Below are positions 1 to 64,000 of a DNA stretch of 64,000 bases, piece after piece. The translations under genes and the position numbers were made by a program. Source of the DNA: Lucinisca nassula (taxonomy: Eukaryota > Mollusca > Bivalvia > Lucinida > Lucinidae); the NCBI GenBank assembly GCA_963580285.1, contig OY757019.1, forward strand, positions 64,500,587-64,564,586. Direction: 5' to 3'. Below the pieces are notes generated by a model. It did no database searches. It had not been told where the DNA came from and was given only the letters and a program-made list of their open reading frames with translations. Every line of letters starts with the position of its first letter. Positions within the stretch are counted from its first letter, which is position 1.

Positions 1-1190
1 TTTAAAAATCTTCTTCTCTGAAATCGCAAGGCCTAGGTCTTTGATATTTGGTTTGAGGCTTCATCTAGTTGACCCCTACCAAGATTGTTCAAATTATAGT
101 GCTGGGGCCAAAACTGCCCCCGCCCCGGGGCCCTTTGGTTTTACATGGGCTTATAAAGGGAAAATCTTTAAATATCTTCTTCTCTAAAACCACAAGGCCC
201 AGGTCTTTGCTATTTTGTATGAAGCTTCATCTAGTGGACCCATACCAAGGTTGTTCAAATTATAGTGCTGGGGCCAAAAATGCCCCCGCCCAAGGGCTCT
301 TTGGTTTTACATGGGCTTATATAGGGAAAATCTGTAAAAATCTTCTTCTCTGATACCGCAAGGCCCAGGTCTTTGCTATTTTGTATGAAGCTTCACCTAG
401 TGGACCCCTACCAAGATTGTTCAAATTAAAGTGCTCGGGCTAAAAATGCCCCCGCCCTGGGGCCTTTTGGTTTTACATAAACTTATATAGGGAAAATCTT
501 TATAAATTTTCTTCTCTGAAACTGCAAGGCCCAGGTCTTTGATATCTGGTATGAGGCTTTATCTTGTGGACCTCTACCAAGATTGTTCAAATTATAGCCC
601 TGGGGCCAAAAATGCCCCCCCCCCCCTCCCCTCCGTGGCCCTTTGGTTTGACATAGAATTATATAGGGAAAATCTTGAAAAATCTTTTTCTCTGAAACTG
701 TCAGGCCCATGTCTTTGATATTTGGTATGGAGCTTCATCTAGTGGACCTCTACAAAGATTGTTCAAATTATAGCCCTGGGGCCATAAATGCCCCCGCCCC
801 GGGGCCCTTCGGTTTTACATAGAGTTATATAGAGATAATCTTTGAAAATCTTTTTCTCTGAAACATCAAGGCCTAGGTAGGTCTTTGATATTTGGTGTGA
901 AGCTTCCTCTAGTGGACCTCTATCATGATTGTATAAATTATAGCCCTGAGGCCAAAAACACCCTAGCCCCGGGGCCATTTGGTTTTACATAGGCTTATGT
1001 AGGGAATATCTTTCAAAAAATCTTCTTCTCGGTAACCGCAAGGCCCAGGTCTTTGATATTTGGTGTTTAGCTATATCTAGTGAACCTTTGTCAAGATTGT
1101 TCAAATTATAGCCTTTGTTGATATTTGGTATGAAGCTTCACCTATTTAGACCTCCCTCAACATTATGCACATTATAGCCTTGGGTCAATA
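1..1190. repeat. Tandem array, about 168 bp unit
   Basis: About seven diverged head-to-tail units. Each contains TCTTCTTCTCTGAAACC, a middle part with CAAGATTGTTCAAATTATAG and a CG-rich GCCCCCGCCCCGGGGCCC block. The landmark recurs near 8, 176, 340, 504, 682, 849 and 1019. The array starts before the window. It is related to the arrays at 5235-6060 and 8360-8575. Short open frames inside it are repeat artefacts. Confidence 0.85.
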
Positions 1191-1583
1191 ATGGCCCACC
1201 CCGGGCCCCCTTGTTACTCTATGGATCAGGTGAGCGATCCAGGGCCATCATGGCCCTCTTGTTGTTTTTTTTTTTTTTTTTTTTGCCTTTATTTGCATTT
1301 GCCATGCCCACGTTATCATGTAAGATATAGGAAGGGACGACTGTTTGTCCTTCGACGGCATGATGCCTCAGCGGAACACTCAAATTCTTGATCATGTCGG
1401 GTATGGCCGAAGAGTTTTTTTTAGTGGGGACAGAGAGGAGATCGTGTAGGTGTACCATTTCGTATCCAACATAGCAGATTTTAGTTTTCCACATGCATGT
1501 GCGTTTGCTTCGCAGTCAAATAAACGGGGTTGGACTGATTTTAAATCGAAATTGACACATCTGTGACACAGTCTTGGTGTGTG

Positions 1584-1615
<32 letters not shown>

Positions 1616-1699
1616 TGTGTGAGGGGGGTTTAGACCGTTATGGCGGTGTCTATAATTGAGTATATCACCAATTTTGAAGGGTGAGAATTCTCTCTGAGA
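1191..1699. other. Gene-free stretch with simple repeats
   Basis: Holds a 20 nt T run at 1265-1284 and a GT/GCGT microsatellite at about 1577-1621. No coding signal or recognisable element was found between them. Confidence 0.6.
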
Positions 1700-2300
1700 C
1701 TTTCAGTCATAGTCTGGCAGTTTCGTCGGCCGCCACATTACCGGAGAGGGCGGCGTGGGACCTGATCCAGTCAATTTCAATATCTTGGCCTTCTGTTTTT
1801 GCCTTGGACAGAACGGAATCAATTTTGTCTGTTCGTGTTATGGATTTGCCTGGCTTGGCTATACTTTAGACTGTCTGTGGGAATGACAGCCTTTGCATGA
1901 TGGTATAGCATACACTGGGATAGCCCAGTATTTTAGTTCGTCAGTTCGTAGATGTAGTTGTTTAAGCCTACATTCTACCTCAAATGCGTTAATCGGGTTT
2001 GATCAGTAGACCCTAGTTGCAATTCTAAGTGCGTGGTTTTATATGATATTCAACGTTTTAAGGCTGTTCTGTAAAGCGCTACTATTAGCTTGGGCTCCTT
2101 AGGATTATGGCTTTGTATATTTTTGTCGGCTGGCTCCAAAGATGGTTCCTGACACGATGCGTGAAAGAGATTCAGGTCATTTTGACATCTTTCTTTGAAA
2201 TATTTCATGTGATCGATCCAAGTCAGGTGTTTGTCGATGATCATTTTCCTTACCGAAAAGTTTGTTTTGTCTTAAGGTTTCGTCTTTTACTAAGGATAAT
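1700..2300 (-). pseudogene. Relic of Jockey-type LINE (RT C-terminus plus RNase H)
   Basis: Frames on the minus strand give three pieces in the right order for a non-LTR reverse transcriptase of the Jockey/I group. The first, about 2240-2110, reads LTWIDHMKYFKERCQNDLNL, the usual segment after the palm domain. The second, about 2035-1905, has an ALRIAT...ECRLKQLHLRTDEL thumb-like stretch. The third, about 1855-1700, reads IEIDWIRSHAALSGNVAADE, which fits the RNase H signature in which a histidine and GNxxAD form the last active-site block. Frames change between pieces and stops are present, so it is dead. Both ends are lost. The family is recognised from motifs only; the exact clade is uncertain. 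Confidence 0.65.
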
Positions 2301-3290
2301 CGATTTAGTTTTTACGTATGATACTTTCCTAGGGCTGCCCTCTTCGCCATCTCAATAAATCTATCCAGGTTGTCAAGGGAATGGAATAACGCTTCGACTT
2401 CTAGCTTTGCTTTGTCAATGAGAACAAACTGTTTTTGTTAATGTAAACTCGCCCGCCTCAATAGCGTTTTAAACACCCAATGGGTCACAGTGACAATTTC
2501 GCAGAATAAATCACTACAAAAGCCAAGAAGAATTACACTAAGCGCAAGATTTCTAAAATATGATTATAAGATACCCTACGTGCCTATTTCACAAAAGATG
2601 TAAATCTTTAGTTCAATTTGCTAAGAGAACAGGCCTCTGATTCTTTTAATTTTGTGCAAAATGATGCGTTCAATTGAAACTCCATAGAAAATAGCAATTG
2701 GTATTGCTACATGCTACATGAATTGTCTACATTATTATCTATGATGGTTATCATGGTGGCAACGAAGCGTTTTTTTTTTTAAAGAAATTGCAAAAATTGA
2801 TTGACAGGTATAGCTGAAGTTTGAAAATTTCTATATTTTGACAATCTGAGATTTTCACAAATTAAAGCCCTGAGTGTGAGATGTTCAATGGACATGATCT
2901 TTCATCAATGACAGAAAAAGAACATCTGCAATGCGCAATGCCAAATTCCTAGCAAAACATTTCTAGGCACATAATGCAAGACAACTCTTGAGCAGAAAAG
3001 TATGGGCAAATGCAAGTCTATGCATTTTGTAGCTAAATGCCCGATTTGCATATTTACGACTCTCTCTTTAGCTGAATAGCTCCCGGGCTGCTACTGGAAT
3101 TTACCCAGAAGTAGGTATAGTTCATTTTTTGTTGGAGCATATGATTAAACCCAAAACAGCTCTTTTCAGGGCTGCCAACTATTTAGAAAGACATCATATT
3201 TTTCTTATTTCTAGTCAAAATACAGGTTTTTGTCTGTAAATGAGCATTTAAAATTCATCAACACTCTCTATACATGTATGTATCACATTA
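2301..3290. other. Nothing recognisable
   Basis: AT-rich sequence with a T run near 2770. No open frame of note, no terminal repeats and no match to the other repeats in the window were seen. Confidence 0.5.
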
Positions 3291-3293
3291 TCA

Positions 3294-3958
3294 AATTAGA
3301 AGTAAAGGCAATGATCTGTAGAATTAACATTCTTTTAAAATAGAAGTGAAGGCACTGATCAGGAATTAATCCACAGCTCCAATCAGTGACATCAAAGGAA
3401 AAGAAACACATAAATAACTAGCCCCTAATGGAAACATCAATAGCGGAAAGCCAAAAGGACAGTTATTTTCCAACAAAATGGCCATTCAAAAAATACAAGC
3501 GATACACACACACAAAGACAAACCATAACAAAAATAAACCGCGACAGAAGAACCGCATTGGAACTGACAGTGAATAGAATTTCACTAGGTGGGGAGGCGG
3601 GTTAAAACGATTTTATGCTGATGCAATCCTCGCCCTTACTTCCACTTCCGTAGCAACATCTCCGTGAACACAAAAATCAAACAACAAAAGAGATGAAACA
3701 ACAGTGAGTACTCGACAGCCAGAAACCACTGAAATGCTGGAGCAAAAGAAAACCAACAGTTAGACTCCGATGGGTTCAACCAGAGACAGACCATCAGGCA
3801 CCAACCAACATTCATATTCTCAATAAGCCTTCACGTTGGAACCGTCATAGAATCTGAGGCCTGACCCACCGGCATGAAGCAAAGTTGTCAACCGTGATTG
3901 GGTTAACTATACTATGCATGTCGTATAACATTTATGTTGACTTTTATTCAGCGCACCG
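3294..3958 (-). mobile_element. Dispersed unknown element, copy A
   Basis: Diverged minus-orientation copy of the element that is cleanly inserted at 10290-11096. Shared landmarks are TAGAAGT...GATCAGG at the end, GGACAGTTATTTTCC, AACCGC...GGAACTGACAGT, GCTGGAGCAAAAGAAAACC and AACCGTGATTGGGTTAACTA. The terminal motif occurs twice (3294-3330 and 3337-3375), so the end is partly duplicated. It has no coding capacity and no obvious terminal inverted repeats. Other copies lie at 14853, 49616, 55495, 58871 and 61828. Confidence 0.7.
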
Positions 3959-4194
3959 GGTTAACGACTCAATAAACAAGATTAAAGATATCTGGCAGAT
4001 GACATCTACGTCAAATTATTTTGACGTATAACAACTCTTTATGGAAAAAATTTGCCAGCAGATCCAATAAGTTTTTTTTTTTTTTAACTTACAGTTTCAC
4101 ATTATTGTCAGTATGATGTGACCTCTTCGGCTTCCTACATTTATTTTCAGTTAACTAGCTTTTTCCAGTAAACTAGTAATAGCGGTTTTACGTT

Positions 4195-4237
4195 AACTGG
4201 CAATAGCAAATTTACGTTAAAATCGCTATTGCCAGTT
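4195..4237. repeat. Short perfect inverted repeat
   Basis: AACTGGCAATAGC at 4195-4207 is mirrored by GCTATTGCCAGTT at 4225-4237 with a 17 nt spacer. A similar AATAGCGGTTTTACGTTAA lies just upstream, suggesting a local duplication. Significance unknown. Confidence 0.6.
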
Positions 4238-4339
4238 GGATTGCAGAATCATTTCATTCCGGTTATTTTTTTTTTCTCAGAAACTACTGTTATGACTTTA
4301 TTTGCTTGTTCAAGAGTTGAGGATCTTGTGTAACTGGGT

Positions 4340-4497
4340 TTTTGTTTTTTGTTTGATTTGAGGTTTAACGTCCCCGTCAACACTATATGTCATTTTGGAG
4401 ACGGTGCTTCCAATTTTGTGGGACTTTTACCCGATATTGAGATGAAATAATATCTCAAGCCCGCCGCCCAATGAAAACAAAAGGGTTTATATATTCA
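4340..4497 (-). mobile_element. SINE fragment, shared 3' tail
   Basis: On the minus strand it carries the tail common to all SINEs here: TGACATATAGTGTTGACGGG, then GACGTTAAACCTCAAATCAA and a CAAA-rich end. The body ATTGGAAGCACC...GGGACTTTTACC...CATTGGGCGGCGGGC matches the SINEs at 34407, 39979 and 41996. The 5' head is missing. Confidence 0.75.
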
Positions 4498-4589
4498 ACA
4501 TCACTACAGACTATTTTTTTTTCGTTCGATTGCTTCAAGCTTATTTAATAGCTCTCGAACACTCATTCCGGATGTTTTCACGCGCGAGA

Positions 4590-4765
4590 GAGAGAGGCAA
4601 GTGACTATTACACCACTGCTACCCATTTACAGCTGGGTGGAGTGAGGCAATGTCATTACGCGTCTTGCCCAAGGACACACCTCGATACCGGGTGCCGGAT
4701 TCGAACGCACAACCTCCCTATCATGAGTCGAACGCGTTAACCACTGTGCTATCGAGGCTGACACA
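4590..4765 (-). mobile_element. tRNA-derived SINE, second family
   Basis: Minus strand. An A-box-like TAGCACAGTGG (4741-4751) and a B-box GTTCGAATCC (4697-4706) have tRNA spacing. They are followed by a conserved body with GTGTCCTTGGGCAAGACGCG, CATTGCCTCACTCCACC and CAGCTGTAAATGGGT. That body is a widely shared animal SINE core. It is a tRNA-like head, not a functional tRNA gene, because the acceptor stem and anticodon arm do not close properly. Confidence 0.75.
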
Positions 4766-4774
4766 TGGCTGGTG

Positions 4775-4990
4775 TCTGGGAATGTGTGGCGGCCGTAAAA
4801 AGTCTCCCTGCCCTACATCATAGTGTAGTTTATATTTTCTTGTCCTTTGGCATCATTCATTCCATTATTGAATTTTGAAAATATCTGAGGGTCACTGATA
4901 GGGCCTAATTGGCCGAAACTAGCTAGTCTGGCCCAGAAAAACATGTATACTCCATATTTTCCAGTTCTCTGGTGCGTTCCTTGCTTCCAA
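4775..4990 (+). mobile_element. Decayed retrozyme copy with hammerhead-like core
   Basis: Plus-strand sequence matches the reverse complement of the 60 kb retrozyme units: GTGTGGCGGCCGTAAAA, then GTCTCCCTGCCCTACATCA, GTGTAGTTTATATTTTC and TTGTCCTTTGG. At 4889-4934 is GGGTCA, CTGATAG, GGCC-loop-GGCC, GAAAC, TAGCTAGTC, TGGCCC. Stem II is kept as GGCC/GGCC, but the catalytic CUGANGA has become CUGAUAG and stem I has a mismatch. An inactive, old copy is likely. Confidence 0.65.
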
Positions 4991-5234
4991 AGGATAACCC
5001 TTTCCAGAACATATTTATAAGCACGGTGTTTTAGACTCACACCGCTTTGCCTGGTTTACCAGTACTCGTGTGCGGTCGGTTTTAAAGTTGTCAATGAGGA
5101 CACCTGAGCATGGTATAGTGTAATATGTAGTAGAACTTTGGTTTACAGGGGTATCCATTTGTTTTCTTGTTTCTGCTCTAAAACATAGTGCGTACTTGTT
5201 ATTTCCTAGAATCTATACATGAAAAACATAACGT

Positions 5235-6060
5235 GAACAGAGGGCCAAGAGCTTAGATATTTAGCATGTAGCAACGGCAAGTGGTCACCTACATAAATCC
5301 TGCCAATCATGCCCCTGGGGTCCAAATGGACCACGCCCCGGGGCCCCTTAGCTCCCATAGACTCCTAATGGAAAAAATCTTCAAAAATCTTCTTCTCTGA
5401 AACCACAGGGCCGAGAGCTTAGATATTTAGCATGTAGCAACGGCAAGTGGTCACCTACATAAATCCTGCCAAACATGCCCCTGGGGTCCAAATGGGCCAC
5501 GCCCCGGGCCCCTTAACTCCCATAGACTGCTAATGGAAAAAAGCTTCAAAAATCTTCTTCTCTGAAACCACAGGGCCCAGAGCTTAGATATTTAGCATGT
5601 AGCAACGGCATGTGGTCAGCTACATAAATCCTGCCAATCATGCCCCTGGGGTCCAAATAGGCCACGCCCCGGGCCCCCTTAGCTCCCATAGACTCCTAAT
5701 GGGAAAAAGCTTCAAAAATCTTCTTCTCTGAAACCACAGGGCCCAGAATTTAGATATTTAGCATGTAGCAACGGCAAGTGGTCAACTACATAAATCCTGC
5801 CAATCATGCCCCTGGGTTCCAAATGGGCCACGCCTCAAGGCCCCTTAGCTCCCATAGACTCATAATGAAAAAAAAGCTTCAAAAATATCCTCTGAAACCA
5901 AAGGGCCCAGCGCTTAGATATTTAGCATGTAGCAACGGCAAGTGGTCACCTACATAAATCCTGCCAATCATGCCCCTTGGGCCAGAATTGGCCACGCCCA
6001 TGGCCCATTAGCTACCATGGATGGACTTAAAATGGAAAAAAAAACTTAAAATGAAAAAAA
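5235..6060. repeat. Tandem array, about 165 bp unit
   Basis: About five units sharing CTTAGATATTTAGCATGTAG, then CAACGGCAAGTGGTCA, then CATGCCCCTGGGGTCCAAAT and TCTTCTTCTCTGAAACCACA. It is cut by the Helentron-like element that starts at 6074, and unit fragments resume at 8360-8575. The larger element was therefore inserted into the array. Confidence 0.85.
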
Positions 6061-6073
6061 AACAAACAAAAAA

Positions 6074-8357
6074 ACAAGAGGCCCTTGGGCCACTATGCTC
6101 ACCAGAGCTCAGGCGGGCACTGCCCACTGGCAGCCATGTATGGTTTTAATTTGTTGATTACAAAGTCTCCCAAACAAACGCCCAATCCATATGGACTGAA
6201 ATATTAGGCCTTTTATGAAGTGAATGGGTGAGACATGGACCCAACAGGGCCCAGGTTGGTATCACTGAATGCGTCTTATCATAAGGAGCAAGAATATATA
6301 TGGTTTAGGGGCGGGGATGTGTACAGTTCCTGAGATATAAGGCCTTTAAAGCTGTGGAGGGGTGGGAGCATGGCCCTGACAGACCCCAGGAAATCCAAGA
6401 TTGTTGTCATTGAATGTGTCTTATCATTAGGACCAAGAAAATATTATATTGTTTAGGAGTGGGGATCTGAACTGTTTCTGAGATATGAGGCCCTCTTATG
6501 AAGTAAAGATGAATGGCCCCTGTGGACCACCATGTTGGTGTGACCGAATGTGTCTTATCACAAGGAACAAGAATATACATGTACATGATTATGAGGTGGG
6601 GATCTTGATGGTGTCTGAGATATATAGCCTTTTATGAAGTGTTTGGGGGTGGGGGGGGGGGGGGCATGGCATCGACACATTGCCCTAGCACAAAAACACC
6701 CCAGGTTGATGTGACTGAATGAGTCTTATCATAAGGAACACAAATATACATGCGATAGGGGTGGGTATCTGAACAGTTTCTGAGATATATGGCATTTTAT
6801 TAAGTGGAGGGGTGGGGCATGGCCCCAGTGCACCCTAGGAGACCCCTAGGTCGGTATCACTGAATGTGTCTTATCAGAAGGAACAAGAATATATATGGTT
6901 TAGTGGTAGGGATCTAAATGATTTCTGATATATTGGGCCTTTTACAAAGTGGAGGGAGTGGGGTTTGGTCCGGGCACATCCCAGGGGGACACCTAAGATG
7001 ATGTCACTGAATGCGTCTTATCATAAGAAACAAGAATATATATGGTTTTGGGGTGGGGATCTGAATGGTTTCTGAGATATATCGCCTTTTATGAAGTTGA
7101 GGGGTGGGGCATGGCCACGGGGACACCGGGAAACCTCAGGTTGGAATAACTGAATGCGTCTTAAATAAGAAACAAGAATATATATGGTTTAGGGTGGGGA
7201 TCTGAACAGTTTCTGAGATATTGGAACTTTTATGAAGTGGAGGGGGTGGGGCATGGCCCAGGCACATACAAGGGGACTCCCAGGCCGGTGTCACTGAATG
7301 CGTCTTATCATAAGAAACAAGAAGATATGGTTTTGGGATGGGGATCTGGATGGTTTCTGAGATATATCTCCTTTTATGAAGTGGAGGGGTGGGGGCATGG
7401 CTCCGGCACACCCTGGGAGACACCCTAGGTTGGTTTCACTGAATACGTCTTCTCATAAGGGACAGGAATATATATGGTTTAGGGGTGGGGATCTAAACGG
7501 TTTCTGAGATATTGGGCCTTTTACAAAATGGAGGGGAAGGGGCATGGCCCGGGCACATCCCAGGTGACCCCCAGGCTGGTGTCACTAAATGTTTTTATCA
7601 TAACAAACGAGAATATATATGGTTTTTGGGTGGGGAGCTGAATGGTTTCTAAGTAATATCGCTTTTTATGAAGTTGAGGGGGTGGGGCATGGCCCCGACG
7701 CACCCCGTAAGACCCCTAGGTTGGAATCACTGAATGTATCTTATCATAAGGAACAAGAATATATATAGTTTAGGTGTGGGAATCTGAACGGTTTCTGAGA
7801 TATTTGACCTTTTATGGAGTGGAGGGGTGGGGCATGGCCCCGGCGTACCCCGGAAGACCCCTAGGTTGGTATCACTGAATGCACCTTATCATAAGGAACA
7901 AGATTTAGGGGTGGGGATCTGAACGGTTTCTGAGATATATGGCCTTTTATGCACAGGGGGGGGGGGGGGGGGGCATGGCCCCGGCACACCCTTGGGGACC
8001 CCGAGGTTGGCATAAAAGCATGTGGCTAAAAGATAGTCATTGAACAAATATTTCTATAAAAGTTTTGTGAAAATATCTGCAAAGGCTTGGCAGTAAATGC
8101 CATTTTTTCTATTTCCCCATTGTAAGTCTATGGAAACTCTAAGTTGCTATAGCAACCAAACTAATGCGCCGATTTTCATTAAAAACACAAACTTTCAATC
8201 CCCCAGCCCAAGGATGCTACAGATTAAATTTGAGCTGAATTGGCCCAGTGGCTTTAGAGGAGATGTCGTTTGAAAATGTTGACGCAGACGACGACGCAGA
8301 CGACGACGGACAACTTCCTATCCATAAGCTCCCCCGAAACCTTCGGCTCTGGTGAGC
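6074..8357 (+). mobile_element. Helentron-like non-autonomous element, copy 1
   Basis: Starts ACAAGAGGCCCTTGGGCCAC and ends with a small hairpin followed by CTCTGGTGAGC. GCTCACCAGAG (6097-6107) near the start is the reverse complement of CTCTGGTGAGC (8347-8357) at the end, so there are subterminal inverted repeats. The core has about twelve 145 bp tandem units built on GCGTCTTATCATAAGG, CAAGAATATATATGG and GGGGTGGGGATCTGAA. A GAC-triplet microsatellite (about 8280-8310) precedes the end. Flanks are A-rich with no clear target duplication. Known Helentron-associated elements and bivalve pearl-type elements share this layout; assignment is inference. Confidence 0.7.
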
Positions 8358-8359
8358 TA

Positions 8360-8575
8360 AAAACATCAAAAATATTCTTCTCTGAAACCATAAGGCCAAG
8401 AGCTTTGGTATTTAGCATTTAGCAACGTTGAGTGGTTGCCTACATGAATCCTGCCTGAGTCTTGCCCCTGGGGTTCACATTGGCCAAATCCTGTGGCTTC
8501 TTAACTCCAATACACTTATAATTGAAAAAAAGCTTCAAATATCTTCTTCTCTGAAACCATGAAGTATTTAGTATA
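8360..8575. repeat. Remainder of the 165 bp tandem array
   Basis: Two unit fragments with TTCTTCTCTGAAACC and GCCCCTGGGGTTCACATTGG continue the array interrupted at 6074. The LTR retrotransposon starts directly after them. Confidence 0.75.
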
Positions 8576-9000
8576 TGTAATAGAATTCACCCTGAGGGTT
8601 CTCTTCCTCTGTAGGGTTCTTTTTATACCGGGTTTTTATAGTAGACAATACTAGAACATTTATTCCACTGATTTATTCGGCATCAATTATGGGTTGTCGG
8701 TGCACCATAGGATGCTGAAAATATATACAAAATATATTTTCCTAGAACAGTAAACAAAAACGATACTGTTTACACTTCTAAACATAAACCTCAAGTGCAC
8801 TGAAGCATAACCATTCATATGTGTTAGTAAGCGTTAGTATAGCAGCGCGCATTTAAAGGTTTAAGGGAAGTTATTGACTTAGCAGGACTTAAGCATCGCA
8901 GTACTCATTGTCTTTACACTTAAAACTATAGGGACTAGATGGAACGAGCTAAAATAACAACATATTTCATCTTGTTGCAAATAAACCCCTTTCTACTACA
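8576..9000 (-). repeat. 3' LTR of the Gypsy element
   Basis: Minus strand begins TGTAGTAGAAAGGGG and ends GAATTCTATTACA. It is about 95 percent identical by eye to 14491-14852 over the shared part, apart from a small indel near 8630. It contains TATAAAAAG-like sequence and ATATATTTTC segments that could be promoter or poly-A parts. Target duplication cannot be tested because the other LTR is truncated. Confidence 0.88.
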
Positions 9001-9016
9001 CTCTTCCCCTCTTTGC
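9001..9016 (-). promoter_or_regulatory. Polypurine tract
   Basis: Minus strand GCAAAGAGGGGAAGAG directly abuts the TG of the 3' LTR, the expected place for the plus-strand primer of an LTR retrotransposon. Confidence 0.8.
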
Positions 9017-9326
9017 AGAATATCGTCCTCGATATAAAACAAACCGTAACAAAGAGTTGCAAGAATGTGGTGTAAGAAATTAATGTATATTAATATAATA
9101 ATTGAAGGTCAGTCTTTAAGTGAAAATAGTAAATGATGAGAAAAAGCATACCAACGAAAAGCGAGAAACATGGACATTAAACATTAAAACACAGACACAC
9201 TACATAAACAACGCATACATTTGCAGGGTCATTTGGGGGGGGGAGGGGGGGAGCTTTTCAAGTAAGGTGTATCGGAGAGCAGAGAAAAAATATTATTCTC
9301 ACCAAAATAACCATCAAACGGAGAAA

Positions 9327-10289
9327 TTAGATATATACCACTTCCTCGGGTCTCACATAAAAGACATACTCTCTTGCTCGCCAGTCTGCTATTTGTAGCC
9401 TTTCAGGGGGTTTCCTTTGACGTCTTCCCCTACGCGGCTGTTGCGTAGGCCTGTTGAAAGAAGAGTCCACTGAATCTTCGGTTTTATTATCCAACCATCC
9501 CTCTCGGTGTTGTGGAATTATATATCGTGGGACGGGTTCTTGTTCTGTCTGTCTGTCTACTATGTCGTCGTCACTGGAGTCGCTGCTGGACAGAGGTTCA
9601 TCACTAGTTTCGAGACCACTTAAAAAATTCGCCGGTTGACATTTAGGGACTTTTAGCTCTGCTTCCTCAGGATCGGGAACTCCACAGAACGGAAGCAACA
9701 TGTTCCGATGCAGAGTCCTGGTCTGCCTGTGGGTACCTTCCATCTGTACCTCATAAACAGGAATGTCAGGAGCAATCTTCCGCCTAATGATATAGGGATG
9801 GCTTTCCCATATATCTTTCAGCTTTTGCTTCCCTTGTACTCCAACCTTGCGAACAAGAACACGATCGCCTTCTGCGAGCACGGAGTTTAGCACCTGTAAA
9901 TCAAAGTAACGCTTCTGTTCCTTTGCACTCTGCTCTGCTTCTCTAGTCGCAGTTTCATAGGCAGCTGACACCTCTGTTTCAGCTTGTCGACATAATCTGC
10001 ATGACTTTTTGCCTTAACTGCATCATCACCTATGCCAAGGAAAGCATCAGTTGAAAGACGCGGATGACGACCGTACATTAAATAAAATGGAGCAAAACCT
10101 GTACTTTTGTGAGTAGCTGCATTGTAGGCATGTGTGAGTGTTGGAACATATGATTTCCAATCTGACTTCTGGTGTTCTTTCAGTGTCCCGAGCATGTTTA
10201 ACAACGTTTTATTAAACCTCTCACACATGCCATTACCCATCGGATGATACGGGGTTGTTCTGGTCTAGACTGCTCCAGCCAACTTACAA
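9327..10289 (-). pseudogene. Gypsy integrase, C-terminal half
   Basis: Minus-strand frames give the end of the integrase core and its C-terminal domain. Near 10250 is TTPYHPMGNGMCERFNKTL, the segment holding the catalytic glutamate, followed by helix sequence to about 9960. A frameshift near 9965 moves to the frame ending at 9327, where DRVLVRKVGVQGKQKLKDIW starts a GPY/F-type module. A serine-rich hydrophilic tail ends the protein. At the upstream edge a TAG replaces a sense codon just before the TTPYHP segment, right beside the insertion at 10290. In an intact element this would join DNA ends into the genome; here it is split and dead. Confidence 0.85.
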
Positions 10290-11096
10290 TCGGAACCCGA
10301 ATTTTATGGTGACTTAGTATATAAATTCAGAAAAATATATAACCGCAATGACTTCAGCACCCAATTTCGTAAAATCATTCTTCGATATAAAAAGATTGGG
10401 TACAACATGGATATTATACGACAGACTGCATGCATGGTAGTTAACCCAATCACGGTTGGCAACTTTGCTTCCCTCTTTAATTGCACGCCGGTGGGTCAGG
10501 CCTCAGATTCTATGACGGCTCCAACGTAAAGGCTTATTGAAAATTAAAGAGATAATGTTGGTTGGTGCCTGATGCTCTGTCTCTGGTCGGGCTCATCGGA
10601 GTCTAACTGTTGGTTTTCTTTTGCTCCAGCATTTCAGTGGTTTCTTGCTGTCGAGTCCTCACCGTTGTCTCACCTCTGTGGTTCTTTGATTTCTGTGTTC
10701 ACGGAGATGTTGCACTGATGAGTTAGGAGGCCTTCATGCGGACTGAACAAATTATTTGTCTAAATCGCGACGGAAGTAAGGGCGAGGATTGTGGCCACGT
10801 AAAATCGATTTAAGCCCCCCAGTGGAAATCTTCCACTGACCGTTCCAAGGCGGCGCTTCTGTGGCGATTTATATATGTTGTTGTTTGTTACTTACTGTGT
10901 GTATCACTTGTGTGTTTTAATTTTGGATGGCCATATGGCCATTTTGTGGGAAAGTAACTGTCCATATGGCCTTCCTTTGTTTAGGTTTCCATTATGGTCT
11001 GGTCGCTTAATGTTTGTATTTCTTTCCCTTTGGTGTCTTTTATGGATGGAGTAAGTTGATTGTATCAATTCCTGATCTTTGTTTTACTTCTACTTT
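10290..11096 (+). mobile_element. Dispersed unknown element, copy B (best defined)
   Basis: An 807 bp insertion in the Gypsy integrase. The coding sequence on each side joins if the insert and one copy of ACAA (10286-10289 and 11097-11100) are removed, so a 4 bp target duplication is likely. It contains CACGGTTGGCAACTTTGC, then GGTGCCTGATGCTCTGTCTC, then GGATGGCCATATGGCCATTT, and ends GATCTTTGTTTTACTTCTAC. There is no open frame, no terminal inverted repeat and no TG/CA ends. Its class is not known to me. Confidence 0.75.
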
Positions 11097-11100
11097 ACAA

Positions 11101-12057
11101 AGCTTCTTTATTATTCAAAATTGGCTCCCTGGTCACTGTGAAGTTTACCAGGAAACCCATAATGAACGAAGAAATTATCAAATAAAGCCTTAGCAGTGGT
11201 GGTAGCTTTTTGGTTACGCGTAGGAATTGCCTGCGCATAACGGCTGAAATGGTCCGTTATCACGAGAATGCTGTCAAAGCCACCCTTGGATTGCTCTAAA
11301 GATAGAAAGTCAATACAGACTAGCTCCATGGGTGAGCTTGTAGTTATATTAACCAATGCGGCTTTCTTCTTTGGCGCAGTCTTACGTCGAATACAGCGTA
11401 CACAGTTCTTTATCATAATTTGTATCTCTTTATCCATGCCGGGCCAATAAAACCGTCGCTTGATAAGAGACACAGTCCTCTCCTTTCCTTGATGACCTAG
11501 GTCATTGTGGTATGCACAGAATAAGTCATGCTTCAGCGCACTTGGAAGGCATATCTGATTGACAGAATCTTCTCCAACCTTTCCCTGCTTGTGCACAACA
11601 CCATCTTGCAAGTGATACCTATCCCAGTTCACTATGTATCTCTTGTCAATACCTTTTGGCACTGCCTCTTCTGCAGACGGTTGACGGTCTTCTATTAATT
11701 TAAGTTGAGACAGTCAACTACAAACTGAAGGTTCTTATCGGCAGCCTGGGCCTTACTCCAATCGTGTTTCTTCAATGCCGTGCTCTGAAGCATATCGTCA
11801 GGTATATCAGCAGATGGGTCCGAACCTAGCTGAGAATCCTGTTCTACAGAGCCAAGTGCCTCTATGTGAGGCTGTTCTCCCATTTCAACACTATGGACTT
11901 GGACCATTGTCTTAAGCACATCTGGAAATATTGTGCTTACTGTTTCTGTGCCATGTATTCTTGAAAGTCCGTCAGCATCGGCATTCTGTCGGCATTCTGT
12001 AGCTAATGCTTCAATTGTAATTGGCAAGCTCAGCCAACCATCTCTGACCCGTTGCAT
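11101..12057 (-). pseudogene. Gypsy RNase H end, linker and integrase N-terminal half
   Basis: Minus strand, two frames. From about 12050 to 11695 is the segment after RNase H, with NADADGLSR, the usual end of the Gypsy RNase H, and an acidic linker. From 11662 to 11111 is the integrase: an HHCC zinc-binding module ([13 protein letters not shown] with CVRCIRRK about 30 residues later) and the first two catalytic aspartates in VCIDFLSLE and HSDQGANFE. The frame stops at 11109, a few codons before the insertion. A short deletion is also needed to restore the family pattern there. Confidence 0.88.
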
Positions 12058-13318
12058 TTAGCTTAGCCGTAGTAAAAACGTATGTCAGAGGATTATTATC
12101 CGTAACCACATCAAACTGGGCACCATAGAGATAGTCATGGGATTTATCGGTAACGCCCCATTTGAGGGCGAGAAATTCCAGTTTGTGGGCCGGATAATTC
12201 TTCTCTGAAGTTTTTAAACTACGACTAGCATAGGCCACCACTCGTTCAACATCGACCTGCTTCTGGTACAATACAGCACCCAACCCTGAGCAACTGGCGT
12301 CTGTATGCAGTTTAAAGGGGAGGCGATAGTCTGTGGTTGCCAAAACTGGCGGACTGGTCAACTTTTCTTTTAAGAGGTCAAATGCTCTTTGTTGACAATC
12401 TTTCCAGACAAAGGGTACTGCTTTTGGCTTAGATTTCTTTCCTTTTGTCTGATTTGTGCAATGACCGACTAGAAGGTCATTTAAGGGCCTGGCTATACTA
12501 GCGTAGTTCTTAATGAATCTACGGTAGTAGCCAGTAAACCCAAGGAAGGCACGTACGTCCTTGACATTCTTGGGTAAAGGCCAAGTTTTCAAAGCTTCTA
12601 TTTTCTCTGGGTCTGTTTCAACGCCTTCTTCTGACACCACATGTCCCAGGTAGGGCACCTTGGTTTTAAAGAATTCACATTTTGATGCCTTTAATTTTAG
12701 ATTGTGCTGTTTCAGCTTTGCAAATACTGCTCCTAAACGCTCGAGATGCTCCTCAAACGTTGATGAATAGATGATTATGTCATCAAGATATATCAGACAA
12801 AATCGGAGATTTAAATCTCCCATACATCTTTCCATCAAGTGCTGAAAAGTCGCTGGAGCATTGCAAGGCCCGATAGGCATTCTATTAAATTCAAAGAAAC
12901 CAAGGGACCCCACTTGGAAAGCTGTCTTACGTTTATCTCTCTCACCAATTTCAACTTGCCAATACCCAGAGCGGAGATCCAATTTTGAAAAATATTTAGA
13001 GCCTGCAAGAATGTGCAGATGCTCTTCAACTCTGGGTATGGCATGGGCATCTTTTATCGTTCTAAGATTCAGTTTGCGGAAATCCACGCAAAATCTGATA
13101 GATTCATCTTTTTTCCTCACAATCACGGCATTTGAAGAATAAGGAGATTTACTTTCTCTTATTGCTCCTGCTTCTATCATTTCTATTAGATGTCCCCTTA
13201 CTTCTGCAAATAAGGCAGGTGGTATTCGCCTTGCAGGATCCTTAAATGGTTTGTCGTCACTTAAATTAATCTGATGTTTGATGAGGTCACATTTCCCTAG
13301 GTCTTTAGAATCTCCGAC
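12011..13318 (-). pseudogene. Gypsy reverse transcriptase and RNase H
   Basis: One long minus-strand frame, open from about 13318 although the first ATG is near 13085-13180. It carries the fingers (VIVRKKDESIRFCVDFRKLN), the FSKLDLRSGYWQV motif with the first catalytic aspartate, the FNRMPIGPCNAPATFQ block and the YLDDIIIYS active site near 12780. Next come the thumb (FLGFTGYYRRFI) and an RNase H with HTDASCSGLG and VVTDNNPL. It copies element RNA into DNA inside virus-like particles in intact relatives. A frameshift near 12030 separates it from the next segment. The upstream protease and gag are absent. It is the best preserved part of the element. Confidence 0.92.
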
Positions 13319-13760
13319 CCTGAAACACTAAATGCTAACGAGATTTTGAAGTCATGTGCATAACCCCTGAGCCAATGCAGCTAGTTGCAATACATGCGAT
13401 AAATATTCTATTTACCAATACATCCGTCACGGCAATCGATAAGGCAAGGTTTGGTAGCTTTGGAATTTTCCAAATTTTGTCGGCCGGAAACTAAGTTTTT
13501 CTTATTTGCCCAATGAAACGAGGTGAAGGGAGTGGTAAATCTACATGTAAACATTTGTTATGTCACCCAAATACTGTCAACTAGACCCTATTTAGTAATA
13601 TAATGGCTATTAACTCTGGCTAAATAAGGGCGAGGTGGGGTATGTGGTTGGTAGGCCAAGGCGCTAGAAGAACCTGCAACGCTGCGCAGTTTAGGGTTAG
13701 TTAGTGCTTATTACAGGTCTTAAACACATATGTTCACTAGGGACACTCTCCATATATCAA

Positions 13761-13841
<81 letters not shown>
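13761..13841. repeat. TC microsatellite
   Basis: About 38 TC dinucleotides in an almost uninterrupted run. Open frames of alternating Ser-Leu or Arg-Glu through it are artefacts. Confidence 0.95.
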
Positions 13842-13844
<3 letters not shown>

Positions 13845-14465
13845 ACACAAAGAAGCATTTACATGACATGCTGAGAATGGAAACAAGGACTACATGTACA
13901 CTGAACATCGCGTTGTTTCAATTTCAAACCGAAACTAGACCATTATCATCGTGTCTTGCAAATAAAAAGCTTTATAACCCAACAATGTTTTAAAAAAATA
14001 CATATTCTATAATATAAGTTCCCAGGAATAACAACAGACTTGGGCCCAAGAATAATTGTCACAACAACAGACATGTAGATTGTTTACACTACATTTGGGG
14101 TTTCACCGTCCACAGGAATCCTCCGCTATACATACGTCACCACTTATTACGCACGGTTGAAACTACCTTTTCCCTTCATCGATTGGTGCAAACAAGCGCT
14201 AGGACACCAAAATCGCCTCACTTTGGAAACGAGTTTAAAGCACAGGATTAATCCAGACAACAAATCGAGATCCCTGACGTCATATGAAGAAAGTCCCTCC
14301 AGCAATTGGTCTACACTAAATCTAAATATATCCAAGAGCGCTGTACCACAACATGTTTCGGAATGTTGTAAATCCCATTATCCATGACACACAGGTAAAC
14401 AAAGAGTATATGTAGGATCATTGAACACACAATCCAATGAAAAGGTCCCTCTTGTCGCTTGAACA

Positions 14466-14486
14466 CGGTATTCACACTGGCCACCA
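14466..14486 (-). promoter_or_regulatory. Candidate primer binding site
   Basis: Four bases downstream of the 5' LTR on the minus strand is TGGTGGCCAGTGTGAATACC. It starts with the TGG expected to pair with a tRNA CCA end. The matching tRNA is not identified. Confidence 0.5.
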
Positions 14487-14490
14487 AAAT

Positions 14491-14852
14491 TGAAATAGAA
14501 TTCACCCTGAGGGTTCTCTTCCTCTTTAGGGTTCTTTTTATACCGGGTTTAAGAACTAGACAATACTAGAACATTTATTCCACTGATTTATTCGGCATCC
14601 ATTATGGGTTGTCGGTGCACCATAAGATGCTGAAAATATATACAAAATATATTTTCCTAGAACAGTAAACAAAAACGATACTGTTTACACTTCTAAACAT
14701 AAACCTCAAGTGCAATGAAGCATAACCATTCATATGTGTTAGTAAGTGTTAGTATAGCAGCGCGCATTTAAAGGTTTAAGGGAAGTTATTGACTTAGCAG
14801 GACTTTAGCATCGCAGTACTCATTGTCTTTACACTTAAAACTATAGGGACTG
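14491..14852 (-). repeat. 5' LTR of the Gypsy element, truncated
   Basis: Matches 8576-8937 nearly base for base and then stops at 14852, where copy C of the dispersed unknown element begins (GGTGCCTGATGC). The lost 63 bp would hold the outer LTR edge, so this breakpoint postdates the insertion. Confidence 0.88.
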
Positions 14853-15383
14853 GTGCCTGATGCTCTGTCTCTGGTTGGGCCCATCGGAGTCTAACTGTTG
14901 GTTTTCTTTTGCTCCAGCATTTCAGTGGTTTCTTGCTGTCGAGTCCTCACCGTTGTCTCACCTCTGTGTTTTTTTTTATTATTATTATTTGTGTTCACGG
15001 AAATGATGCACTGATGAGTTAGGAGGCCTTCATGCGGACTGAACGAATTATTTTTCTAAATCGCGACGGAAGTAAGGGCGAGGATTGTGGCCCCGTAAAA
15101 TCGATTTAAGCGCCCCAGTGGAAATCTTTTCACTGACCGTTCCAAGGCGGTTCTTCTGTGGCGATTTATTTATGTTATTGTTTGTTTCTTACTGTGTGTA
15201 TCACTTGTGTCTTTTTATTTTGGATGGCTATATGGCCATTTTGTGGGAAAGTAACTGTCCTTATGACCTTCCTTTGTTTAGGTTTCCATTATTGTCTGGT
15301 CGCTTAATGTTTGTGTTTCTTTCCCTTAGGTGTCTTTGATGGGTGGAGTATCGATTCCTGATCTTTGTTTTACTTCTACTTTG
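14853..15383 (+). mobile_element. Dispersed unknown element, copy C
   Basis: Matches copy B from GGTGCCTGATGCTCTG to the terminal TACTTCTACTTTG. It lacks the first 270 bp of copy B, being joined directly to the truncated LTR. It is followed without gap by the Helentron-like region. Confidence 0.8.
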
Positions 15384-18300
15384 TCAACATTTTCAAACGA
15401 CATCTCCTCTGAAGCCACTCGGCCGATTCAGCCCAAATTTCATCTGTAGCATCCTTGGGCAGGGGATTGAAAGTTTGTGTTTTTAATGAAAATCGGCTCA
15501 TTAGTTTGGTTGCTACGGCAACTTAGAGTTTCCTTAGACTTATAATGGGGAAAATAGAAAAATGGCATTTTCTGCCAAGCCTCTGCAGATATTTTGACAA
15601 AACTTTCATAGAAATGTTCCATATGATTTTAGGCCTTCCTTCTGCTCATTTTTATTGGTTGTCATGGAAACCAAAATGAAAAAAAAATGACAAAACATAC
15701 TTAAAAAATCATCTCCCCAGGAGGCTGATACTATATGAAAATATTCACCATATTTGCCTTTACAGGTTTTGTGTTTTTATGAAATTTGGCCTTTTAGTTT
15801 TGTTGCTATGGCAACTTAGAGTTTCCATTGACTTATAATTGGGAAAACTGAAAAATGGCATTTACTGCCAAGTCATTGCAGATATTTAAACAAAACTTAC
15901 ATAAACATGTTCCTTGAGTAAACTTCTCTCAGCCATATGCTTTTATGTCAACCTGGGGGTCCCCTAGATTTGCCGTGGACATGTCCTGCCCCCTCTATTT
16001 CATAAAATGCCATTCAGATCCCCACCCCAAAGTATGATGAGATGCATTAAGTGACACCAACCTGGGGTTCCCCCGGGATTTGCCGCGGACATGCCCTGCC
16101 CCCTCTATTTTCATAAAATGCCATTCAGATCCCCATCCCAAAGTATGATAGGATGCATTAAGTGACACCAACCTGGGGTTCCCCCGGGATTAGCCGGGGA
16201 CATGCCCTGCCCCCTCTATTTTCATAAAATGCCATTCAGATCCCCACCCCAAAGTATGATAGGATGCATTAAGTGACACATACCTGGGGTTCCCCCGGGA
16301 TTTGCCGGGGACATACCCTGCCCCCTCTTTCATAAAATGCCATTCAGATCCCCACCCCAAAGTATATATATTCTTGTTCCTTATGCTAAGATGCATTAAA
16401 TGACATCAACCTGGGGGTCCCCCGGGATGTGACGGGGACACGCCCCTCCACTTCATAAAATGCCATTTATCTCAGAAACCATTGAGATCCCCACCCCTAA
16501 ACTATATATATTCTTGTTCCTTATGATAAGATTGACTCAGTGGTTTCCATGGAAACCAAAATGCAAAAGAAAAAAGAAAAAAATACTTAAAAAATCATCT
16601 TATCAGAAATCATATGCTCTAGGAGGCTGAGACTTCATGAAAATATTCACCATATTTGCCTTTACAGGTTTTGTGTTGTTTTTTTTTTTTTTTTTTTTGT
16701 TATGAAATTTGACCTTTTAGTTGTGTTGCTATGGCAACTTAGAGTTTCCATTGACTTATAATGGGGATAATTGAAAAATGGCATTTACTGCCAAGCCTCT
16801 GCAGATATTTTGGCAAAACTTTCATAGAAATGTTCCATAGGCAAATAGGCAATCTACTATCTGCCTTATGATTTTAGGCCTTCTGCTCATTTTGACAAAA
16901 CTTACATAAACATGTTCCTTGAGTAAACTTCTCTTAGCCGTATGCTTTTATGTCAACCTGGAAGTCCCCTAGGTTGTGCCGGGGCCATGCCCCGCCCCCT
17001 CCACTTCATATAATGCCTTATCTCAGAAACCTTACAGATCCCCACCCCTAAACCATATATATTCTTGTTCCTTATGATAAGATGCATTAAGTGACACCAA
17101 CCTGGGGTCCCCCAGGATATGCCGGGGACATGCCCCGACCACTCCACTTCATAAAATGCCATTTATCTCAGAAACCATTCAGATCCCCACCGCTAAACCA
17201 TATATATTGTCGTTCCTTATGATAAGACGCATTAAGTGACACCAACCTGTGGATCCCCCGGAATGTGCCGGGGACATACCCCATCCCCTCCACTTCATAA
17301 AATGCCATTTCTTTCAGAAACCATTGAGATCCCCACCCCTAAACCATATATATTATCATTCCTTATGATAAGTTGCATTCAGTGACACCAACTTGGGGGT
17401 CCCCCGGGATGTGCCGTGACCATGCCCAACCCCATCCACTTCATAAAAGGCCACATATTCCAGAAACCTTACAGATCCCCACCCCTAAACCATTTATATT
17501 CTTGTTCCTTATGATAAGACACATTCAGTGACACCAACCTAGGGGTGCTTCCCGACCATGCTTCACCCCTTGACTTCACAAAAGACCATATATCTGAGAA
17601 ACTGTTCAGAGCCCCACCCCTAAACCATATATATTCTTGTTCCTTATGATAAGACGGAATCAGTGATACCAGCATGCGGGTCCACCCGGGGTGCCATGGG
17701 CCATGCCCCACCCCTTTACTTCATTAAATTCCATATATCTCAGAAACCATACACATCCCCACCCCTAAATAATATATATTCTTGTTGCTTATGATAAGAT
17801 GCATTAAGTGACACCAACCTGGGGGTCCCCCGGGATGTGCCGGGGACATGCCCCACCCCCTCCACTTCATATAATGCCATTTATCTCAGAAACCATTGAG
17901 ATCCCCACCCCTAAACCATATATATTCTCTTTGCATTCAGTGACACAAATTTTTGGGTCCCCTGGGATGTGCCGGAACAATGCCCAACCCCCTCCACTTC
18001 GTAAAAGGCCAAATATTTCAGAAACCGCACAGATACCCACCCCTAAACCATATACATTCTTGTTCCTTATGATAAGACACATTCAGTGACACCAACCTAG
18101 GGGTCACCCAGTGTGCGCCCGGGCCATGCTCCACCCCTTGACTTCACAAAAGACCATATATCTGAGATACTGTTCAGAGCCCACCCCTAAACCATATATA
18201 TTCTTGTTCCTTATGATAAGACGCAATCAGTGACACCAGCATGCGGGTCCTCCAGGGTGCCACAGGCCATGCCCCACCCCTTTACTTCATTAAAATCCAT

Positions 18301-19518
18301 ATATCTCAGAAACCGTTCAGATCCCCACCCCTTAACCATATATATTCTTGTTCCTTATGATAAGACTCAACTTCATAATAGGCCATATATCTCAGAAACT
18401 ATTCAAATCCCATCCTATAATCACATATATTCTTGTTCATTGTTATTAGACACATTCAGTCACCCCCGTCTTTGGGGGTCTGCAGGGGCTATTTCTCTCA
18501 CTGTCACTTCATAAAAGTGCCTCATATCTCAGAAACCAGTCAGATCCCCACCGTTTAACCATATATACTCTTGGTCCTTATGATAAGACACATTCATTGA
18601 CAACAATTTTTGGCTTTTCTTGGATCTGCCATGCCCGATTCCCTCTATTGCTTAAAATGCCTTACATCCCAGGAACCATACATATTCCCACTGATAAACC
18701 ATATAAGTCTTTGTTCCTTTTGATAAGGCGCATTTATAAAACACTAATATTTCAGATACAGTCCACATGGGTGCTCATTTGGGTCTGGGGTTTGTTCGGG
18801 AGACTTTATATAGAGGATCTCGTGTATTATTGAATTTATTAAACCATTTGAGGAAAAGGGATAAAATGCGCGGCTTTGTCGAGCATTTTATCCCTTATCT
18901 TCGAGTTTAATAAGTTCAACAATACATGATTGTTTATAAAATGTCAATATTCCGCCATAAGTAAACACGACACGTAACGCTCCGGGGTGTATTTAACTAA
19001 TTAGCATATTTAATCCACCTGACCATGGATTATCGAATTTATTACATGACGTTATTACACTCTCAGATGCGACGTCATATGATAAAATTGGTATAATGAA
19101 ATCATATCATGTTATAATACATGGCTGCATTTGGACAGTGTCCACCTGAGCTCTGGTTTATGAACTTTGGCTTTTGCTATGCCAAGTTATGAGTTTCCAT
19201 TGTTCTATAATGGGGAAAATTGAAAAACGACATTAATGCCTTTCAAGATATTTTGTCACACTTTCATAGAAATGTTTCTTTAATGATGTTCCTTTTTGGC
19301 CTATTTGTTGCCACAGATGGGAACTTGTAAATTGGCATCTGTTGTCCTGCAACAACACATTCAAGCGACATCGAATCTAAGGCCACGAGGCTGATTGGGT
19401 CCAAATTTTATCTGTAGGATCCTAGGGCACATGGCTTCCATGGTTAATTATAATACATTGCTGACAGTGGGCACCCCCCCCCAGCTCTGATGAGCATTGT
19501 GGCCCATGGGCCTCTTGT
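15384..19518 (-). mobile_element. Helentron-like element, composite copy 3
   Basis: Minus strand. The start is at 19518 (ACAAGAGGCCCATGGGCCAC) with the subterminal repeat at 19485-19495 carrying one mismatch. 145 bp units run through 18740-16955 and again through 16520-15950. Pieces of the 3' region (GAAACTCTAAGTTGCC, AAAATGGCATTT) occur three times, near 16750, 15820 and 15540. The last piece, 15384-15480, matches the 3' part of copies 1 and 2 but is cut before the terminal hairpin. At least two nested or recombined copies are implied. Confidence 0.65.
18823..18932. repeat. Imperfect 110 bp palindrome
   Basis: TATTATTGAATTTATTAAAC near 18827 mirrors TTTAATAAGTTCAACAATAC near 18925. The inner arms AGGGATAAAATGC and GCATTTTATCCCT flank a GC-rich loop. 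It looks like a palindromic miniature element or the end of one, sitting within the Helentron-like region. Confidence 0.65.
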
Positions 19519-19742
19519 TTTTTTTTCGCGGGATCGGTTTTAAAGAATATTTCAGAAAGGAAAACATTTCTGATTTTCGGTGATGGACTGATGGATCAGT
19601 TTTGATTTGGTCGGATAGGACTAGATAAGATCCTTTATTAACAGATTTTTTTAACCAATTTGTGTAATATACTAATATAGTTTTGATGAATGTCGATAAC
19701 AATGGATTTTTATAATTCAGCTGAAGGACCAATGTATTGTTA

Positions 19743-21071
19743 CGAGGACTGTTCAAATATTAATGCAAGTACCAGGTTTTCTCATGCACTAATGCGAAAA
19801 TCACCTGGAAATAAATATCACAGCGTAGGAAAACATTTTACCTATACATTGATACCAAACCTGTTAAAATCCGTCAACTTTAGTCATGTTTATCGTTCGA
19901 TAAACGCTGTCTACTCTTGTATACTAATACAAAACATGGTTGGAAGAAGGTCAGAGTACGCCGTTGAAATACGGTCCTATATTAAGAATCGTTGTATTCT
20001 TGGTATACGGTGCAAAGACATTTTTTATGAAATATGTTCGGTTTATGGGCATAATGAAATGTCTTTTCCAACAGTTTTTCGTTGGTGTAAGAAATTCAGC
20101 TGTGGGCTAGGCTCAACAGAAGATGCACCACATGATCGTCGGCCGAAAAGAGCAACATCTGCCAAGACGGTTGCTAGAGTGAAAGAAATAGTTGCTACCT
20201 ATGCACGATACACCACTAGGCAAATAGCTAGTATGGTTGGCATCTCATTAGAAGCAGCTCATACAATTCTGAAACGGGATTTGAAAATGAGAAAGATCTG
20301 TGCTAGATGGATTCCCCATCTATTGACAGATGAGCAGAAAAAGACACGCGTTCAGTGCGACAAGAAGTTGCTTAAAAAGTTTCCAAATTACAATGCACGG
20401 TCTTTCACTAATGTCGTCACAGGTGACGAGACATGGGTTCACTTTTTTTGAGCCAAAACGAAAGATTCAGAGCAAAATATGGGCAACAAAGTATTGCAAA
20501 AGACCATGAATAGCAAAGCGAACCATGAGCGTCAAGAAGGTAATGTATGCAATATTTTTTTCAAATCAGGGCCCTGCTATGCAGGTTGTCGCAAATCTGT
20601 AAATGCGAAGTTTTACAAGAATAAAGTTCTTCGAAAATTGAAGAAAAATTTCAAAGAACGAAGACCCGCAACTGGTTTGGCCAATGTCAGATTGCTACAT
20701 GACAATGCGTCATCGCACAAGGCGTTCATTGTGCAAGACTATCTGAAGCAGGAAAAGGTTGTTCAACTCCCTCACCCCCCGTATTCCCCTGACCTTGCCC
20801 CGTGTGACTTTTTTTTGTTCCCGCGGCTGAAAAATACCTTTCTGGTTGAAAATTTGTACAGCGCAAACACCTCGGTTCTGCAATATTCCAGTGCCTTCAT
20901 AGTATACCTCGAAAAGACTACCAAGATGCATTCAATGATTGGATCAGAAGACTGAAAGTTTGTATATCTGTTAAATGGGAAGACTTTGAGGGGACAAAAT
21001 AAATTTTTCATCGAAAACTATCACGGAATAATTTTTATGTGCTTAGTTGCATTCATATTTGAACAGTCCTC
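19743..21071 (+). mobile_element. mariner transposon (DD34D), full length but inactive
   Basis: About 28 bp terminal inverted repeats beginning CGAGGACTGTTCAAATATTA (19743) and mirrored at 21045-21071 are flanked by TA on both sides (19741-19742 and 21072-21073), the target duplication of Tc1/mariner. The size of 1329 bp fits mariner. The transposase inside is frameshifted. Confidence 0.93.
19936..21002 (+). pseudogene. mariner transposase, frameshifted
   Basis: The start ATG at 19936 gives MVGRRSEYAVEIRSYIKNRC. The N-terminal helix-turn-helix region (about residues 10-120, with RQIASMVGISLEAAHTIL in the second helical unit) would bind the inverted repeats. The catalytic triad is visible as GDETWVHFF (20424-20450), HDNASSHKA (about 20698) and YSPDLAPCDFF (about 20790), with exactly 34 residues between the second and third aspartates, hence DD34D. 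An extra T in the run after TWVHFF at about 20449 breaks the frame. A second shift lies near 20590-20610, a third near 20880, and there are in-frame stops. The last frame ends at the TAA around 21000. Cut-and-paste transposition is impossible from this copy. Confidence 0.92.
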
Positions 21072-21073
21072 GT

Positions 21074-22365
21074 ATACTATCGTGGTGAACAGATGTGGTC
21101 GCTTTTCATGACACTGCAGTCAATTTGCCTTGTCACGGGGTTTAACCATATGGTTTGTCCAGATAAAATGGATCAACTGACTCCTTTAATCACCCAGGGG
21201 TCCCGTACACCAACGAAATGGCGTCGCCGCTTGATCCGCATCGACGATTGAGTGACACTAACTGTGGCGCAAAAGGGTTGGAAACGTCGATGGTGACGGG
21301 GAGCAGGAAGATGGTTACGTCGAAAACGCTGTATATCGTGAGCTTGTGTTGCTGTTCAGGGAACTTCCGAAATAAATGTTTGTGAACAGGATTTTACTAA
21401 ATGAAGCCTCGTGTGAAGTTAAACTCTTGGAGATGCGCTATTTGAGCATCTCAAAGAAGTAGATGACTTTGCTTATGGATTTACAGTGCATGCTGAAGTG
21501 GAGAGATGCAACACGACCATGAGATCCGGTAAAACCTGCTTATGATACGCTTATGTCAAAGAATATTCAAGGTGCGGAATATTCAGCTATGAGAGAGCTT
21601 ATAAGTTCTTGGTCTGGAAAAAGCCAGCGGTCACAGTCACAGTAAGCCTCTTCAGTAAACATCTGAATTAAACGTTTTGTCAGATACGGTAAACACCCTA
21701 AAAGCAGAGGTTCTTCACATGAAACAAAGTCAAGTTGCATTGGAATTTACGCGCAATAAAGAACTTCAGACTATGAAATCTACAATTCTGGGTTTGACAT
21801 CTGACGTCGTCAATTACATTATGTGCTGAGAGTCTGAAAAATCCCTTGGGGTCACGCATGTAAAAAATGAAGTGAAATTACTGAAGGTTATGCAAAGTTA
21901 TGCAAGGTTTATGCAAGGTATAATTACAGAACCGGGTAACTACGAGCAGGGACACTTATTCGCGGGGGCACAGGTCTAGGGGCAAGGCCACTGCTAACAG
22001 TCTCGGGAGTAGCCCTGGCCTTCCTGCGAGACTGAAACTGTCATTAGTTCTAAAGATACGGGCGATGACTCTAGGTTGGATGGCTCAGTGATCCGTACAA
22101 GGAATGTGTTTATTAGGGTCCCTATTACTGAGGTTCCTATTTCAAGCCATGCAAATACTGGCGCGTCGTCTTATTAGCTCTGATAAGGGTGCCCAATCTT
22201 TGGTAAATGATCATACAAATAGTCTTCCTATCAATACGGATAGTTTGCCTGTAAACACGGATACTAACGCCGATAGGTCGCGGCATTGTCAGACCTATTG
22301 AAACACGGCTAACTCGCAATACCGTTGAGTAAGCGATATTACGTTAGTAAACCTCGTTAACGGTG
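21074..22365 (+). other. Unassigned, possible ORF1-type relic
   Basis: No intact gene. A stretch at about 21670-21830 translates to a helical, Lys/Glu-rich segment (SDTVNTLKAEVLHMKQSQVA) that looks like a coiled coil. The sequence around 21940-22310 has broken coding texture. It could be the ORF1 of a non-LTR element or a gag-like relic, but no diagnostic motif is present. Confidence 0.3.
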
Positions 22366-22615
22366 GGTACAATGTAAGTAAGTAAAGTAAGTAATTTCTT
22401 TATTTAAAGAGGTGGCTCGTTTGGTACAATTACCAATCTTCCACGAGGCCCTCTAGTTAAAACATAATACATAACATCGACAAACTATAAATGAGTATTT
22501 ACAAATGTGATGAGATTTCTTTACAATTACATAATGTATGGAGAAGTGTGAAAAAAAAATGGAATGAAATTTATACGTTGATGAAAAACGGCGATGAAGG
22601 CATACGTTTCAATAT

Positions 22616-23258
22616 CTAGGTGTTAGTCATCCAGGAAATTAATCTATCTGAGAATGAGACCAGGGTATCACTATTTGTAATCTCATATGGAATACTATTC
22701 CAAATAATTGGCCCTGAATACGAAATGCTTTCCTTGAATTTGTCTAAATTTAGTTTTGGAACAATGAAGACTTGACTTGAGCTAGATCTGAGCGTCATAT
22801 TTAAAGGGTTTAATTCTCTTTTCTGGAAAAGCTCACACAAATAGTTCGGAGCTAAATGGTTAACAACTTTAAACATCATTTTTGCCTTGTTCAAGAATAT
22901 ATTTTGCTCAATTGACATAACTTTTAAGCGTGATTTAGCAGATTCATAGTCTACATATTCATATCCTAAGATAAATTTGAAAGCGCGTTTCTGTAATTTT
23001 GTTATATTAGAAATATTATAGTTTGAAGAATTACCCCATATGACATTGCTGTAATTAAAGTGAGGCTGAATATATGCTTTATAATAAAGAAGCCTATATT
23101 CTGAACTTAAGAAATGACTTATTTTTGACAACAACCAGATATAGGACGACACTTTCTTGCAAACAGCCTTGTAATGGGTACTCCATTGTAAATTTTCAAG
23201 TATTTTATCACCGTTAGTTATCTGTAACTCAATATTATCAAAAGTTAGTTTAAATACG
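22616..23258 (-). pseudogene. CR1 reverse transcriptase, C-terminal part
   Basis: The frame downstream of the RT palm reads YYKAYIQPHFNYSNVIWG, LQKRAFKFILGYE and ending FSDRLISWMTNT. This is the conserved thumb and carboxyl region of CR1-type LINE reverse transcriptases. Coding continues upstream in the same sense to about 23258, where hammerhead sequence interrupts it. The carboxyl end at 22616 is about 240 bp from the element end, a normal 3' UTR length. Confidence 0.85.
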
Positions 23259-23362
23259 CCGGATCATTACAGGGTCACTGATGAGGCTTTATTAGCCGAA
23301 ACTACGTAGTATGACCCATCTTCTTTCTTATGAATGTTTCCATTGCTCTTAAAGGAACTCAT
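23259..23362 (+). mobile_element. Solo hammerhead insertion in the LINE
   Basis: About 104 bp beginning CCGGATCATTACAGGGTC and ending GGAACTCATTTTTTATTTTT, opposite in sense to the LINE. It consists of one hammerhead and its immediate flanks from the retrozyme family, without the rest of the 382 nt unit. LINE coding sequence resumes on both sides. Confidence 0.75.
23272..23317 (+). ncRNA. Type I hammerhead ribozyme, solo
   Basis: GGGTCA (stem I), CTGATGA, GGCT-TTATT-AGCC (stem II), GAAA, CTACGTAG (stem III of 3 bp with a 2 nt loop), TA, TGACCC (stem I). All conserved core bases are present and stem I is a perfect 6 bp. The expected cut is after GTA, just before TGACCC. Such short stem III hammerheads are known to work best as dimers. 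Confidence 0.85.
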
Positions 23363-24796
23363 TTTTTATTTTTATTCATCAATATGTAAACGTTTCTGGC
23401 GTGTTGTGATAAGCATTACTTTTGTTTTTGCAGTGTTAAACACGGTAACACTGATGGATCAACATTCCATTTTGTTGACACCAGTCACGTAATGTTATAA
23501 GACAGTTTTGCAAGTTTAGCCTGAGTTCATTAATATCAGCATGTGCGTCATAAATAGTAGTATCGTCAGCATAAAGGTCTGTAGAGCAAATTTGATTGGA
23601 AAGATGCAATGGCAGATCATAATAAGAAATAGTAACGGGCCCAATATGGATCCTTGTGGAACTCCGCATTTGACGTAATCACGTTCTGATATTTTATTAT
23701 TTACAGATACTACCTGTGTTCTATCACTCAGATAGGATTGCATTAATGAAACAAAATTATTGCTACATTTATAGCATTTAAGTTTCTCTAAAAGTAAGTC
23801 ATGATCCACTAGGTCGAAAGCTTTTCTGAAATCTACCATGATAGAACCTACAATTTTGCCTTGGTTTATAGCCTTGAGCCAGTTTTCTGTCATGAGTGTT
23901 ATTGCACTTTCGGTAGAATGTCCAGATCGAAAACCACTTTGTATTTGATGTATAAGGTTAAAATTGTTTAAATATGACATAAGATTCTTCTGTATAAATT
24001 TTTCTAGAAGTTTTGATAATGTTGGCAAGATAGATATGGGACGGTAATTGTTCAGTTCATCTTTTGGGCCACCCTTGTGGAGCGGGGTTACTTTTGCTTG
24101 TTTCCATAAAGTGGGAAAACTGTTATTGTATAAACATTTTTGGGCTATAAAAGTAATGCTTTTCGAAATAACACCCGAAGAAAGTTTTAATAGTTTGGGT
24201 CCAATTCCATCTAAGCCTGTTGCTTTAGTGATATCAAGCGAAGATAAAAATCTGTATACAAAATTTTCATCTATATCGGGTAAACTAAAAAATGCGTTTT
24301 GCGGAACCTTATAATCAATATACGCCCTGAGTGTCCTTAAATCATTTGGCAGCAATGGCTCTTTAAGATCTGAAGCAATATTAATGAAATATTTGTTGAA
24401 ATGCTCCACTAATTCTTTGTCATCTGAGACTGTCTCGCCATCGATTCGCACTCCCAAAATACCATTACTTCTATTATTGCTATGTTTACTGGAGGCTCCA
24501 AATTCTTTAAAAATTTTCCAAATTGATTTCGGATCATCTTTCCCTGATTCGATTTTTTGTTCATATGTGGATTTTTAGCTATTTTAATTAAGGTCGATAT
24601 TCTGTTTCGTAGAGTTTTATATTCTTCCATATCCCCATGCTTTTTATGAGTATCTCTTTCTTTCATTGCATCCAATATTTCGGAAGTTATCCAGTCTGGT
24701 TGAGTTTTATGCTTTACCCTTTGAGTTTTCAGTGGTGCGTGCTTGTTTACAATATTTATGAAAAGTGAATACCAATTATCAAGGATGTCATCAACC
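23363..24796 (-). pseudogene. CR1 reverse transcriptase, central part
   Basis: Overlapping minus-strand frames span 24796 to about 23440. Residues include the linker PDWITSEILDAMKERD, the fingers motif KATGLDGIGPKLLKL, NNYRPISILPTLSKLLEK, IQSGFRSGHSTESA, VDFRKAFDLVDHDLL with the first catalytic aspartate, VPQGSILGPLLF and LYADDTTIYD (about 23570) with the catalytic pair. This enzyme primes reverse transcription at the nicked target. A frameshift near 23640 separates the GPLLF and YADD blocks, and another lies near 24430. Missing function is due to these shifts; the motifs themselves are intact. Confidence 0.9.
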
Positions 24797-24914
24797 ATAG
24801 TGCAGTTTATATTTTATTTTTGGTCCTTTGAGATCAGCGTGAATATTCTGAGAAAAATAAAAATCAAAAATGAGTTCCTTTAAGAGCAATGAAAATATTC
24901 ATAAGAAAAAAGAT

Positions 24915-24960
24915 GGGTCATACTACGTAGTTTCGGCTAATAAAGCCTCATCAGTGACCC
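24915..24960 (-). ncRNA. Type I hammerhead ribozyme, minus strand
   Basis: Reverse complement of the motif at 25137-25182 with identical core: GGGTCA, CTGATGA, GGCT...AGCC, GAAA, CTACGTAG, TA, TGACCC. No core base is changed. Confidence 0.85.
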
Positions 24961-25136
24961 TGTAATGATCCGGCAAATAAATCGGAAATAAATTATTGGT
25001 TTAGACTCATATTCTAGACAGGTTTTTAATTATTTGGACCCCATTTTGATTTATATCAGTCTTTGAATCGACTGCCTATTCGAAATTCGCAAAATTGCAG
25101 TATGTTTCCTCTGGCTTTCTTTGCCGGATCATTACA

Positions 25137-25182
25137 GGGTCACTGATGAGGCTTTATTAGCCGAAACTACGTAGTATGACCC
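25137..25182 (+). ncRNA. Type I hammerhead ribozyme, plus strand
   Basis: Same 46 nt structure as at 23272, perfect core and 6 bp stem I. Together with the minus-strand copy it forms an inverted pair within one insertion. A transcript through both could fold them against each other instead of into ribozymes. Confidence 0.85.
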
Positions 25183-25237
25183 ATCTTCTTTCTTATGAAT
25201 GTTTTCATTGCTCTTAAAGGAACTCATTTTTGAGTTT

Positions 25238-26338
25238 TTATTCATGAAAATGTCGCAAGTTATCCCAATTAATTGACAATAAATCTGTTAAAAACTCATT
25301 TTCGTTAAAATGTTTGAATGATCTGTAAGTTATATAGTTATGAGAGTTCTTTTTGCTACTTGAACTTACATTCCTATTACAAAAGATAGCGTAATGATCA
25401 CTAATACCTAATTCAGAAACGCACACATATTTCATCATTTGTGTAAATGTGATCTATAAGGGTACTTGAAAGTGTCGTTACTCTTATAGGTTGCACAACT
25501 ACTTGACTTAATCCTAATGATTCAGTGAGAACTACCCAATCTCTATTTACATCAACATTTAATAGATTTTTATTAAAATCTCCAAGTAAAATAACCTCTT
25601 TTTCCTCCATTAATACTGTTTCAATAAACATTTCAAAACGATCATTCCATTCAATTAATTCATTTGGATTTCTATATAGTGTACCACACAGAAATGGTTT
25701 ACCCTTATTCGGCGTAATTTCAAGCCATATGCATGCAATATCATTGGTCTCAAGGTCATCCCTTCGCTTCGACATTATATGATCTTTAACATGGACAAGT
25801 ATGCCTCCACCACCGTTGTTGTTATTATCTTTTCGATAAGGTGACTGAAAACCATTGGTTTATGGCTCTTAAGCTTAGTTTCGCATAAACCAAATATATG
25901 TATATTCTCATTTCTCTCTGCAGTCAACATCAATTCAATTTCAGAAAATTTTGTCATATCCATCGAACATAAACCCTGAACATTAAGAAATCCTATATAC
26001 ATACCCTTATTTTTTAGATTTAAATTCAAAACAGACTCATTTTTATGGTTTTCTGATTGTCTCTCTGTATCTAAAGCTGATTCGTATTGCCTCTCTTTAT
26101 CTATAGATGAATCAAGCTGTTTTGAATGAACTGAGCTGCATGTGCATGCTGTGTCATTTGCAGAACACTTAGATAACACCCCAAAATTTCCTACAACATA
26201 TGCAGATTGAATGCTTTTTTCATCATACTTTGAACACTGACAGTCGAAAAATAAAGAATTACAGTCACTGCAAACAGAATTTAAAACACTAAAATAATTT
26301 TCATTCACTGTACCATTATTTTGATCAATTACAGGCAT
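25238..26338 (-). pseudogene. CR1 endonuclease domain (ORF2 N-terminus)
   Basis: Minus-strand frames read IGFLNVQGLC and FGLCETKL (about 25990-25870), then WLEITPNKGKPFLCGTLYRN, EVILLGDFN (about 25600), LIDHIYTN and ISDHYAIFC (about 25400). These are the NxxG, E-T, GDFN and SDH blocks of apurinic/apyrimidinic-type endonucleases that nick target DNA for LINE insertion. Frame changes occur near 25775-25860 and 25430. ORF2 probably started near 26338, where MPVIDQNNGTVNENYF begins, close behind ORF1. Retrozyme sequence follows at 25237. Confidence 0.88.
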
Positions 26339-26368
26339 TTGAAAATTGGTGGCACTAATGCCGAGTCC

Positions 26369-27738
26369 CTATTTCTGTGCTGTGTACCAACAATCAGAAA
26401 ACTTGTGTCCAACAAGATTGCACTCATAGCAACGGCCTCGGTTACCGCCAAACCGTCTGACCGAATGTCCATATTGATGCCTCCGAAACCCATTTCCACC
26501 TTGATTTCCCCTAATTCCATTTCTAGCTGTCTTTCCTTGATATCCGGCTGGCCCGCTGAAATTTCCCGGGTTTTGCGATCTCCGTCTGTTGTATACGCAT
26601 TCTCCGAAATCTGTAATTATTTGCAGTTTCCTATTGATTGCATCTAGGAGCCGTTTTATGCCAGAATCCGATAAATGAATACCATCATCCCTGTAGTATC
26701 TAGATGACAACTGGTCCTCTCTGAAGAAAAGTACATAGCTGTCTTGAACCAGTTCTACTTTTTGATTTCTCCAATGAGCGACGAGCTTAGCTAAGCAGCG
26801 GTTGATAACACAAACATCAACATCTCCTCTCGTTGCCACAGAGCAAACTAGTACTCGACATTCAACATTGCGACATTTTATCAAACTCAAAAGTTCATCG
26901 TAGTTTTCTTCTATTCTTCTAGGATCAGCGCCATTTGATAAATCATTTCCTCCTACGTAAAGAATAACAGTTGAAAAAGACTTCAAATCATATTGACTTG
27001 AACACTAAAGGACTGGTCAAAACTGTCCACAAGTCCTCAACAGGCGGAGCCACTGTTCAACTGCGGATGGCTTCTAGATGCAATCAATAGGAAACTGCAA
27101 ATAATTACAGATTTAGGAGAATGCGTATACAACAGACGGAGATCGCAAAACCCGGGAAAATTCAGCGGGCCAGACTTCAAATCTAATTGGTCGATCAAAC
27201 GTTGAACAGTGGCTCCGCCTGTTGAGGACTTGTGGACAGTTTTGACCAGTCCTTTAGTGTTCACACCAATTATTATAGAATCTCCGAGTAGAAGAATCTT
27301 TTCCCCAGATGGTTGAGGATTATACTGGGGTTTATGGCTTCTCGCAGGAATTGTCTGAACTGGCCGTGTTGGTCTGCTACCATTGTTTACTACTACGGGT
27401 ATGTGTTGCGGCTCTTCATTTGATATTGGAGTATCTGTTCGTTCACCACGTATCGGTACTGCTACTATAGGAGATTGCGTGCGTGCCTCCTGCAACAACA
27501 CGGATTTCTTTGCAACATTGGGCTGAAAAAATGACTGGCTTTCAGATGGATTATTGCTCACTATTTCGGAATACGTTGCCGGTTTCGACATATTTTCTAC
27601 CAATAGTATAATCGACTGTTTTAAGTCGCGCACGACGGAAATTATCTTTGAAATTAACATGGGCAGTTTTCTTCCGTTTGTTTGTACGTCATCATGGGAT
27701 GCAATTATCTCCAGTCCTTGTGGAATAAGTTTGGACAC
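26369..27738 (-). pseudogene. CR1 ORF1: SGNH esterase with zinc knuckle
   Basis: Read from 27738. An N-terminal region of unknown fold is followed by a Pro/Ser-rich linker. The esterase block I is KILLLGDSIIIGVN (about 27300), which holds the nucleophile serine. After an interruption the frame continues STVILYVGGNDLSNG and ends the domain with YRDDGIHLSDSG, the Asp-His pair of SGNH hydrolases. A Gly/Arg-rich stretch and a CCHC knuckle (CYECNLVGHKFSDCW) close the protein. CR1/L2 elements often carry such an ORF1, thought to bind element RNA and perhaps lipids. An insertion at 26989-27172 breaks the esterase. The first codon is GTG-like at 27738, so the true start may lie upstream. Confidence 0.85.
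26989..27172. repeat. Chimeric 184 bp insertion of inverted ORF1 pieces
   Basis: Flanked by GACTTCAAAT on both sides (26979-26988 and 27173-27182). It contains 27001-27060, which is a perfect reverse complement of 27202-27261. It also contains about 27070-27172, which is a nearly perfect reverse complement of about 26548-26650. Both source segments lie in the same LINE ORF1. Confidence 0.85.
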
Positions 27739-27885
27739 ATAAGTGGTACCTGCAGATCAAAAATCATATGTGAGAGGTGTGGAGGTAATCACAAGGGAGA
27801 TAACTGTACAGAAACCATAAAGTGCAGTAATTGTGGAGGTGGTCATTTTGCATCAGCTTCAGTTTGTCCTGTGTATAAAGAAGTG
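27737..27885 (+). pseudogene. LINE ORF1 fragment with zinc knuckles
   Basis: Translates to FGHISGTCRSKIICERCGGN, then HKGDNCTETIKCSNCGGGHF and ASASVCPVYKEV. These are two complete CCHC knuckles and the end of a third, the nucleic-acid chaperone part of I/Jockey ORF1 proteins. The N-terminal part is missing at the junction with the neighbouring LINE. A palindrome interrupts the frame after codon KEV, and the reading frame continues beyond it at 28158. Confidence 0.8.
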
Positions 27886-28145
27886 AACACCTTTGACGCA
27901 CAAACAGTTTTATAACATTTATTATCACAATAATTCTTCACAATCTCCAGACGTTTCGGCTTTTTACAGCCTTTTTCACGGATTTTTCTTTCAAGCTATC
28001 ACATATTTTTCCTATTCATCTTTCCACCATATTTAACATTAAATATGGTGGAAAGATGAATAGGAAAAATATGTGATAGCTTGAAAGAAAAATCCGTGAA
28101 AAAGGCTGTAAAAAGCCGAAACGTCTGGAGATTGTGAAGAATTAT
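27886..28145. repeat. Near-perfect palindromic insertion
   Basis: 260 bp inserted with a 12 bp direct repeat TATAAAGAAGTG at 27874-27885 and 28146-28157. Arms of 106 nt (27930-28035 and 28040-28145) surround a 4 nt ACAT centre. The right arm holds GGCTGTAAAAAGCCGAAACG, resembling a hammerhead stem II and GAAAC, but without the CUGANGA box. Confidence 0.85.
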
Positions 28146-28198
28146 TATAAAGAAGTGTACAGATCATTAACCACTGGCCAAATCTTGTATTAAGACAT

Positions 28199-29651
28199 AA
28201 TGAAGTTTCTTTCACCCAACTGTCAATCATTTAAAACTGCAAAAAAATACATTTTTAATTTAGTGGACAATTATAATTTGGATTTTTTGTGTTGATCAGA
28301 AACTTGGGAACAAGAGTCCGACAAAATATCATTTCAAAATTGGCAAGTTTTTTCAAAACCAAGAAAACAGGATCATCATGGAGGTGTAGCAATATTAAGT
28401 AGACATTCTGAAAAATTTATGGTTTCCAGGACTACCGATTTGGAAAGAAATGATGAGGAAGCAATCTGTGTCACAATTCAAATGGAAAAAAGTGAAAAAA
28501 TACTTTTAATTGTAGCATATATTCCCCCATCAAAATCAGAACAGATGGAAGGGTTCATAGAGTTGATTAAATACTGCAACCAAAGTTTCAAAAATATTAT
28601 CATAACCGGTGACTTCAATGCCAAAAGTATCCTATGGGGCAATAACTTGGATAATAGTGCTGGGGAATTGTTGGAAAGATGTATGTTTTCAGAAAATTTC
28701 ATTTGTATCAATGATGGATTGAAAACCAGAAGACATTCTGATAGTCTTAAAGACTTATTTTTGATTAAGCCACACTTAAACAGAATTGTAAAAAAATGCC
28801 AATCGCTTGTACAAGAGACAGTCAGATCGGATCATATAGGTATCTTGATGGAGACGGTGGATGGAGAAGAAGAACAAATGGAAGTTGTGGAAAAGTATCG
28901 GTTGAATAAAACAGACTGGAAGAAATGGGATGAATTGACTGAAGAAAAGTTTACTGAATGGATGGAGGAACTTGCATTACACCCGCAAGAGGATATAGAT
29001 TATGTGTATGATTCATTTCTCGAAGTATTTCAGACCTGTATGGATGAATGTGTACGAAAGGCTTTTGCCAATATAGATGGTAGAAGAAAGTCTCCACCAT
29101 GGTCGAATGAAAAGGTCAAAGAAAAAAAGTCAGAGCTTAATAAAGCAAAAAAAAAAAAAAAAATGTTCAAAAAGAACAAAACCCCTAGAAACTTTGCATA
29201 TTTAAAGGATTGTGAAGAATTATACATCACTGAATGTGAAAATGCAAAAGATGAATGGGTAAACAATACTTGCGAAACGATAAACAAAACCTCAGACATC
29301 AAAGAGAAATGGCAGTCTTTCAAAAGACTAACCTCCTATCAAGAAAAGGGGGGAGTGAGTGTGCTACCATTATTGAATAAGGATGGAAATGCAGTATTTG
29401 ACCAGGAAGGAAAGAGTAAGATCCTTAGAGAAACATTCTTTAGAGGAGGTCATATTGAGCAAGAGCAGTTTGATGAGGATTTCAGGAAGGAAATTGAAAG
29501 TAAGCTATCAGACATCAGAGAATCTGTTAAGAGTACAGAAGGTGATGGGTTCTTGAATCGTCCGATTTCCTTTGACGAGGTTGAGGCTACGATTCAAAGA
29601 ATGAAAAAAGACAAAGCACCAGGCCCTGACCACTTATATTCGCATACGTAG
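28199..29651 (+). pseudogene. LINE endonuclease and start of RT
   Basis: Coding texture starts near 28199 (MKFLSPNCQSFKTAKKYIFN) and hits a TGA at about 28295 just before SETWEQES. An open frame from 28419 continues. Endonuclease blocks are SETW, HGGVAILSR, VAYIPPSKS, IIITGDFNAKS and VRSDHIG. A linker and the RT fingers start KAPGPDH follow. The frame ends at 29651 immediately after that motif, where roughly 95 residues usual in the family (the SYRPISL region) are missing. The endonuclease would nick target DNA; the stop and the deletion disable the protein. Confidence 0.88.
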
Positions 29652-29654
29652 AGG

Positions 29655-30306
29655 AACTACTCAGTCACTAATCAAACTTACACAGGATGTCCTGAGTGGT
29701 TTTAATGAAGTTAAAGCTACCCTGGCTAGCTTTATAGATATGGAGAAGGCTTTCGACACTGTATGGAGAGAGGGGCTCCTTGTGAAGCTACATGACAAAG
29801 GAATAGATGGGGTCTTTTGGACATGGATTGCAGATTTTCTCCAGGACAGGAATGCAGCATGCATACTGAAGAGAACGGCTGGTACCACATTTCCAACTAA
29901 ACTAGGACTACCGCAGGGAAGTGTCCTCTCTCCAGTTCTCTTCAACTTGTATGTCCGTGACATATATAAAAATATTGTCAGTGAGAAAATCAAATTTGCA
30001 GACGACGGTACAATTTGGTTGACTGGAGATAGCGTTGATGACCTCAGTAGAGAGATGGCCAAGGATTTGGCAACTATCGCCAGTTGGACATACAAATGGA
30101 GGGTGAAATTGAATGCTGATAAAACTGAGTGCTGCCTATTCACAAAAAACACAGAGCATACCGTACCTGCAGTGGAAATGAAGGGAAAAGTTCTCAAAAG
30201 CACAGAAAAGGTGAAAGTTCTTGGTGTTGTTCTGGACAGCAAGTTGACATTCCAACATCATATCGACTTAGTGGAAAAAAAGCTGCCAAGGCCCTTGCAC
30301 AACTAA
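29655..30306 (+). pseudogene. LINE reverse transcriptase palm
   Basis: Continues from RGTTQSLIKLTQDVLSGF through ASFIDMEKAFDTVWREGL with the first catalytic aspartate, LGLPQGSVLSPVLFNLYV and IKFADDGTIWL with the catalytic pair (about 29995). It then gives WRVKLNADKTECCLF and VKVLGVVLDSKLTFQHHI, the typical end of the palm and thumb start. A frame change around 30290-30380 separates it from the next part. It is clearly the same protein as the endonuclease upstream. Confidence 0.9.
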
Positions 30307-30380
30307 TGATTGTTGGATGAACAGAGAAAATTAGCCCAGCAAATCTGATAAAGCTCTACAACAGCATAGTTGTCCCGCAG

Positions 30381-31793
30381 ATGGAATATGCTGCTCCTGT
30401 GTGGCAAGTAGCAAATTGTGGGCAACTGGAAAAAATCCAAAGAAAGGGATTAGCATTATGTCTTGGCTGTCCCAGTACAGCCAGTTGTGAGGCATTAGAA
30501 GTTCAGGCAGGAGTACTTCCCTTGGACCTTCGGCGGGAAGAAATTGCTATCAGTGAGTGCGCAAAAATCATGGCAAAACCTTCAACTGAGTACATCAAAC
30601 GGTCACTCAATAAATGTCAATCTACAATTGAAAATAATGAACGAGAAAAGTTTTCAACTCCACTTGGCAAAATGCTGGAACAGATAACTGACATGACATC
30701 CTTAACAGATGTCAGTATACAGATGATTGAACCAGAAGCCAATTACTTGGAAAGTCTCCAGCCAACAATGAGAAGACCAGAATATTGGTCCAATTTAGGC
30801 TCGTCCAAGTCTAGAACCAAGGCACAGGAACAAGGGTCCAGAGAAGTAGTGGAAGGTCTTTTACATGGTATTTCCAGTAACACAGTGGTGGCTTTTACAG
30901 ACGGATCATGTAGAGGAAATCCTGGTCCATGTGGAGCAGGTTCCTGCATAATCTTACCAAACAGTGACAAAGTGGAACTTAAGCAGCCTGTCTCTAAACT
31001 TGCCTCAATTCTTATGGGTGAGCTAGTAGCCATAAAGATTACCCTGGACTTCATTCTCGAGGAGAAAACAAAACGCCAAGTTGATTCAGTTATGATCTTC
31101 AGCGATAGTCAGACCTCTGTAGGAATCTTGCAACTTGGCTGGGAGAACAAGACACATAAAAAGACCAGCTCTGACATCCTACAAATTATGAAAGATTTAC
31201 AACAGAGTGGCACAGAGGTAAAGATACAGTGGACACCAGGTCATGCGGAGATAGCTGGTAATGAAACAGCTGACAAATTAGCCAAGGAGGCAGCTAAAGA
31301 GGCAGAGGACATGCCTGAAGACAATGGAGAGACAAGCCTGGCAGAAATACAGCAAGGAGCCAGGGAAGCGGTAACTACAAAGTGGCAACGTAGATGGAAA
31401 ATATCAGAAAAAGGGAGAACACTGTATCAACTGAAACCACTAGTTAAGCCAAAGAAAATCAGCTTCAAGACACAAAAACATCAGAGAGCTTTACTACAGT
31501 TGCAGAATGGATACAGTCAACTAAAGGAATACAGACACAAGACAGGGGTAGCAGACGATCCATTCTGCGAGTGTGGTGATATTGAAGATGTTCATCATTA
31601 TTTACTTCACTGCCCAAAATATGATGGGCCAAGGGAGATAATGAAACAGGAACTGCTCCTGAAATACGGCCTAAAGTACTTGACAGTTGAGCAATGCCTG
31701 GAAGAGAAAGAGGATGAAGAAGAATCCAAATACATACAAGAAGAAATCCTAAGCATACTTGACAACTACATTGACTCAACAAAAAGATTTTAA
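30381..31793 (+). pseudogene. LINE RT thumb, RNase H and zinc-binding tail
   Basis: A 470-codon open frame. It begins with thumb sequence MEYAAPVWQVANCGQLEKIQ, has a variable linker, then RNase H with FTDGSCRGNPGPCGAG (about 30895), GELVAIKITLD, MIFSDSQTSVG and IQWTPGHAEIAGNETADKLA. Together these carry the D-E-D-H catalytic set. The carboxyl end reads CECGDIEDVHHYLLHCPKYD, the C-C-H-C motif found at the end of I/Jockey polyproteins. RNase H removes template RNA during insertion. This stretch is intact on its own, but it is out of frame with the preceding RT. Confidence 0.92.
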
Positions 31794-31804
31794 ATGATAA
31801 TGCT

Positions 31805-31822
31805 AAAAAAAAAAAAAAAAAA
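31805..31822 (+). other. LINE poly-A tail
   Basis: Eighteen A residues begin 12 nt after the stop codon of the RNase H frame, marking the element end. Confidence 0.8.
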
Positions 31823-31945
31823 TTTAGTAAATAAAACTAACTTCTGAACTTCACAAATGCGTCTTACAATGTACCCAGAGATTATATAATTAGATGACGC
31901 TTACGAAGACAAAGACAATACCTGAGAGTTACCGCGGCCGAATGG

Positions 31946-32621
31946 CTATGAACCAAACCAAACCAAACTAAGTTGCGACATACTATGATTATCTTGCCTG
32001 GGACAATTTGGAGTACTTTCTAACATCGTCTGCCTTAGACTGACATTTTCGCATTCATTGCTATAATCTGAATGCGTAATTCGTGGACTTAAGGCTCCAG
32101 GTTCGCTGCTGATAACATCCTGAGAGCTTTCTTCCGTGGTTGTCAGGCTGTCAACTTCCTGCACGAACCTTTTAAACAGAGTTAAAGCCACTTTCGGAAA
32201 ATATGAAGAACGCCACAACCTGTGTCCGACTCCTGTGACTTTCACTGTACTGAAATGACTGTCAAGTATTATTTCGCATTTAAGTCCGTGCACATGGGTA
32301 ATATATTTTGTAACAAATGTGGTGTCGTCTGCATCAATTTTGCCTCGAAAAGTATGCCTTTATCTTAGACAAGAACACATGAAAGAAGACAATTGAAGTA
32401 AAAGATAGAGTAGTCTTACTTTCATTTTGCTGAGTTCTGTAGAAGATTCTTTCAAAAGGATCCTTTTGACCCACTTCTGCCTGCCACTCATCATCAACAA
32501 TATCCGAGAATGACATCGAGGATAATGTAGAAGCGCTACTTTCATTAAAATCCATTTCCTCTTCTCGAAGGCGCTTATCTATGTCCATATCCGAATCACT
32601 CGGCCCTGCTTGTGAACCCAT
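31946..32621 (-). CDS. Two-exon small gene, function unknown
   Basis: Exon 1 runs from ATG at 32621 to 32420 and exon 2 from 32343 to the stop at 31946. The intron is 32344-32419, with donor A|GTAAGACT and acceptor TTTTCGAG. It joins in phase 1 to give about 200 residues. The first 65 are acidic and serine-rich (MGSQAGPSDSDMDIDKRLRE). The second part has a compact, charged region VHGLKCEIILDSHFSTVKVT then GVGHRLWRSSYFPKVAL, followed by a polar tail. I recognise no enzyme motif. The promoter side (32640-33000) is AT-rich and followed by palindromic repeats, so it may belong to an uncharacterised mobile element. Splice sites are inferred from sequence only. Confidence 0.5.
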
Positions 32622-33066
32622 GTTCAATGTCACAATCACAAAATCAACAAATTCTCTGTAAAACTGTAACTTCTCTGAGAGATTTTTTGTTGCTAATCAA
32701 AATATCTATCAAATTTTTACTTTTATATGAGTTTCTGATCCATATTTGACGTTAATTAAATTCTTAAACACAGCGCGCCTATATAGGCAATGCAAAATAA
32801 CTGTGTTTTATTCTGCAACAAATCACAGCTCGGAAGAGCGTGACGTTTGACGTCATTAAAAACTGCAAATTTATGACGTCACTAGTCGATTTACTTGACG
32901 TTAGACGGTGTAACGTCATTTCCTCGCATCCAAAACGTTACAAAAGGATATAAATGCATGTGTTTCAGTCGATAATTTTAGCGGGATTTCTTCTTACAAT
33001 GGCGAAAAGTTGTGAGATTTTGAAGGAAACAACAACATTATTGCCGATTTTCAGCGTGTTAGAATC

Positions 33067-33229
33067 GAAATAGATCAGCTCTAGCCAGTGATTTGTTGGG
33101 TAATAAATCACAGTTTGTCGGTCAGTTGTAAGTAGACAAATCACGCGCGCTACGCGCTTGTGATTTGCCTACTTTACAAACTGTGATTTATTACACAACA
33201 AATCACAGTTAGAGCTGATCTATTTCTTA
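33067..33229. repeat. Fold-back sequence of about 160 bp
   Basis: AAATAGATCAGCTCTA at the left is mirrored by TTAGAGCTGATCTATTT at the right. Inside, GTGATTTGTTGGGTAATAAA pairs with TTTATTACACAACAAATCAC. The centre is AAATCACGCGCGCTACGCGC, which is itself nearly palindromic. It is probably a miniature fold-back element. The flanks are not resolved. Confidence 0.7.
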
Positions 33230-33282
33230 AGTAATTCTGATTTTTTTCACGGTGTTATTTAGAAAAACAACGTGACGTCACC

Positions 33283-33387
33283 ATGGCGCGAAAAGTTGAG
33301 GGCGATGATGAACGTTTCGAGCAGTATGTTAAGGAACGTGCCAAACGTTTTTTCTTGGGTGGGTTTAAACCTACTATAACGCGATAG
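33283..33387 (+). CDS. Short open frame, 34 residues, doubtful
   Basis: ATG in context ACCATGG starts MARKVEGDDERFEQYVKERA and stops at TAG. A GT immediately follows the stop, so an exon ending there cannot be excluded. A second frame at 33448-33681 is open but shows no motif. Both could be exons of a broken element gene. I do not recognise them. Confidence 0.2.
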   Translation: MARKVEGDDERFEQYVKERAKRFFLGGFKPTITR

Positions 33388-33889
33388 GTGATCACCCGTT
33401 AGGCCTACCTTCAATCACGGAAGAAAAAACGCAACCCAAATAACGTCGTGAAACGACTCAAAGTCGAGGATAATTATGCGTCATTTACTCGAGAGCCGCT
33501 CGTTTTGGCCAAGAGGGATCATGTAGATCATGGAGGGATCGCAATGACCGTACATCAAATCGTAAACCAATGTCGGTGTATCTTGTGGAAACAGCGCGAG
33601 ATTTGTATGGTCGTTCAGACATTGATGAATACAATCCGTTTTCTCCTTAGCCTCATCGGGTATAACTGTATCAATAAATAACTTGAAAAAAATGAAATAA
33701 GTTAAAAACATTATTTCGAGCGCTACATACTTAAGCGACTGAGTATACATACAAGAAATTATATTATTACCTGTGGTTTTTCAGAACACTGGCTCTATGC
33801 TGATAGACTACATCTTGATACCGATATGTTTCACACTGTGAAATATTGGACGATAACGCCCTTAACCCTTTTTGTACCAAATGGAATCT

Positions 33890-34050
33890 TCCACCCAATG
33901 AAACCAAAAGGGTTTATAAGCTTTGCCTGGGCAGGCTTAGATCCTCTACGCCGTTTACCAGTACTCGTGTGCGGGTCTGTTTCAGCTCTGCGTGGAAGCA
34001 TCATGCAGCCCATATATTTCTTCAAGCCCCGATGGGCGGGGGCCGCGAAC
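33890..34050 (-). mobile_element. SINE fragment (CGCCCATCGGGG family)
   Basis: Minus-strand copy of the SINE head and body: GGCCCCCGCCCATCGGGGCT, then ATATGGGCTGCATGATGCTT, then CCACGCAGAGCTGAAAC and ACGAGTACTGGTAAACGGC. The 3' tail is missing, being replaced near 33885. Confidence 0.8.
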
Positions 34051-34352
34051 TGGTGTCTTAAAGTCGCAACAATCACCAAGAATAACTCCATTCTTAACTC
34101 TCCCACATTTAGTTTACACAACAGGCTACAAGGCTGGTCACTGATGTAATACTTGAAGATGTAAATGCCAAATTAGATTGAAATTAAACTGCAAAAAAAT
34201 GTTGTAAACCTGTGTCAATGCTCTTAAAGAATGATGTCGGAAAGATCACAGGCGCTTGAAGTATAAATGCTTAACATTTCAAATTTGTTTGAAAGGGCCA
34301 TAACGAAAATGAATATTGACTACCTCAATATTAACATTCATGTTTAGGTTTT

Positions 34353-34818
34353 TTTTGTTTGTTTTTTGGTTTTACGGCCCTTTCAAGATTATTTCACTCA
34401 TATCGACCGCCCATCGAGGCTTGGAGAAATAGATTGGACTGCACGAAGCTTCCACGCAGAGCTGATACCGACCGCACATGAGTATTGGTAATCCGCTTAG
34501 AATGTCTAAGCCTGCCCAGGAAAACTGCTGCGAGTCGGCCCGTCCATGCTTATAAACCCTATTGGTTTCATTGGGCGCAGGGATTGAGATGTCATTTCAT
34601 CTCAATGTCTGGTAAAAGTTCCACAAAATTGGAAGCAACGTGTCCCAAATGACCTAAATAGTGTTGGCGGGGACGTTAAACCTCAAATCAAACAAACAAA
34701 TCACTCATATCGAGCCGATCGTTAATCAGAGGTGGGCGAAAACCGGAGTACCCGGAGAAAAAAAAACACCTTCCGTTGCAGAGTCAGCGCTCTTAACCAC
34801 TAGGCCACGGAGGCCCGT
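34353..34818 (-). mobile_element. tRNA-derived SINE, interrupted by a second SINE
   Basis: Flanked by TGTTTAGGTTTT at 34341-34352 and 34819-34830. The minus strand starts GGGCCTCCGTGGCCTAGTGG (A box) and TTAAGAGCGCTGACTCTGC, continues with TTTTTCTCCGGGTACTCCGG and ends in an AAAACAAAC-rich tail. The SINE 34407-34700 has jumped into it. The B box seems lost through an internal deletion. Confidence 0.8.
34407..34700 (+). mobile_element. SINE, full length, with 13 bp target duplication
   Basis: TCACTCATATCGA occurs on both sides (34394-34406 and 34701-34713). The body runs CCGCCCATCGAGGCTTGGAG, then CTTCCACGCAGAGCTGA, CATTGGGCGCAGGGATTGAG, GACGTTAAACCTCAAATCAA and a CAAA tail. It is nested in the tRNA-derived SINE and is therefore younger. 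Confidence 0.9.
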
Positions 34819-34830
34819 TGTTTAGGTTTT

Positions 34831-35638
34831 GAGCTCAGAACTTCAAGCGCATGTGCAGAGACGAATATTTCTCAACAAATGCAATGACAAACAGTAGGGT
34901 TGATCAGCAGACATAACGAAAACATCCCTATTAAAATAAATTGAAAATTTTACCCTAAAAAACAAAAATGAAAATTTTCAGAAAAAAAAATATCTGATAC
35001 TTTTTATATTTCTGCTCAAAAATAGATTGTGTGAACGCGCGGTTCTAACAAGTACCCAGAATCTATGTATACGAGCAGAAATATAATAAATAAGGTTTAC
35101 CCCTGTAAACCCCAGTTTCACTATATAAAAGTGGAGTTCAAGGGGGTCAATATTATATAGGCGTGTTTTCGTGATGAGCTCCTTTTCCGACTACCCAAAA
35201 TTCCTAAGCAGAAAAGATCTTCAGTCCACGTGACTATCACAGACTTGTCCGAATAACTTTGTTATAGAAAACAGCCGCAGTTACTGAGGTCAGAGTGTTG
35301 TGTAAGAGGGTTATCTTGGAATCATATGTTGGGCTTGGCAAACAGTGAAGACCCAGACCAGACGCCACAGAATGCGGCGTCTGAACAAGATCTACACTAT
35401 ACACTTAAAAATTGGAATTCAAGGGTAAATTAAGCAGTTTAAATCAGTCCAGGACTTTTCCAACCTATAGTCAGCAACAATCGACCCATCAGTACCCTTA
35501 GTGCTTTGATTTTGCGTTTGTTATGTGTGCGCAAGTGCATATTAAGGTAAAGGAGGTATAAATGGTTAAACGCTGAGCAGAAATCGACCGTACATGAGTA
35601 GTGGTAAACCGCTTACACGGGTGGTAATCAGGGGAACT
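34831..35638. other. No gene seen; SINE scrap at the end
   Basis: AT-rich with no coding signal. GACCGTACATGAGTAGTGGT at about 35587-35606 followed by AAACCGCTTA is a piece of the SINE body. AATCTATGTATACGAGCAGAA and neighbours resemble sequence near 5170-5215. Confidence 0.45.
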
Positions 35639-35777
35639 AGCTCGAAAATGAGTCAATAGAAATTTGTTCCCTCGACACATCCGGGAACTCTCGAGCTAGC
35701 TCCATCATCAGGAAACTTGTAAACAAAGGTAGGTGTCGAAGTTTTATCACCATTTTCTCCTTTGTAAGCTATTTATA
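35639..35777 (+). repeat. Polinton left TIR, outer part
   Basis: Aligns with the reverse complement of about 50266-50404 (for example TTCCCTCGACACATCCGGGA, AAACAAAGGTAGGT and GTTTTATCACCATTTT). It is interrupted at TTTATA by the Helentron-like element. Confidence 0.88.
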
Positions 35778-37756
35778 AACAAGAGGCCCATGGGCCACTA
35801 TGCTCACCAGAGCTCAGGTGGGCACTGCCCAATGGCAGCCATGTACTTTAACATGATATCATTTTAATCTACCAAATGAACCCCCCATGTCCAAATGAGC
35901 ACCCATGTGGACTCAGTATCTGAAACATTAGGCCTTTTATGAAGTAGAGGGGTGGGGCATGGACCCAATGGAGCCCTGGTTGATATCACTAAATGCGTCT
36001 TATCATAAGGAACAAGAATATATATGGTTCAGCAGTGGGGATCTGTAAGGCCTCTTAAGTAGTAGTGGGGTTGGGGCATGCCCTGTTGATCCCAGGAAAG
36101 CCCAAGATTGTTGTCCCTAAATGTATCTTATCATAAGGACCAAGTATATATATGGTTTAGGGGTGGGAATCTGAACTGTTTCTGAGATTTGAGGCCCTTT
36201 TATGAAGTGGAAAGGATAGGAATGGCCCCTGCGGACCCCCTACAGTAGGTGTGATAATAATAAGGAACAAGAACATATATGATTTTGGGGTGGGGATTTG
36301 AATGGTTTCTGAAATATAAAGCCTTTTATGAAGTGGAAGGGCGGGGCACATTGCCTCAGCACAAATAGACCCCCAGGTTGATGTGATTAAAAGAGTCCTA
36401 TCATAAGGAACAAGTATACAATTTAGGGGTGGGGATCTAACTATTTCTGAGATATATGGCTTTTAATGAAGTAAAGCGATGCGGCATGGCCTGGGTATGC
36501 CCCGGGGACTCCCAAGCTGGTGTCACTGAATGCGTCTTATCATAACGAAGATAAATATATATGGTTTAGGGTGGGGCTAAGAACAGTTTCTGATATATAA
36601 GGCCTTTTGTGAAGTGGAGGGGTGAGGCAAGGCCCCGGGAGACTCCCAGGTTGGTGTCAATGAATGTGTCTTATCATAAGGAACAAGAATATGTATGGTT
36701 TAGGGTTAGTCATCTGTAGGGTTTCCGAGATATTGTGAGATTATGAAATGGAGGGGGTGGGCATGGCCCCAGCACATCCCTGGGGACCCCCAGGTTGGTG
36801 TCACTGAATGCGTCTTATCATAATGAACAAGAATATGTATGGTTTAGGGGTGAGGATCTGAACAGTTTCTGAGATGTATGGCCTTTTATGAAGTGAAGGG
36901 GTGGGGCAAGACCCCGGCGCATCCCTGAGAACCCCCAGGTTGGTGTCAATGAATGTGTCTTATCATAAGGATCAAGAATATAATGGTTTAGGGGCGGGGA
37001 TCTGTAAGGTTTCCGACATATTGGGCCTTTAATGGTATGGAGGGGGTGGGGCATGGCCCCGGCGCATCCCAGGGACCCCCAGGTTGATGTCACTGAATGG
37101 GTCTTATCATAAGGAACAAGAATATATATGGTTTAGGGGTGGGGATCTGAATGGTTTCCAAGATATTTGGCCTTTTATTAAGTGGAGGGGGTGGGGCGCA
37201 TCCCTTAGGACCCCCAGGTTGGTGTCACTGAATGCGTCTTATCAATAGGAACAAGAATATATATGGTTTAGGGGTCGGGATCTGAATGGTTTCTGTGATA
37301 TATGGCCTTTTATGTAGTGGAGGGGGTGGGGCATGGCCCCGGCACAACCTGGGGGACCCTCAGGTTGGTATAAAAGCATATGGCTGAGAGAAGTTTACTC
37401 AAGAAACATTTCTATAAAAGTTTTGTCAAAATATCTGCAATGACTTGGCAGTAAATGCCATTTTTCAATTTTCCCCATCATAAGTCTATGGAAACTCTAA
37501 GTTGCCATAGCAACCAAACTAATGGGCCGATTTTCATAAAAAACCCAACTTTCAATCCCCCAACCCAAGGATGCTACAGATAAAATTTGGGCCCAATCGG
37601 TCCAGTGGCTTCAGAGGAGAAGATGTTTAAAAGTGTTGACACCAGACATACGACGACGACGACGACGGCGACGAAGGCGACGAAGACGACGACGACGACG
37701 ACGGACAACTGCCTATCCTATAAGCTCCCCCGGAGCCTTCGGCTCTGGTGAGCAAA
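35778..37756 (+). mobile_element. Helentron-like non-autonomous element, copy 2
   Basis: Starts ACAAGAGGCCCATGGGCCAC. Subterminal repeats are GCTCACCAGAG (35802-35812) and CTCTGGTGAGC (37743-37753). About ten 145 bp units follow, then a 3' unique part, a GAC/GGC triplet run at about 37650-37705, and the hairpin GAGCC-TTC-GGCTC just before the end. It lies inside the left Polinton TIR with no clear target duplication. Comparison with the intact right TIR places the insertion in an A/T run, which fits Helentron-type insertion between T residues. Confidence 0.78.
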
Positions 37757-37980
37757 AAAATCCGGCAATGCAGTGCCACATAGAAATGATTTAACTTTAT
37801 ACCCCGGTAGAATTTGCCATGGAAATTTGCAGCGCTAGAGTATGAATGAAAGTAAACTTTTTATCACCGACCGGAACAATTGTCAATATATGTCAACACG
37901 GAGATTTTGGCCGAAGATTTTTCATTTTCTGTCAAAAGTACGCCTTCACACCCCCAGAAGCAACATCCCTAGTGAAAATG
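37757..37980 (+). repeat. Polinton left TIR, middle part
   Basis: AATCCGGCAATGCAGTGCCA to CATCCCTAGTGAAAATGA aligns with the reverse complement of about 50040-50265. Divergence is roughly 12 percent by eye, so the two TIRs have aged independently. Confidence 0.88.
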
Positions 37981-39075
37981 ACCCATGGAACGTTTGAAAT
38001 AAGCAAAATATTTTGGCCGTGATTACGTAACTTGCGACTTATGACGAAATTACTGTCCGAGCTAGTCTTCTCGACAAGGAGCTAGTTCACTAGACATGGA
38101 GATATTGGCCTCAATAAATGAAGATGAAACATCCATCAGGTGAGTGGGGCCTGATTCGATGTCTTTCTATGGTCCCACCCAGTTTATCCAACTGGTTCCT
38201 TTACCTCTGGCTACAGGGGTAACAAGGTACTATGCCCACAAGACGGCCCCCTCAGTCGTTTCTCCCTGGTCGTTTCGCCCCGTTTTGCACCCATAGCTGT
38301 TTCGTCCACAAAGCCTGGTCTTTTCGCCCCCTAAGTCAATTCGTCCACCTAGTTGCTTCGCCCCCTTCCAATTTAGAACGGATCAATGGATGCCTGGATG
38401 TTGGTTGGATGGATGGGTACACTACAGAGAGGGGTAAGTGAGTGGGTATTTGGGTGGACGGGTCCATTGGAAGACGGATGAACGAACGAACAAACGTACA
38501 GATGGACGGACAGACAGACAGACAAAAGCCTCTATCGGATATACTAGTCAAAATGTAGGGATGGTACTTAGTCGAATGATTCATGAATAACTATCATAAT
38601 CTAGGGAATACAAAGTAAAGAGGCACCCGATTATCTAGCACAGGAATATATATATATTTTTCTTGCATGTCCGGTATTTTTTATGCTCAGGAATAGTCCT
38701 TTGGGACTTTTTCCTTGGAAAGCGCCCATCTGAAAAGAAAATCGAATTTTCAATATAACAATATATTATGTCAAATCTCAATTTGAGTTTGCAGATAAAT
38801 GGTTAAACCAGACAGACAGCGCACTTAACCACCAGTCCCACTAGCCAGAGGTAAAGAAACCAGTTGGATAAACTGGGTGGGACAATAGAAAGACATCGAA
38901 TCAGGCCCCAGTCATCTGATGAATGTGTAATCTTTGAGGACACTATCTCCATGTCGAGTGAACAAGCTCGATTGTCGAGAAGACTAGCTCGGACAGTAAT
39001 TTCGTCATAAGTGGCAAGTAACGTAATCACGGCCAAAATATTTTGCTTATTTCAAACGTTACATGTTTCATAGTA
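37981..39075. mobile_element. Fold-back element inside the left TIR
   Basis: Inverted arms of about 250 bp (37981-38225 and about 38815-39075) share AACGTTTGAAATAAGCAAAA, CGAGCTAGTCTTCTCGACAA and GATTCGATGTCTTTCTAT. The spacer holds CGTTTCGCCCC-type repeats (38235-38370) and a GACAGACA-rich stretch, and has no gene. The uninterrupted right Polinton TIR shows that this block is an insertion. Confidence 0.75.
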
Positions 39076-39158
39076 GTAAGAGGGGCTAGTTTGGTCAATA
39101 AAAATGAGTCAATTTTCGGAACCGGTTAGAACCGGTCGGGGTCGGTCAAGGTCAGCGG
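39076..39158 (+). repeat. Polinton left TIR, inner part
   Basis: GTAGTAAGAGGGGCTAGTTT to GGTCAAGGTCAGCGG aligns with the reverse complement of 49946-50028. It includes an ATG at 39104 that also exists in the right TIR. Confidence 0.88.
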
Positions 39159-39361
39159 TAATTACCGTGGAAGTGGAATTTCCGACAGCTATCAATCGAT
39201 ATCATAATGATGCAATACTACTTGCTGTTGTGAAAAAACTCGATATTAAACAGCCAATCAAAACGCCTCGCAAGCATTATACTACCTGTTTTCCGATACA
39301 GAATTTAAACGACATCAAGCAGTCGACTCGACAACACCTTATCAATAAATTGGACAGGTAA
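39104..39361 (+). CDS. Small protein beginning inside the TIR, unknown
   Basis: ATG follows AATAAAA in the inner TIR and gives MSQFSEPVRTGRGRSRSAVI, an Arg/Gly/Ser-rich start. It leaves the TIR after about 18 codons and continues as a compact 65-residue sequence with LLAVVKKLDIKQPIKTPRKH. It can end at TAA 39359-39361, or be spliced: ACAG|GTAAGT at 39357/39358 is a good donor and TTTCAACAG at about 39625 is a possible acceptor that adds only a few residues. It has no recognised domain; basic content suggests nucleic-acid binding, which is inference. Because both TIRs hold the start, TIR recombination or promoter sharing could matter. Confidence 0.45.
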   Translation: MSQFSEPVRTGRGRSRSAVITVEVEFPTAINRYHNDAILLAVVKKLDIKQPIKTPRKHYTTCFPIQNLNDIKQSTRQHLINKLDR

Positions 39362-39658
39362 GTTGTTAGAAGACGATACATATTCTTTTCTTTTTTTCCA
39401 ATAGTGAGGTTAATATTTTACTCCTAAGCAGACGATAGAATTGAGTACAGGTATAAACCTGGTTCCCTGTTTATCTATACAAGCGTTGATCAACATCGGG
39501 CTTAAGTCAATCACAATTGAAAGGTATATTCGTGTATTGTTAAAGACACATTTTTGTCAAGGTACAGTTAACAATCAGAGATGTAAAGTTCTCCTATTAC
39601 AGTGTAAATGAAAATTATTTCAACAGGTACATGTTTTAAAGGACAGTGGTAAAATATA

Positions 39659-39832
39659 TCATTCGCCCCCGCCCATCGGGGCCTGGAGAATTCGGTTTGA
39701 TGGTTCTTTCACGCAGAGCTGAAACCGACCCCACACGACCTTCCAGGCATATAAAAGCTATTGGAAGCAACGCCTCCGAAATGACCTATAAAGTGATGAT
39801 GGGGATGTTAAACCTTGAATTAAACAATTATT
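39659..39832 (+). mobile_element. SINE, internally deleted
   Basis: Head CGCCCCCGCCCATCGGGGCC and CACGCAGAGCTGAAACCGAC, then a jump to GCATATAAAAGCTATTGGAA and the tail GATGTTAAACCTTGAATTAA. It is shorter than the full SINE at 39979. Confidence 0.8.
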
Positions 39833-39978
39833 TATATTTTATTGTGTGTTCCCAATCCTCACCAGTTCCAACCGTCAGGGGAACGACTGTATCATGTGGG
39901 CCTATATGAATATAGTTGTGTCGTCTGTTATCCATGTGGTCCTATATAAATATAGTTGTGTCGTCTGTTATCCATTTA

Positions 39979-40280
39979 GGCCCCCGCCCATAGTGGCTTG
40001 AAGAAATATATGGGCTGCATGATGCTTCCACGCAGAGCTGAATCCCACCCGCACACTAGTACTGGTAAACCGCTTAGTGGATCTAAGCCTGTCCAGGAAC
40101 CGCGGTGCGAGGCGGACCGTCCATGCTAATAAACCCTATTTGTTTCATTGGACGACAGGGCTTGAGATGTCATATCATCTCAGTGTCGGGTAAAAGTCCC
40201 ACAAAATTGGAAGCAACGTCTCCAAAATGACCTTTACAGTGTTGACGGCGACGTTAACCCCCAAATCAAACAAACAAAAA
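39979..40280 (+). mobile_element. SINE, full length, 13 bp target duplication
   Basis: TGTTATCCATTTA lies at 39966-39978 and 40281-40293. The 302 bp body begins GGCCCCCGCCCATAGTGGCT and ends CCCAAATCAAACAAACAAAA. A 25 bp direct repeat around TATAGTTGTGTCGTCTGTTA sits twice just upstream (about 39910 and 39950). Confidence 0.9.
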
Positions 40281-40293
40281 TGTTATCCATTTA

Positions 40294-41176
40294 TAGCGCA
40301 TAGGAATTTCCATGGATTTTCCAGCATCTTGTCTAAATATAGACGATGACAATGGATGTAGAATTGATGACAACATTTTTTTTTTTTTAGCAAACTTGTC
40401 CGCCTTTATATATCATTTTGCTAAAAATTTCACCGACATTCACTGAGCAACCCGACACAAAATGTTACTATTAAATTAGCTTAAACAATCGCGAAAAGGT
40501 TTTTATTGATTTGACTATATTGTCGTCTGCTAATCTGATATGCAGGTTTTTGATAAAGAATGTACTAGTAAAACTGGCTACTGGATTTATAAAGTACAGC
40601 AAAAAAGTGTATTTAAAAGGGTAGACGATAATATCAAGGGCGGGAAGTGGAGAGATAACCCAGGATAAAATCTGCCGGAAGAGTACAGCAATTACGCCAC
40701 TTTAACTTTGTTATGGACACACCTTTTTAGAGTGCTCGATCATTTATAGCCATTCTCATTTGACCATTACGATAACACATCCGTGTGACATAGTGCAGTC
40801 TTTCTTATCTCCGAAATACTACCTTTCCAATGAAAATTTATGATATTTTGCTTATTTCTGTTCCAAGACACAGGTTGTGGGTACTCGTTAGAAGTGTGAG
40901 GTTAACTAGAATTATGAAAAAGTCGGATTTTTTTTTTTTTTTTTTTGGAAGTAAACTTTTCATTATATTGCATAGATGTGCTTCCATTATGCTTCTGATT
41001 ATGTAAACAAGAAATGCAATGAACAAGAAAAACACTTCAGTTTAGGTTCTTTTATTTATCAAAAAAGCAGCATATATACAATAAATACAATGGTTAGTAC
41101 ACACGTAATGTCAAATGTAATGAATGACCAATCTTTTAATATGAAAAAGACAATGTATTTGTTTGTAAACTCTTCT
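40294..41176. other. Polinton interior without a gene
   Basis: T runs at about 40378 and 40929 and no coding pattern. AATAAA on the minus strand (41052-41057) lies about 120 nt past the integrase stop and can serve as its poly-A signal. Confidence 0.5.
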
Positions 41177-42732
41177 TCATTCAATGTCACTGGCTTTAAT
41201 CCAGGAATTGAATTTTTTCGGATAATACTTCCATTTTACAAAGTACTCTTTGTTCCGCTGCCTGCCTCTTGTTTTCAAGACCTTTTCAATTTTGTAAGAT
41301 ATTTTATCTAGATCAATGTCAAGAGGCAATAACGCGCTGCTATACCACGTTCCCTTTACTTCCTCACCCTGTAAGTCTTTTAGTCGATAAACAGGCAGAC
41401 CTCCTCTGTGGTATCTTTTCGAGACTTGAAATATTTCTCCTGAATACGTTTCATCATAGGCACGTGTAAACACACCTTTTAGATAGCTTATTCTCACATA
41501 CTGATTTATCTTAAACTTAAATGGTCTTTTCTTCGGCGTTTTAACTTGTTTTTGCGAATTCTGGGCAAAGTAGGTTGACAGACGAACTTGTTCTTCATTC
41601 TCGTGTTTCACATCAGCTGGTTTCATTCCAATGGTTCTATGGTAAGTTTTGTTATAGCTATCAGCAAGATCTTGTATGACGGGCAAATAGCTGAAATCAT
41701 CTTTAAATGTAAAATAACGACTAAGCCTGGACTTTATCGTTAAAATAGCCCTTTCTGATGTAGAAGCTTTCGTTTCATTCTGTGTGGGAAAGTATATAAC
41801 ACCATCTTTCTTCATCAGATCCTGTACCACATTTGCGCGAAATTCTTGGCCTGAAAACGAGAAAACAAAATCGTTATCCCTAGTAAATTGCGAGAAAAAA
41901 TTTTACATTATAGAATACTGAACTCAAATGACTCAGTATTACTTTTAAAACATAAATTTATATTCTTTTAGTTTGCCTTTAATGATAAAAACATCGCCCC
42001 CGCCCATCGGGGCTTGACGAAATATATGGGCTGCATGATGCTTCCACGCAGAGCTGAAACTGAACCGTACACGACTACTGGTAAACCGCTTAGAGGATCA
42101 AAGCCTGCCCAGGCAAAGCGGTCCATGCTTATAAACCCTATTGGTTTCATTGGGCGAGAGGGCTTGAGATGTCGGGTAAAAGTCCTATAGAATTGGAAGC
42201 AACGTCTCCAAAATGACCTTTACAGTGTTGACGGGGACCTTAGACCTCAAATCAAACGAACAAAAGATAAAAAAAAAAAACACGAAAATACCTTCCTACC
42301 TTTATCAGTTATGATCTTGTGTGGCGTTCGCCCATAGGTCTTGAATATGTCTTGAAAGGCATTCGCTACATATTGTCCGGATTTACCATTTAGTGGTCTA
42401 AGCCAGACGTATTTTGAAAACGTGTCTATGACAAGTAGAATGTATTTGTAACCTTTATTCCAGTCCTTGTATTTCACCATATCTATCAAATCCGCCATCC
42501 AAAGATCATCTTTGCCCGCACTCACTATATGGTTCCTCTGGAAGCGTCTCCTGGCTGGTTTGTGGAGAGCATAAGATTCTTGATTGTGGAGAAACTTTCG
42601 TATTTTGTACATGCCGATATTAAACTTTCCTTCATTTTTTACGACTCTGTATAACTTTTGTGGGCCTGCAAAACTGGCAGGGTGTTTAGGATCATAATAA
42701 ATTTCTTTTAAATAATTTTCCCACAATGCCAT
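41177..42732 (-). CDS. Polinton integrase with chromodomain, two exons
   Basis: Exon 1 is 42732-42300 and exon 2 is 41850-41177, about 368 residues. The intron 41851-42299 has donor AAAG|GTAGGA and acceptor TTTTCAG|GCC in phase 1. It falls inside the second catalytic aspartate motif (IITDKG then QEFRANVV). The first aspartate is in WMADLIDM. The glutamate is in STSERAILTIKSRL, and ISYLKGVFTRAY and a chromodomain-like end (YFVKWKYYPKKFNSWIKASD) follow. It would cut and join the element's ends; the chromodomain may steer it to marked chromatin. The intron holds a SINE, so the reading frame survives. The start is my choice: a 3' splice site (TTTCATTTACAG) lies 24 nt upstream, so a further 5' exon is possible. 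Confidence 0.85.
41851..42299 (-). other. Intron of the integrase gene
   Basis: 449 bp with GT...AG ends on the minus strand. More than half of it is a SINE (41996-42262). Removing it restores a continuous catalytic core. Confidence 0.8.
41996..42262 (+). mobile_element. SINE inside the integrase intron
   Basis: CGCCCCCGCCCATCGGGGCT to GACCTCAAATCAAACGAACA. AGATAAAAA-like A-rich sequence flanks both sides (about 41983 and 42265), consistent with a short imperfect target duplication. It is antisense to the integrase. Confidence 0.85.
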
Positions 42733-42800
42733 GTCTATTCTCACAACCGTATTCACTGTAAATGAAATTATGTGTTAATTGTTGTTAATTAAATATATTT

Positions 42801-44569
42801 TTATTCTTCATCAGAATCATTCTCATTTGTCGATTCTTCATCACTGTCTTCTTCATCAGTGTCTTCATCTTCGGAGACCTCTGTTTCAAAGAGATCTTCA
42901 AATGTTCCTTTGTTCTTATTCAGTATGCGACGGATTGCCGAGGAATGGCTTACTCCTTTGTCAGTCAGTGACTTAATGCTCCCAACAATCTTTTTATGGG
43001 TGGCATTATTAAACAATGGAAACCAATAATGCTCAAGAAATAAACTATATTTCTGTAGAAACTTCCGCTCTTCGAAAGGCTTGATGCGGTTTTCAGCCAT
43101 TTCAGTAGCGCCTTCTGCATCTTCGCCCTCGTCTCTGAACCTCTGATAGATGTTGTCAAATTTGTCTTTGCATTCAGATTTGACACGTTTCCACAACAAT
43201 AGAAACCCTTCGTTATCTTCTATACTGTCTTCATCGTCACTGTCAGTCTCAGTGGATTCATCCATTTTTCTTCTTTTAGCCGGAGGTTCAGTATTCTCTG
43301 GACACCACCCTCGTTTCAGATGCCTTTGAACATCGTGGGTGGAATCGAATAACAATCCACAATCGTCACAAGCATGGATTTTATCTGCCATTATATTTGG
43401 AAACCGATTATGGTTTTCTACTTTTTCTTCAATGTGATCCTTTTGGATGTCAGTGGTAGAATGGTTAATGGTTTCGTCGCTTTTAATCAGTTTGTTTTCC
43501 TCAGTCTCTTCGATGTGATCCGTTTGAATGCCAGGTGAATAATGACCACTTGAATCGTGATGTTCGCCTTTTATATGCGCATTGTAGTCATCTGCCCACC
43601 TAATATCGTATTTCAAACGCTGATTGGCTGGCGTAAAAGGTTTCAAATCTAACAACAGAAATCCGTATGGGCGTTTTGTCGCTCTTTCAAATAATTTGAT
43701 GAACTGGTCTGAATTGTTTGGGAACATCTGACGTGCCAACGTAAAAGTCATGGATTTGTCAACTGGGTTATCATATAAAATTACATAATGGCAGTTTCGT
43801 CTCTGCGTTGGGTCTTTGGTTGCATATAAACTCTGGTTGATTGAAATGATTGAGAGGGATCTATGATGAGAGCCTTCAGTGAATAAATCAGTAATTCGTT
43901 TGTCTTTTCCCGCTGTTGACATCATATCGTCTAATATCAACAAGTTGTTATGTCTGGAATCGAAGTAATCATCCTCGTCAAGGTCTTGCGGGATTCCCTG
44001 AATAAATTCTACTTTGGGGGTAACTGTAGCCTTGATAATATCGTACATAGGCTGCCAACGTTTATACAACCACACAATTCTCTGTATTTGAGGCTGAATT
44101 CTATTTTTGTGATGTAGCAGATCTTTCACAAATGTCGTTTTACCACATGCTGCAAAATATAAGAACATAATTTTGAAATAATACATGGAAATAGAAAACT
44201 GGAATTGTCATTGAATGTGCTGACTAAAAAACGGTAATATATATATATTTCAAAGCTCCAAATTTCAAACAATTTATTATATAAATGCAAAAGGATACCT
44301 GTTGGACCGCTTATTATCATTGTGAACGGATGTTGCAGTACTGTGGCATTATTATTCTTCTGCTGCTGAAGCGGTGGTATGCCTCCCTGAGGCAGCGGCG
44401 GAGGCGGCGGCGGCGGCGGATACGCTTCACTGCTCTGCGGACATGCTTCACTGCTCTGCGGATATGTTTGACTGATTTTGTCACCAAAATGTTTATTACG
44501 CCTGTGTCTTATCATCACGTCTCGCCTTGAAAATACTCCAGAGCAGTCTGGACAGAATGTCTGAGACAT
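42801..44569 (-). CDS. Polinton ATPase fused to zinc-finger and acidic regions, two exons
   Basis: Exon 1 is 44569-44299 and exon 2 is 44149-42801, about 539 residues. Exon 1 has a C2H2 finger (CPDCSGVFSRRDVMIRHRRN), a proline run and IISGPT. The intron then splits the P-loop, and exon 2 opens CGKTTFVKDLL. Walker B is NLLILDDMM and INQSLY follows, as in A32/FtsK-type DNA-packaging ATPases of Polintons. After about residue 300 comes a second finger (CDDCGLLFDSTHDVQRHLKR), an unrecognised helical region and a very acidic tail. The stop TAA overlaps an AATAAA signal at about 42800. The ATPase would pump DNA into capsids, yet no capsid gene is present, so it may serve another step. Confidence 0.82.
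44150..44298 (-). other. Intron within the P-loop codons
   Basis: 149 bp, donor ACAG|GTATCC and acceptor TTTTGCAG|CATG on the minus strand, phase 1. Splicing is required for a GxxxxGKT motif to exist. Confidence 0.75.
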
Positions 44570-45041
44570 GTTGCTCCTCTGAGAACTTACTTCAGAATGC
44601 CAATGTGTTACATTCTTATGCTATTTAAATCATTTTTGGCAACAACACTTCTGTTTTGAAAGCCTATCAAATCTCCGCAATCAAAACAAAGCGCGCATGT
44701 GCTAAAAATGATCTAAATATGCTGTTTGTAATACTATAAAATTATTCACATACTGATTGTTGTCATGTTTGGATGTATGAAAGAAGATATTTATTAAATC
44801 ATTTAGTGTTAAACAACATAAGGTGACTATTTACGACTAAGCAAAACTAGTTACATGTAACTTTTAAGTCTTGTCTTGTAATTGTAGTCTCGCCTGTTTT
44901 ATTGTCTGCTAAAGTAGGTGAGTCATAATTTTGAAAAATTGAAAACAACTACGAACCTCTAATTCGTTTGATTATGCAATTATTGTTTTGATTATTACAA
45001 ACAGTTCATACATGTCTCATTTCAGACTACAAACAGTGAAG
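44570..45041. promoter_or_regulatory. Shared gap between divergent ATPase and polymerase genes
   Basis: 472 bp, AT-rich, separating genes read in opposite directions. It is probably a bidirectional promoter. A 3' splice-like TCATTTCAG at 45017-45025 precedes the polymerase ATG, so the polymerase mRNA may have an untranslated first exon here. Confidence 0.5.
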
Positions 45042-48000
45042 ATGGTTTCTTATCAGTGCGAAGAGTGTGGCTGTTCCTTTCCAAAATTGAGTCAGCTTCT
45101 ACAGCACAGGAGAACTGAAAATCATTGGAAGAAATACATATGTTCAACGTGCAAAAAAGTCTTCCACAGAAAATCTAATCTCGATCGTCACATGCAAAAA
45201 CACCAGAATGAAAATAACTTCCACTGCACAAAGTGTTCAAAAGTTTTCATTAGTAAAGATGCGCTGGAGGATCACTTAAACCATCATGACAATCAAACTG
45301 GAGGAGCTGCTAAAAGGCCAAATGAAGACCATGGAAAAGGGGAGAATAAGAGGAGAAAGGGGGAGCTAATAGGCGATGCGGATCGATTCTACAATATACA
45401 GAATGTTAGCGAAAGAAAAATAGAAAAGTTCAATACCAGTGCCTCATATTACAAGATATCAGTCAATGATCTAGATGTTAGAGGACTTCCTGAGATTTTG
45501 AAGGCACTGAAGAAATTATTTCAGTCAATAATTGACACTATTGCTAAAGGCCTACCCTCCAACGATCTGGTGAGGATTTCAATGGATAATCCGGAACTCG
45601 ATTACCCTATAGTTCTACCGTTTATTAGGCGACATGAACTGACAGTAGATAGAGTTTTGACAGAAATCGAACGAGTGTTGCAATCGTATGAACAATTCGT
45701 ATTGGACGAGACATTTGGTGTGGAATTTGTTCATGTGCAAATGGTGAAAGGGTCTGGTCAGAAGCCAAAACCCTATGTTGACATAGGAAAGTTACTGGGA
45801 AGTAAGAAAAGTGTGATACAGATCAGGAACTCTGACAAACTATGTTGTGCAAGGGCTCTTGTGACAGCAATGGCTCGCACACAGAACCACCCACAGTGGA
45901 ACAACATTAGGAGAGGCTTTAAAATACAGGAAACATTGGCCAAAGACTTGCATAAAATTGCGGGTATACCTCTAGAGGGGTGTGACGTATCTGATATCAA
46001 ACTATTTCAGAAAGTCTTACCAGACTTTCAGATTCATGTCCTATCCAAAGAACATTTCAATGCTGTAATATACCAGGGTCCTGAAGGCGGAATACCAATC
46101 TATCTGTATTATCATGATCAACACTTCGATGTGATTACAAAGGTGACGGGTTTTTTAAACAGAAGCTATTTTTGTCTTCAGTGCAAGAAAGGTTACAACA
46201 ATAAAGAAAGGCATAACTGCCACAGCCCATGTCACTTCTGTAAACATATTCACACAGATAATGAAGAAGACTGGACTCATTGCAAACAATGTAACTGCAA
46301 ATTTGTTAATCAGACTTGCTATGAACTCCATTTGAAAGAAACAAAATTTGGTAATTCGACTTGCAAAGCATATTATAGATGTCGAGAATGCAATCAGTTG
46401 ATCAATAAGTCAAAACAAAAAGCAGATCATATCTGTGGAGAAATATATTGTAAAATTTGTAAGGGTTACTTTGCGGGAGATCATCTCTGCTACATGACTG
46501 CTGAAGAGGAAAACCAACCAACTTCAAAGAAAAAGCAAGTGAATTCCCTAAAATATATCTTCTTCGACTTCGAGTGTCGGGCCGATGATCAGATTCATTG
46601 CGATAGTTATAGACCAAACAAAAACAACAAATGTTCCAACTGTGGAAAATCTACATGTGGGACATTTGCGCATGTTCCAAATTTATGTGTTGTACACAAA
46701 GTATGCGATTTTTGTCTTGACAAACCCATCAAACCATCGTCTAAATGTGACCGTTGTGGACTGAACGAACGCGTTTTCTCTGGTCCTGATACAACCAGTT
46801 TATTTTGTAAGTGGCTGTTTGCCGAAGAAAATGTCGGCGCTACAGTGATATGCCACAATTTTAAAGGGTATGATAGTTATCCCATATTAAATTATTTGCA
46901 CGAAAATGGTATCCTTCCTGAGGTTATTACGACAGGTTCAAAATACATGTCCATAAAAGTGCCCGCTTGCAAGCTTCGGTTCATAGATTCTTTAAATTTC
47001 ATCCCCATGGCATTAGCAGATATGCCTAAAGCTTTTGGTGAAACAGAACTGATCAAAGGTTTCTTTCCACATCTGTACAATTGTGCAGAAAACCAAGCAT
47101 CAGTCTTGAATCAGTTGCCAGATATTTCATGTTACAATCCAGATGGTATGAAACCAGAGATCAGAAAAGAGTTTTTGAAATGGTATGAACACCATCAAAT
47201 GGACCCGTTTCATTTTCAAGAAGAATTACTACGATACTGCAGATCTGATGTAGACATATTAAGAAGGTGTTGTCTCAGATTTCGGTCATTGTTTATGGAA
47301 TTGACAAAGAAAGAAGCCACAGATGGGATCGATCCATTTGAGAAGTGCATTACCATTGCATCCGCTTGCAACCTGGTATTTAAAAAGAATTTCCTTGAAA
47401 ATGAAACCATTGGTATCATACCTCACCATGGATATCGACCTAACGACAAGCAGTCAATTATGGCATATCAGTGGCTCTATTACTTGGCCCACGATAAGAA
47501 TCTTAACATACAACATGGCAGAAACACGGGAGAAAAACATATTGGACCATACAAAGTGGATGGTTATCATGAGTCTGAGGATGAATATACGGTGTATGAA
47601 TTTCATGGCTGCTTTTGGCACGGCTGTCCAGACTGTTTCTCAAGAACTACCTTTAATACAGTGGTCCAGTTAAGTATGGCAGATTTATATGCTCAAACCG
47701 TTGAAAAAAGGCTTTATCTCGAATCAGAAGGATATTGTTACGTATGCATTTGGGAGTGTGAGTTCAAAAAAGAACTAGAAAACAACAATGCTATGAAACG
47801 TTACATCCAGTCTCTTGATCTTGTCACGCCTTTAGCTCCAAGGGATGCCTTTTACGGTGGTCGAACCGAAGCGTTCAAATTATACGAAGAAGCTGACCCC
47901 TGCAAACAAATCAAATATTATGATGTAACATCTCTTTACCCTTTCATCAATAAAACTGGTAAAATTCCTCTCGGACATCCAGAAATCATCACAGAGAATT

Positions 48001-48578
48001 TCGATTCTATCGACAATTACGAGGGTTTGATCAAGTGTAAAATATTGCCACCAAAAGGTCTATATATTCCTGTTTTGCCAACTAGATGTAACGGAAAACT
48101 TATGTTCAGCCTCTGTCGATCTTGTTGTGAAACTTATCAACAGACTGACTGTTATCATCTCGATAACGAACGTGCATTTGTGGGAACGTGGGTCACAGAT
48201 GAAGTCAAAGAAGCAATTTCCCAAGGGTATAAGATTATGAATGTCTACGAAGTTTGGCATTTTTCAAACATATCACAATACAATCCTTGCACCAAAACAG
48301 GTGGCGTTTTTACTGAATATGTTAATACCTTTCTCAAAGTGAAACAAGAAGCTAGTGGCTGGCCTGACTGGTGTAAAGACGAAAAAAGCAAACAAAATTA
48401 CATACAACAGTACTTTGAAAGAGAGGGCATTTTCTTAGACTATAGCAATATAGAAGAAAACCCAGGTTTAAGATCTCTATCAAAACTGATGCTCAATTCG
48501 TTCTGGGGAAAGTTTGGGCAAAGATCCAACTTAATGCAAACTACCTACACTGACGATCCCGAGCAATTTTTGACATGA
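45042..48578 (+). CDS. Protein-primed-type DNA polymerase B, main part
   Basis: ATG at 45042 starts MVSYQCEECGCSF, chosen over an upstream in-frame TTG. Three C2H2 fingers occupy residues 5-80, followed by a basic KRP...NKRRKG stretch. A Cys-rich block lies at about 46170-46500. The exonuclease motifs are FFDFE (46559), CHNFKGYDSYPI (46850) and YCRSDVD (47234). A segment EFHGCFWHGCPDC (47595-47640) resembles a Vsr-type nuclease motif found in some Polinton polymerases. Palm motifs A (YDVTSLYP, 47919) and B (KLMLNSFWGKFGQ, 48483) are intact. The frame ends at 48578 before motif C, which lies in the next frame. At 1178 residues plus the next 200 it is long for the family. It replicates the element, with a terminal protein as primer in relatives. 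Confidence 0.9.
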   Translation: MVSYQCEECGCSFPKLSQLLQHRRTENHWKKYICSTCKKVFHRKSNLDRHMQKHQNENNFHCTKCSKVFISKDALEDHLNHHDNQTGGAAKRPNEDHGKGENKRRKGELIGDADRFYNIQNVSERKIEKFNTSASYYKISVNDLDVRGLPEILKALKKLFQSIIDTIAKGLPSNDLVRISMDNPELDYPIVLPFIRRHELTVDRVLTEIERVLQSYEQFVLDETFGVEFVHVQMVKGSGQKPKPYVDIGKLLGSKKSVIQIRNSDKLCCARALVTAMARTQNHPQWNNIRRGFKIQETLAKDLHKIAGIPLEGCDVSDIKLFQKVLPDFQIHVLSKEHFNAVIYQGPEGGIPIYLYYHDQHFDVITKVTGFLNRSYFCLQCKKGYNNKERHNCHSPCHFCKHIHTDNEEDWTHCKQCNCKFVNQTCYELHLKETKFGNSTCKAYYRCRECNQLINKSKQKADHICGEIYCKICKGYFAGDHLCYMTAEEENQPTSKKKQVNSLKYIFFDFECRADDQIHCDSYRPNKNNKCSNCGKSTCGTFAHVPNLCVVHKVCDFCLDKPIKPSSKCDRCGLNERVFSGPDTTSLFCKWLFAEENVGATVICHNFKGYDSYPILNYLHENGILPEVITTGSKYMSIKVPACKLRFIDSLNFIPMALADMPKAFGETELIKGFFPHLYNCAENQASVLNQLPDISCYNPDGMKPEIRKEFLKWYEHHQMDPFHFQEELLRYCRSDVDILRRCCLRFRSLFMELTKKEATDGIDPFEKCITIASACNLVFKKNFLENETIGIIPHHGYRPNDKQSIMAYQWLYYLAHDKNLNIQHGRNTGEKHIGPYKVDGYHESEDEYTVYEFHGCFWHGCPDCFSRTTFNTVVQLSMADLYAQTVEKRLYLESEGYCYVCIWECEFKKELENNNAMKRYIQSLDLVTPLAPRDAFYGGRTEAFKLYEEADPCKQIKYYDVTSLYPFINKTGKIPLGHPEIITENFDSIDNYEGLIKCKILPPKGLYIPVLPTRCNGKLMFSLCRSCCETYQQTDCYHLDNERAFVGTWVTDEVKEAISQGYKIMNVYEVWHFSNISQYNPCTKTGGVFTEYVNTFLKVKQEASGWPDWCKDEKSKQNYIQQYFEREGIFLDYSNIEENPGLRSLSKLMLNSFWGKFGQRSNLMQTTYTDDPEQFLT

Positions 48579-49195
48579 TGACATCCGATCAACAAGAGGT
48601 CAAAAATGTTCGCTTTGTTAGCAATGAAGCTGTGCAACTGGACTGGATTCACAACAATGATTTTGTGGAGGCCTCATCGCGAACCAATGTCGTGATAGCT
48701 GCCTATACCACAGCGCAAGCTAGACTCAAGCTGTTTAGCTACTTAAAGCCCCTTGGGCGACGTGTTTGCTACTGTGACACTGATTCCATTATATTCACAA
48801 GCTCTCCCAGTTTATGGGAACCCAAGTTAGGGGATTATCTAGGTGATTTGACAGACGAAGCACCAGGAAATACTATACTTAAATTTGTCACTGGAGGTCC
48901 AAAGAATTATGCATATACTTTAGAAAAACCTAACAAAAAGGATCAAACGTCCATTTGTAAAGTTCGGGGAATCACTTTAAACTATAAGAACATGCTAAAT
49001 ATAAATTTTGACACCGTTTCAAACATGGTCAAAAGCAACAGAGCAGAAGATTGTATTTCAGTAGTTGACAACAATAAAATCTGTCGTTCAAATGGAGTTC
49101 TCATAACAAGAACTGAAGCAAAAGACTACAGAATTGTATTTGACAAAAGAATTATCAAGGACCATTATATGACATACCCGTATGGAATGCAATAA
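48575..49195 (+). pseudogene. DNA polymerase B, C-terminal part (frameshifted)
   Basis: Directly continues the polymerase after a one-base frame change at about 48570, with no loss of conserved sequence. It has VRFVSNEAVQLDW, the motif C active site CYCDTDSIIF (48766-48795) and the thumb with GGPKNYAYTL, ending at a TAA at 49195. ATGATG at the junction creates a 4 nt overlap of stop and start that looks like coupling. It is better explained as a single-base deletion, because motif C cannot work apart from motifs A and B. AATAAA at 49311-49316 is the likely poly-A signal. Confidence 0.88.
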
Positions 49196-49615
49196 AATGG
49201 CTATGTCGAACTAAATGGTATTTTAAATTATTTGAATGTATTGTAGGATATGTCTCTTGTTTACTTATGTATACATGTACTATTGTATTCCTTGTGCTCA
49301 GATGTGTGTAAATAAAACATGAAATTCACCACTTGTTTCTTTTATTTTCAACGTATAATAATCCCTTCTCCGTCAATCAGCTTTAAAGAAGCCTATAGAA
49401 AAAGATTTAGTTCAGTTTCTCGAATAAGACCTGTATTACATTGTATTACAGTCACACAGCATAATATGACAATTTCGTTTCATCATATTCGAACATTTTA
49501 GAACAGCATCGATCATGAAATTGTACAATCAGATCCAGAACCCTACCAATAATAGCACAAGGGAAAGAAGTTAAAACATAAAATAACCTCACCACAATGA
49601 AAACGTCAAAGTAGA
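49196..49615. other. Polymerase 3' flank
   Basis: Contains the poly-A signal at 49311-49316 and no gene. Confidence 0.5.
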
Positions 49616-49862
49616 AGTAAAAAAAAAAAGATCAGGAATCGATGCAATTAACTTACTCCACCCATCTGACTGACTGGTGAAAAACTTATATATAGCGGAA
49701 AGCCAGAAGGACAGTTACTTTCCCACAGAATAGCAAAAAGGCTGTCCAAAATGAAAATATATTAGCAATACATACATGCAATGGCAGACTATAACTAAAA
49801 TAAACCATGTCAGACGAACCACTTTAGTAGTTTTTAAATGGGAGCTTAAATTGATTTTGGAT
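49616..49862 (-). mobile_element. Dispersed unknown element, copy D (partial)
   Basis: AAAGTAGAAGTAAAAA...GATCAGGAATCGATGC, then GGACAGTTACTTTCCCAC and ATGCAATGGCAGAC, matches one end of copies B and F in minus sense. It stops near TTAAATTGATTTTGG. It sits in the Polinton near the right TIR. Confidence 0.75.
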
Positions 49863-49945
49863 CAGACAGGTCTAAAGATGTCTTGTTGCGAAATATTGCA
49901 TCATCTTTCCTCGATTACATTCTAAATATAAACCATTGTATACTG

Positions 49946-50404
49946 CCGGTGACCTTGATCGACCCCGACCGGTTCTAACCGGTTCCGAAAATTGACTCAT
50001 TTTTACTGACCAAACTAGCCCCTCTTACTACTTTTCATTTCACTAGGAATGGTACTTCTGGTGGTGTGAAGGGCGTACTTGTGACGGAAAATGAAAAAAA
50101 ACGTCGGCCAAAATCTCCGTGTTGACATAAATTGACAATTTTTCAGGTCCGTGATAACAAGTTTACTTTCGTTCATACTCCAGCGCTGCAAATTTAAATG
50201 GCAAATTTTAGCGGGGTACAAAGTTAAATCATTTCCACGTGGCACTGCATTGTCGGATTTTTTTTATAGATAGTTTACAAAGAAAAAATGGTGATAAAAC
50301 TCTTCGAGACCTACCTTTGTTTTCAAGTTTTCTGGTGATGGAGCTAGCTAGAGAGTTCCCGGATGTGTCGAGGCAACAAATTTCCATTGACTCATTTTCG
50401 AGCC
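49946..50404 (-). repeat. Polinton right TIR, uninterrupted
   Basis: 459 bp whose reverse complement matches the three separated parts of the left TIR in order (35639-35777, 37757-37980, 39076-39158; 446 bp in total). It ends CTCATTTTCGAGCC. It contains an ATG for the first codons shared with the small protein at 39104. Confidence 0.9.
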
Positions 50405-50601
50405 AAACCAGTTGCGGGTCTTCGTTCTTTGAAATAGTTCTTCAATTTTCGCAGAACTTTATTCTTGTAAAACTTTGCATTTACAGATTTGCCTTTAGAA
50501 TGTGAAAGGACGACGACGGATGCCGGGGCATGAGTATACTCACTTGCTGAGCTTGCGGCTAGGGTGAGCTAAAAACCTAATGACCAATCTCATTGGTGAC
50601 G
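50405..50601. other. Flank with a Helentron-like end remnant
   Basis: GACGACGACGGATGCCGGGG at about 50510 and CTAGGGTGAGCTAAAAACC at about 50562 resemble the triplet run and terminal GTGAGC of the Helentron-like elements. The rest is unassigned. Confidence 0.4.
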
Positions 50602-50835
50602 GGCCTCCGTGGCCTAGTGGTTAAGCGCGCTGACTCTTGATCATTAGGTCTCTCACCGCTGTGGTTCGAGCCTCGCTCGGGTCACATGTGAGATGCCAAG
50701 TTCTGCAACGGAAGGTCAGGTGGTTTTTCTCCGGGTACTCAGGTTTTCGCCAACAAAATTGGAAGAAACGTCTCCAAAATGACCTTTACAGTGTTGACGG
50801 GGACGTTAAACCTCCGATCAAACAAACAAAACAAA
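50602..50835 (+). mobile_element. tRNA-derived SINE, intact head
   Basis: A box TGGCCTAGTGG (50610-50620) and B box GGTTCGAGCC (50663-50672) are correctly spaced for an internal RNA polymerase III promoter. They are followed by GTCACATGTGAGATGCCAAG, TTTTTCTCCGGGTACTCAGG and the shared tail TGACCTTTACAGTGTTGACG, then ATCAAACAAACAAAAC. It is the same family as 34353-34818. Confidence 0.88.
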
Positions 50836-51384
50836 GCAACGATAGTTATTATCAATCAGCCATTTCAAATAAACAAACAAACAAAGCCTGACGAAGAATG
50901 CAACAGTTATTTTATTGTTAACTGGGGTTAATTTCCAGTAACTCTGTCCCTTACACTCACGTTGAATCATCGACATCCGTACCCAGTAACGTCGACAACT
51001 GTACCCCACAAACTTTCACTTCATCAACAGCCGTATCGATGAAACTATAAACAGTTCCACAGATGCATATAAAGACATGATGACACACAAATAAAAGGTT
51101 ATCGCGTATGTTAATGATGTATCTGTATCATTTCGTCCTCGATATTCCATGACACTGAATAAGAGCCACGCATTTCCCCGGAAGTACTTATTTTATATAT
51201 TTTCCAGTTTAATTCCGCTCCGCGTCAAAACAGGCTATTAGTCAGACTTCCAAAACACTTGAAACAACAGCAAACTATTTCACAAACGATTTGACACCAC
51301 AAAAATGGACAGACATACACAAAAATAACACATTTACAGCGAATTTATCGACTACCCTCCTCTGTCGACATCCGTACTGCATAT
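50836..51384. other. Nothing recognisable
   Basis: Low-complexity CAAA runs near 50870 and otherwise unassigned sequence. No open frame or repeat match. Confidence 0.45.
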
Positions 51385-51545
51385 GAACCCTATTGGTTTA
51401 ATTGGGTGGCAGGACTTGAGATGTTATTTCATCTCAATGTCGGGTAAAATTCCAAAAATATTGGAAGCAACGTCTCCAAAATGAAGAAATAGATGCGCTG
51501 CATGATGCTTCCACGCAGAGCTGAAACTGACCCGCACACGAGTGT
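51385..51545 (+). mobile_element. SINE pieces in permuted order
   Basis: 51385-51483 is the 3' half of the SINE body (CCTATTGGTTTAATTGGGTG to ACGTCTCCAAAATGA). It is joined to 51484-51545, the 5' half (GATGCGCTGCATGATGCTTC to CACACGAGTGTGG). The order is reversed relative to intact copies, so two copies recombined or a tandem was trimmed. Confidence 0.7.
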
Positions 51546-51563
51546 GGCAACCTCTAAAGTAAT

Positions 51564-51605
51564 ACAACGCCAAATGTAATAAACCAGTTTATTACATTAG
51601 GCGTT
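51564..51605. repeat. Palindrome at the left edge of the satellite
   Basis: CAACGCCAAATGTAATAAA, then CCAG, then its exact reverse complement ends the unique flank and opens the array. It uses the half-arm seen in each monomer but a different centre. Confidence 0.8.
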
Positions 51606-52185
51606 GTTACATTAGGCGTTGCAGTCAACGCCAAATGTAACAACGCCTAATATAATAAAGTAACATTCGTCTAGGACAAGATGATATCTCGAAAAAAAGA
51701 TAAAATCATAGAGTATCCATATACCTTAGGGTCGAAGATTGTGTGGGTACTGGGGTCGAAGGGGGTGTGGGTACTGGGGTCGAAGGTGGTGTGGGTACTT
51801 GGAGTGTGTATGGTGGGGAGCTTGTGCTTCAACGCAACCCTGTTCTAATTAATAATATTATTTAAGTTCCGAGTGTATTACATTAGGCGTTGTTACATTA
51901 GGCGTTGCAGACAACGCCCAATGTAACAACGCCTGATGTAATAAAGTAACTTTCGTCTAGGACAATATGAAATCTAAAAAAAAAGTTAAAAATCATAGAG
52001 TATCCATATACCTTGGGGTCGAAGGTTGTGTGGGTACTGGGGTCGAAGGGGATGTGGGTACTGGGGGTCGAAGGTGGTGTGGGTACTTGGAGTGTGTATG
52101 GTGGGGAGCTTGTGCTTCAACGCAACTCTATTCTAATTAATGATATTATTTAAGATCCGAGTTTATTACATTAGGCGTTGCGGTC

Positions 52186-54660
52186 AACGCCAAATGTAAC
52201 AACGCCTAATGTAATAAAGTAACTTTCGTCTAGGACAAGATGAAATCTAAAAAAAAAGTTAAAATTATAGAGTATACATATACCTTGGGGTCAAAGGTTG
52301 TTTTGGTACTGGGGTCGAAGGGGGTGTGGGTACTGGGGTCGAAGGAAGGTGGTGTGGGTACTTGGAGTTTGTTTGGTGGGGAGCTTGTGCTTCAACGCAA
52401 CTCTATTCTAATTAATGATATTACTTAAGATCTGAGTTTATTACATCAAGCGTTGTTACATTAGGCGTTGCAGTCAACGCCAAATGTAACAACGCCTAAT
52501 GTAATAAAGTAACTTTCGTCTAGGACAAGATGAAATCTCAAAAAAAAAGTTAAATTCATAGAGTATCCATATACTTTGGGGTCGAAGGTTGTGTGGGTAC
52601 TAGGGTCGAATGGGGTGTGGGTACTGGGGTCGAAGTTGGTGTGGGGACTTGGAGTGTATGGTGGGGAGCTTGTGCTTCAACGCAACTCTATTCTAATTAA
52701 TTATATTACTTAAGATCTGAGTGTATTACATTAGGCGTTGTTACATTAGGCGTTGCAGTCAACGCCAAATGTCCTTACGCCTAATGTAATAAAGTAACTT
52801 TCGTCTAGGACAAGATGAAATCTCAAAAAAGTTAAATTCATAGAGTATCCACATACCTTGGGGTCGAAGGTTGTGTTGGTACTGGGGCGAAGGGGTTTGG
52901 GTACTTTGGTAGACGTTGGTGTGGGTACTTGGAGTGTGTATGATGGGGAGCTTGTGCTTCAACGCAACTGTATTCTAATTAATGATATTACTTAAGATCT
53001 GAGTGTATTACATTAGGCGCTGTTACATTAGGCATTGCAGTCAACGCCAAATGAAAAACAACGCCTAATGTAATAAAGTAACTTTCGTCTAGGACAAGAT
53101 GAAATCTAAAAAAAAAATAAAATCATAGAGTATCCATATACCTTGGGGTCGAAGGTTGTGTGGGTACTGTGGTCGAAGGGGTATGGGTACTGGGGTCGAA
53201 GGGGGTGTGAGTACTTGGAGTGTGTATGGTGGGGAGCTTGTGCTTCAACGCAACTCTATTCTAATAAATGATTTTTTTAAGACCTGAGTGTATTACATTA
53301 GGCGTTGTTACATTAGGCGTTGCAGTCAACGCCAATTATAACAACGCATGTATTCTAATTAATGATATTACTTAAGAACTGAGTGTATTACATTAGGCGT
53401 TGTTACATTAGGCGTTGCAGTCAACGCCAAATGTAACAACACCTAATGTAATAAAGTAACTTTCGTCTAGGACAAGATGAAATCTAAAAAAAAAGTTAAA
53501 ATTATAGAGTATACATATACCTTGGGGTCAAAGGTTGTTTTGGTACTGGGGTCGAAGGGGGTGTGGGTACTGGGGTCGAAGGAAGGTGGTGTGGGTACTT
53601 GGAGTTTGTTTGGTGGGGAGCTTGTGCTTCAACGCAACTCTATTCTAATTAATGATATTACTTAAGATCTGAGTTTATTACATCAAGCGTTGTTACATTA
53701 GGCGTTGCAGTCAACGCCAAATGTAACAACGCCTAATGTAATAAAGTAACTTTCGTCTAGGACAAGATGAAATCTCAAAAAAAAAGTTAAATTCATAGAG
53801 TATCCATATACTTTGGGGTCGAAGGTTGTGTGGGTACTAGGGTCGAATGGGGTGTGGGTACTGGGGTCGAAGTTGGTGTGGGGACTTGGAGTGTATGGTG
53901 GGGAGCTTGTGCTTCAACGCAACTCTATTCTAATTAATTATATTACTTAAGATCTGAGTGTATTACATTAGGCGTTGTTACATTAGGCGTTGCAGTCAAC
54001 GCCAAATGTCCTTACGCCTAATGTAATAAAGTAACTTTCGTCTAGGACAAGATGAAATCTCAAAAAAGTTAAATTCATAGAGTATCCACATACCTTGGGG
54101 TCGAAGGTTGTGTTGGTACTGGGGCGAAGGGGTTTGGGTACTTTGTAGACGTTGGTGTGGGTACTTGGAGTGTGTATGATGGGGAGCTTGTGCTTCAACG
54201 CAACTGTATTCTAATTAATGATATTACTTAAGATCTGAGTGTATTACATTAGGCGCTGTTACATTAGGCATTGCAGTCAACGCCAAATGAAAAACAACGC
54301 CTAATGTAATAAAGTAACTTTCGTCTAGGACAAGATGAAATCTAAAAAAAAAATAAAATCATAGAGTATCCATATACCTTGGGGTCGAAGGTTGTGTGGG
54401 TACTGTGGTCGAAGGGGTATGGGTACTGGGGTCGAAGGGGGTGTGAGTACTTGGAGTGTGTATGGTGGGGAGCTTGTGCTTCAACGCAACTCTATTCTAA
54501 TAAATGATTTTTTTAAGACCTGAGTGTATTACATTAGGCGTTGTTACATTAGGCGTTGCAGTCAACGCCAATTATAACAACGCATGTATTCTAATTAATG
54601 ATATTACTTAAGAACTGAGTGTATTACATTAGGCGTTGTTACATTAGGCGTTGCAGTCAA
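52186..54660. repeat. Tandem duplication of a 1237 bp block
   Basis: About four and a half monomers from 52186 recur from 53423 with an offset of exactly 1237. Private variants such as AATGTCCTTACGCC, AATGAAAAACAACGCC and TATAACAACGCATG recur too. The block copies are almost identical, so this is recent or a higher-order repeat. Confidence 0.88.
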
Positions 54661-55494
54661 CGCCAAATGTAACAACACCTAATGTATTAAAGTAACTTTC
54701 GTCTAGGACAATATGAAATCTGAAAAAAAAAGTTAAACTCATAGGGTATCCATATACCTTGGGGTCGAAGAGTGTGTGGGTGCTGGGGTAGAAGGGGGTG
54801 GGGGACTGGTGTCGAAGGTGGTGTGAGTACTTGAAGTGTGTATGGTGGGGAGCTTGTTCTTCAACGCAACTCTATTCTAATTAATGATATAACTTAAGAT
54901 CTGAGTGTATTACATTAGGCGTTGTTACATTAGGCGTTGCAGTCAACGCCAAATGTAACAACGCCTAATGTGATAAAGTAACTTTCGTCTAGGACAAGAT
55001 GAAATCTAAAAAAAAAAGTTAAAATCATAGAGTATCCATATACCTTGGGGTCGAAGGTTGTGTGGGTACTGGGGTCGAAGGGGATATGGGTACTGGGATC
55101 GAAGGGGGTGTGGGTACTTTGAGTGTGTATGGTGGGGAGCTTGTGCTTCAACACAACTCTATTCTAATTAATGATGTTATTTAAGATCTGAGTGTATTAC
55201 ATTAGGCGTTGTTACATTAGGCATTGGAGTCAACGCCAAATGTAACAACGCCTAATGTAACAAAGTAATTTTCGTCTAGGACAAGATGAAACCTAAAAAA
55301 AAAAGTTAAATTAATAGAGTATCCATATACCTTGGGGTCGAAGGTTGTGTGGGTACTTTGGTCCAAGGGGGTGTGGGTACTTTGGTCGAAGTTGGTGTGG
55401 GTACTTGGAGTGTGTATGGCGGGGAGCTTGTGCTTCAACCCAACTCTATTCTAATTATTGATATTACTTAAGATCTGAGTGTATTACATTAGGC

Positions 55495-55804
55495 TTGTGG
55501 CCACGTAAAATCGATTTAAGCCCCCCAGTGGAAATCATTCCACTGACCGTTCCAAGGCGGTTCTTCTGTGGCGGTTTATTTATGGTGTTGTTTGTTACTT
55601 ACTGTGTGTATCACTTGTGTCTTTTTATTTTGGATGGCCATATGGCCATTTTGTGGGAAAGTAACTGTCCTTATGGCCTTCCTTTGTTTAGGTTTCCATT
55701 ATGGTCTGGTCGCTTAATGTTTGTGTTTCTTTCCCTTTGGTGTCTTTGATGGGTGGAGTAAGTTAATTGTATCGATTCCTGATCTTTGTTTTACTTCTAA
55801 TTTG
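55495..55804 (+). mobile_element. Dispersed unknown element, copy E (partial)
   Basis: GTGGCCACGTAAAATCGATT to GATCTTTGTTTTACTTCTAA is inserted within the hairpin arm of a monomer. It corresponds to the last 310 bp of copy B. Confidence 0.85.
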
Positions 55805-58800
55805 TGACATTAGGCGTTGCAGTCAACACCAAATGAAAACCAACGCCTAATGGAATAAAGTAACTTTCGTCTAGGACAAGATGAAATCTAAAAAAAAAAA
55901 GAGTTAAAATCATAGAGTATCCATATACCTTGGGGTCGAAGGTTGTGTGGGTACTGGGGTCGAATGGGGTGTGGGTACTTGGAGTGTGTATGGTGGGGAG
56001 CTTGTGCTTCAACGCAACTCTATTCTAATTGATGATATTATTTAAGATCTGAGTGTATTACATTAGGCGTTGTTACATTAGGCGTTGCAGTCAACGCCAA
56101 ATGTAACAACGCATGTATTCTAATTAATGATATTACTTAAGATGTGAGTGTATTACATTAGGCGTTGTTGCATTAGGCGTTGCAGTCACGCAAATGAAAC
56201 AACACCTAAAGTAATAAAGTAACTTTCGTCTAGAATAATATGGAGTCAAAGGGGGTATGGGTACTGGGGTCGAAGGGGGTGCGGGTACTGGGGTCGAAAG
56301 GGGTGTGAGTACTTATGTGTGTATGGTGGGGAGCTTGTGCTTCAACGCAACTCTACTCTAATTAATGATATTATTTAAGATCCGAGTGTATTACATTAGG
56401 CGTTGTTACATTAGGCGTTGCAGTCAACGCCAAATGTAACAACGCCTAATGTCATAAAGAAACTTTCGTCTAGGACAAGATGAAATCTAAAAAAAAAGTA
56501 AAAAATCGTAGAGTATTCAAATACCTTGGGGTCAAAGGTTGTGTTGGTACTGGGGTCGAAGGGGGTGTGGGTAATGGGGTCGAAGGTGGTGTGGGTACTT
56601 GGAGTGTGTTTGGTGGGGAGCTTGTGCTTCAACTCAACTCTATTCTAATTAATGATATTACTTAAGATCGGAGTGTATTACATCAGGCGTTATTACATTA
56701 GGCGTTGCAATCATCGCCAAATTTAACAACGCCTAATGTAAAAAAGTATCTTCCGTCTAGACAAATATGAAATCTAAAAAAAAAGTTAAAATCATAGAGT
56801 ATCAATATACCTTGGCGTCGAAGGTTGTGTGGGTACTAGGGTCGAAGGGGGTGTGGGTACTGGGGTCGAAGGTGGTGTGGGGACTTGGAGTGTGTATGGT
56901 GGGGAGCTTGTGCTTCAACGCAACTCTGTTCTAATTAACGATATTATTTAAGATCCGAGTGTATTACATTAGGCGTTGTTACATTAGGCGTTGCAGTCAA
57001 CGCCAAATGTCCTAACGCCTAATGTTATAAAGTAACTTTCGTCTAGGACAAGATGAAATCTCAAAAATAAAAGTTAAATTCATAGAGTATCCACATACCT
57101 TGGGGTCGAAGGTTGTGTTGGTACTGGGGTCGAAGGGGTGTGGTAACTTTGGTCGAAGTTGGTGTGGGTTCTTGGAGTGTGTATGGCGGGGAGCTTGTGC
57201 TACAACGCAACTCTATTCTTATTAATGATATTACTTAAGATCTGAGTGTATTACATTAGGCGTTGTTACATTAGGCGTTGCAGTCAACGCCAAATGAAAA
57301 ACAACGCCTAATGTAATAAATAACTTTCGTCTAGGACAAGATGAAATCTCAAAGAAAGTTAAAATCAGTAAATCAGAGTATCCATATACCTTGGGGTCGA
57401 AGGTGGTATAGGTACTGGGATCGAATGGGATGTGGGTACTTGGAGTTTGTATTGTGGGGATCTTGTGCTACAACGCAACTCTATTCTAATTAATGATATT
57501 ATTAAGATCTGAGTGTATAACATTAGGCGTTTTTACATTAGTCGTTGCAGTCAACGCCAAATGTAACAACGCATGTATTCTAATTAATGATATTACTTAA
57601 GAACTGAGTGTATTACATTAGGCGGTGCAGTCAACGCCAAATGTAACAACACCTAATGTACTAAAGTAACTTTCGTCTAGGACAATATGAAGGTATAATA
57701 TGGGTCGAAGGTTGGGGAGCTTGTGCTTCAACTCAACTTTATTCTAATTAATGAAATTATTTAAGATCTGAGTGTATTACATTAGGCGTTGTTACATTAG
57801 GCGTTGCAGTCAACGCCAAATGTAACAACGCCAAATGTAATAAAGTAACTTTCGTCTAGGACAATATGAAATCAGAAAAAAAGTTAAAATCATAGAGTAT
57901 CCATATACCTTGGGGTCAAGGTTGTGTGGGTGCTGGGGTAGAAGGGGATGCTGGGGTCGAAGGTGGTGTGAGTATTTGGAGTGTGTATGGTGGGGAGCTT
58001 GTTCTTCGACGCAACTCTATTCTAATTAATGATATTATTTAAGATCTGAGTGTATTACATTAGGCGTTGTTACATTAGGCGTTGCAGTCAACGCCAAATG
58101 AAAAACGCCTAATGCGATAAAGTAACTTTCGTCTAGGACAAGATGAAATCTCAAAAAAAGTTAAAATCATAGAGTATCCATATACCTTGGGGCCGAAGGT
58201 TGTGTGGGTACTGGGGTCGAAGGGTGTATGGGTACTGCGGTCGAAGGGGGTGTGTGTACTTGGAGTGTGTATAGTGGGAAGCTTGTGCTTCAACGCAACT
58301 TTATTCTAATTAATGAAATTATTTAAGATCTGAGTGTATTAAATTAGGCGTTGTTACATTAGGCGTTGCAGTCAACGCCAAATGTAACAACGCCTAATGT
58401 AATAAAGTAAATTTCGTCTTGGACAAGATGAAATCTCAAAAAAAAGTTAAATTCGTAGAGTATCCATATACCTTGGAGTCGAAGGTTTTGTGGGTACTGG
58501 GGTCGAAGGTGGTGTGGGCACTTTGGTCGAAGTTGGTGTGGGTACTTGGAGTGTGTGTGGTGGGGAGCTTGTGCTTCAACGCAACTCTATTCTAATTATT
58601 GATATTACTTAAGATCTGAGTGTATTACATTAGGCGTTGTTACATTAGGCGTTGCAGTCAACGCCAAATGAAAAACAACGCCTAATGTAATAAAGTAACT
58701 TTCGTCCAGGACAAGATGAAATCTAAAAAAAAAAGTGAAAATCATAGAGTATCCATATGCCTTGGGGTCGAAGGTTGTGGGTACTGGGGTCGAAGGGGGT

Positions 58801-58870
58801 ATGGATACTGGGGTCGAAGGGGGTGTGGGTACTTGGAGTGTGTATGGTGGGGAGCTTGTGCTTCAACGCA

Positions 58871-59343
58871 AAGTAGAAGTAAAACAAAGATCAGGAATCG
58901 ATAGAATTAACTTACTCCACCCATCAAAGACACCAAAGGGAAAGAAACACAAACATTAAGCTACCAGACCATAATGGAAACCTAAACAAAGGAAGGCCAT
59001 AAGGACAGTTACTTTCCCACAAAATGGCCATATGGCCATCCAAAATAAAAAGACACAAGTGATACACACAGTAAGTAACAAACAACACCATAAATAAACC
59101 GCCACAGAAGAACCGCCTTGGAACGGTCAGTGGAATGATTTCCACTGGGGGGGGGGGGGGGGGCTTAAATCGATTTTACGTGGCCACAATCCTCACCCTT
59201 ACTTCCGTCGCAATTTAGACAAATAATTTGTTCAGTCCGCATGAAGGCCTCCTAACTCTACAGTGCAACATCTCCGTGCACACAAAAATCAAAGAACCAC
59301 AGAGGTGAGACAACGGTGAGGACACGACAGCAAGAAATCACTC
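58871..59343 (-). mobile_element. Dispersed unknown element, copy F
   Basis: Begins AAGTAGAAGTAAAACAAAGA right after CAACGCA of the satellite and ends AGCAAGAAATCACTCA right before ATTCTAATTAATG. It lacks the region beyond GCAAGAAATCA that copy B has. It includes a G run near 59146-59162. Confidence 0.88.
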
Positions 59344-60090
59344 AATTCTAATTAATGATATTTTTTAAGATCTGTGTGTATTACATTAGGCGTTGTTACA
59401 TTAGGCGTTGCAGTCAACGCCAAATTTAACAACGCATGTTTTCTAATTAATGATATTACTTAAGATCTGAGTCTATTACATTAGGCGTTGTTACATTAGG
59501 CGTTGCAGTCAACGCCAATTGAAAAACAACGCCTAGTGTAATAAAGAAACTTTCGTCTAGGACAATATGAAATCTGAAAAAAAAGTTTAAATCATAAAGT
59601 ATCCATATACCTTGGGGTCGAAGGTTGTGTGGGTACTGGGGTCGAAGGGGGTAGGGGTAATGGGGTCGAAGGGGGTGTGGGTACTGGGGTCGAAGGGGGT
59701 GTGGGTACTTATGTTTGTATGGTGGGGAGCTCGTGCTTCAACGCAACTCTACTCTAATTAATGATATTATTTAAGATCCGAGTGTATTACATTAGGCGTT
59801 GTTACATTAGGCGTTGCATTCAACGCCAAATGTAACAACGCCTAATGTAATAAAGAAACTTTTTTCTAGGACATGATGAAATCTAAAAAAAAAGTTAAAA
59901 TCGTAGAGTATTCATATACCTTGGGGTCGAAGGTTGTGTGGGTACTGGGGTAGAAGGGGTTGTGGGTACTGGTGTCGAAGGTGGTGTGAGTACTTGGAGT
60001 GTGTATGGTGGGGAGCTTCTGCTTCAACGCAAATAAAAATCAAAAATGAGTTCCTTTTAGAGCAATGAAAACATTCATAAGAAAGAAGAT

Positions 60091-60136
60091 GGGTCATACT
60101 ACGTAGTTTCGGCTAATAAAGCCTCGTCAGTGACCC
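60091..60136 (-). ncRNA. Type I hammerhead ribozyme, retrozyme 1a
   Basis: Minus strand GGGTCA, CTGACGA, GGCT-TTATT-AGCC, GAAA, CTACGTAG, TA, TGACCC. Base 7 of the core is C, a freely variable position (CUGANGA). All fixed bases are present. The predicted cut is between 60097 and 60096. Confidence 0.85.
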
Positions 60137-60472
60137 TGTAATGATCCGGCTACGAAAGCCAGAGGAAACATACTGCAATTTTTCGAATTTCGAATAGGCA
60201 GTCGATTCAAAGACTGATATAAATCAAAATAGTGTCCAAATAATTAAAAACCTGTCTAGAATATGAGTCTAAACCAATAATTATATATGATTTTCCAGAA
60301 TATTTACGCTGATCTCAAAGGACAAAAAGAAAAATATAAACTGCACTGTGGTTGATGTACGGGGAGACGTTTTACGGCCGCCACACGGCACAACACAAGC
60401 TACAGTGAAGGCAAATAAAAATCAAAAATGAGTTCCTTTTAGAGCAATGAAAACATTCATAAGAAAGAAGAT

Positions 60473-60518
60473 GGGTCATACTACGTAGTTTCGGCTAATA
60501 AAGCCTCGTCAGTGACCC
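60473..60518 (-). ncRNA. Type I hammerhead ribozyme, retrozyme 1b
   Basis: Identical 46 nt to 60091-60136, 382 nt away, same strand. The predicted cut is between 60479 and 60478. Confidence 0.85.
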
Positions 60519-61827
60519 TGTAATGATCCGGCTACGAAAGCCAGAGGAAACATACTGCAATTTTTCGAATTTCGAATAGGCAGTCGATTCAAAGACTGAT
60601 ATAAATCAAAATAGTGTCCAAATAATTAAAAACCTGTCTATTCTAATTAATGATATGACTTAAGTTCTGAATGTATTCAATTAGGCGTTGTTACATTAGG
60701 CGTTGCAGTCAACGCCAATTGAAAAACAACGCCTAATGTAATAAAGTAACTTTCGTCTAGGACAATATGAATTCTGAAAAAAGTTTAAATCATAGAGTAT
60801 CCATATACCTTGGGGTCGAAGGCTGTGTGGGTACTGGGGGTCGAAGGGGGTATGGGTAATGGGGTCGAAGGGGGTGTTGGTACTGGGGTCGAAGGGGGTG
60901 TGGGTACTTATGTGTGTATGGTGGGGAGCTTGTGCTTCAACGCAACTCTACTCTAATTAATGATATAATTTAAGATCCGACTGTATTACATTAGGCGTTG
61001 TTACATTAGGCGTTGCAGTCAATGCCAAATGTAACTGCGCCTAATGTAATAAAGAAACTTTCGTCTAGGACAAGATGAAATCTAAAAAAAAAATTAAAAT
61101 CGTAGAGTATTCAAATACCTTAGGGTCAAAGGTTGTGTTGGTGCTGGGGTCAAAGGGGGTGTGGGTACTGGGGTCGAAGGGTGTATGGGTACTGCGGTCG
61201 AAGGGGGTGTGTGTACTTGGAGTGTGTATAGTGGGAAGCTTGTGCTTCAACGCAACTTTATTCTAATTAATGAAATTATTTAAGATCTGAGTGTATTAAA
61301 TTAGGCGTTGTTACATTAGGCGTTGCAGTCAACGCCAAATGTAACAACGCCTAATGTAATAAAGTAAATTTCGTCTTGGACAAGATGAAATCTCAAAAAA
61401 AAGTTAAATTCGTAGAGTATCCATATACCTTGGAGTCGAAGGTTTTGTGGGTACTGGGGTCGAAGGTGGTGTGGGCACTTTGGTCGAAGTTGGTGTGGGT
61501 ACTTGGAGTGTGTGTGGTGGGGAGCTTGTGCTTCAACGCAACTCTATTCTAATTATTGATATTACTTAAGATCTGAGTGTATTACATTAGGCGTTGTTAC
61601 ATTAGGCGTTGCAGTCAACGCCAAATGAAAAACAACGCCTAATGTAATAAAGTAACTTTCGTCCAGGACAAGATGAAATCTAAAAAAAAAAGTGAAAATC
61701 ATAGAGTATCCATATGCCTTGGGGTCGAAGGTTGTGGGTACTGGGGTCGAAGGGGGTATGGATACTGGGGTCGAAGGGGGTGTGGGTACTTGGAGTGTGT
61801 ATGGTGGGGAGCTTGTGCTTCAACGCA

Positions 61828-62299
61828 AAGTAGAAGTAAAACAAAGATCAGGAATCGATAGAATTAACTTACTCCACCCATCAAAGACACCAAAGGGAAA
61901 GAAACACAAACATTAAGCTACCAGACCATAATGGAAACCTAAACAAAGGAAGGCCATAAGGACAGTTACTTTCCCACAAAATGGCCATATGGCCATCCAA
62001 AATAAAAAGACACAAGTGATACACACAGTAAGTAACAAACAACACCATAAATAAACCGCCACAGAAGAACCGCCTTGGAACGGTCAGTGGAATGATTTCC
62101 ACTGGGGGGGGGGGGGGGCTTAAATCGATTTTACGTGGCCACAATCCTCACCCTTACTTCCGTCGCAATTTAGACAAATAATTTGTTCAGTCCGCATGAA
62201 GGCCTCCTAACTCTACAGTGCAACATCTCCGTGCACACAAAAATCAAAGAACCACAGAGGTGAGACAACGGTGAGGACACGACAGCAAGAAATCACTCA
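61828..62299 (-). mobile_element. Dispersed unknown element, copy G
   Basis: Product of the 2955 bp duplication of copy F; one or two fewer Gs in the run near 62105-62119, otherwise the same. Confidence 0.88.
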
Positions 62300-63045
62300 A
62301 TTCTAATTAATGATATTTTTTAAGATCTGTGTGTATTACATTAGGCGTTGTTACATTAGGCGTTGCAGTCAACGCCAAATTTAACAACGCATGTTTTCTA
62401 ATTAATGATATTACTTAAGATCTGAGTCTATTACATTAGGCGTTGTTACATTAGGCGTTGCAGTCAACGCCAATTGAAAAACAACGCCTAGTGTAATAAA
62501 GAAACTTTCGTCTAGGACAATATGAAATCTGAAAAAAAAGTTTAAATCATAAAGTATCCATATACCTTGGGGTCGAAGGTTGTGTGGGTACTGGGGTCGA
62601 AGGGGGTAGGGGTAATGGGGTCGAAGGGGGTGTGGGTACTGGGGTCGAAGGGGGTGTGGGTACTTATGTTTGTATGGTGGGGAGCTCGTGCTTCAACGCA
62701 ACTCTACTCTAATTAATGATATTATTTAAGATCCGAGTGTATTACATTAGGCGTTGTTACATTAGGCGTTGCATTCAACGCCAAATGTAACAACGCCTAA
62801 TGTAATAAAGAAACTTTTTTCTAGGACATGATGAAATCTAAAAAAAAAGTTAAAATCGTAGAGTATTCATATACCTTGGGGTCGAAGGTTGTGTGGGTAC
62901 TGGGGTAGAAGGGGTTGTGGGTACTGGTGTCGAAGGTGGTGTGAGTACTTGGAGTGTGTATGGTGGGGAGCTTCTGCTTCAACGCAAATAAAAATCAAAA
63001 ATGAGTTCCTTTTAGAGCAATGAAAACATTCATAAGAAAGAAGAT

Positions 63046-63091
63046 GGGTCATACTACGTAGTTTCGGCTAATAAAGCCTCGTCAGTGACCC
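63046..63091 (-). ncRNA. Type I hammerhead ribozyme, retrozyme 2a
   Basis: Same sequence as 60091-60136, complete core. Confidence 0.85.
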
Positions 63092-63427
63092 TGTAATGAT
63101 CCGGCTACGAAAGCCAGAGGAAACATACTGCAATTTTTCGAATTTCGAATAGGCAGTCGATTCAAAGACTGATATAAATCAAAATAGTGTCCAAATAATT
63201 AAAAACCTGTCTAGAATATGAGTCTAAACCAATAATTATATATGATTTTCCAGAATATTTACGCTGATCTCAAAGGACAAAAAGAAAAATATAAACTGCA
63301 CTGTGGTTGATGTACGGGGAGACGTTTTACGGCCGCCACACGGCACAACACAAGCTACAGTGAAGGCAAATAAAAATCAAAAATGAGTTCCTTTTAGAGC
63401 AATGAAAACATTCATAAGAAAGAAGAT

Positions 63428-63473
63428 GGGTCATACTACGTAGTTTCGGCTAATAAAGCCTCGTCAGTGACCC
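63428..63473 (-). ncRNA. Type I hammerhead ribozyme, retrozyme 2b
   Basis: Same sequence as 60473-60518 and again 382 nt from its partner. Confidence 0.85.
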
Positions 63474-64000
63474 TGTAATGATCCGGCTACGAAAGCCAGA
63501 GGAAACATACTGCAATTTTTCGAATTTCGAATAGGCAGTCGATTCAAAGACTGATATAAATCAAAATAGTGTCCAAATAATTAAAAACCTGTCTATTCTA
63601 ATTAATGATATGACTTAAGTTCTGAATGTATTCAATTAGGCGTTGTTACATTAGGCGTTGCAGTCAACGCCAATTGAAAAACAACGCCTAATGTAATAAA
63701 GTAACTTTCGTCTAGGACAATATGAATTCTGAAAAAAGTTTAAATCATAGAGTATCCATATACCTTGGGGTCGAAGGCTGTGTGGGTACTGGGGGTCGAA
63801 GGGGGTATGGGTAATGGGGTCGAAGGGGGTGTTGGTACTGGGGTCGAAGGGGGTGTGGGTACTTATGTGTGTATGGTGGGGAGCTTGTGCTTCAACGCAA
63901 CTCTACTCTAATTAATGATATAATTTAAGATCCGACTGTATTACATTAGGCGTTGTTACATTAGGCGTTGCAGTCAATGCCAAATGTAACTGCGCCTAAT

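Follow-up and report, generated by a model that had tools for sequence, protein, structure and literature searches.

The question raised by this locus of the bivalve Lucinisca nassula is whether a short non-coding tandem repeat that carries hammerhead ribozyme motifs is a retrozyme, and, if so, how its copies came to be dispersed over the window (the whole stretch of 64 kb that was analyzed). The tandem element is located on the minus strand at 60031-60639 within an array of a ~287-bp satellite, and comprises 1.59 units of 382 nt (609 nt in total); its 3' end was placed at 60032/60031 and its 5' end at 60636, after the bases TAGA (60640-60637) that are common to unit and target. As originally claimed, two identical 46-nt motifs lie 382 nt apart on the minus strand, i.e., type I hammerhead 1 at 60473-60518 (predicted cut between 60479 and 60478) and type I hammerhead 2 at 60091-60136 (predicted cut between 60097 and 60096), and the tandem unit is confirmed by an identity at period 382 that is exact over 230 nt (60029-60258 vs. 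60411-60640). Self-cleavage at both sites is predicted to release a 382-nt monomer (60097-60478, minus strand; GC content 36.6%), which is presumed to exist as an RNA circle. The absence of a coding frame likewise holds, the longest ATG-initiated frames in the tandem element being 35 aa (minus strand) and 22 aa (plus strand).

In the 46-nt hammerhead, stem I comprises 6 bp and stem II 4 bp. Stem III, described in the original prediction as having 3 bp, consists of CU/AG capped by ACGU and reaches 3 bp if the adjoining A-U pair of the core is counted. The 46-nt motif, with up to three mismatches allowed, was found 7 times in the 64-kb window and not once in 100 shuffles. A descriptor comprising the core and the three stems gave 7 hits in the window vs. 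one hit overall in 100 sequences of 64 kb simulated with an order-1 Markov model (these 7 hits are not independent, as 4 derive from the tandem element and its exact duplicate). The core of the hammerhead is intact in seven of its eight copies within the window.

The extent first assigned to the element proved correct for the tandem element itself and incomplete for the window, where one further 609-nt copy, a diverged hammerhead (4889-4934), and three hammerheads in the interval 23272-25182 had been overlooked. The second 609-nt element (62986-63594, minus strand; hammerheads at 63046-63091 and 63428-63473) is identical to the first and is part of an exact duplication with an offset of 2955, in which 59149-61045 equals 62104-64000 (at least 1897 nt, up to the end of the window and including satellite and retrozyme); this is either a recent duplication or an assembly artefact. 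The three hammerheads at 23-25 kb, all with the core CTGATGA, are hosted by a LINE on the minus strand that encodes a reverse transcriptase and a GDSL esterase. A single, 5'-truncated retrozyme copy (24789-25242, plus strand; hammerhead at 25137-25182) is inserted in the reading frame of the LINE, and the four bases at its 5' end (CATC, 24789-24792) are common to unit and target. It is split by a nested antisense copy of only 119 nt (24856-24974, minus strand), which consists of a hammerhead (24915-24960) and a 3' tail. Another mini copy of 119 nt with the same composition (23258-23376, plus strand; hammerhead at 23272-23317) is located within the LINE reading frame. The array and the copies in the LINE are about 97% alike. 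Elsewhere in the LINE-derived sequence, two pieces with the GDSL esterase ORF region (26548-26652 and 27069-27173) lie in inverse orientation and are 97% complementary.

The diverged copy (4784-4934, plus strand) comprises a part that can be aligned to the unit (4784-4855; local alignment score 81 vs. 30.5 for the best of 200 shuffles) and the hammerhead at 4889-4934; its ends could not be placed. A tRNA-like stretch on the minus strand (4700-4758; 15.8 bits, cut-off 29), perhaps a SINE, adjoins it. Excluding the duplicate at 62986, the dispersed copies amount to five insertions per 64 kb.

The window contains other repeats and elements as well. Extended tandem arrays (periods of about 145 and 166 bp) occur at 1-1113, 5241-6018, 6698-8010, 16954-18366, and 36260-37369, and a perfect inverted repeat with arms of 108 nt separated by 2 nt at 27929-28146. 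An ORF with an integrase core (42247-42756) and an ORF of 1196 aa for a type B DNA polymerase (44988-48578) were identified, a combination as in Polinton/Maverick elements. The polymerase ORF gave 2453 matches, the best four with 78-81% identity; among the matches listed (the best 120 of the 2453), the highest that bears a name was from a MAG of a lucinid-clam symbiont (76%), followed by Mya arenaria (68%) and then other bivalves, so that the named matches near the top are for the most part bivalve proteins and a bivalve host is likely. The match in the symbiont MAG was taken for host contamination.

The original prediction had named a covariance search as a check, a score below threshold counting against the motif, and by the letter of that check the outcome was unfavorable: no match reached the Rfam gathering score. 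The best Rfam model on the array was RF00008 with 25.6 bits (cut-off 48.5), and the same model gave 20.3-23.2 bits on the three LINE copies (cut-off 48.5). The Rfam model of the type I hammerhead was absent from the permissive match tables, even for a stretch of 56 nt, and for the diverged hammerhead at 4889-4934 there was no Rfam hammerhead match up to an E-value of 5. A type III identity, as might be read from a sub-threshold Rfam match, was rejected (this match pairs other bases and leaves out the 6-bp stem I), and matches to other families (among them an HtrA thermometer, BSR0626, microRNAs, and Plastid-ycf2), all below their own cut-offs, were taken as chance. We do not regard the low scores as decisive, because the published survey of retrozymes used RNAMotif descriptors and inspection (PMC7229834), and because the motif shows its core, its stems, and covariation.

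The covariation is provided by the diverged hammerhead. It differs from the LINE copies in 9 of 46 positions (five of them within the 28 columns that pair), and all 14 pairs are kept. Two of the pairs have undergone double changes (stem II pair 4 from U-A to C-G and the innermost pair of stem III from C-G to G-C), and one pair of stem I has changed from U-A to U-G. When five changes were placed randomly in the paired columns, all 14 pairs were kept in 467 of 300000 trials. If the two inner pairs of stem III, impossible within one hairpin, are dropped, the covariation is weaker: on the remaining 12 pairs there are three changes, and the pairs were kept in 4092 of 300000 trials. The core bases 8-9 of the diverged hammerhead read AG instead of GA, and judged from this alteration it is probably inactive. 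Its 8-nt stem III palindrome is still palindromic (CUACGUAG has become CUAGCUAG), an outcome that followed two random changes in 14184 of 300000 trials. An 8-nt palindrome is what two hammerheads need for pairing as a dimer; as a sign of such pairing, its retention in this single sequence comparison is suggestive only.

The insertions were compared in a unit numbering in which position 1 is the first base after the predicted cut. In the alignment, the array, the single copy, and both 119-nt copies share the same 3' end at unit position 65, and their starts are at unit positions 225 (array), 122 (single copy), and 329 (both mini copies, beginning at 23258 and 24974; no differences private to this pair were seen in the alignment). 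The array and its duplicate were counted once and the diverged copy, with ends that could not be placed, was left out, so that the argument from the 3' end has four insertions from a single window behind it, of which two begin at the same position. The insertion point of the array is seen empty in 28 uninterrupted satellite sites in the window (the listing had 32 rows, of which 62805, 59850, 11562, and 4548 were dropped as other sites), and GT or GTT was lost upon insertion. Across both LINE insertions the LINE reading frame closes in frame, which is compatible with gains or losses in multiples of three. No target-site duplication longer than 1 nt was found at the three sites (of the four insertions) that are readable as empty. 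The pentanucleotide ATGTC was rejected as a target-site duplication of the single LINE copy, because its second occurrence, after that at the 5' junction, is 7 nt past the 3' end and does not touch this end. A Pol III terminator was considered as an explanation of the common 3' end and rejected, as T5 runs also occur elsewhere in the unit. The traces left by target-primed reverse transcription of non-LTR elements are a 3' end that is fixed, 5' ends that vary, and a short sequence shared at the 5' junction. The shared 3' end and the varying starts of the aligned copies are thus a strong hint of target-primed reverse transcription, though no proof. In published metazoan retrozymes, which lack LTRs, a primer-binding site, and a polypurine tract, target-site duplications, when present, exceed 4 bp (PMC7229834), in contrast to the three sites here.

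Among known systems, the element is closest in description to the non-LTR retrozymes of metazoans, which have type I hammerheads, tandem repeats, a low GC content, and circular RNAs of about 170-400 nt (PMC7229834; Cervera and de la Pena 2020); the repeats of this class are in direct tandem, each of about 150-450 bp and with a single hammerhead (PMC7229834). A type I core with its stems, a tandem of 382 nt, low GC, lack of a coding frame, and multiple copies are all found here. In the mussel Mytilus galloprovincialis, for which abundant circular RNA and about 5000 hammerheads, located in ~350-390-bp repeats, are reported, the retrozyme is similar in its type I hammerhead and short tandem repeats (~350-390 bp vs. 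382 nt here) and, compared by description, in low GC, lack of a coding frame, and occurrence in several copies (PMC7229834). Stem III is short here, and two base pairs with a tetraloop are typical of invertebrate retrozymes (PMC7229834). Satellite retrozymes of newt and axolotl also have a short stem III, and one axolotl family has a palindromic tetraloop that allows two hammerheads to pair; they differ in units of 330-350 bp and in their host, and dimer activity was measured there, whereas it is predicted here (PMC7229834). Copies that consist of a hammerhead and a tail (119 nt), as seen here, are not mentioned in the part of PMC7229834 that was consulted. The LTR retrozymes of plants are comparable as non-autonomous, hammerhead-flanked elements with circular RNA intermediates, but they have type III hammerheads (type I here), units of ~700 bp (382 nt here), LTRs, a primer-binding site, and 4-bp target-site duplications (PMC7229834, PMC7761336). 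The element thus fits the metazoan retrozyme features examined, with reservations concerning the Rfam cut-offs and the lack of a clear target-site duplication, and the 382-nt unit apparently adds a new member to a known family of elements. Relatives of the 382-nt unit were not found by search and pattern scans in phage records or in IMG/VR and GTDB contigs; this says little, because none of these is an animal collection.

The folds predicted for the RNA bear on how such an element might cut. The minimum-energy fold of the 609-nt RNA (-142.8 kcal/mol) includes a dimeric hammerhead (pair probabilities 0.74 to 1.0), in which the strands of stem I pair across the copies and the two stem III palindromes pair together. 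Forcing two monomeric hammerheads upon the same RNA gave -134.5 kcal/mol, a cost of 8.3 kcal/mol; the predicted fold of the 609-nt element therefore favors the dimer. In the 382-nt circle, the mean predicted pair probability is 0.93 for stem I, 0.94 for stem II, and 0.02 for stem III (0.11 for stem III in a mini copy), and the lowest-energy fold of the isolated 46-nt motif (-13.3 kcal/mol) differs from the catalytic fold (-10.1 kcal/mol). Unusual stability of the 382-nt RNA was not found, neither in linear form (z -1.25, 14 of 100 shuffles as stable) nor as a circle (8 of 100 shuffles as stable). The weak stem III does not exclude activity of the monomer, because the fold model leaves out tertiary contacts and because cleavage at about 0.1 per min is reported for a cloned repeat of the mussel, whose hammerhead is of type I; the mussel hammerheads are described as lacking most nucleotides of the canonical type I tertiary contacts between loops 1 and 2 (PMC7229834). 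The original prediction had linked the short stem III to activity as a dimer, which agrees with what has been published for amphibian retrozymes, but not with the cleavage reported for the cloned mussel repeat and the efficient cleavage of most invertebrate retrozymes (PMC7229834).

Three other readings of the locus were weighed. An identity as satellite DNA with a chance hammerhead, spread solely by duplication at the DNA level, would agree with the position of the array within the ~287-bp satellite, and one copy of the array was indeed made by exact duplication (offset 2955). The array, however, interrupts the satellite, whose monomer does not include it, single copies are located in unrelated targets (two places in the LINE frame, one copy nested in another), and the copies share a 3' end while the LINE frames close in frame, which makes this reading highly improbable. 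We give equally little credence to the idea that these are pieces of pseudo-LTRs from a Penelope-like element, in which hammerheads are also tandem. The hammerheads of Penelope-like elements and Terminons are similar to ours (type I, minimal, tandem, with a weak stem III; PMC7761336), and Penelope-like elements have been named as the likely helper of retrozymes (PMC7229834). These are autonomous coding retrotransposons (PMC7761336), whereas no such frame was found in or beside the 382-nt element: frames within the 382-nt interval do not exceed 35 aa, and a Pfam scan of the window's ORFs of 150 aa or more (19 ORFs, all of which were scanned) gave no match to a GIY-YIG family.

The third reading, in which the element descends from a retrozyme but has lost the ability to cut, its copies being relics, overlaps with our preferred explanation and differs from it on present activity alone. 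The low Rfam scores, the truncation of the LINE copies, the altered core of the diverged copy, and the predicted weakness of the monomeric stem III would all be in line with it. We nevertheless consider it unlikely, given the intact core in 7 of 8 hammerheads, the similarity of about 97% between array and LINE copies, and a predicted tandem fold that corresponds to a dimeric ribozyme. Overall, the locus is very probably best explained as a 382-nt metazoan-type non-LTR retrozyme with a type I hammerhead, taken together with a proposal on its copying and dimeric fold; the identity as a retrozyme that was originally claimed is supported by dispersed copies in unrelated sites, by their shared 3' end, and by helices kept through double changes. 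For the 382-nt element we infer cleavage, circularization, reverse transcription, mobility, and a helper enzyme.

According to this proposal, transcripts of tandem copies would cut themselves after GUA into 382-nt monomers, which a host ligase would close into circles. Another element, of the LINE or Penelope-like kind, would supply the reverse transcriptase that copies the retrozyme RNA, beginning in a U-rich stretch at unit position 65 and extending over a variable distance, and new copies would accordingly have a common 3' end and differ in size (119 nt up to more than a full unit). The two ribozymes of the tandem precursor are predicted to pair via the 8-nt stem III palindrome, an arrangement that would promote the cutting of multimers over that of one-unit circles. 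In its specific form, the proposal that reverse transcription has a fixed start, a variable stop, and no target-site duplication, that the 119-nt copies are SINE-like, and that the palindromic stem III makes cutting dependent on the tandem and thereby spares one-unit circles, is tentative, and we hold it to be possible but somewhat doubtful.

As an element, the 382-nt unit is one more retrozyme. Its copies bear on two matters raised for the family. For retrozyme circles, either target DNA or a small RNA has been proposed to provide the primer (PMC7229834), and, as stated in PMC7761336, no conserved motif in retrozyme repeats betrays the helper retrotransposon, Penelope-like elements being candidates. 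The common 3' end, the varying 5' ends, and the lack of a clear target-site duplication would be indicative of priming at the target, of the LINE or Penelope type, and single out the position at which it may begin. It is also a published open point that something must stop the ribozyme in the circles from cutting (PMC7229834); if the proposal is true, the circles would escape reopening for the simple reason that the ribozyme has to be a dimer to work well.
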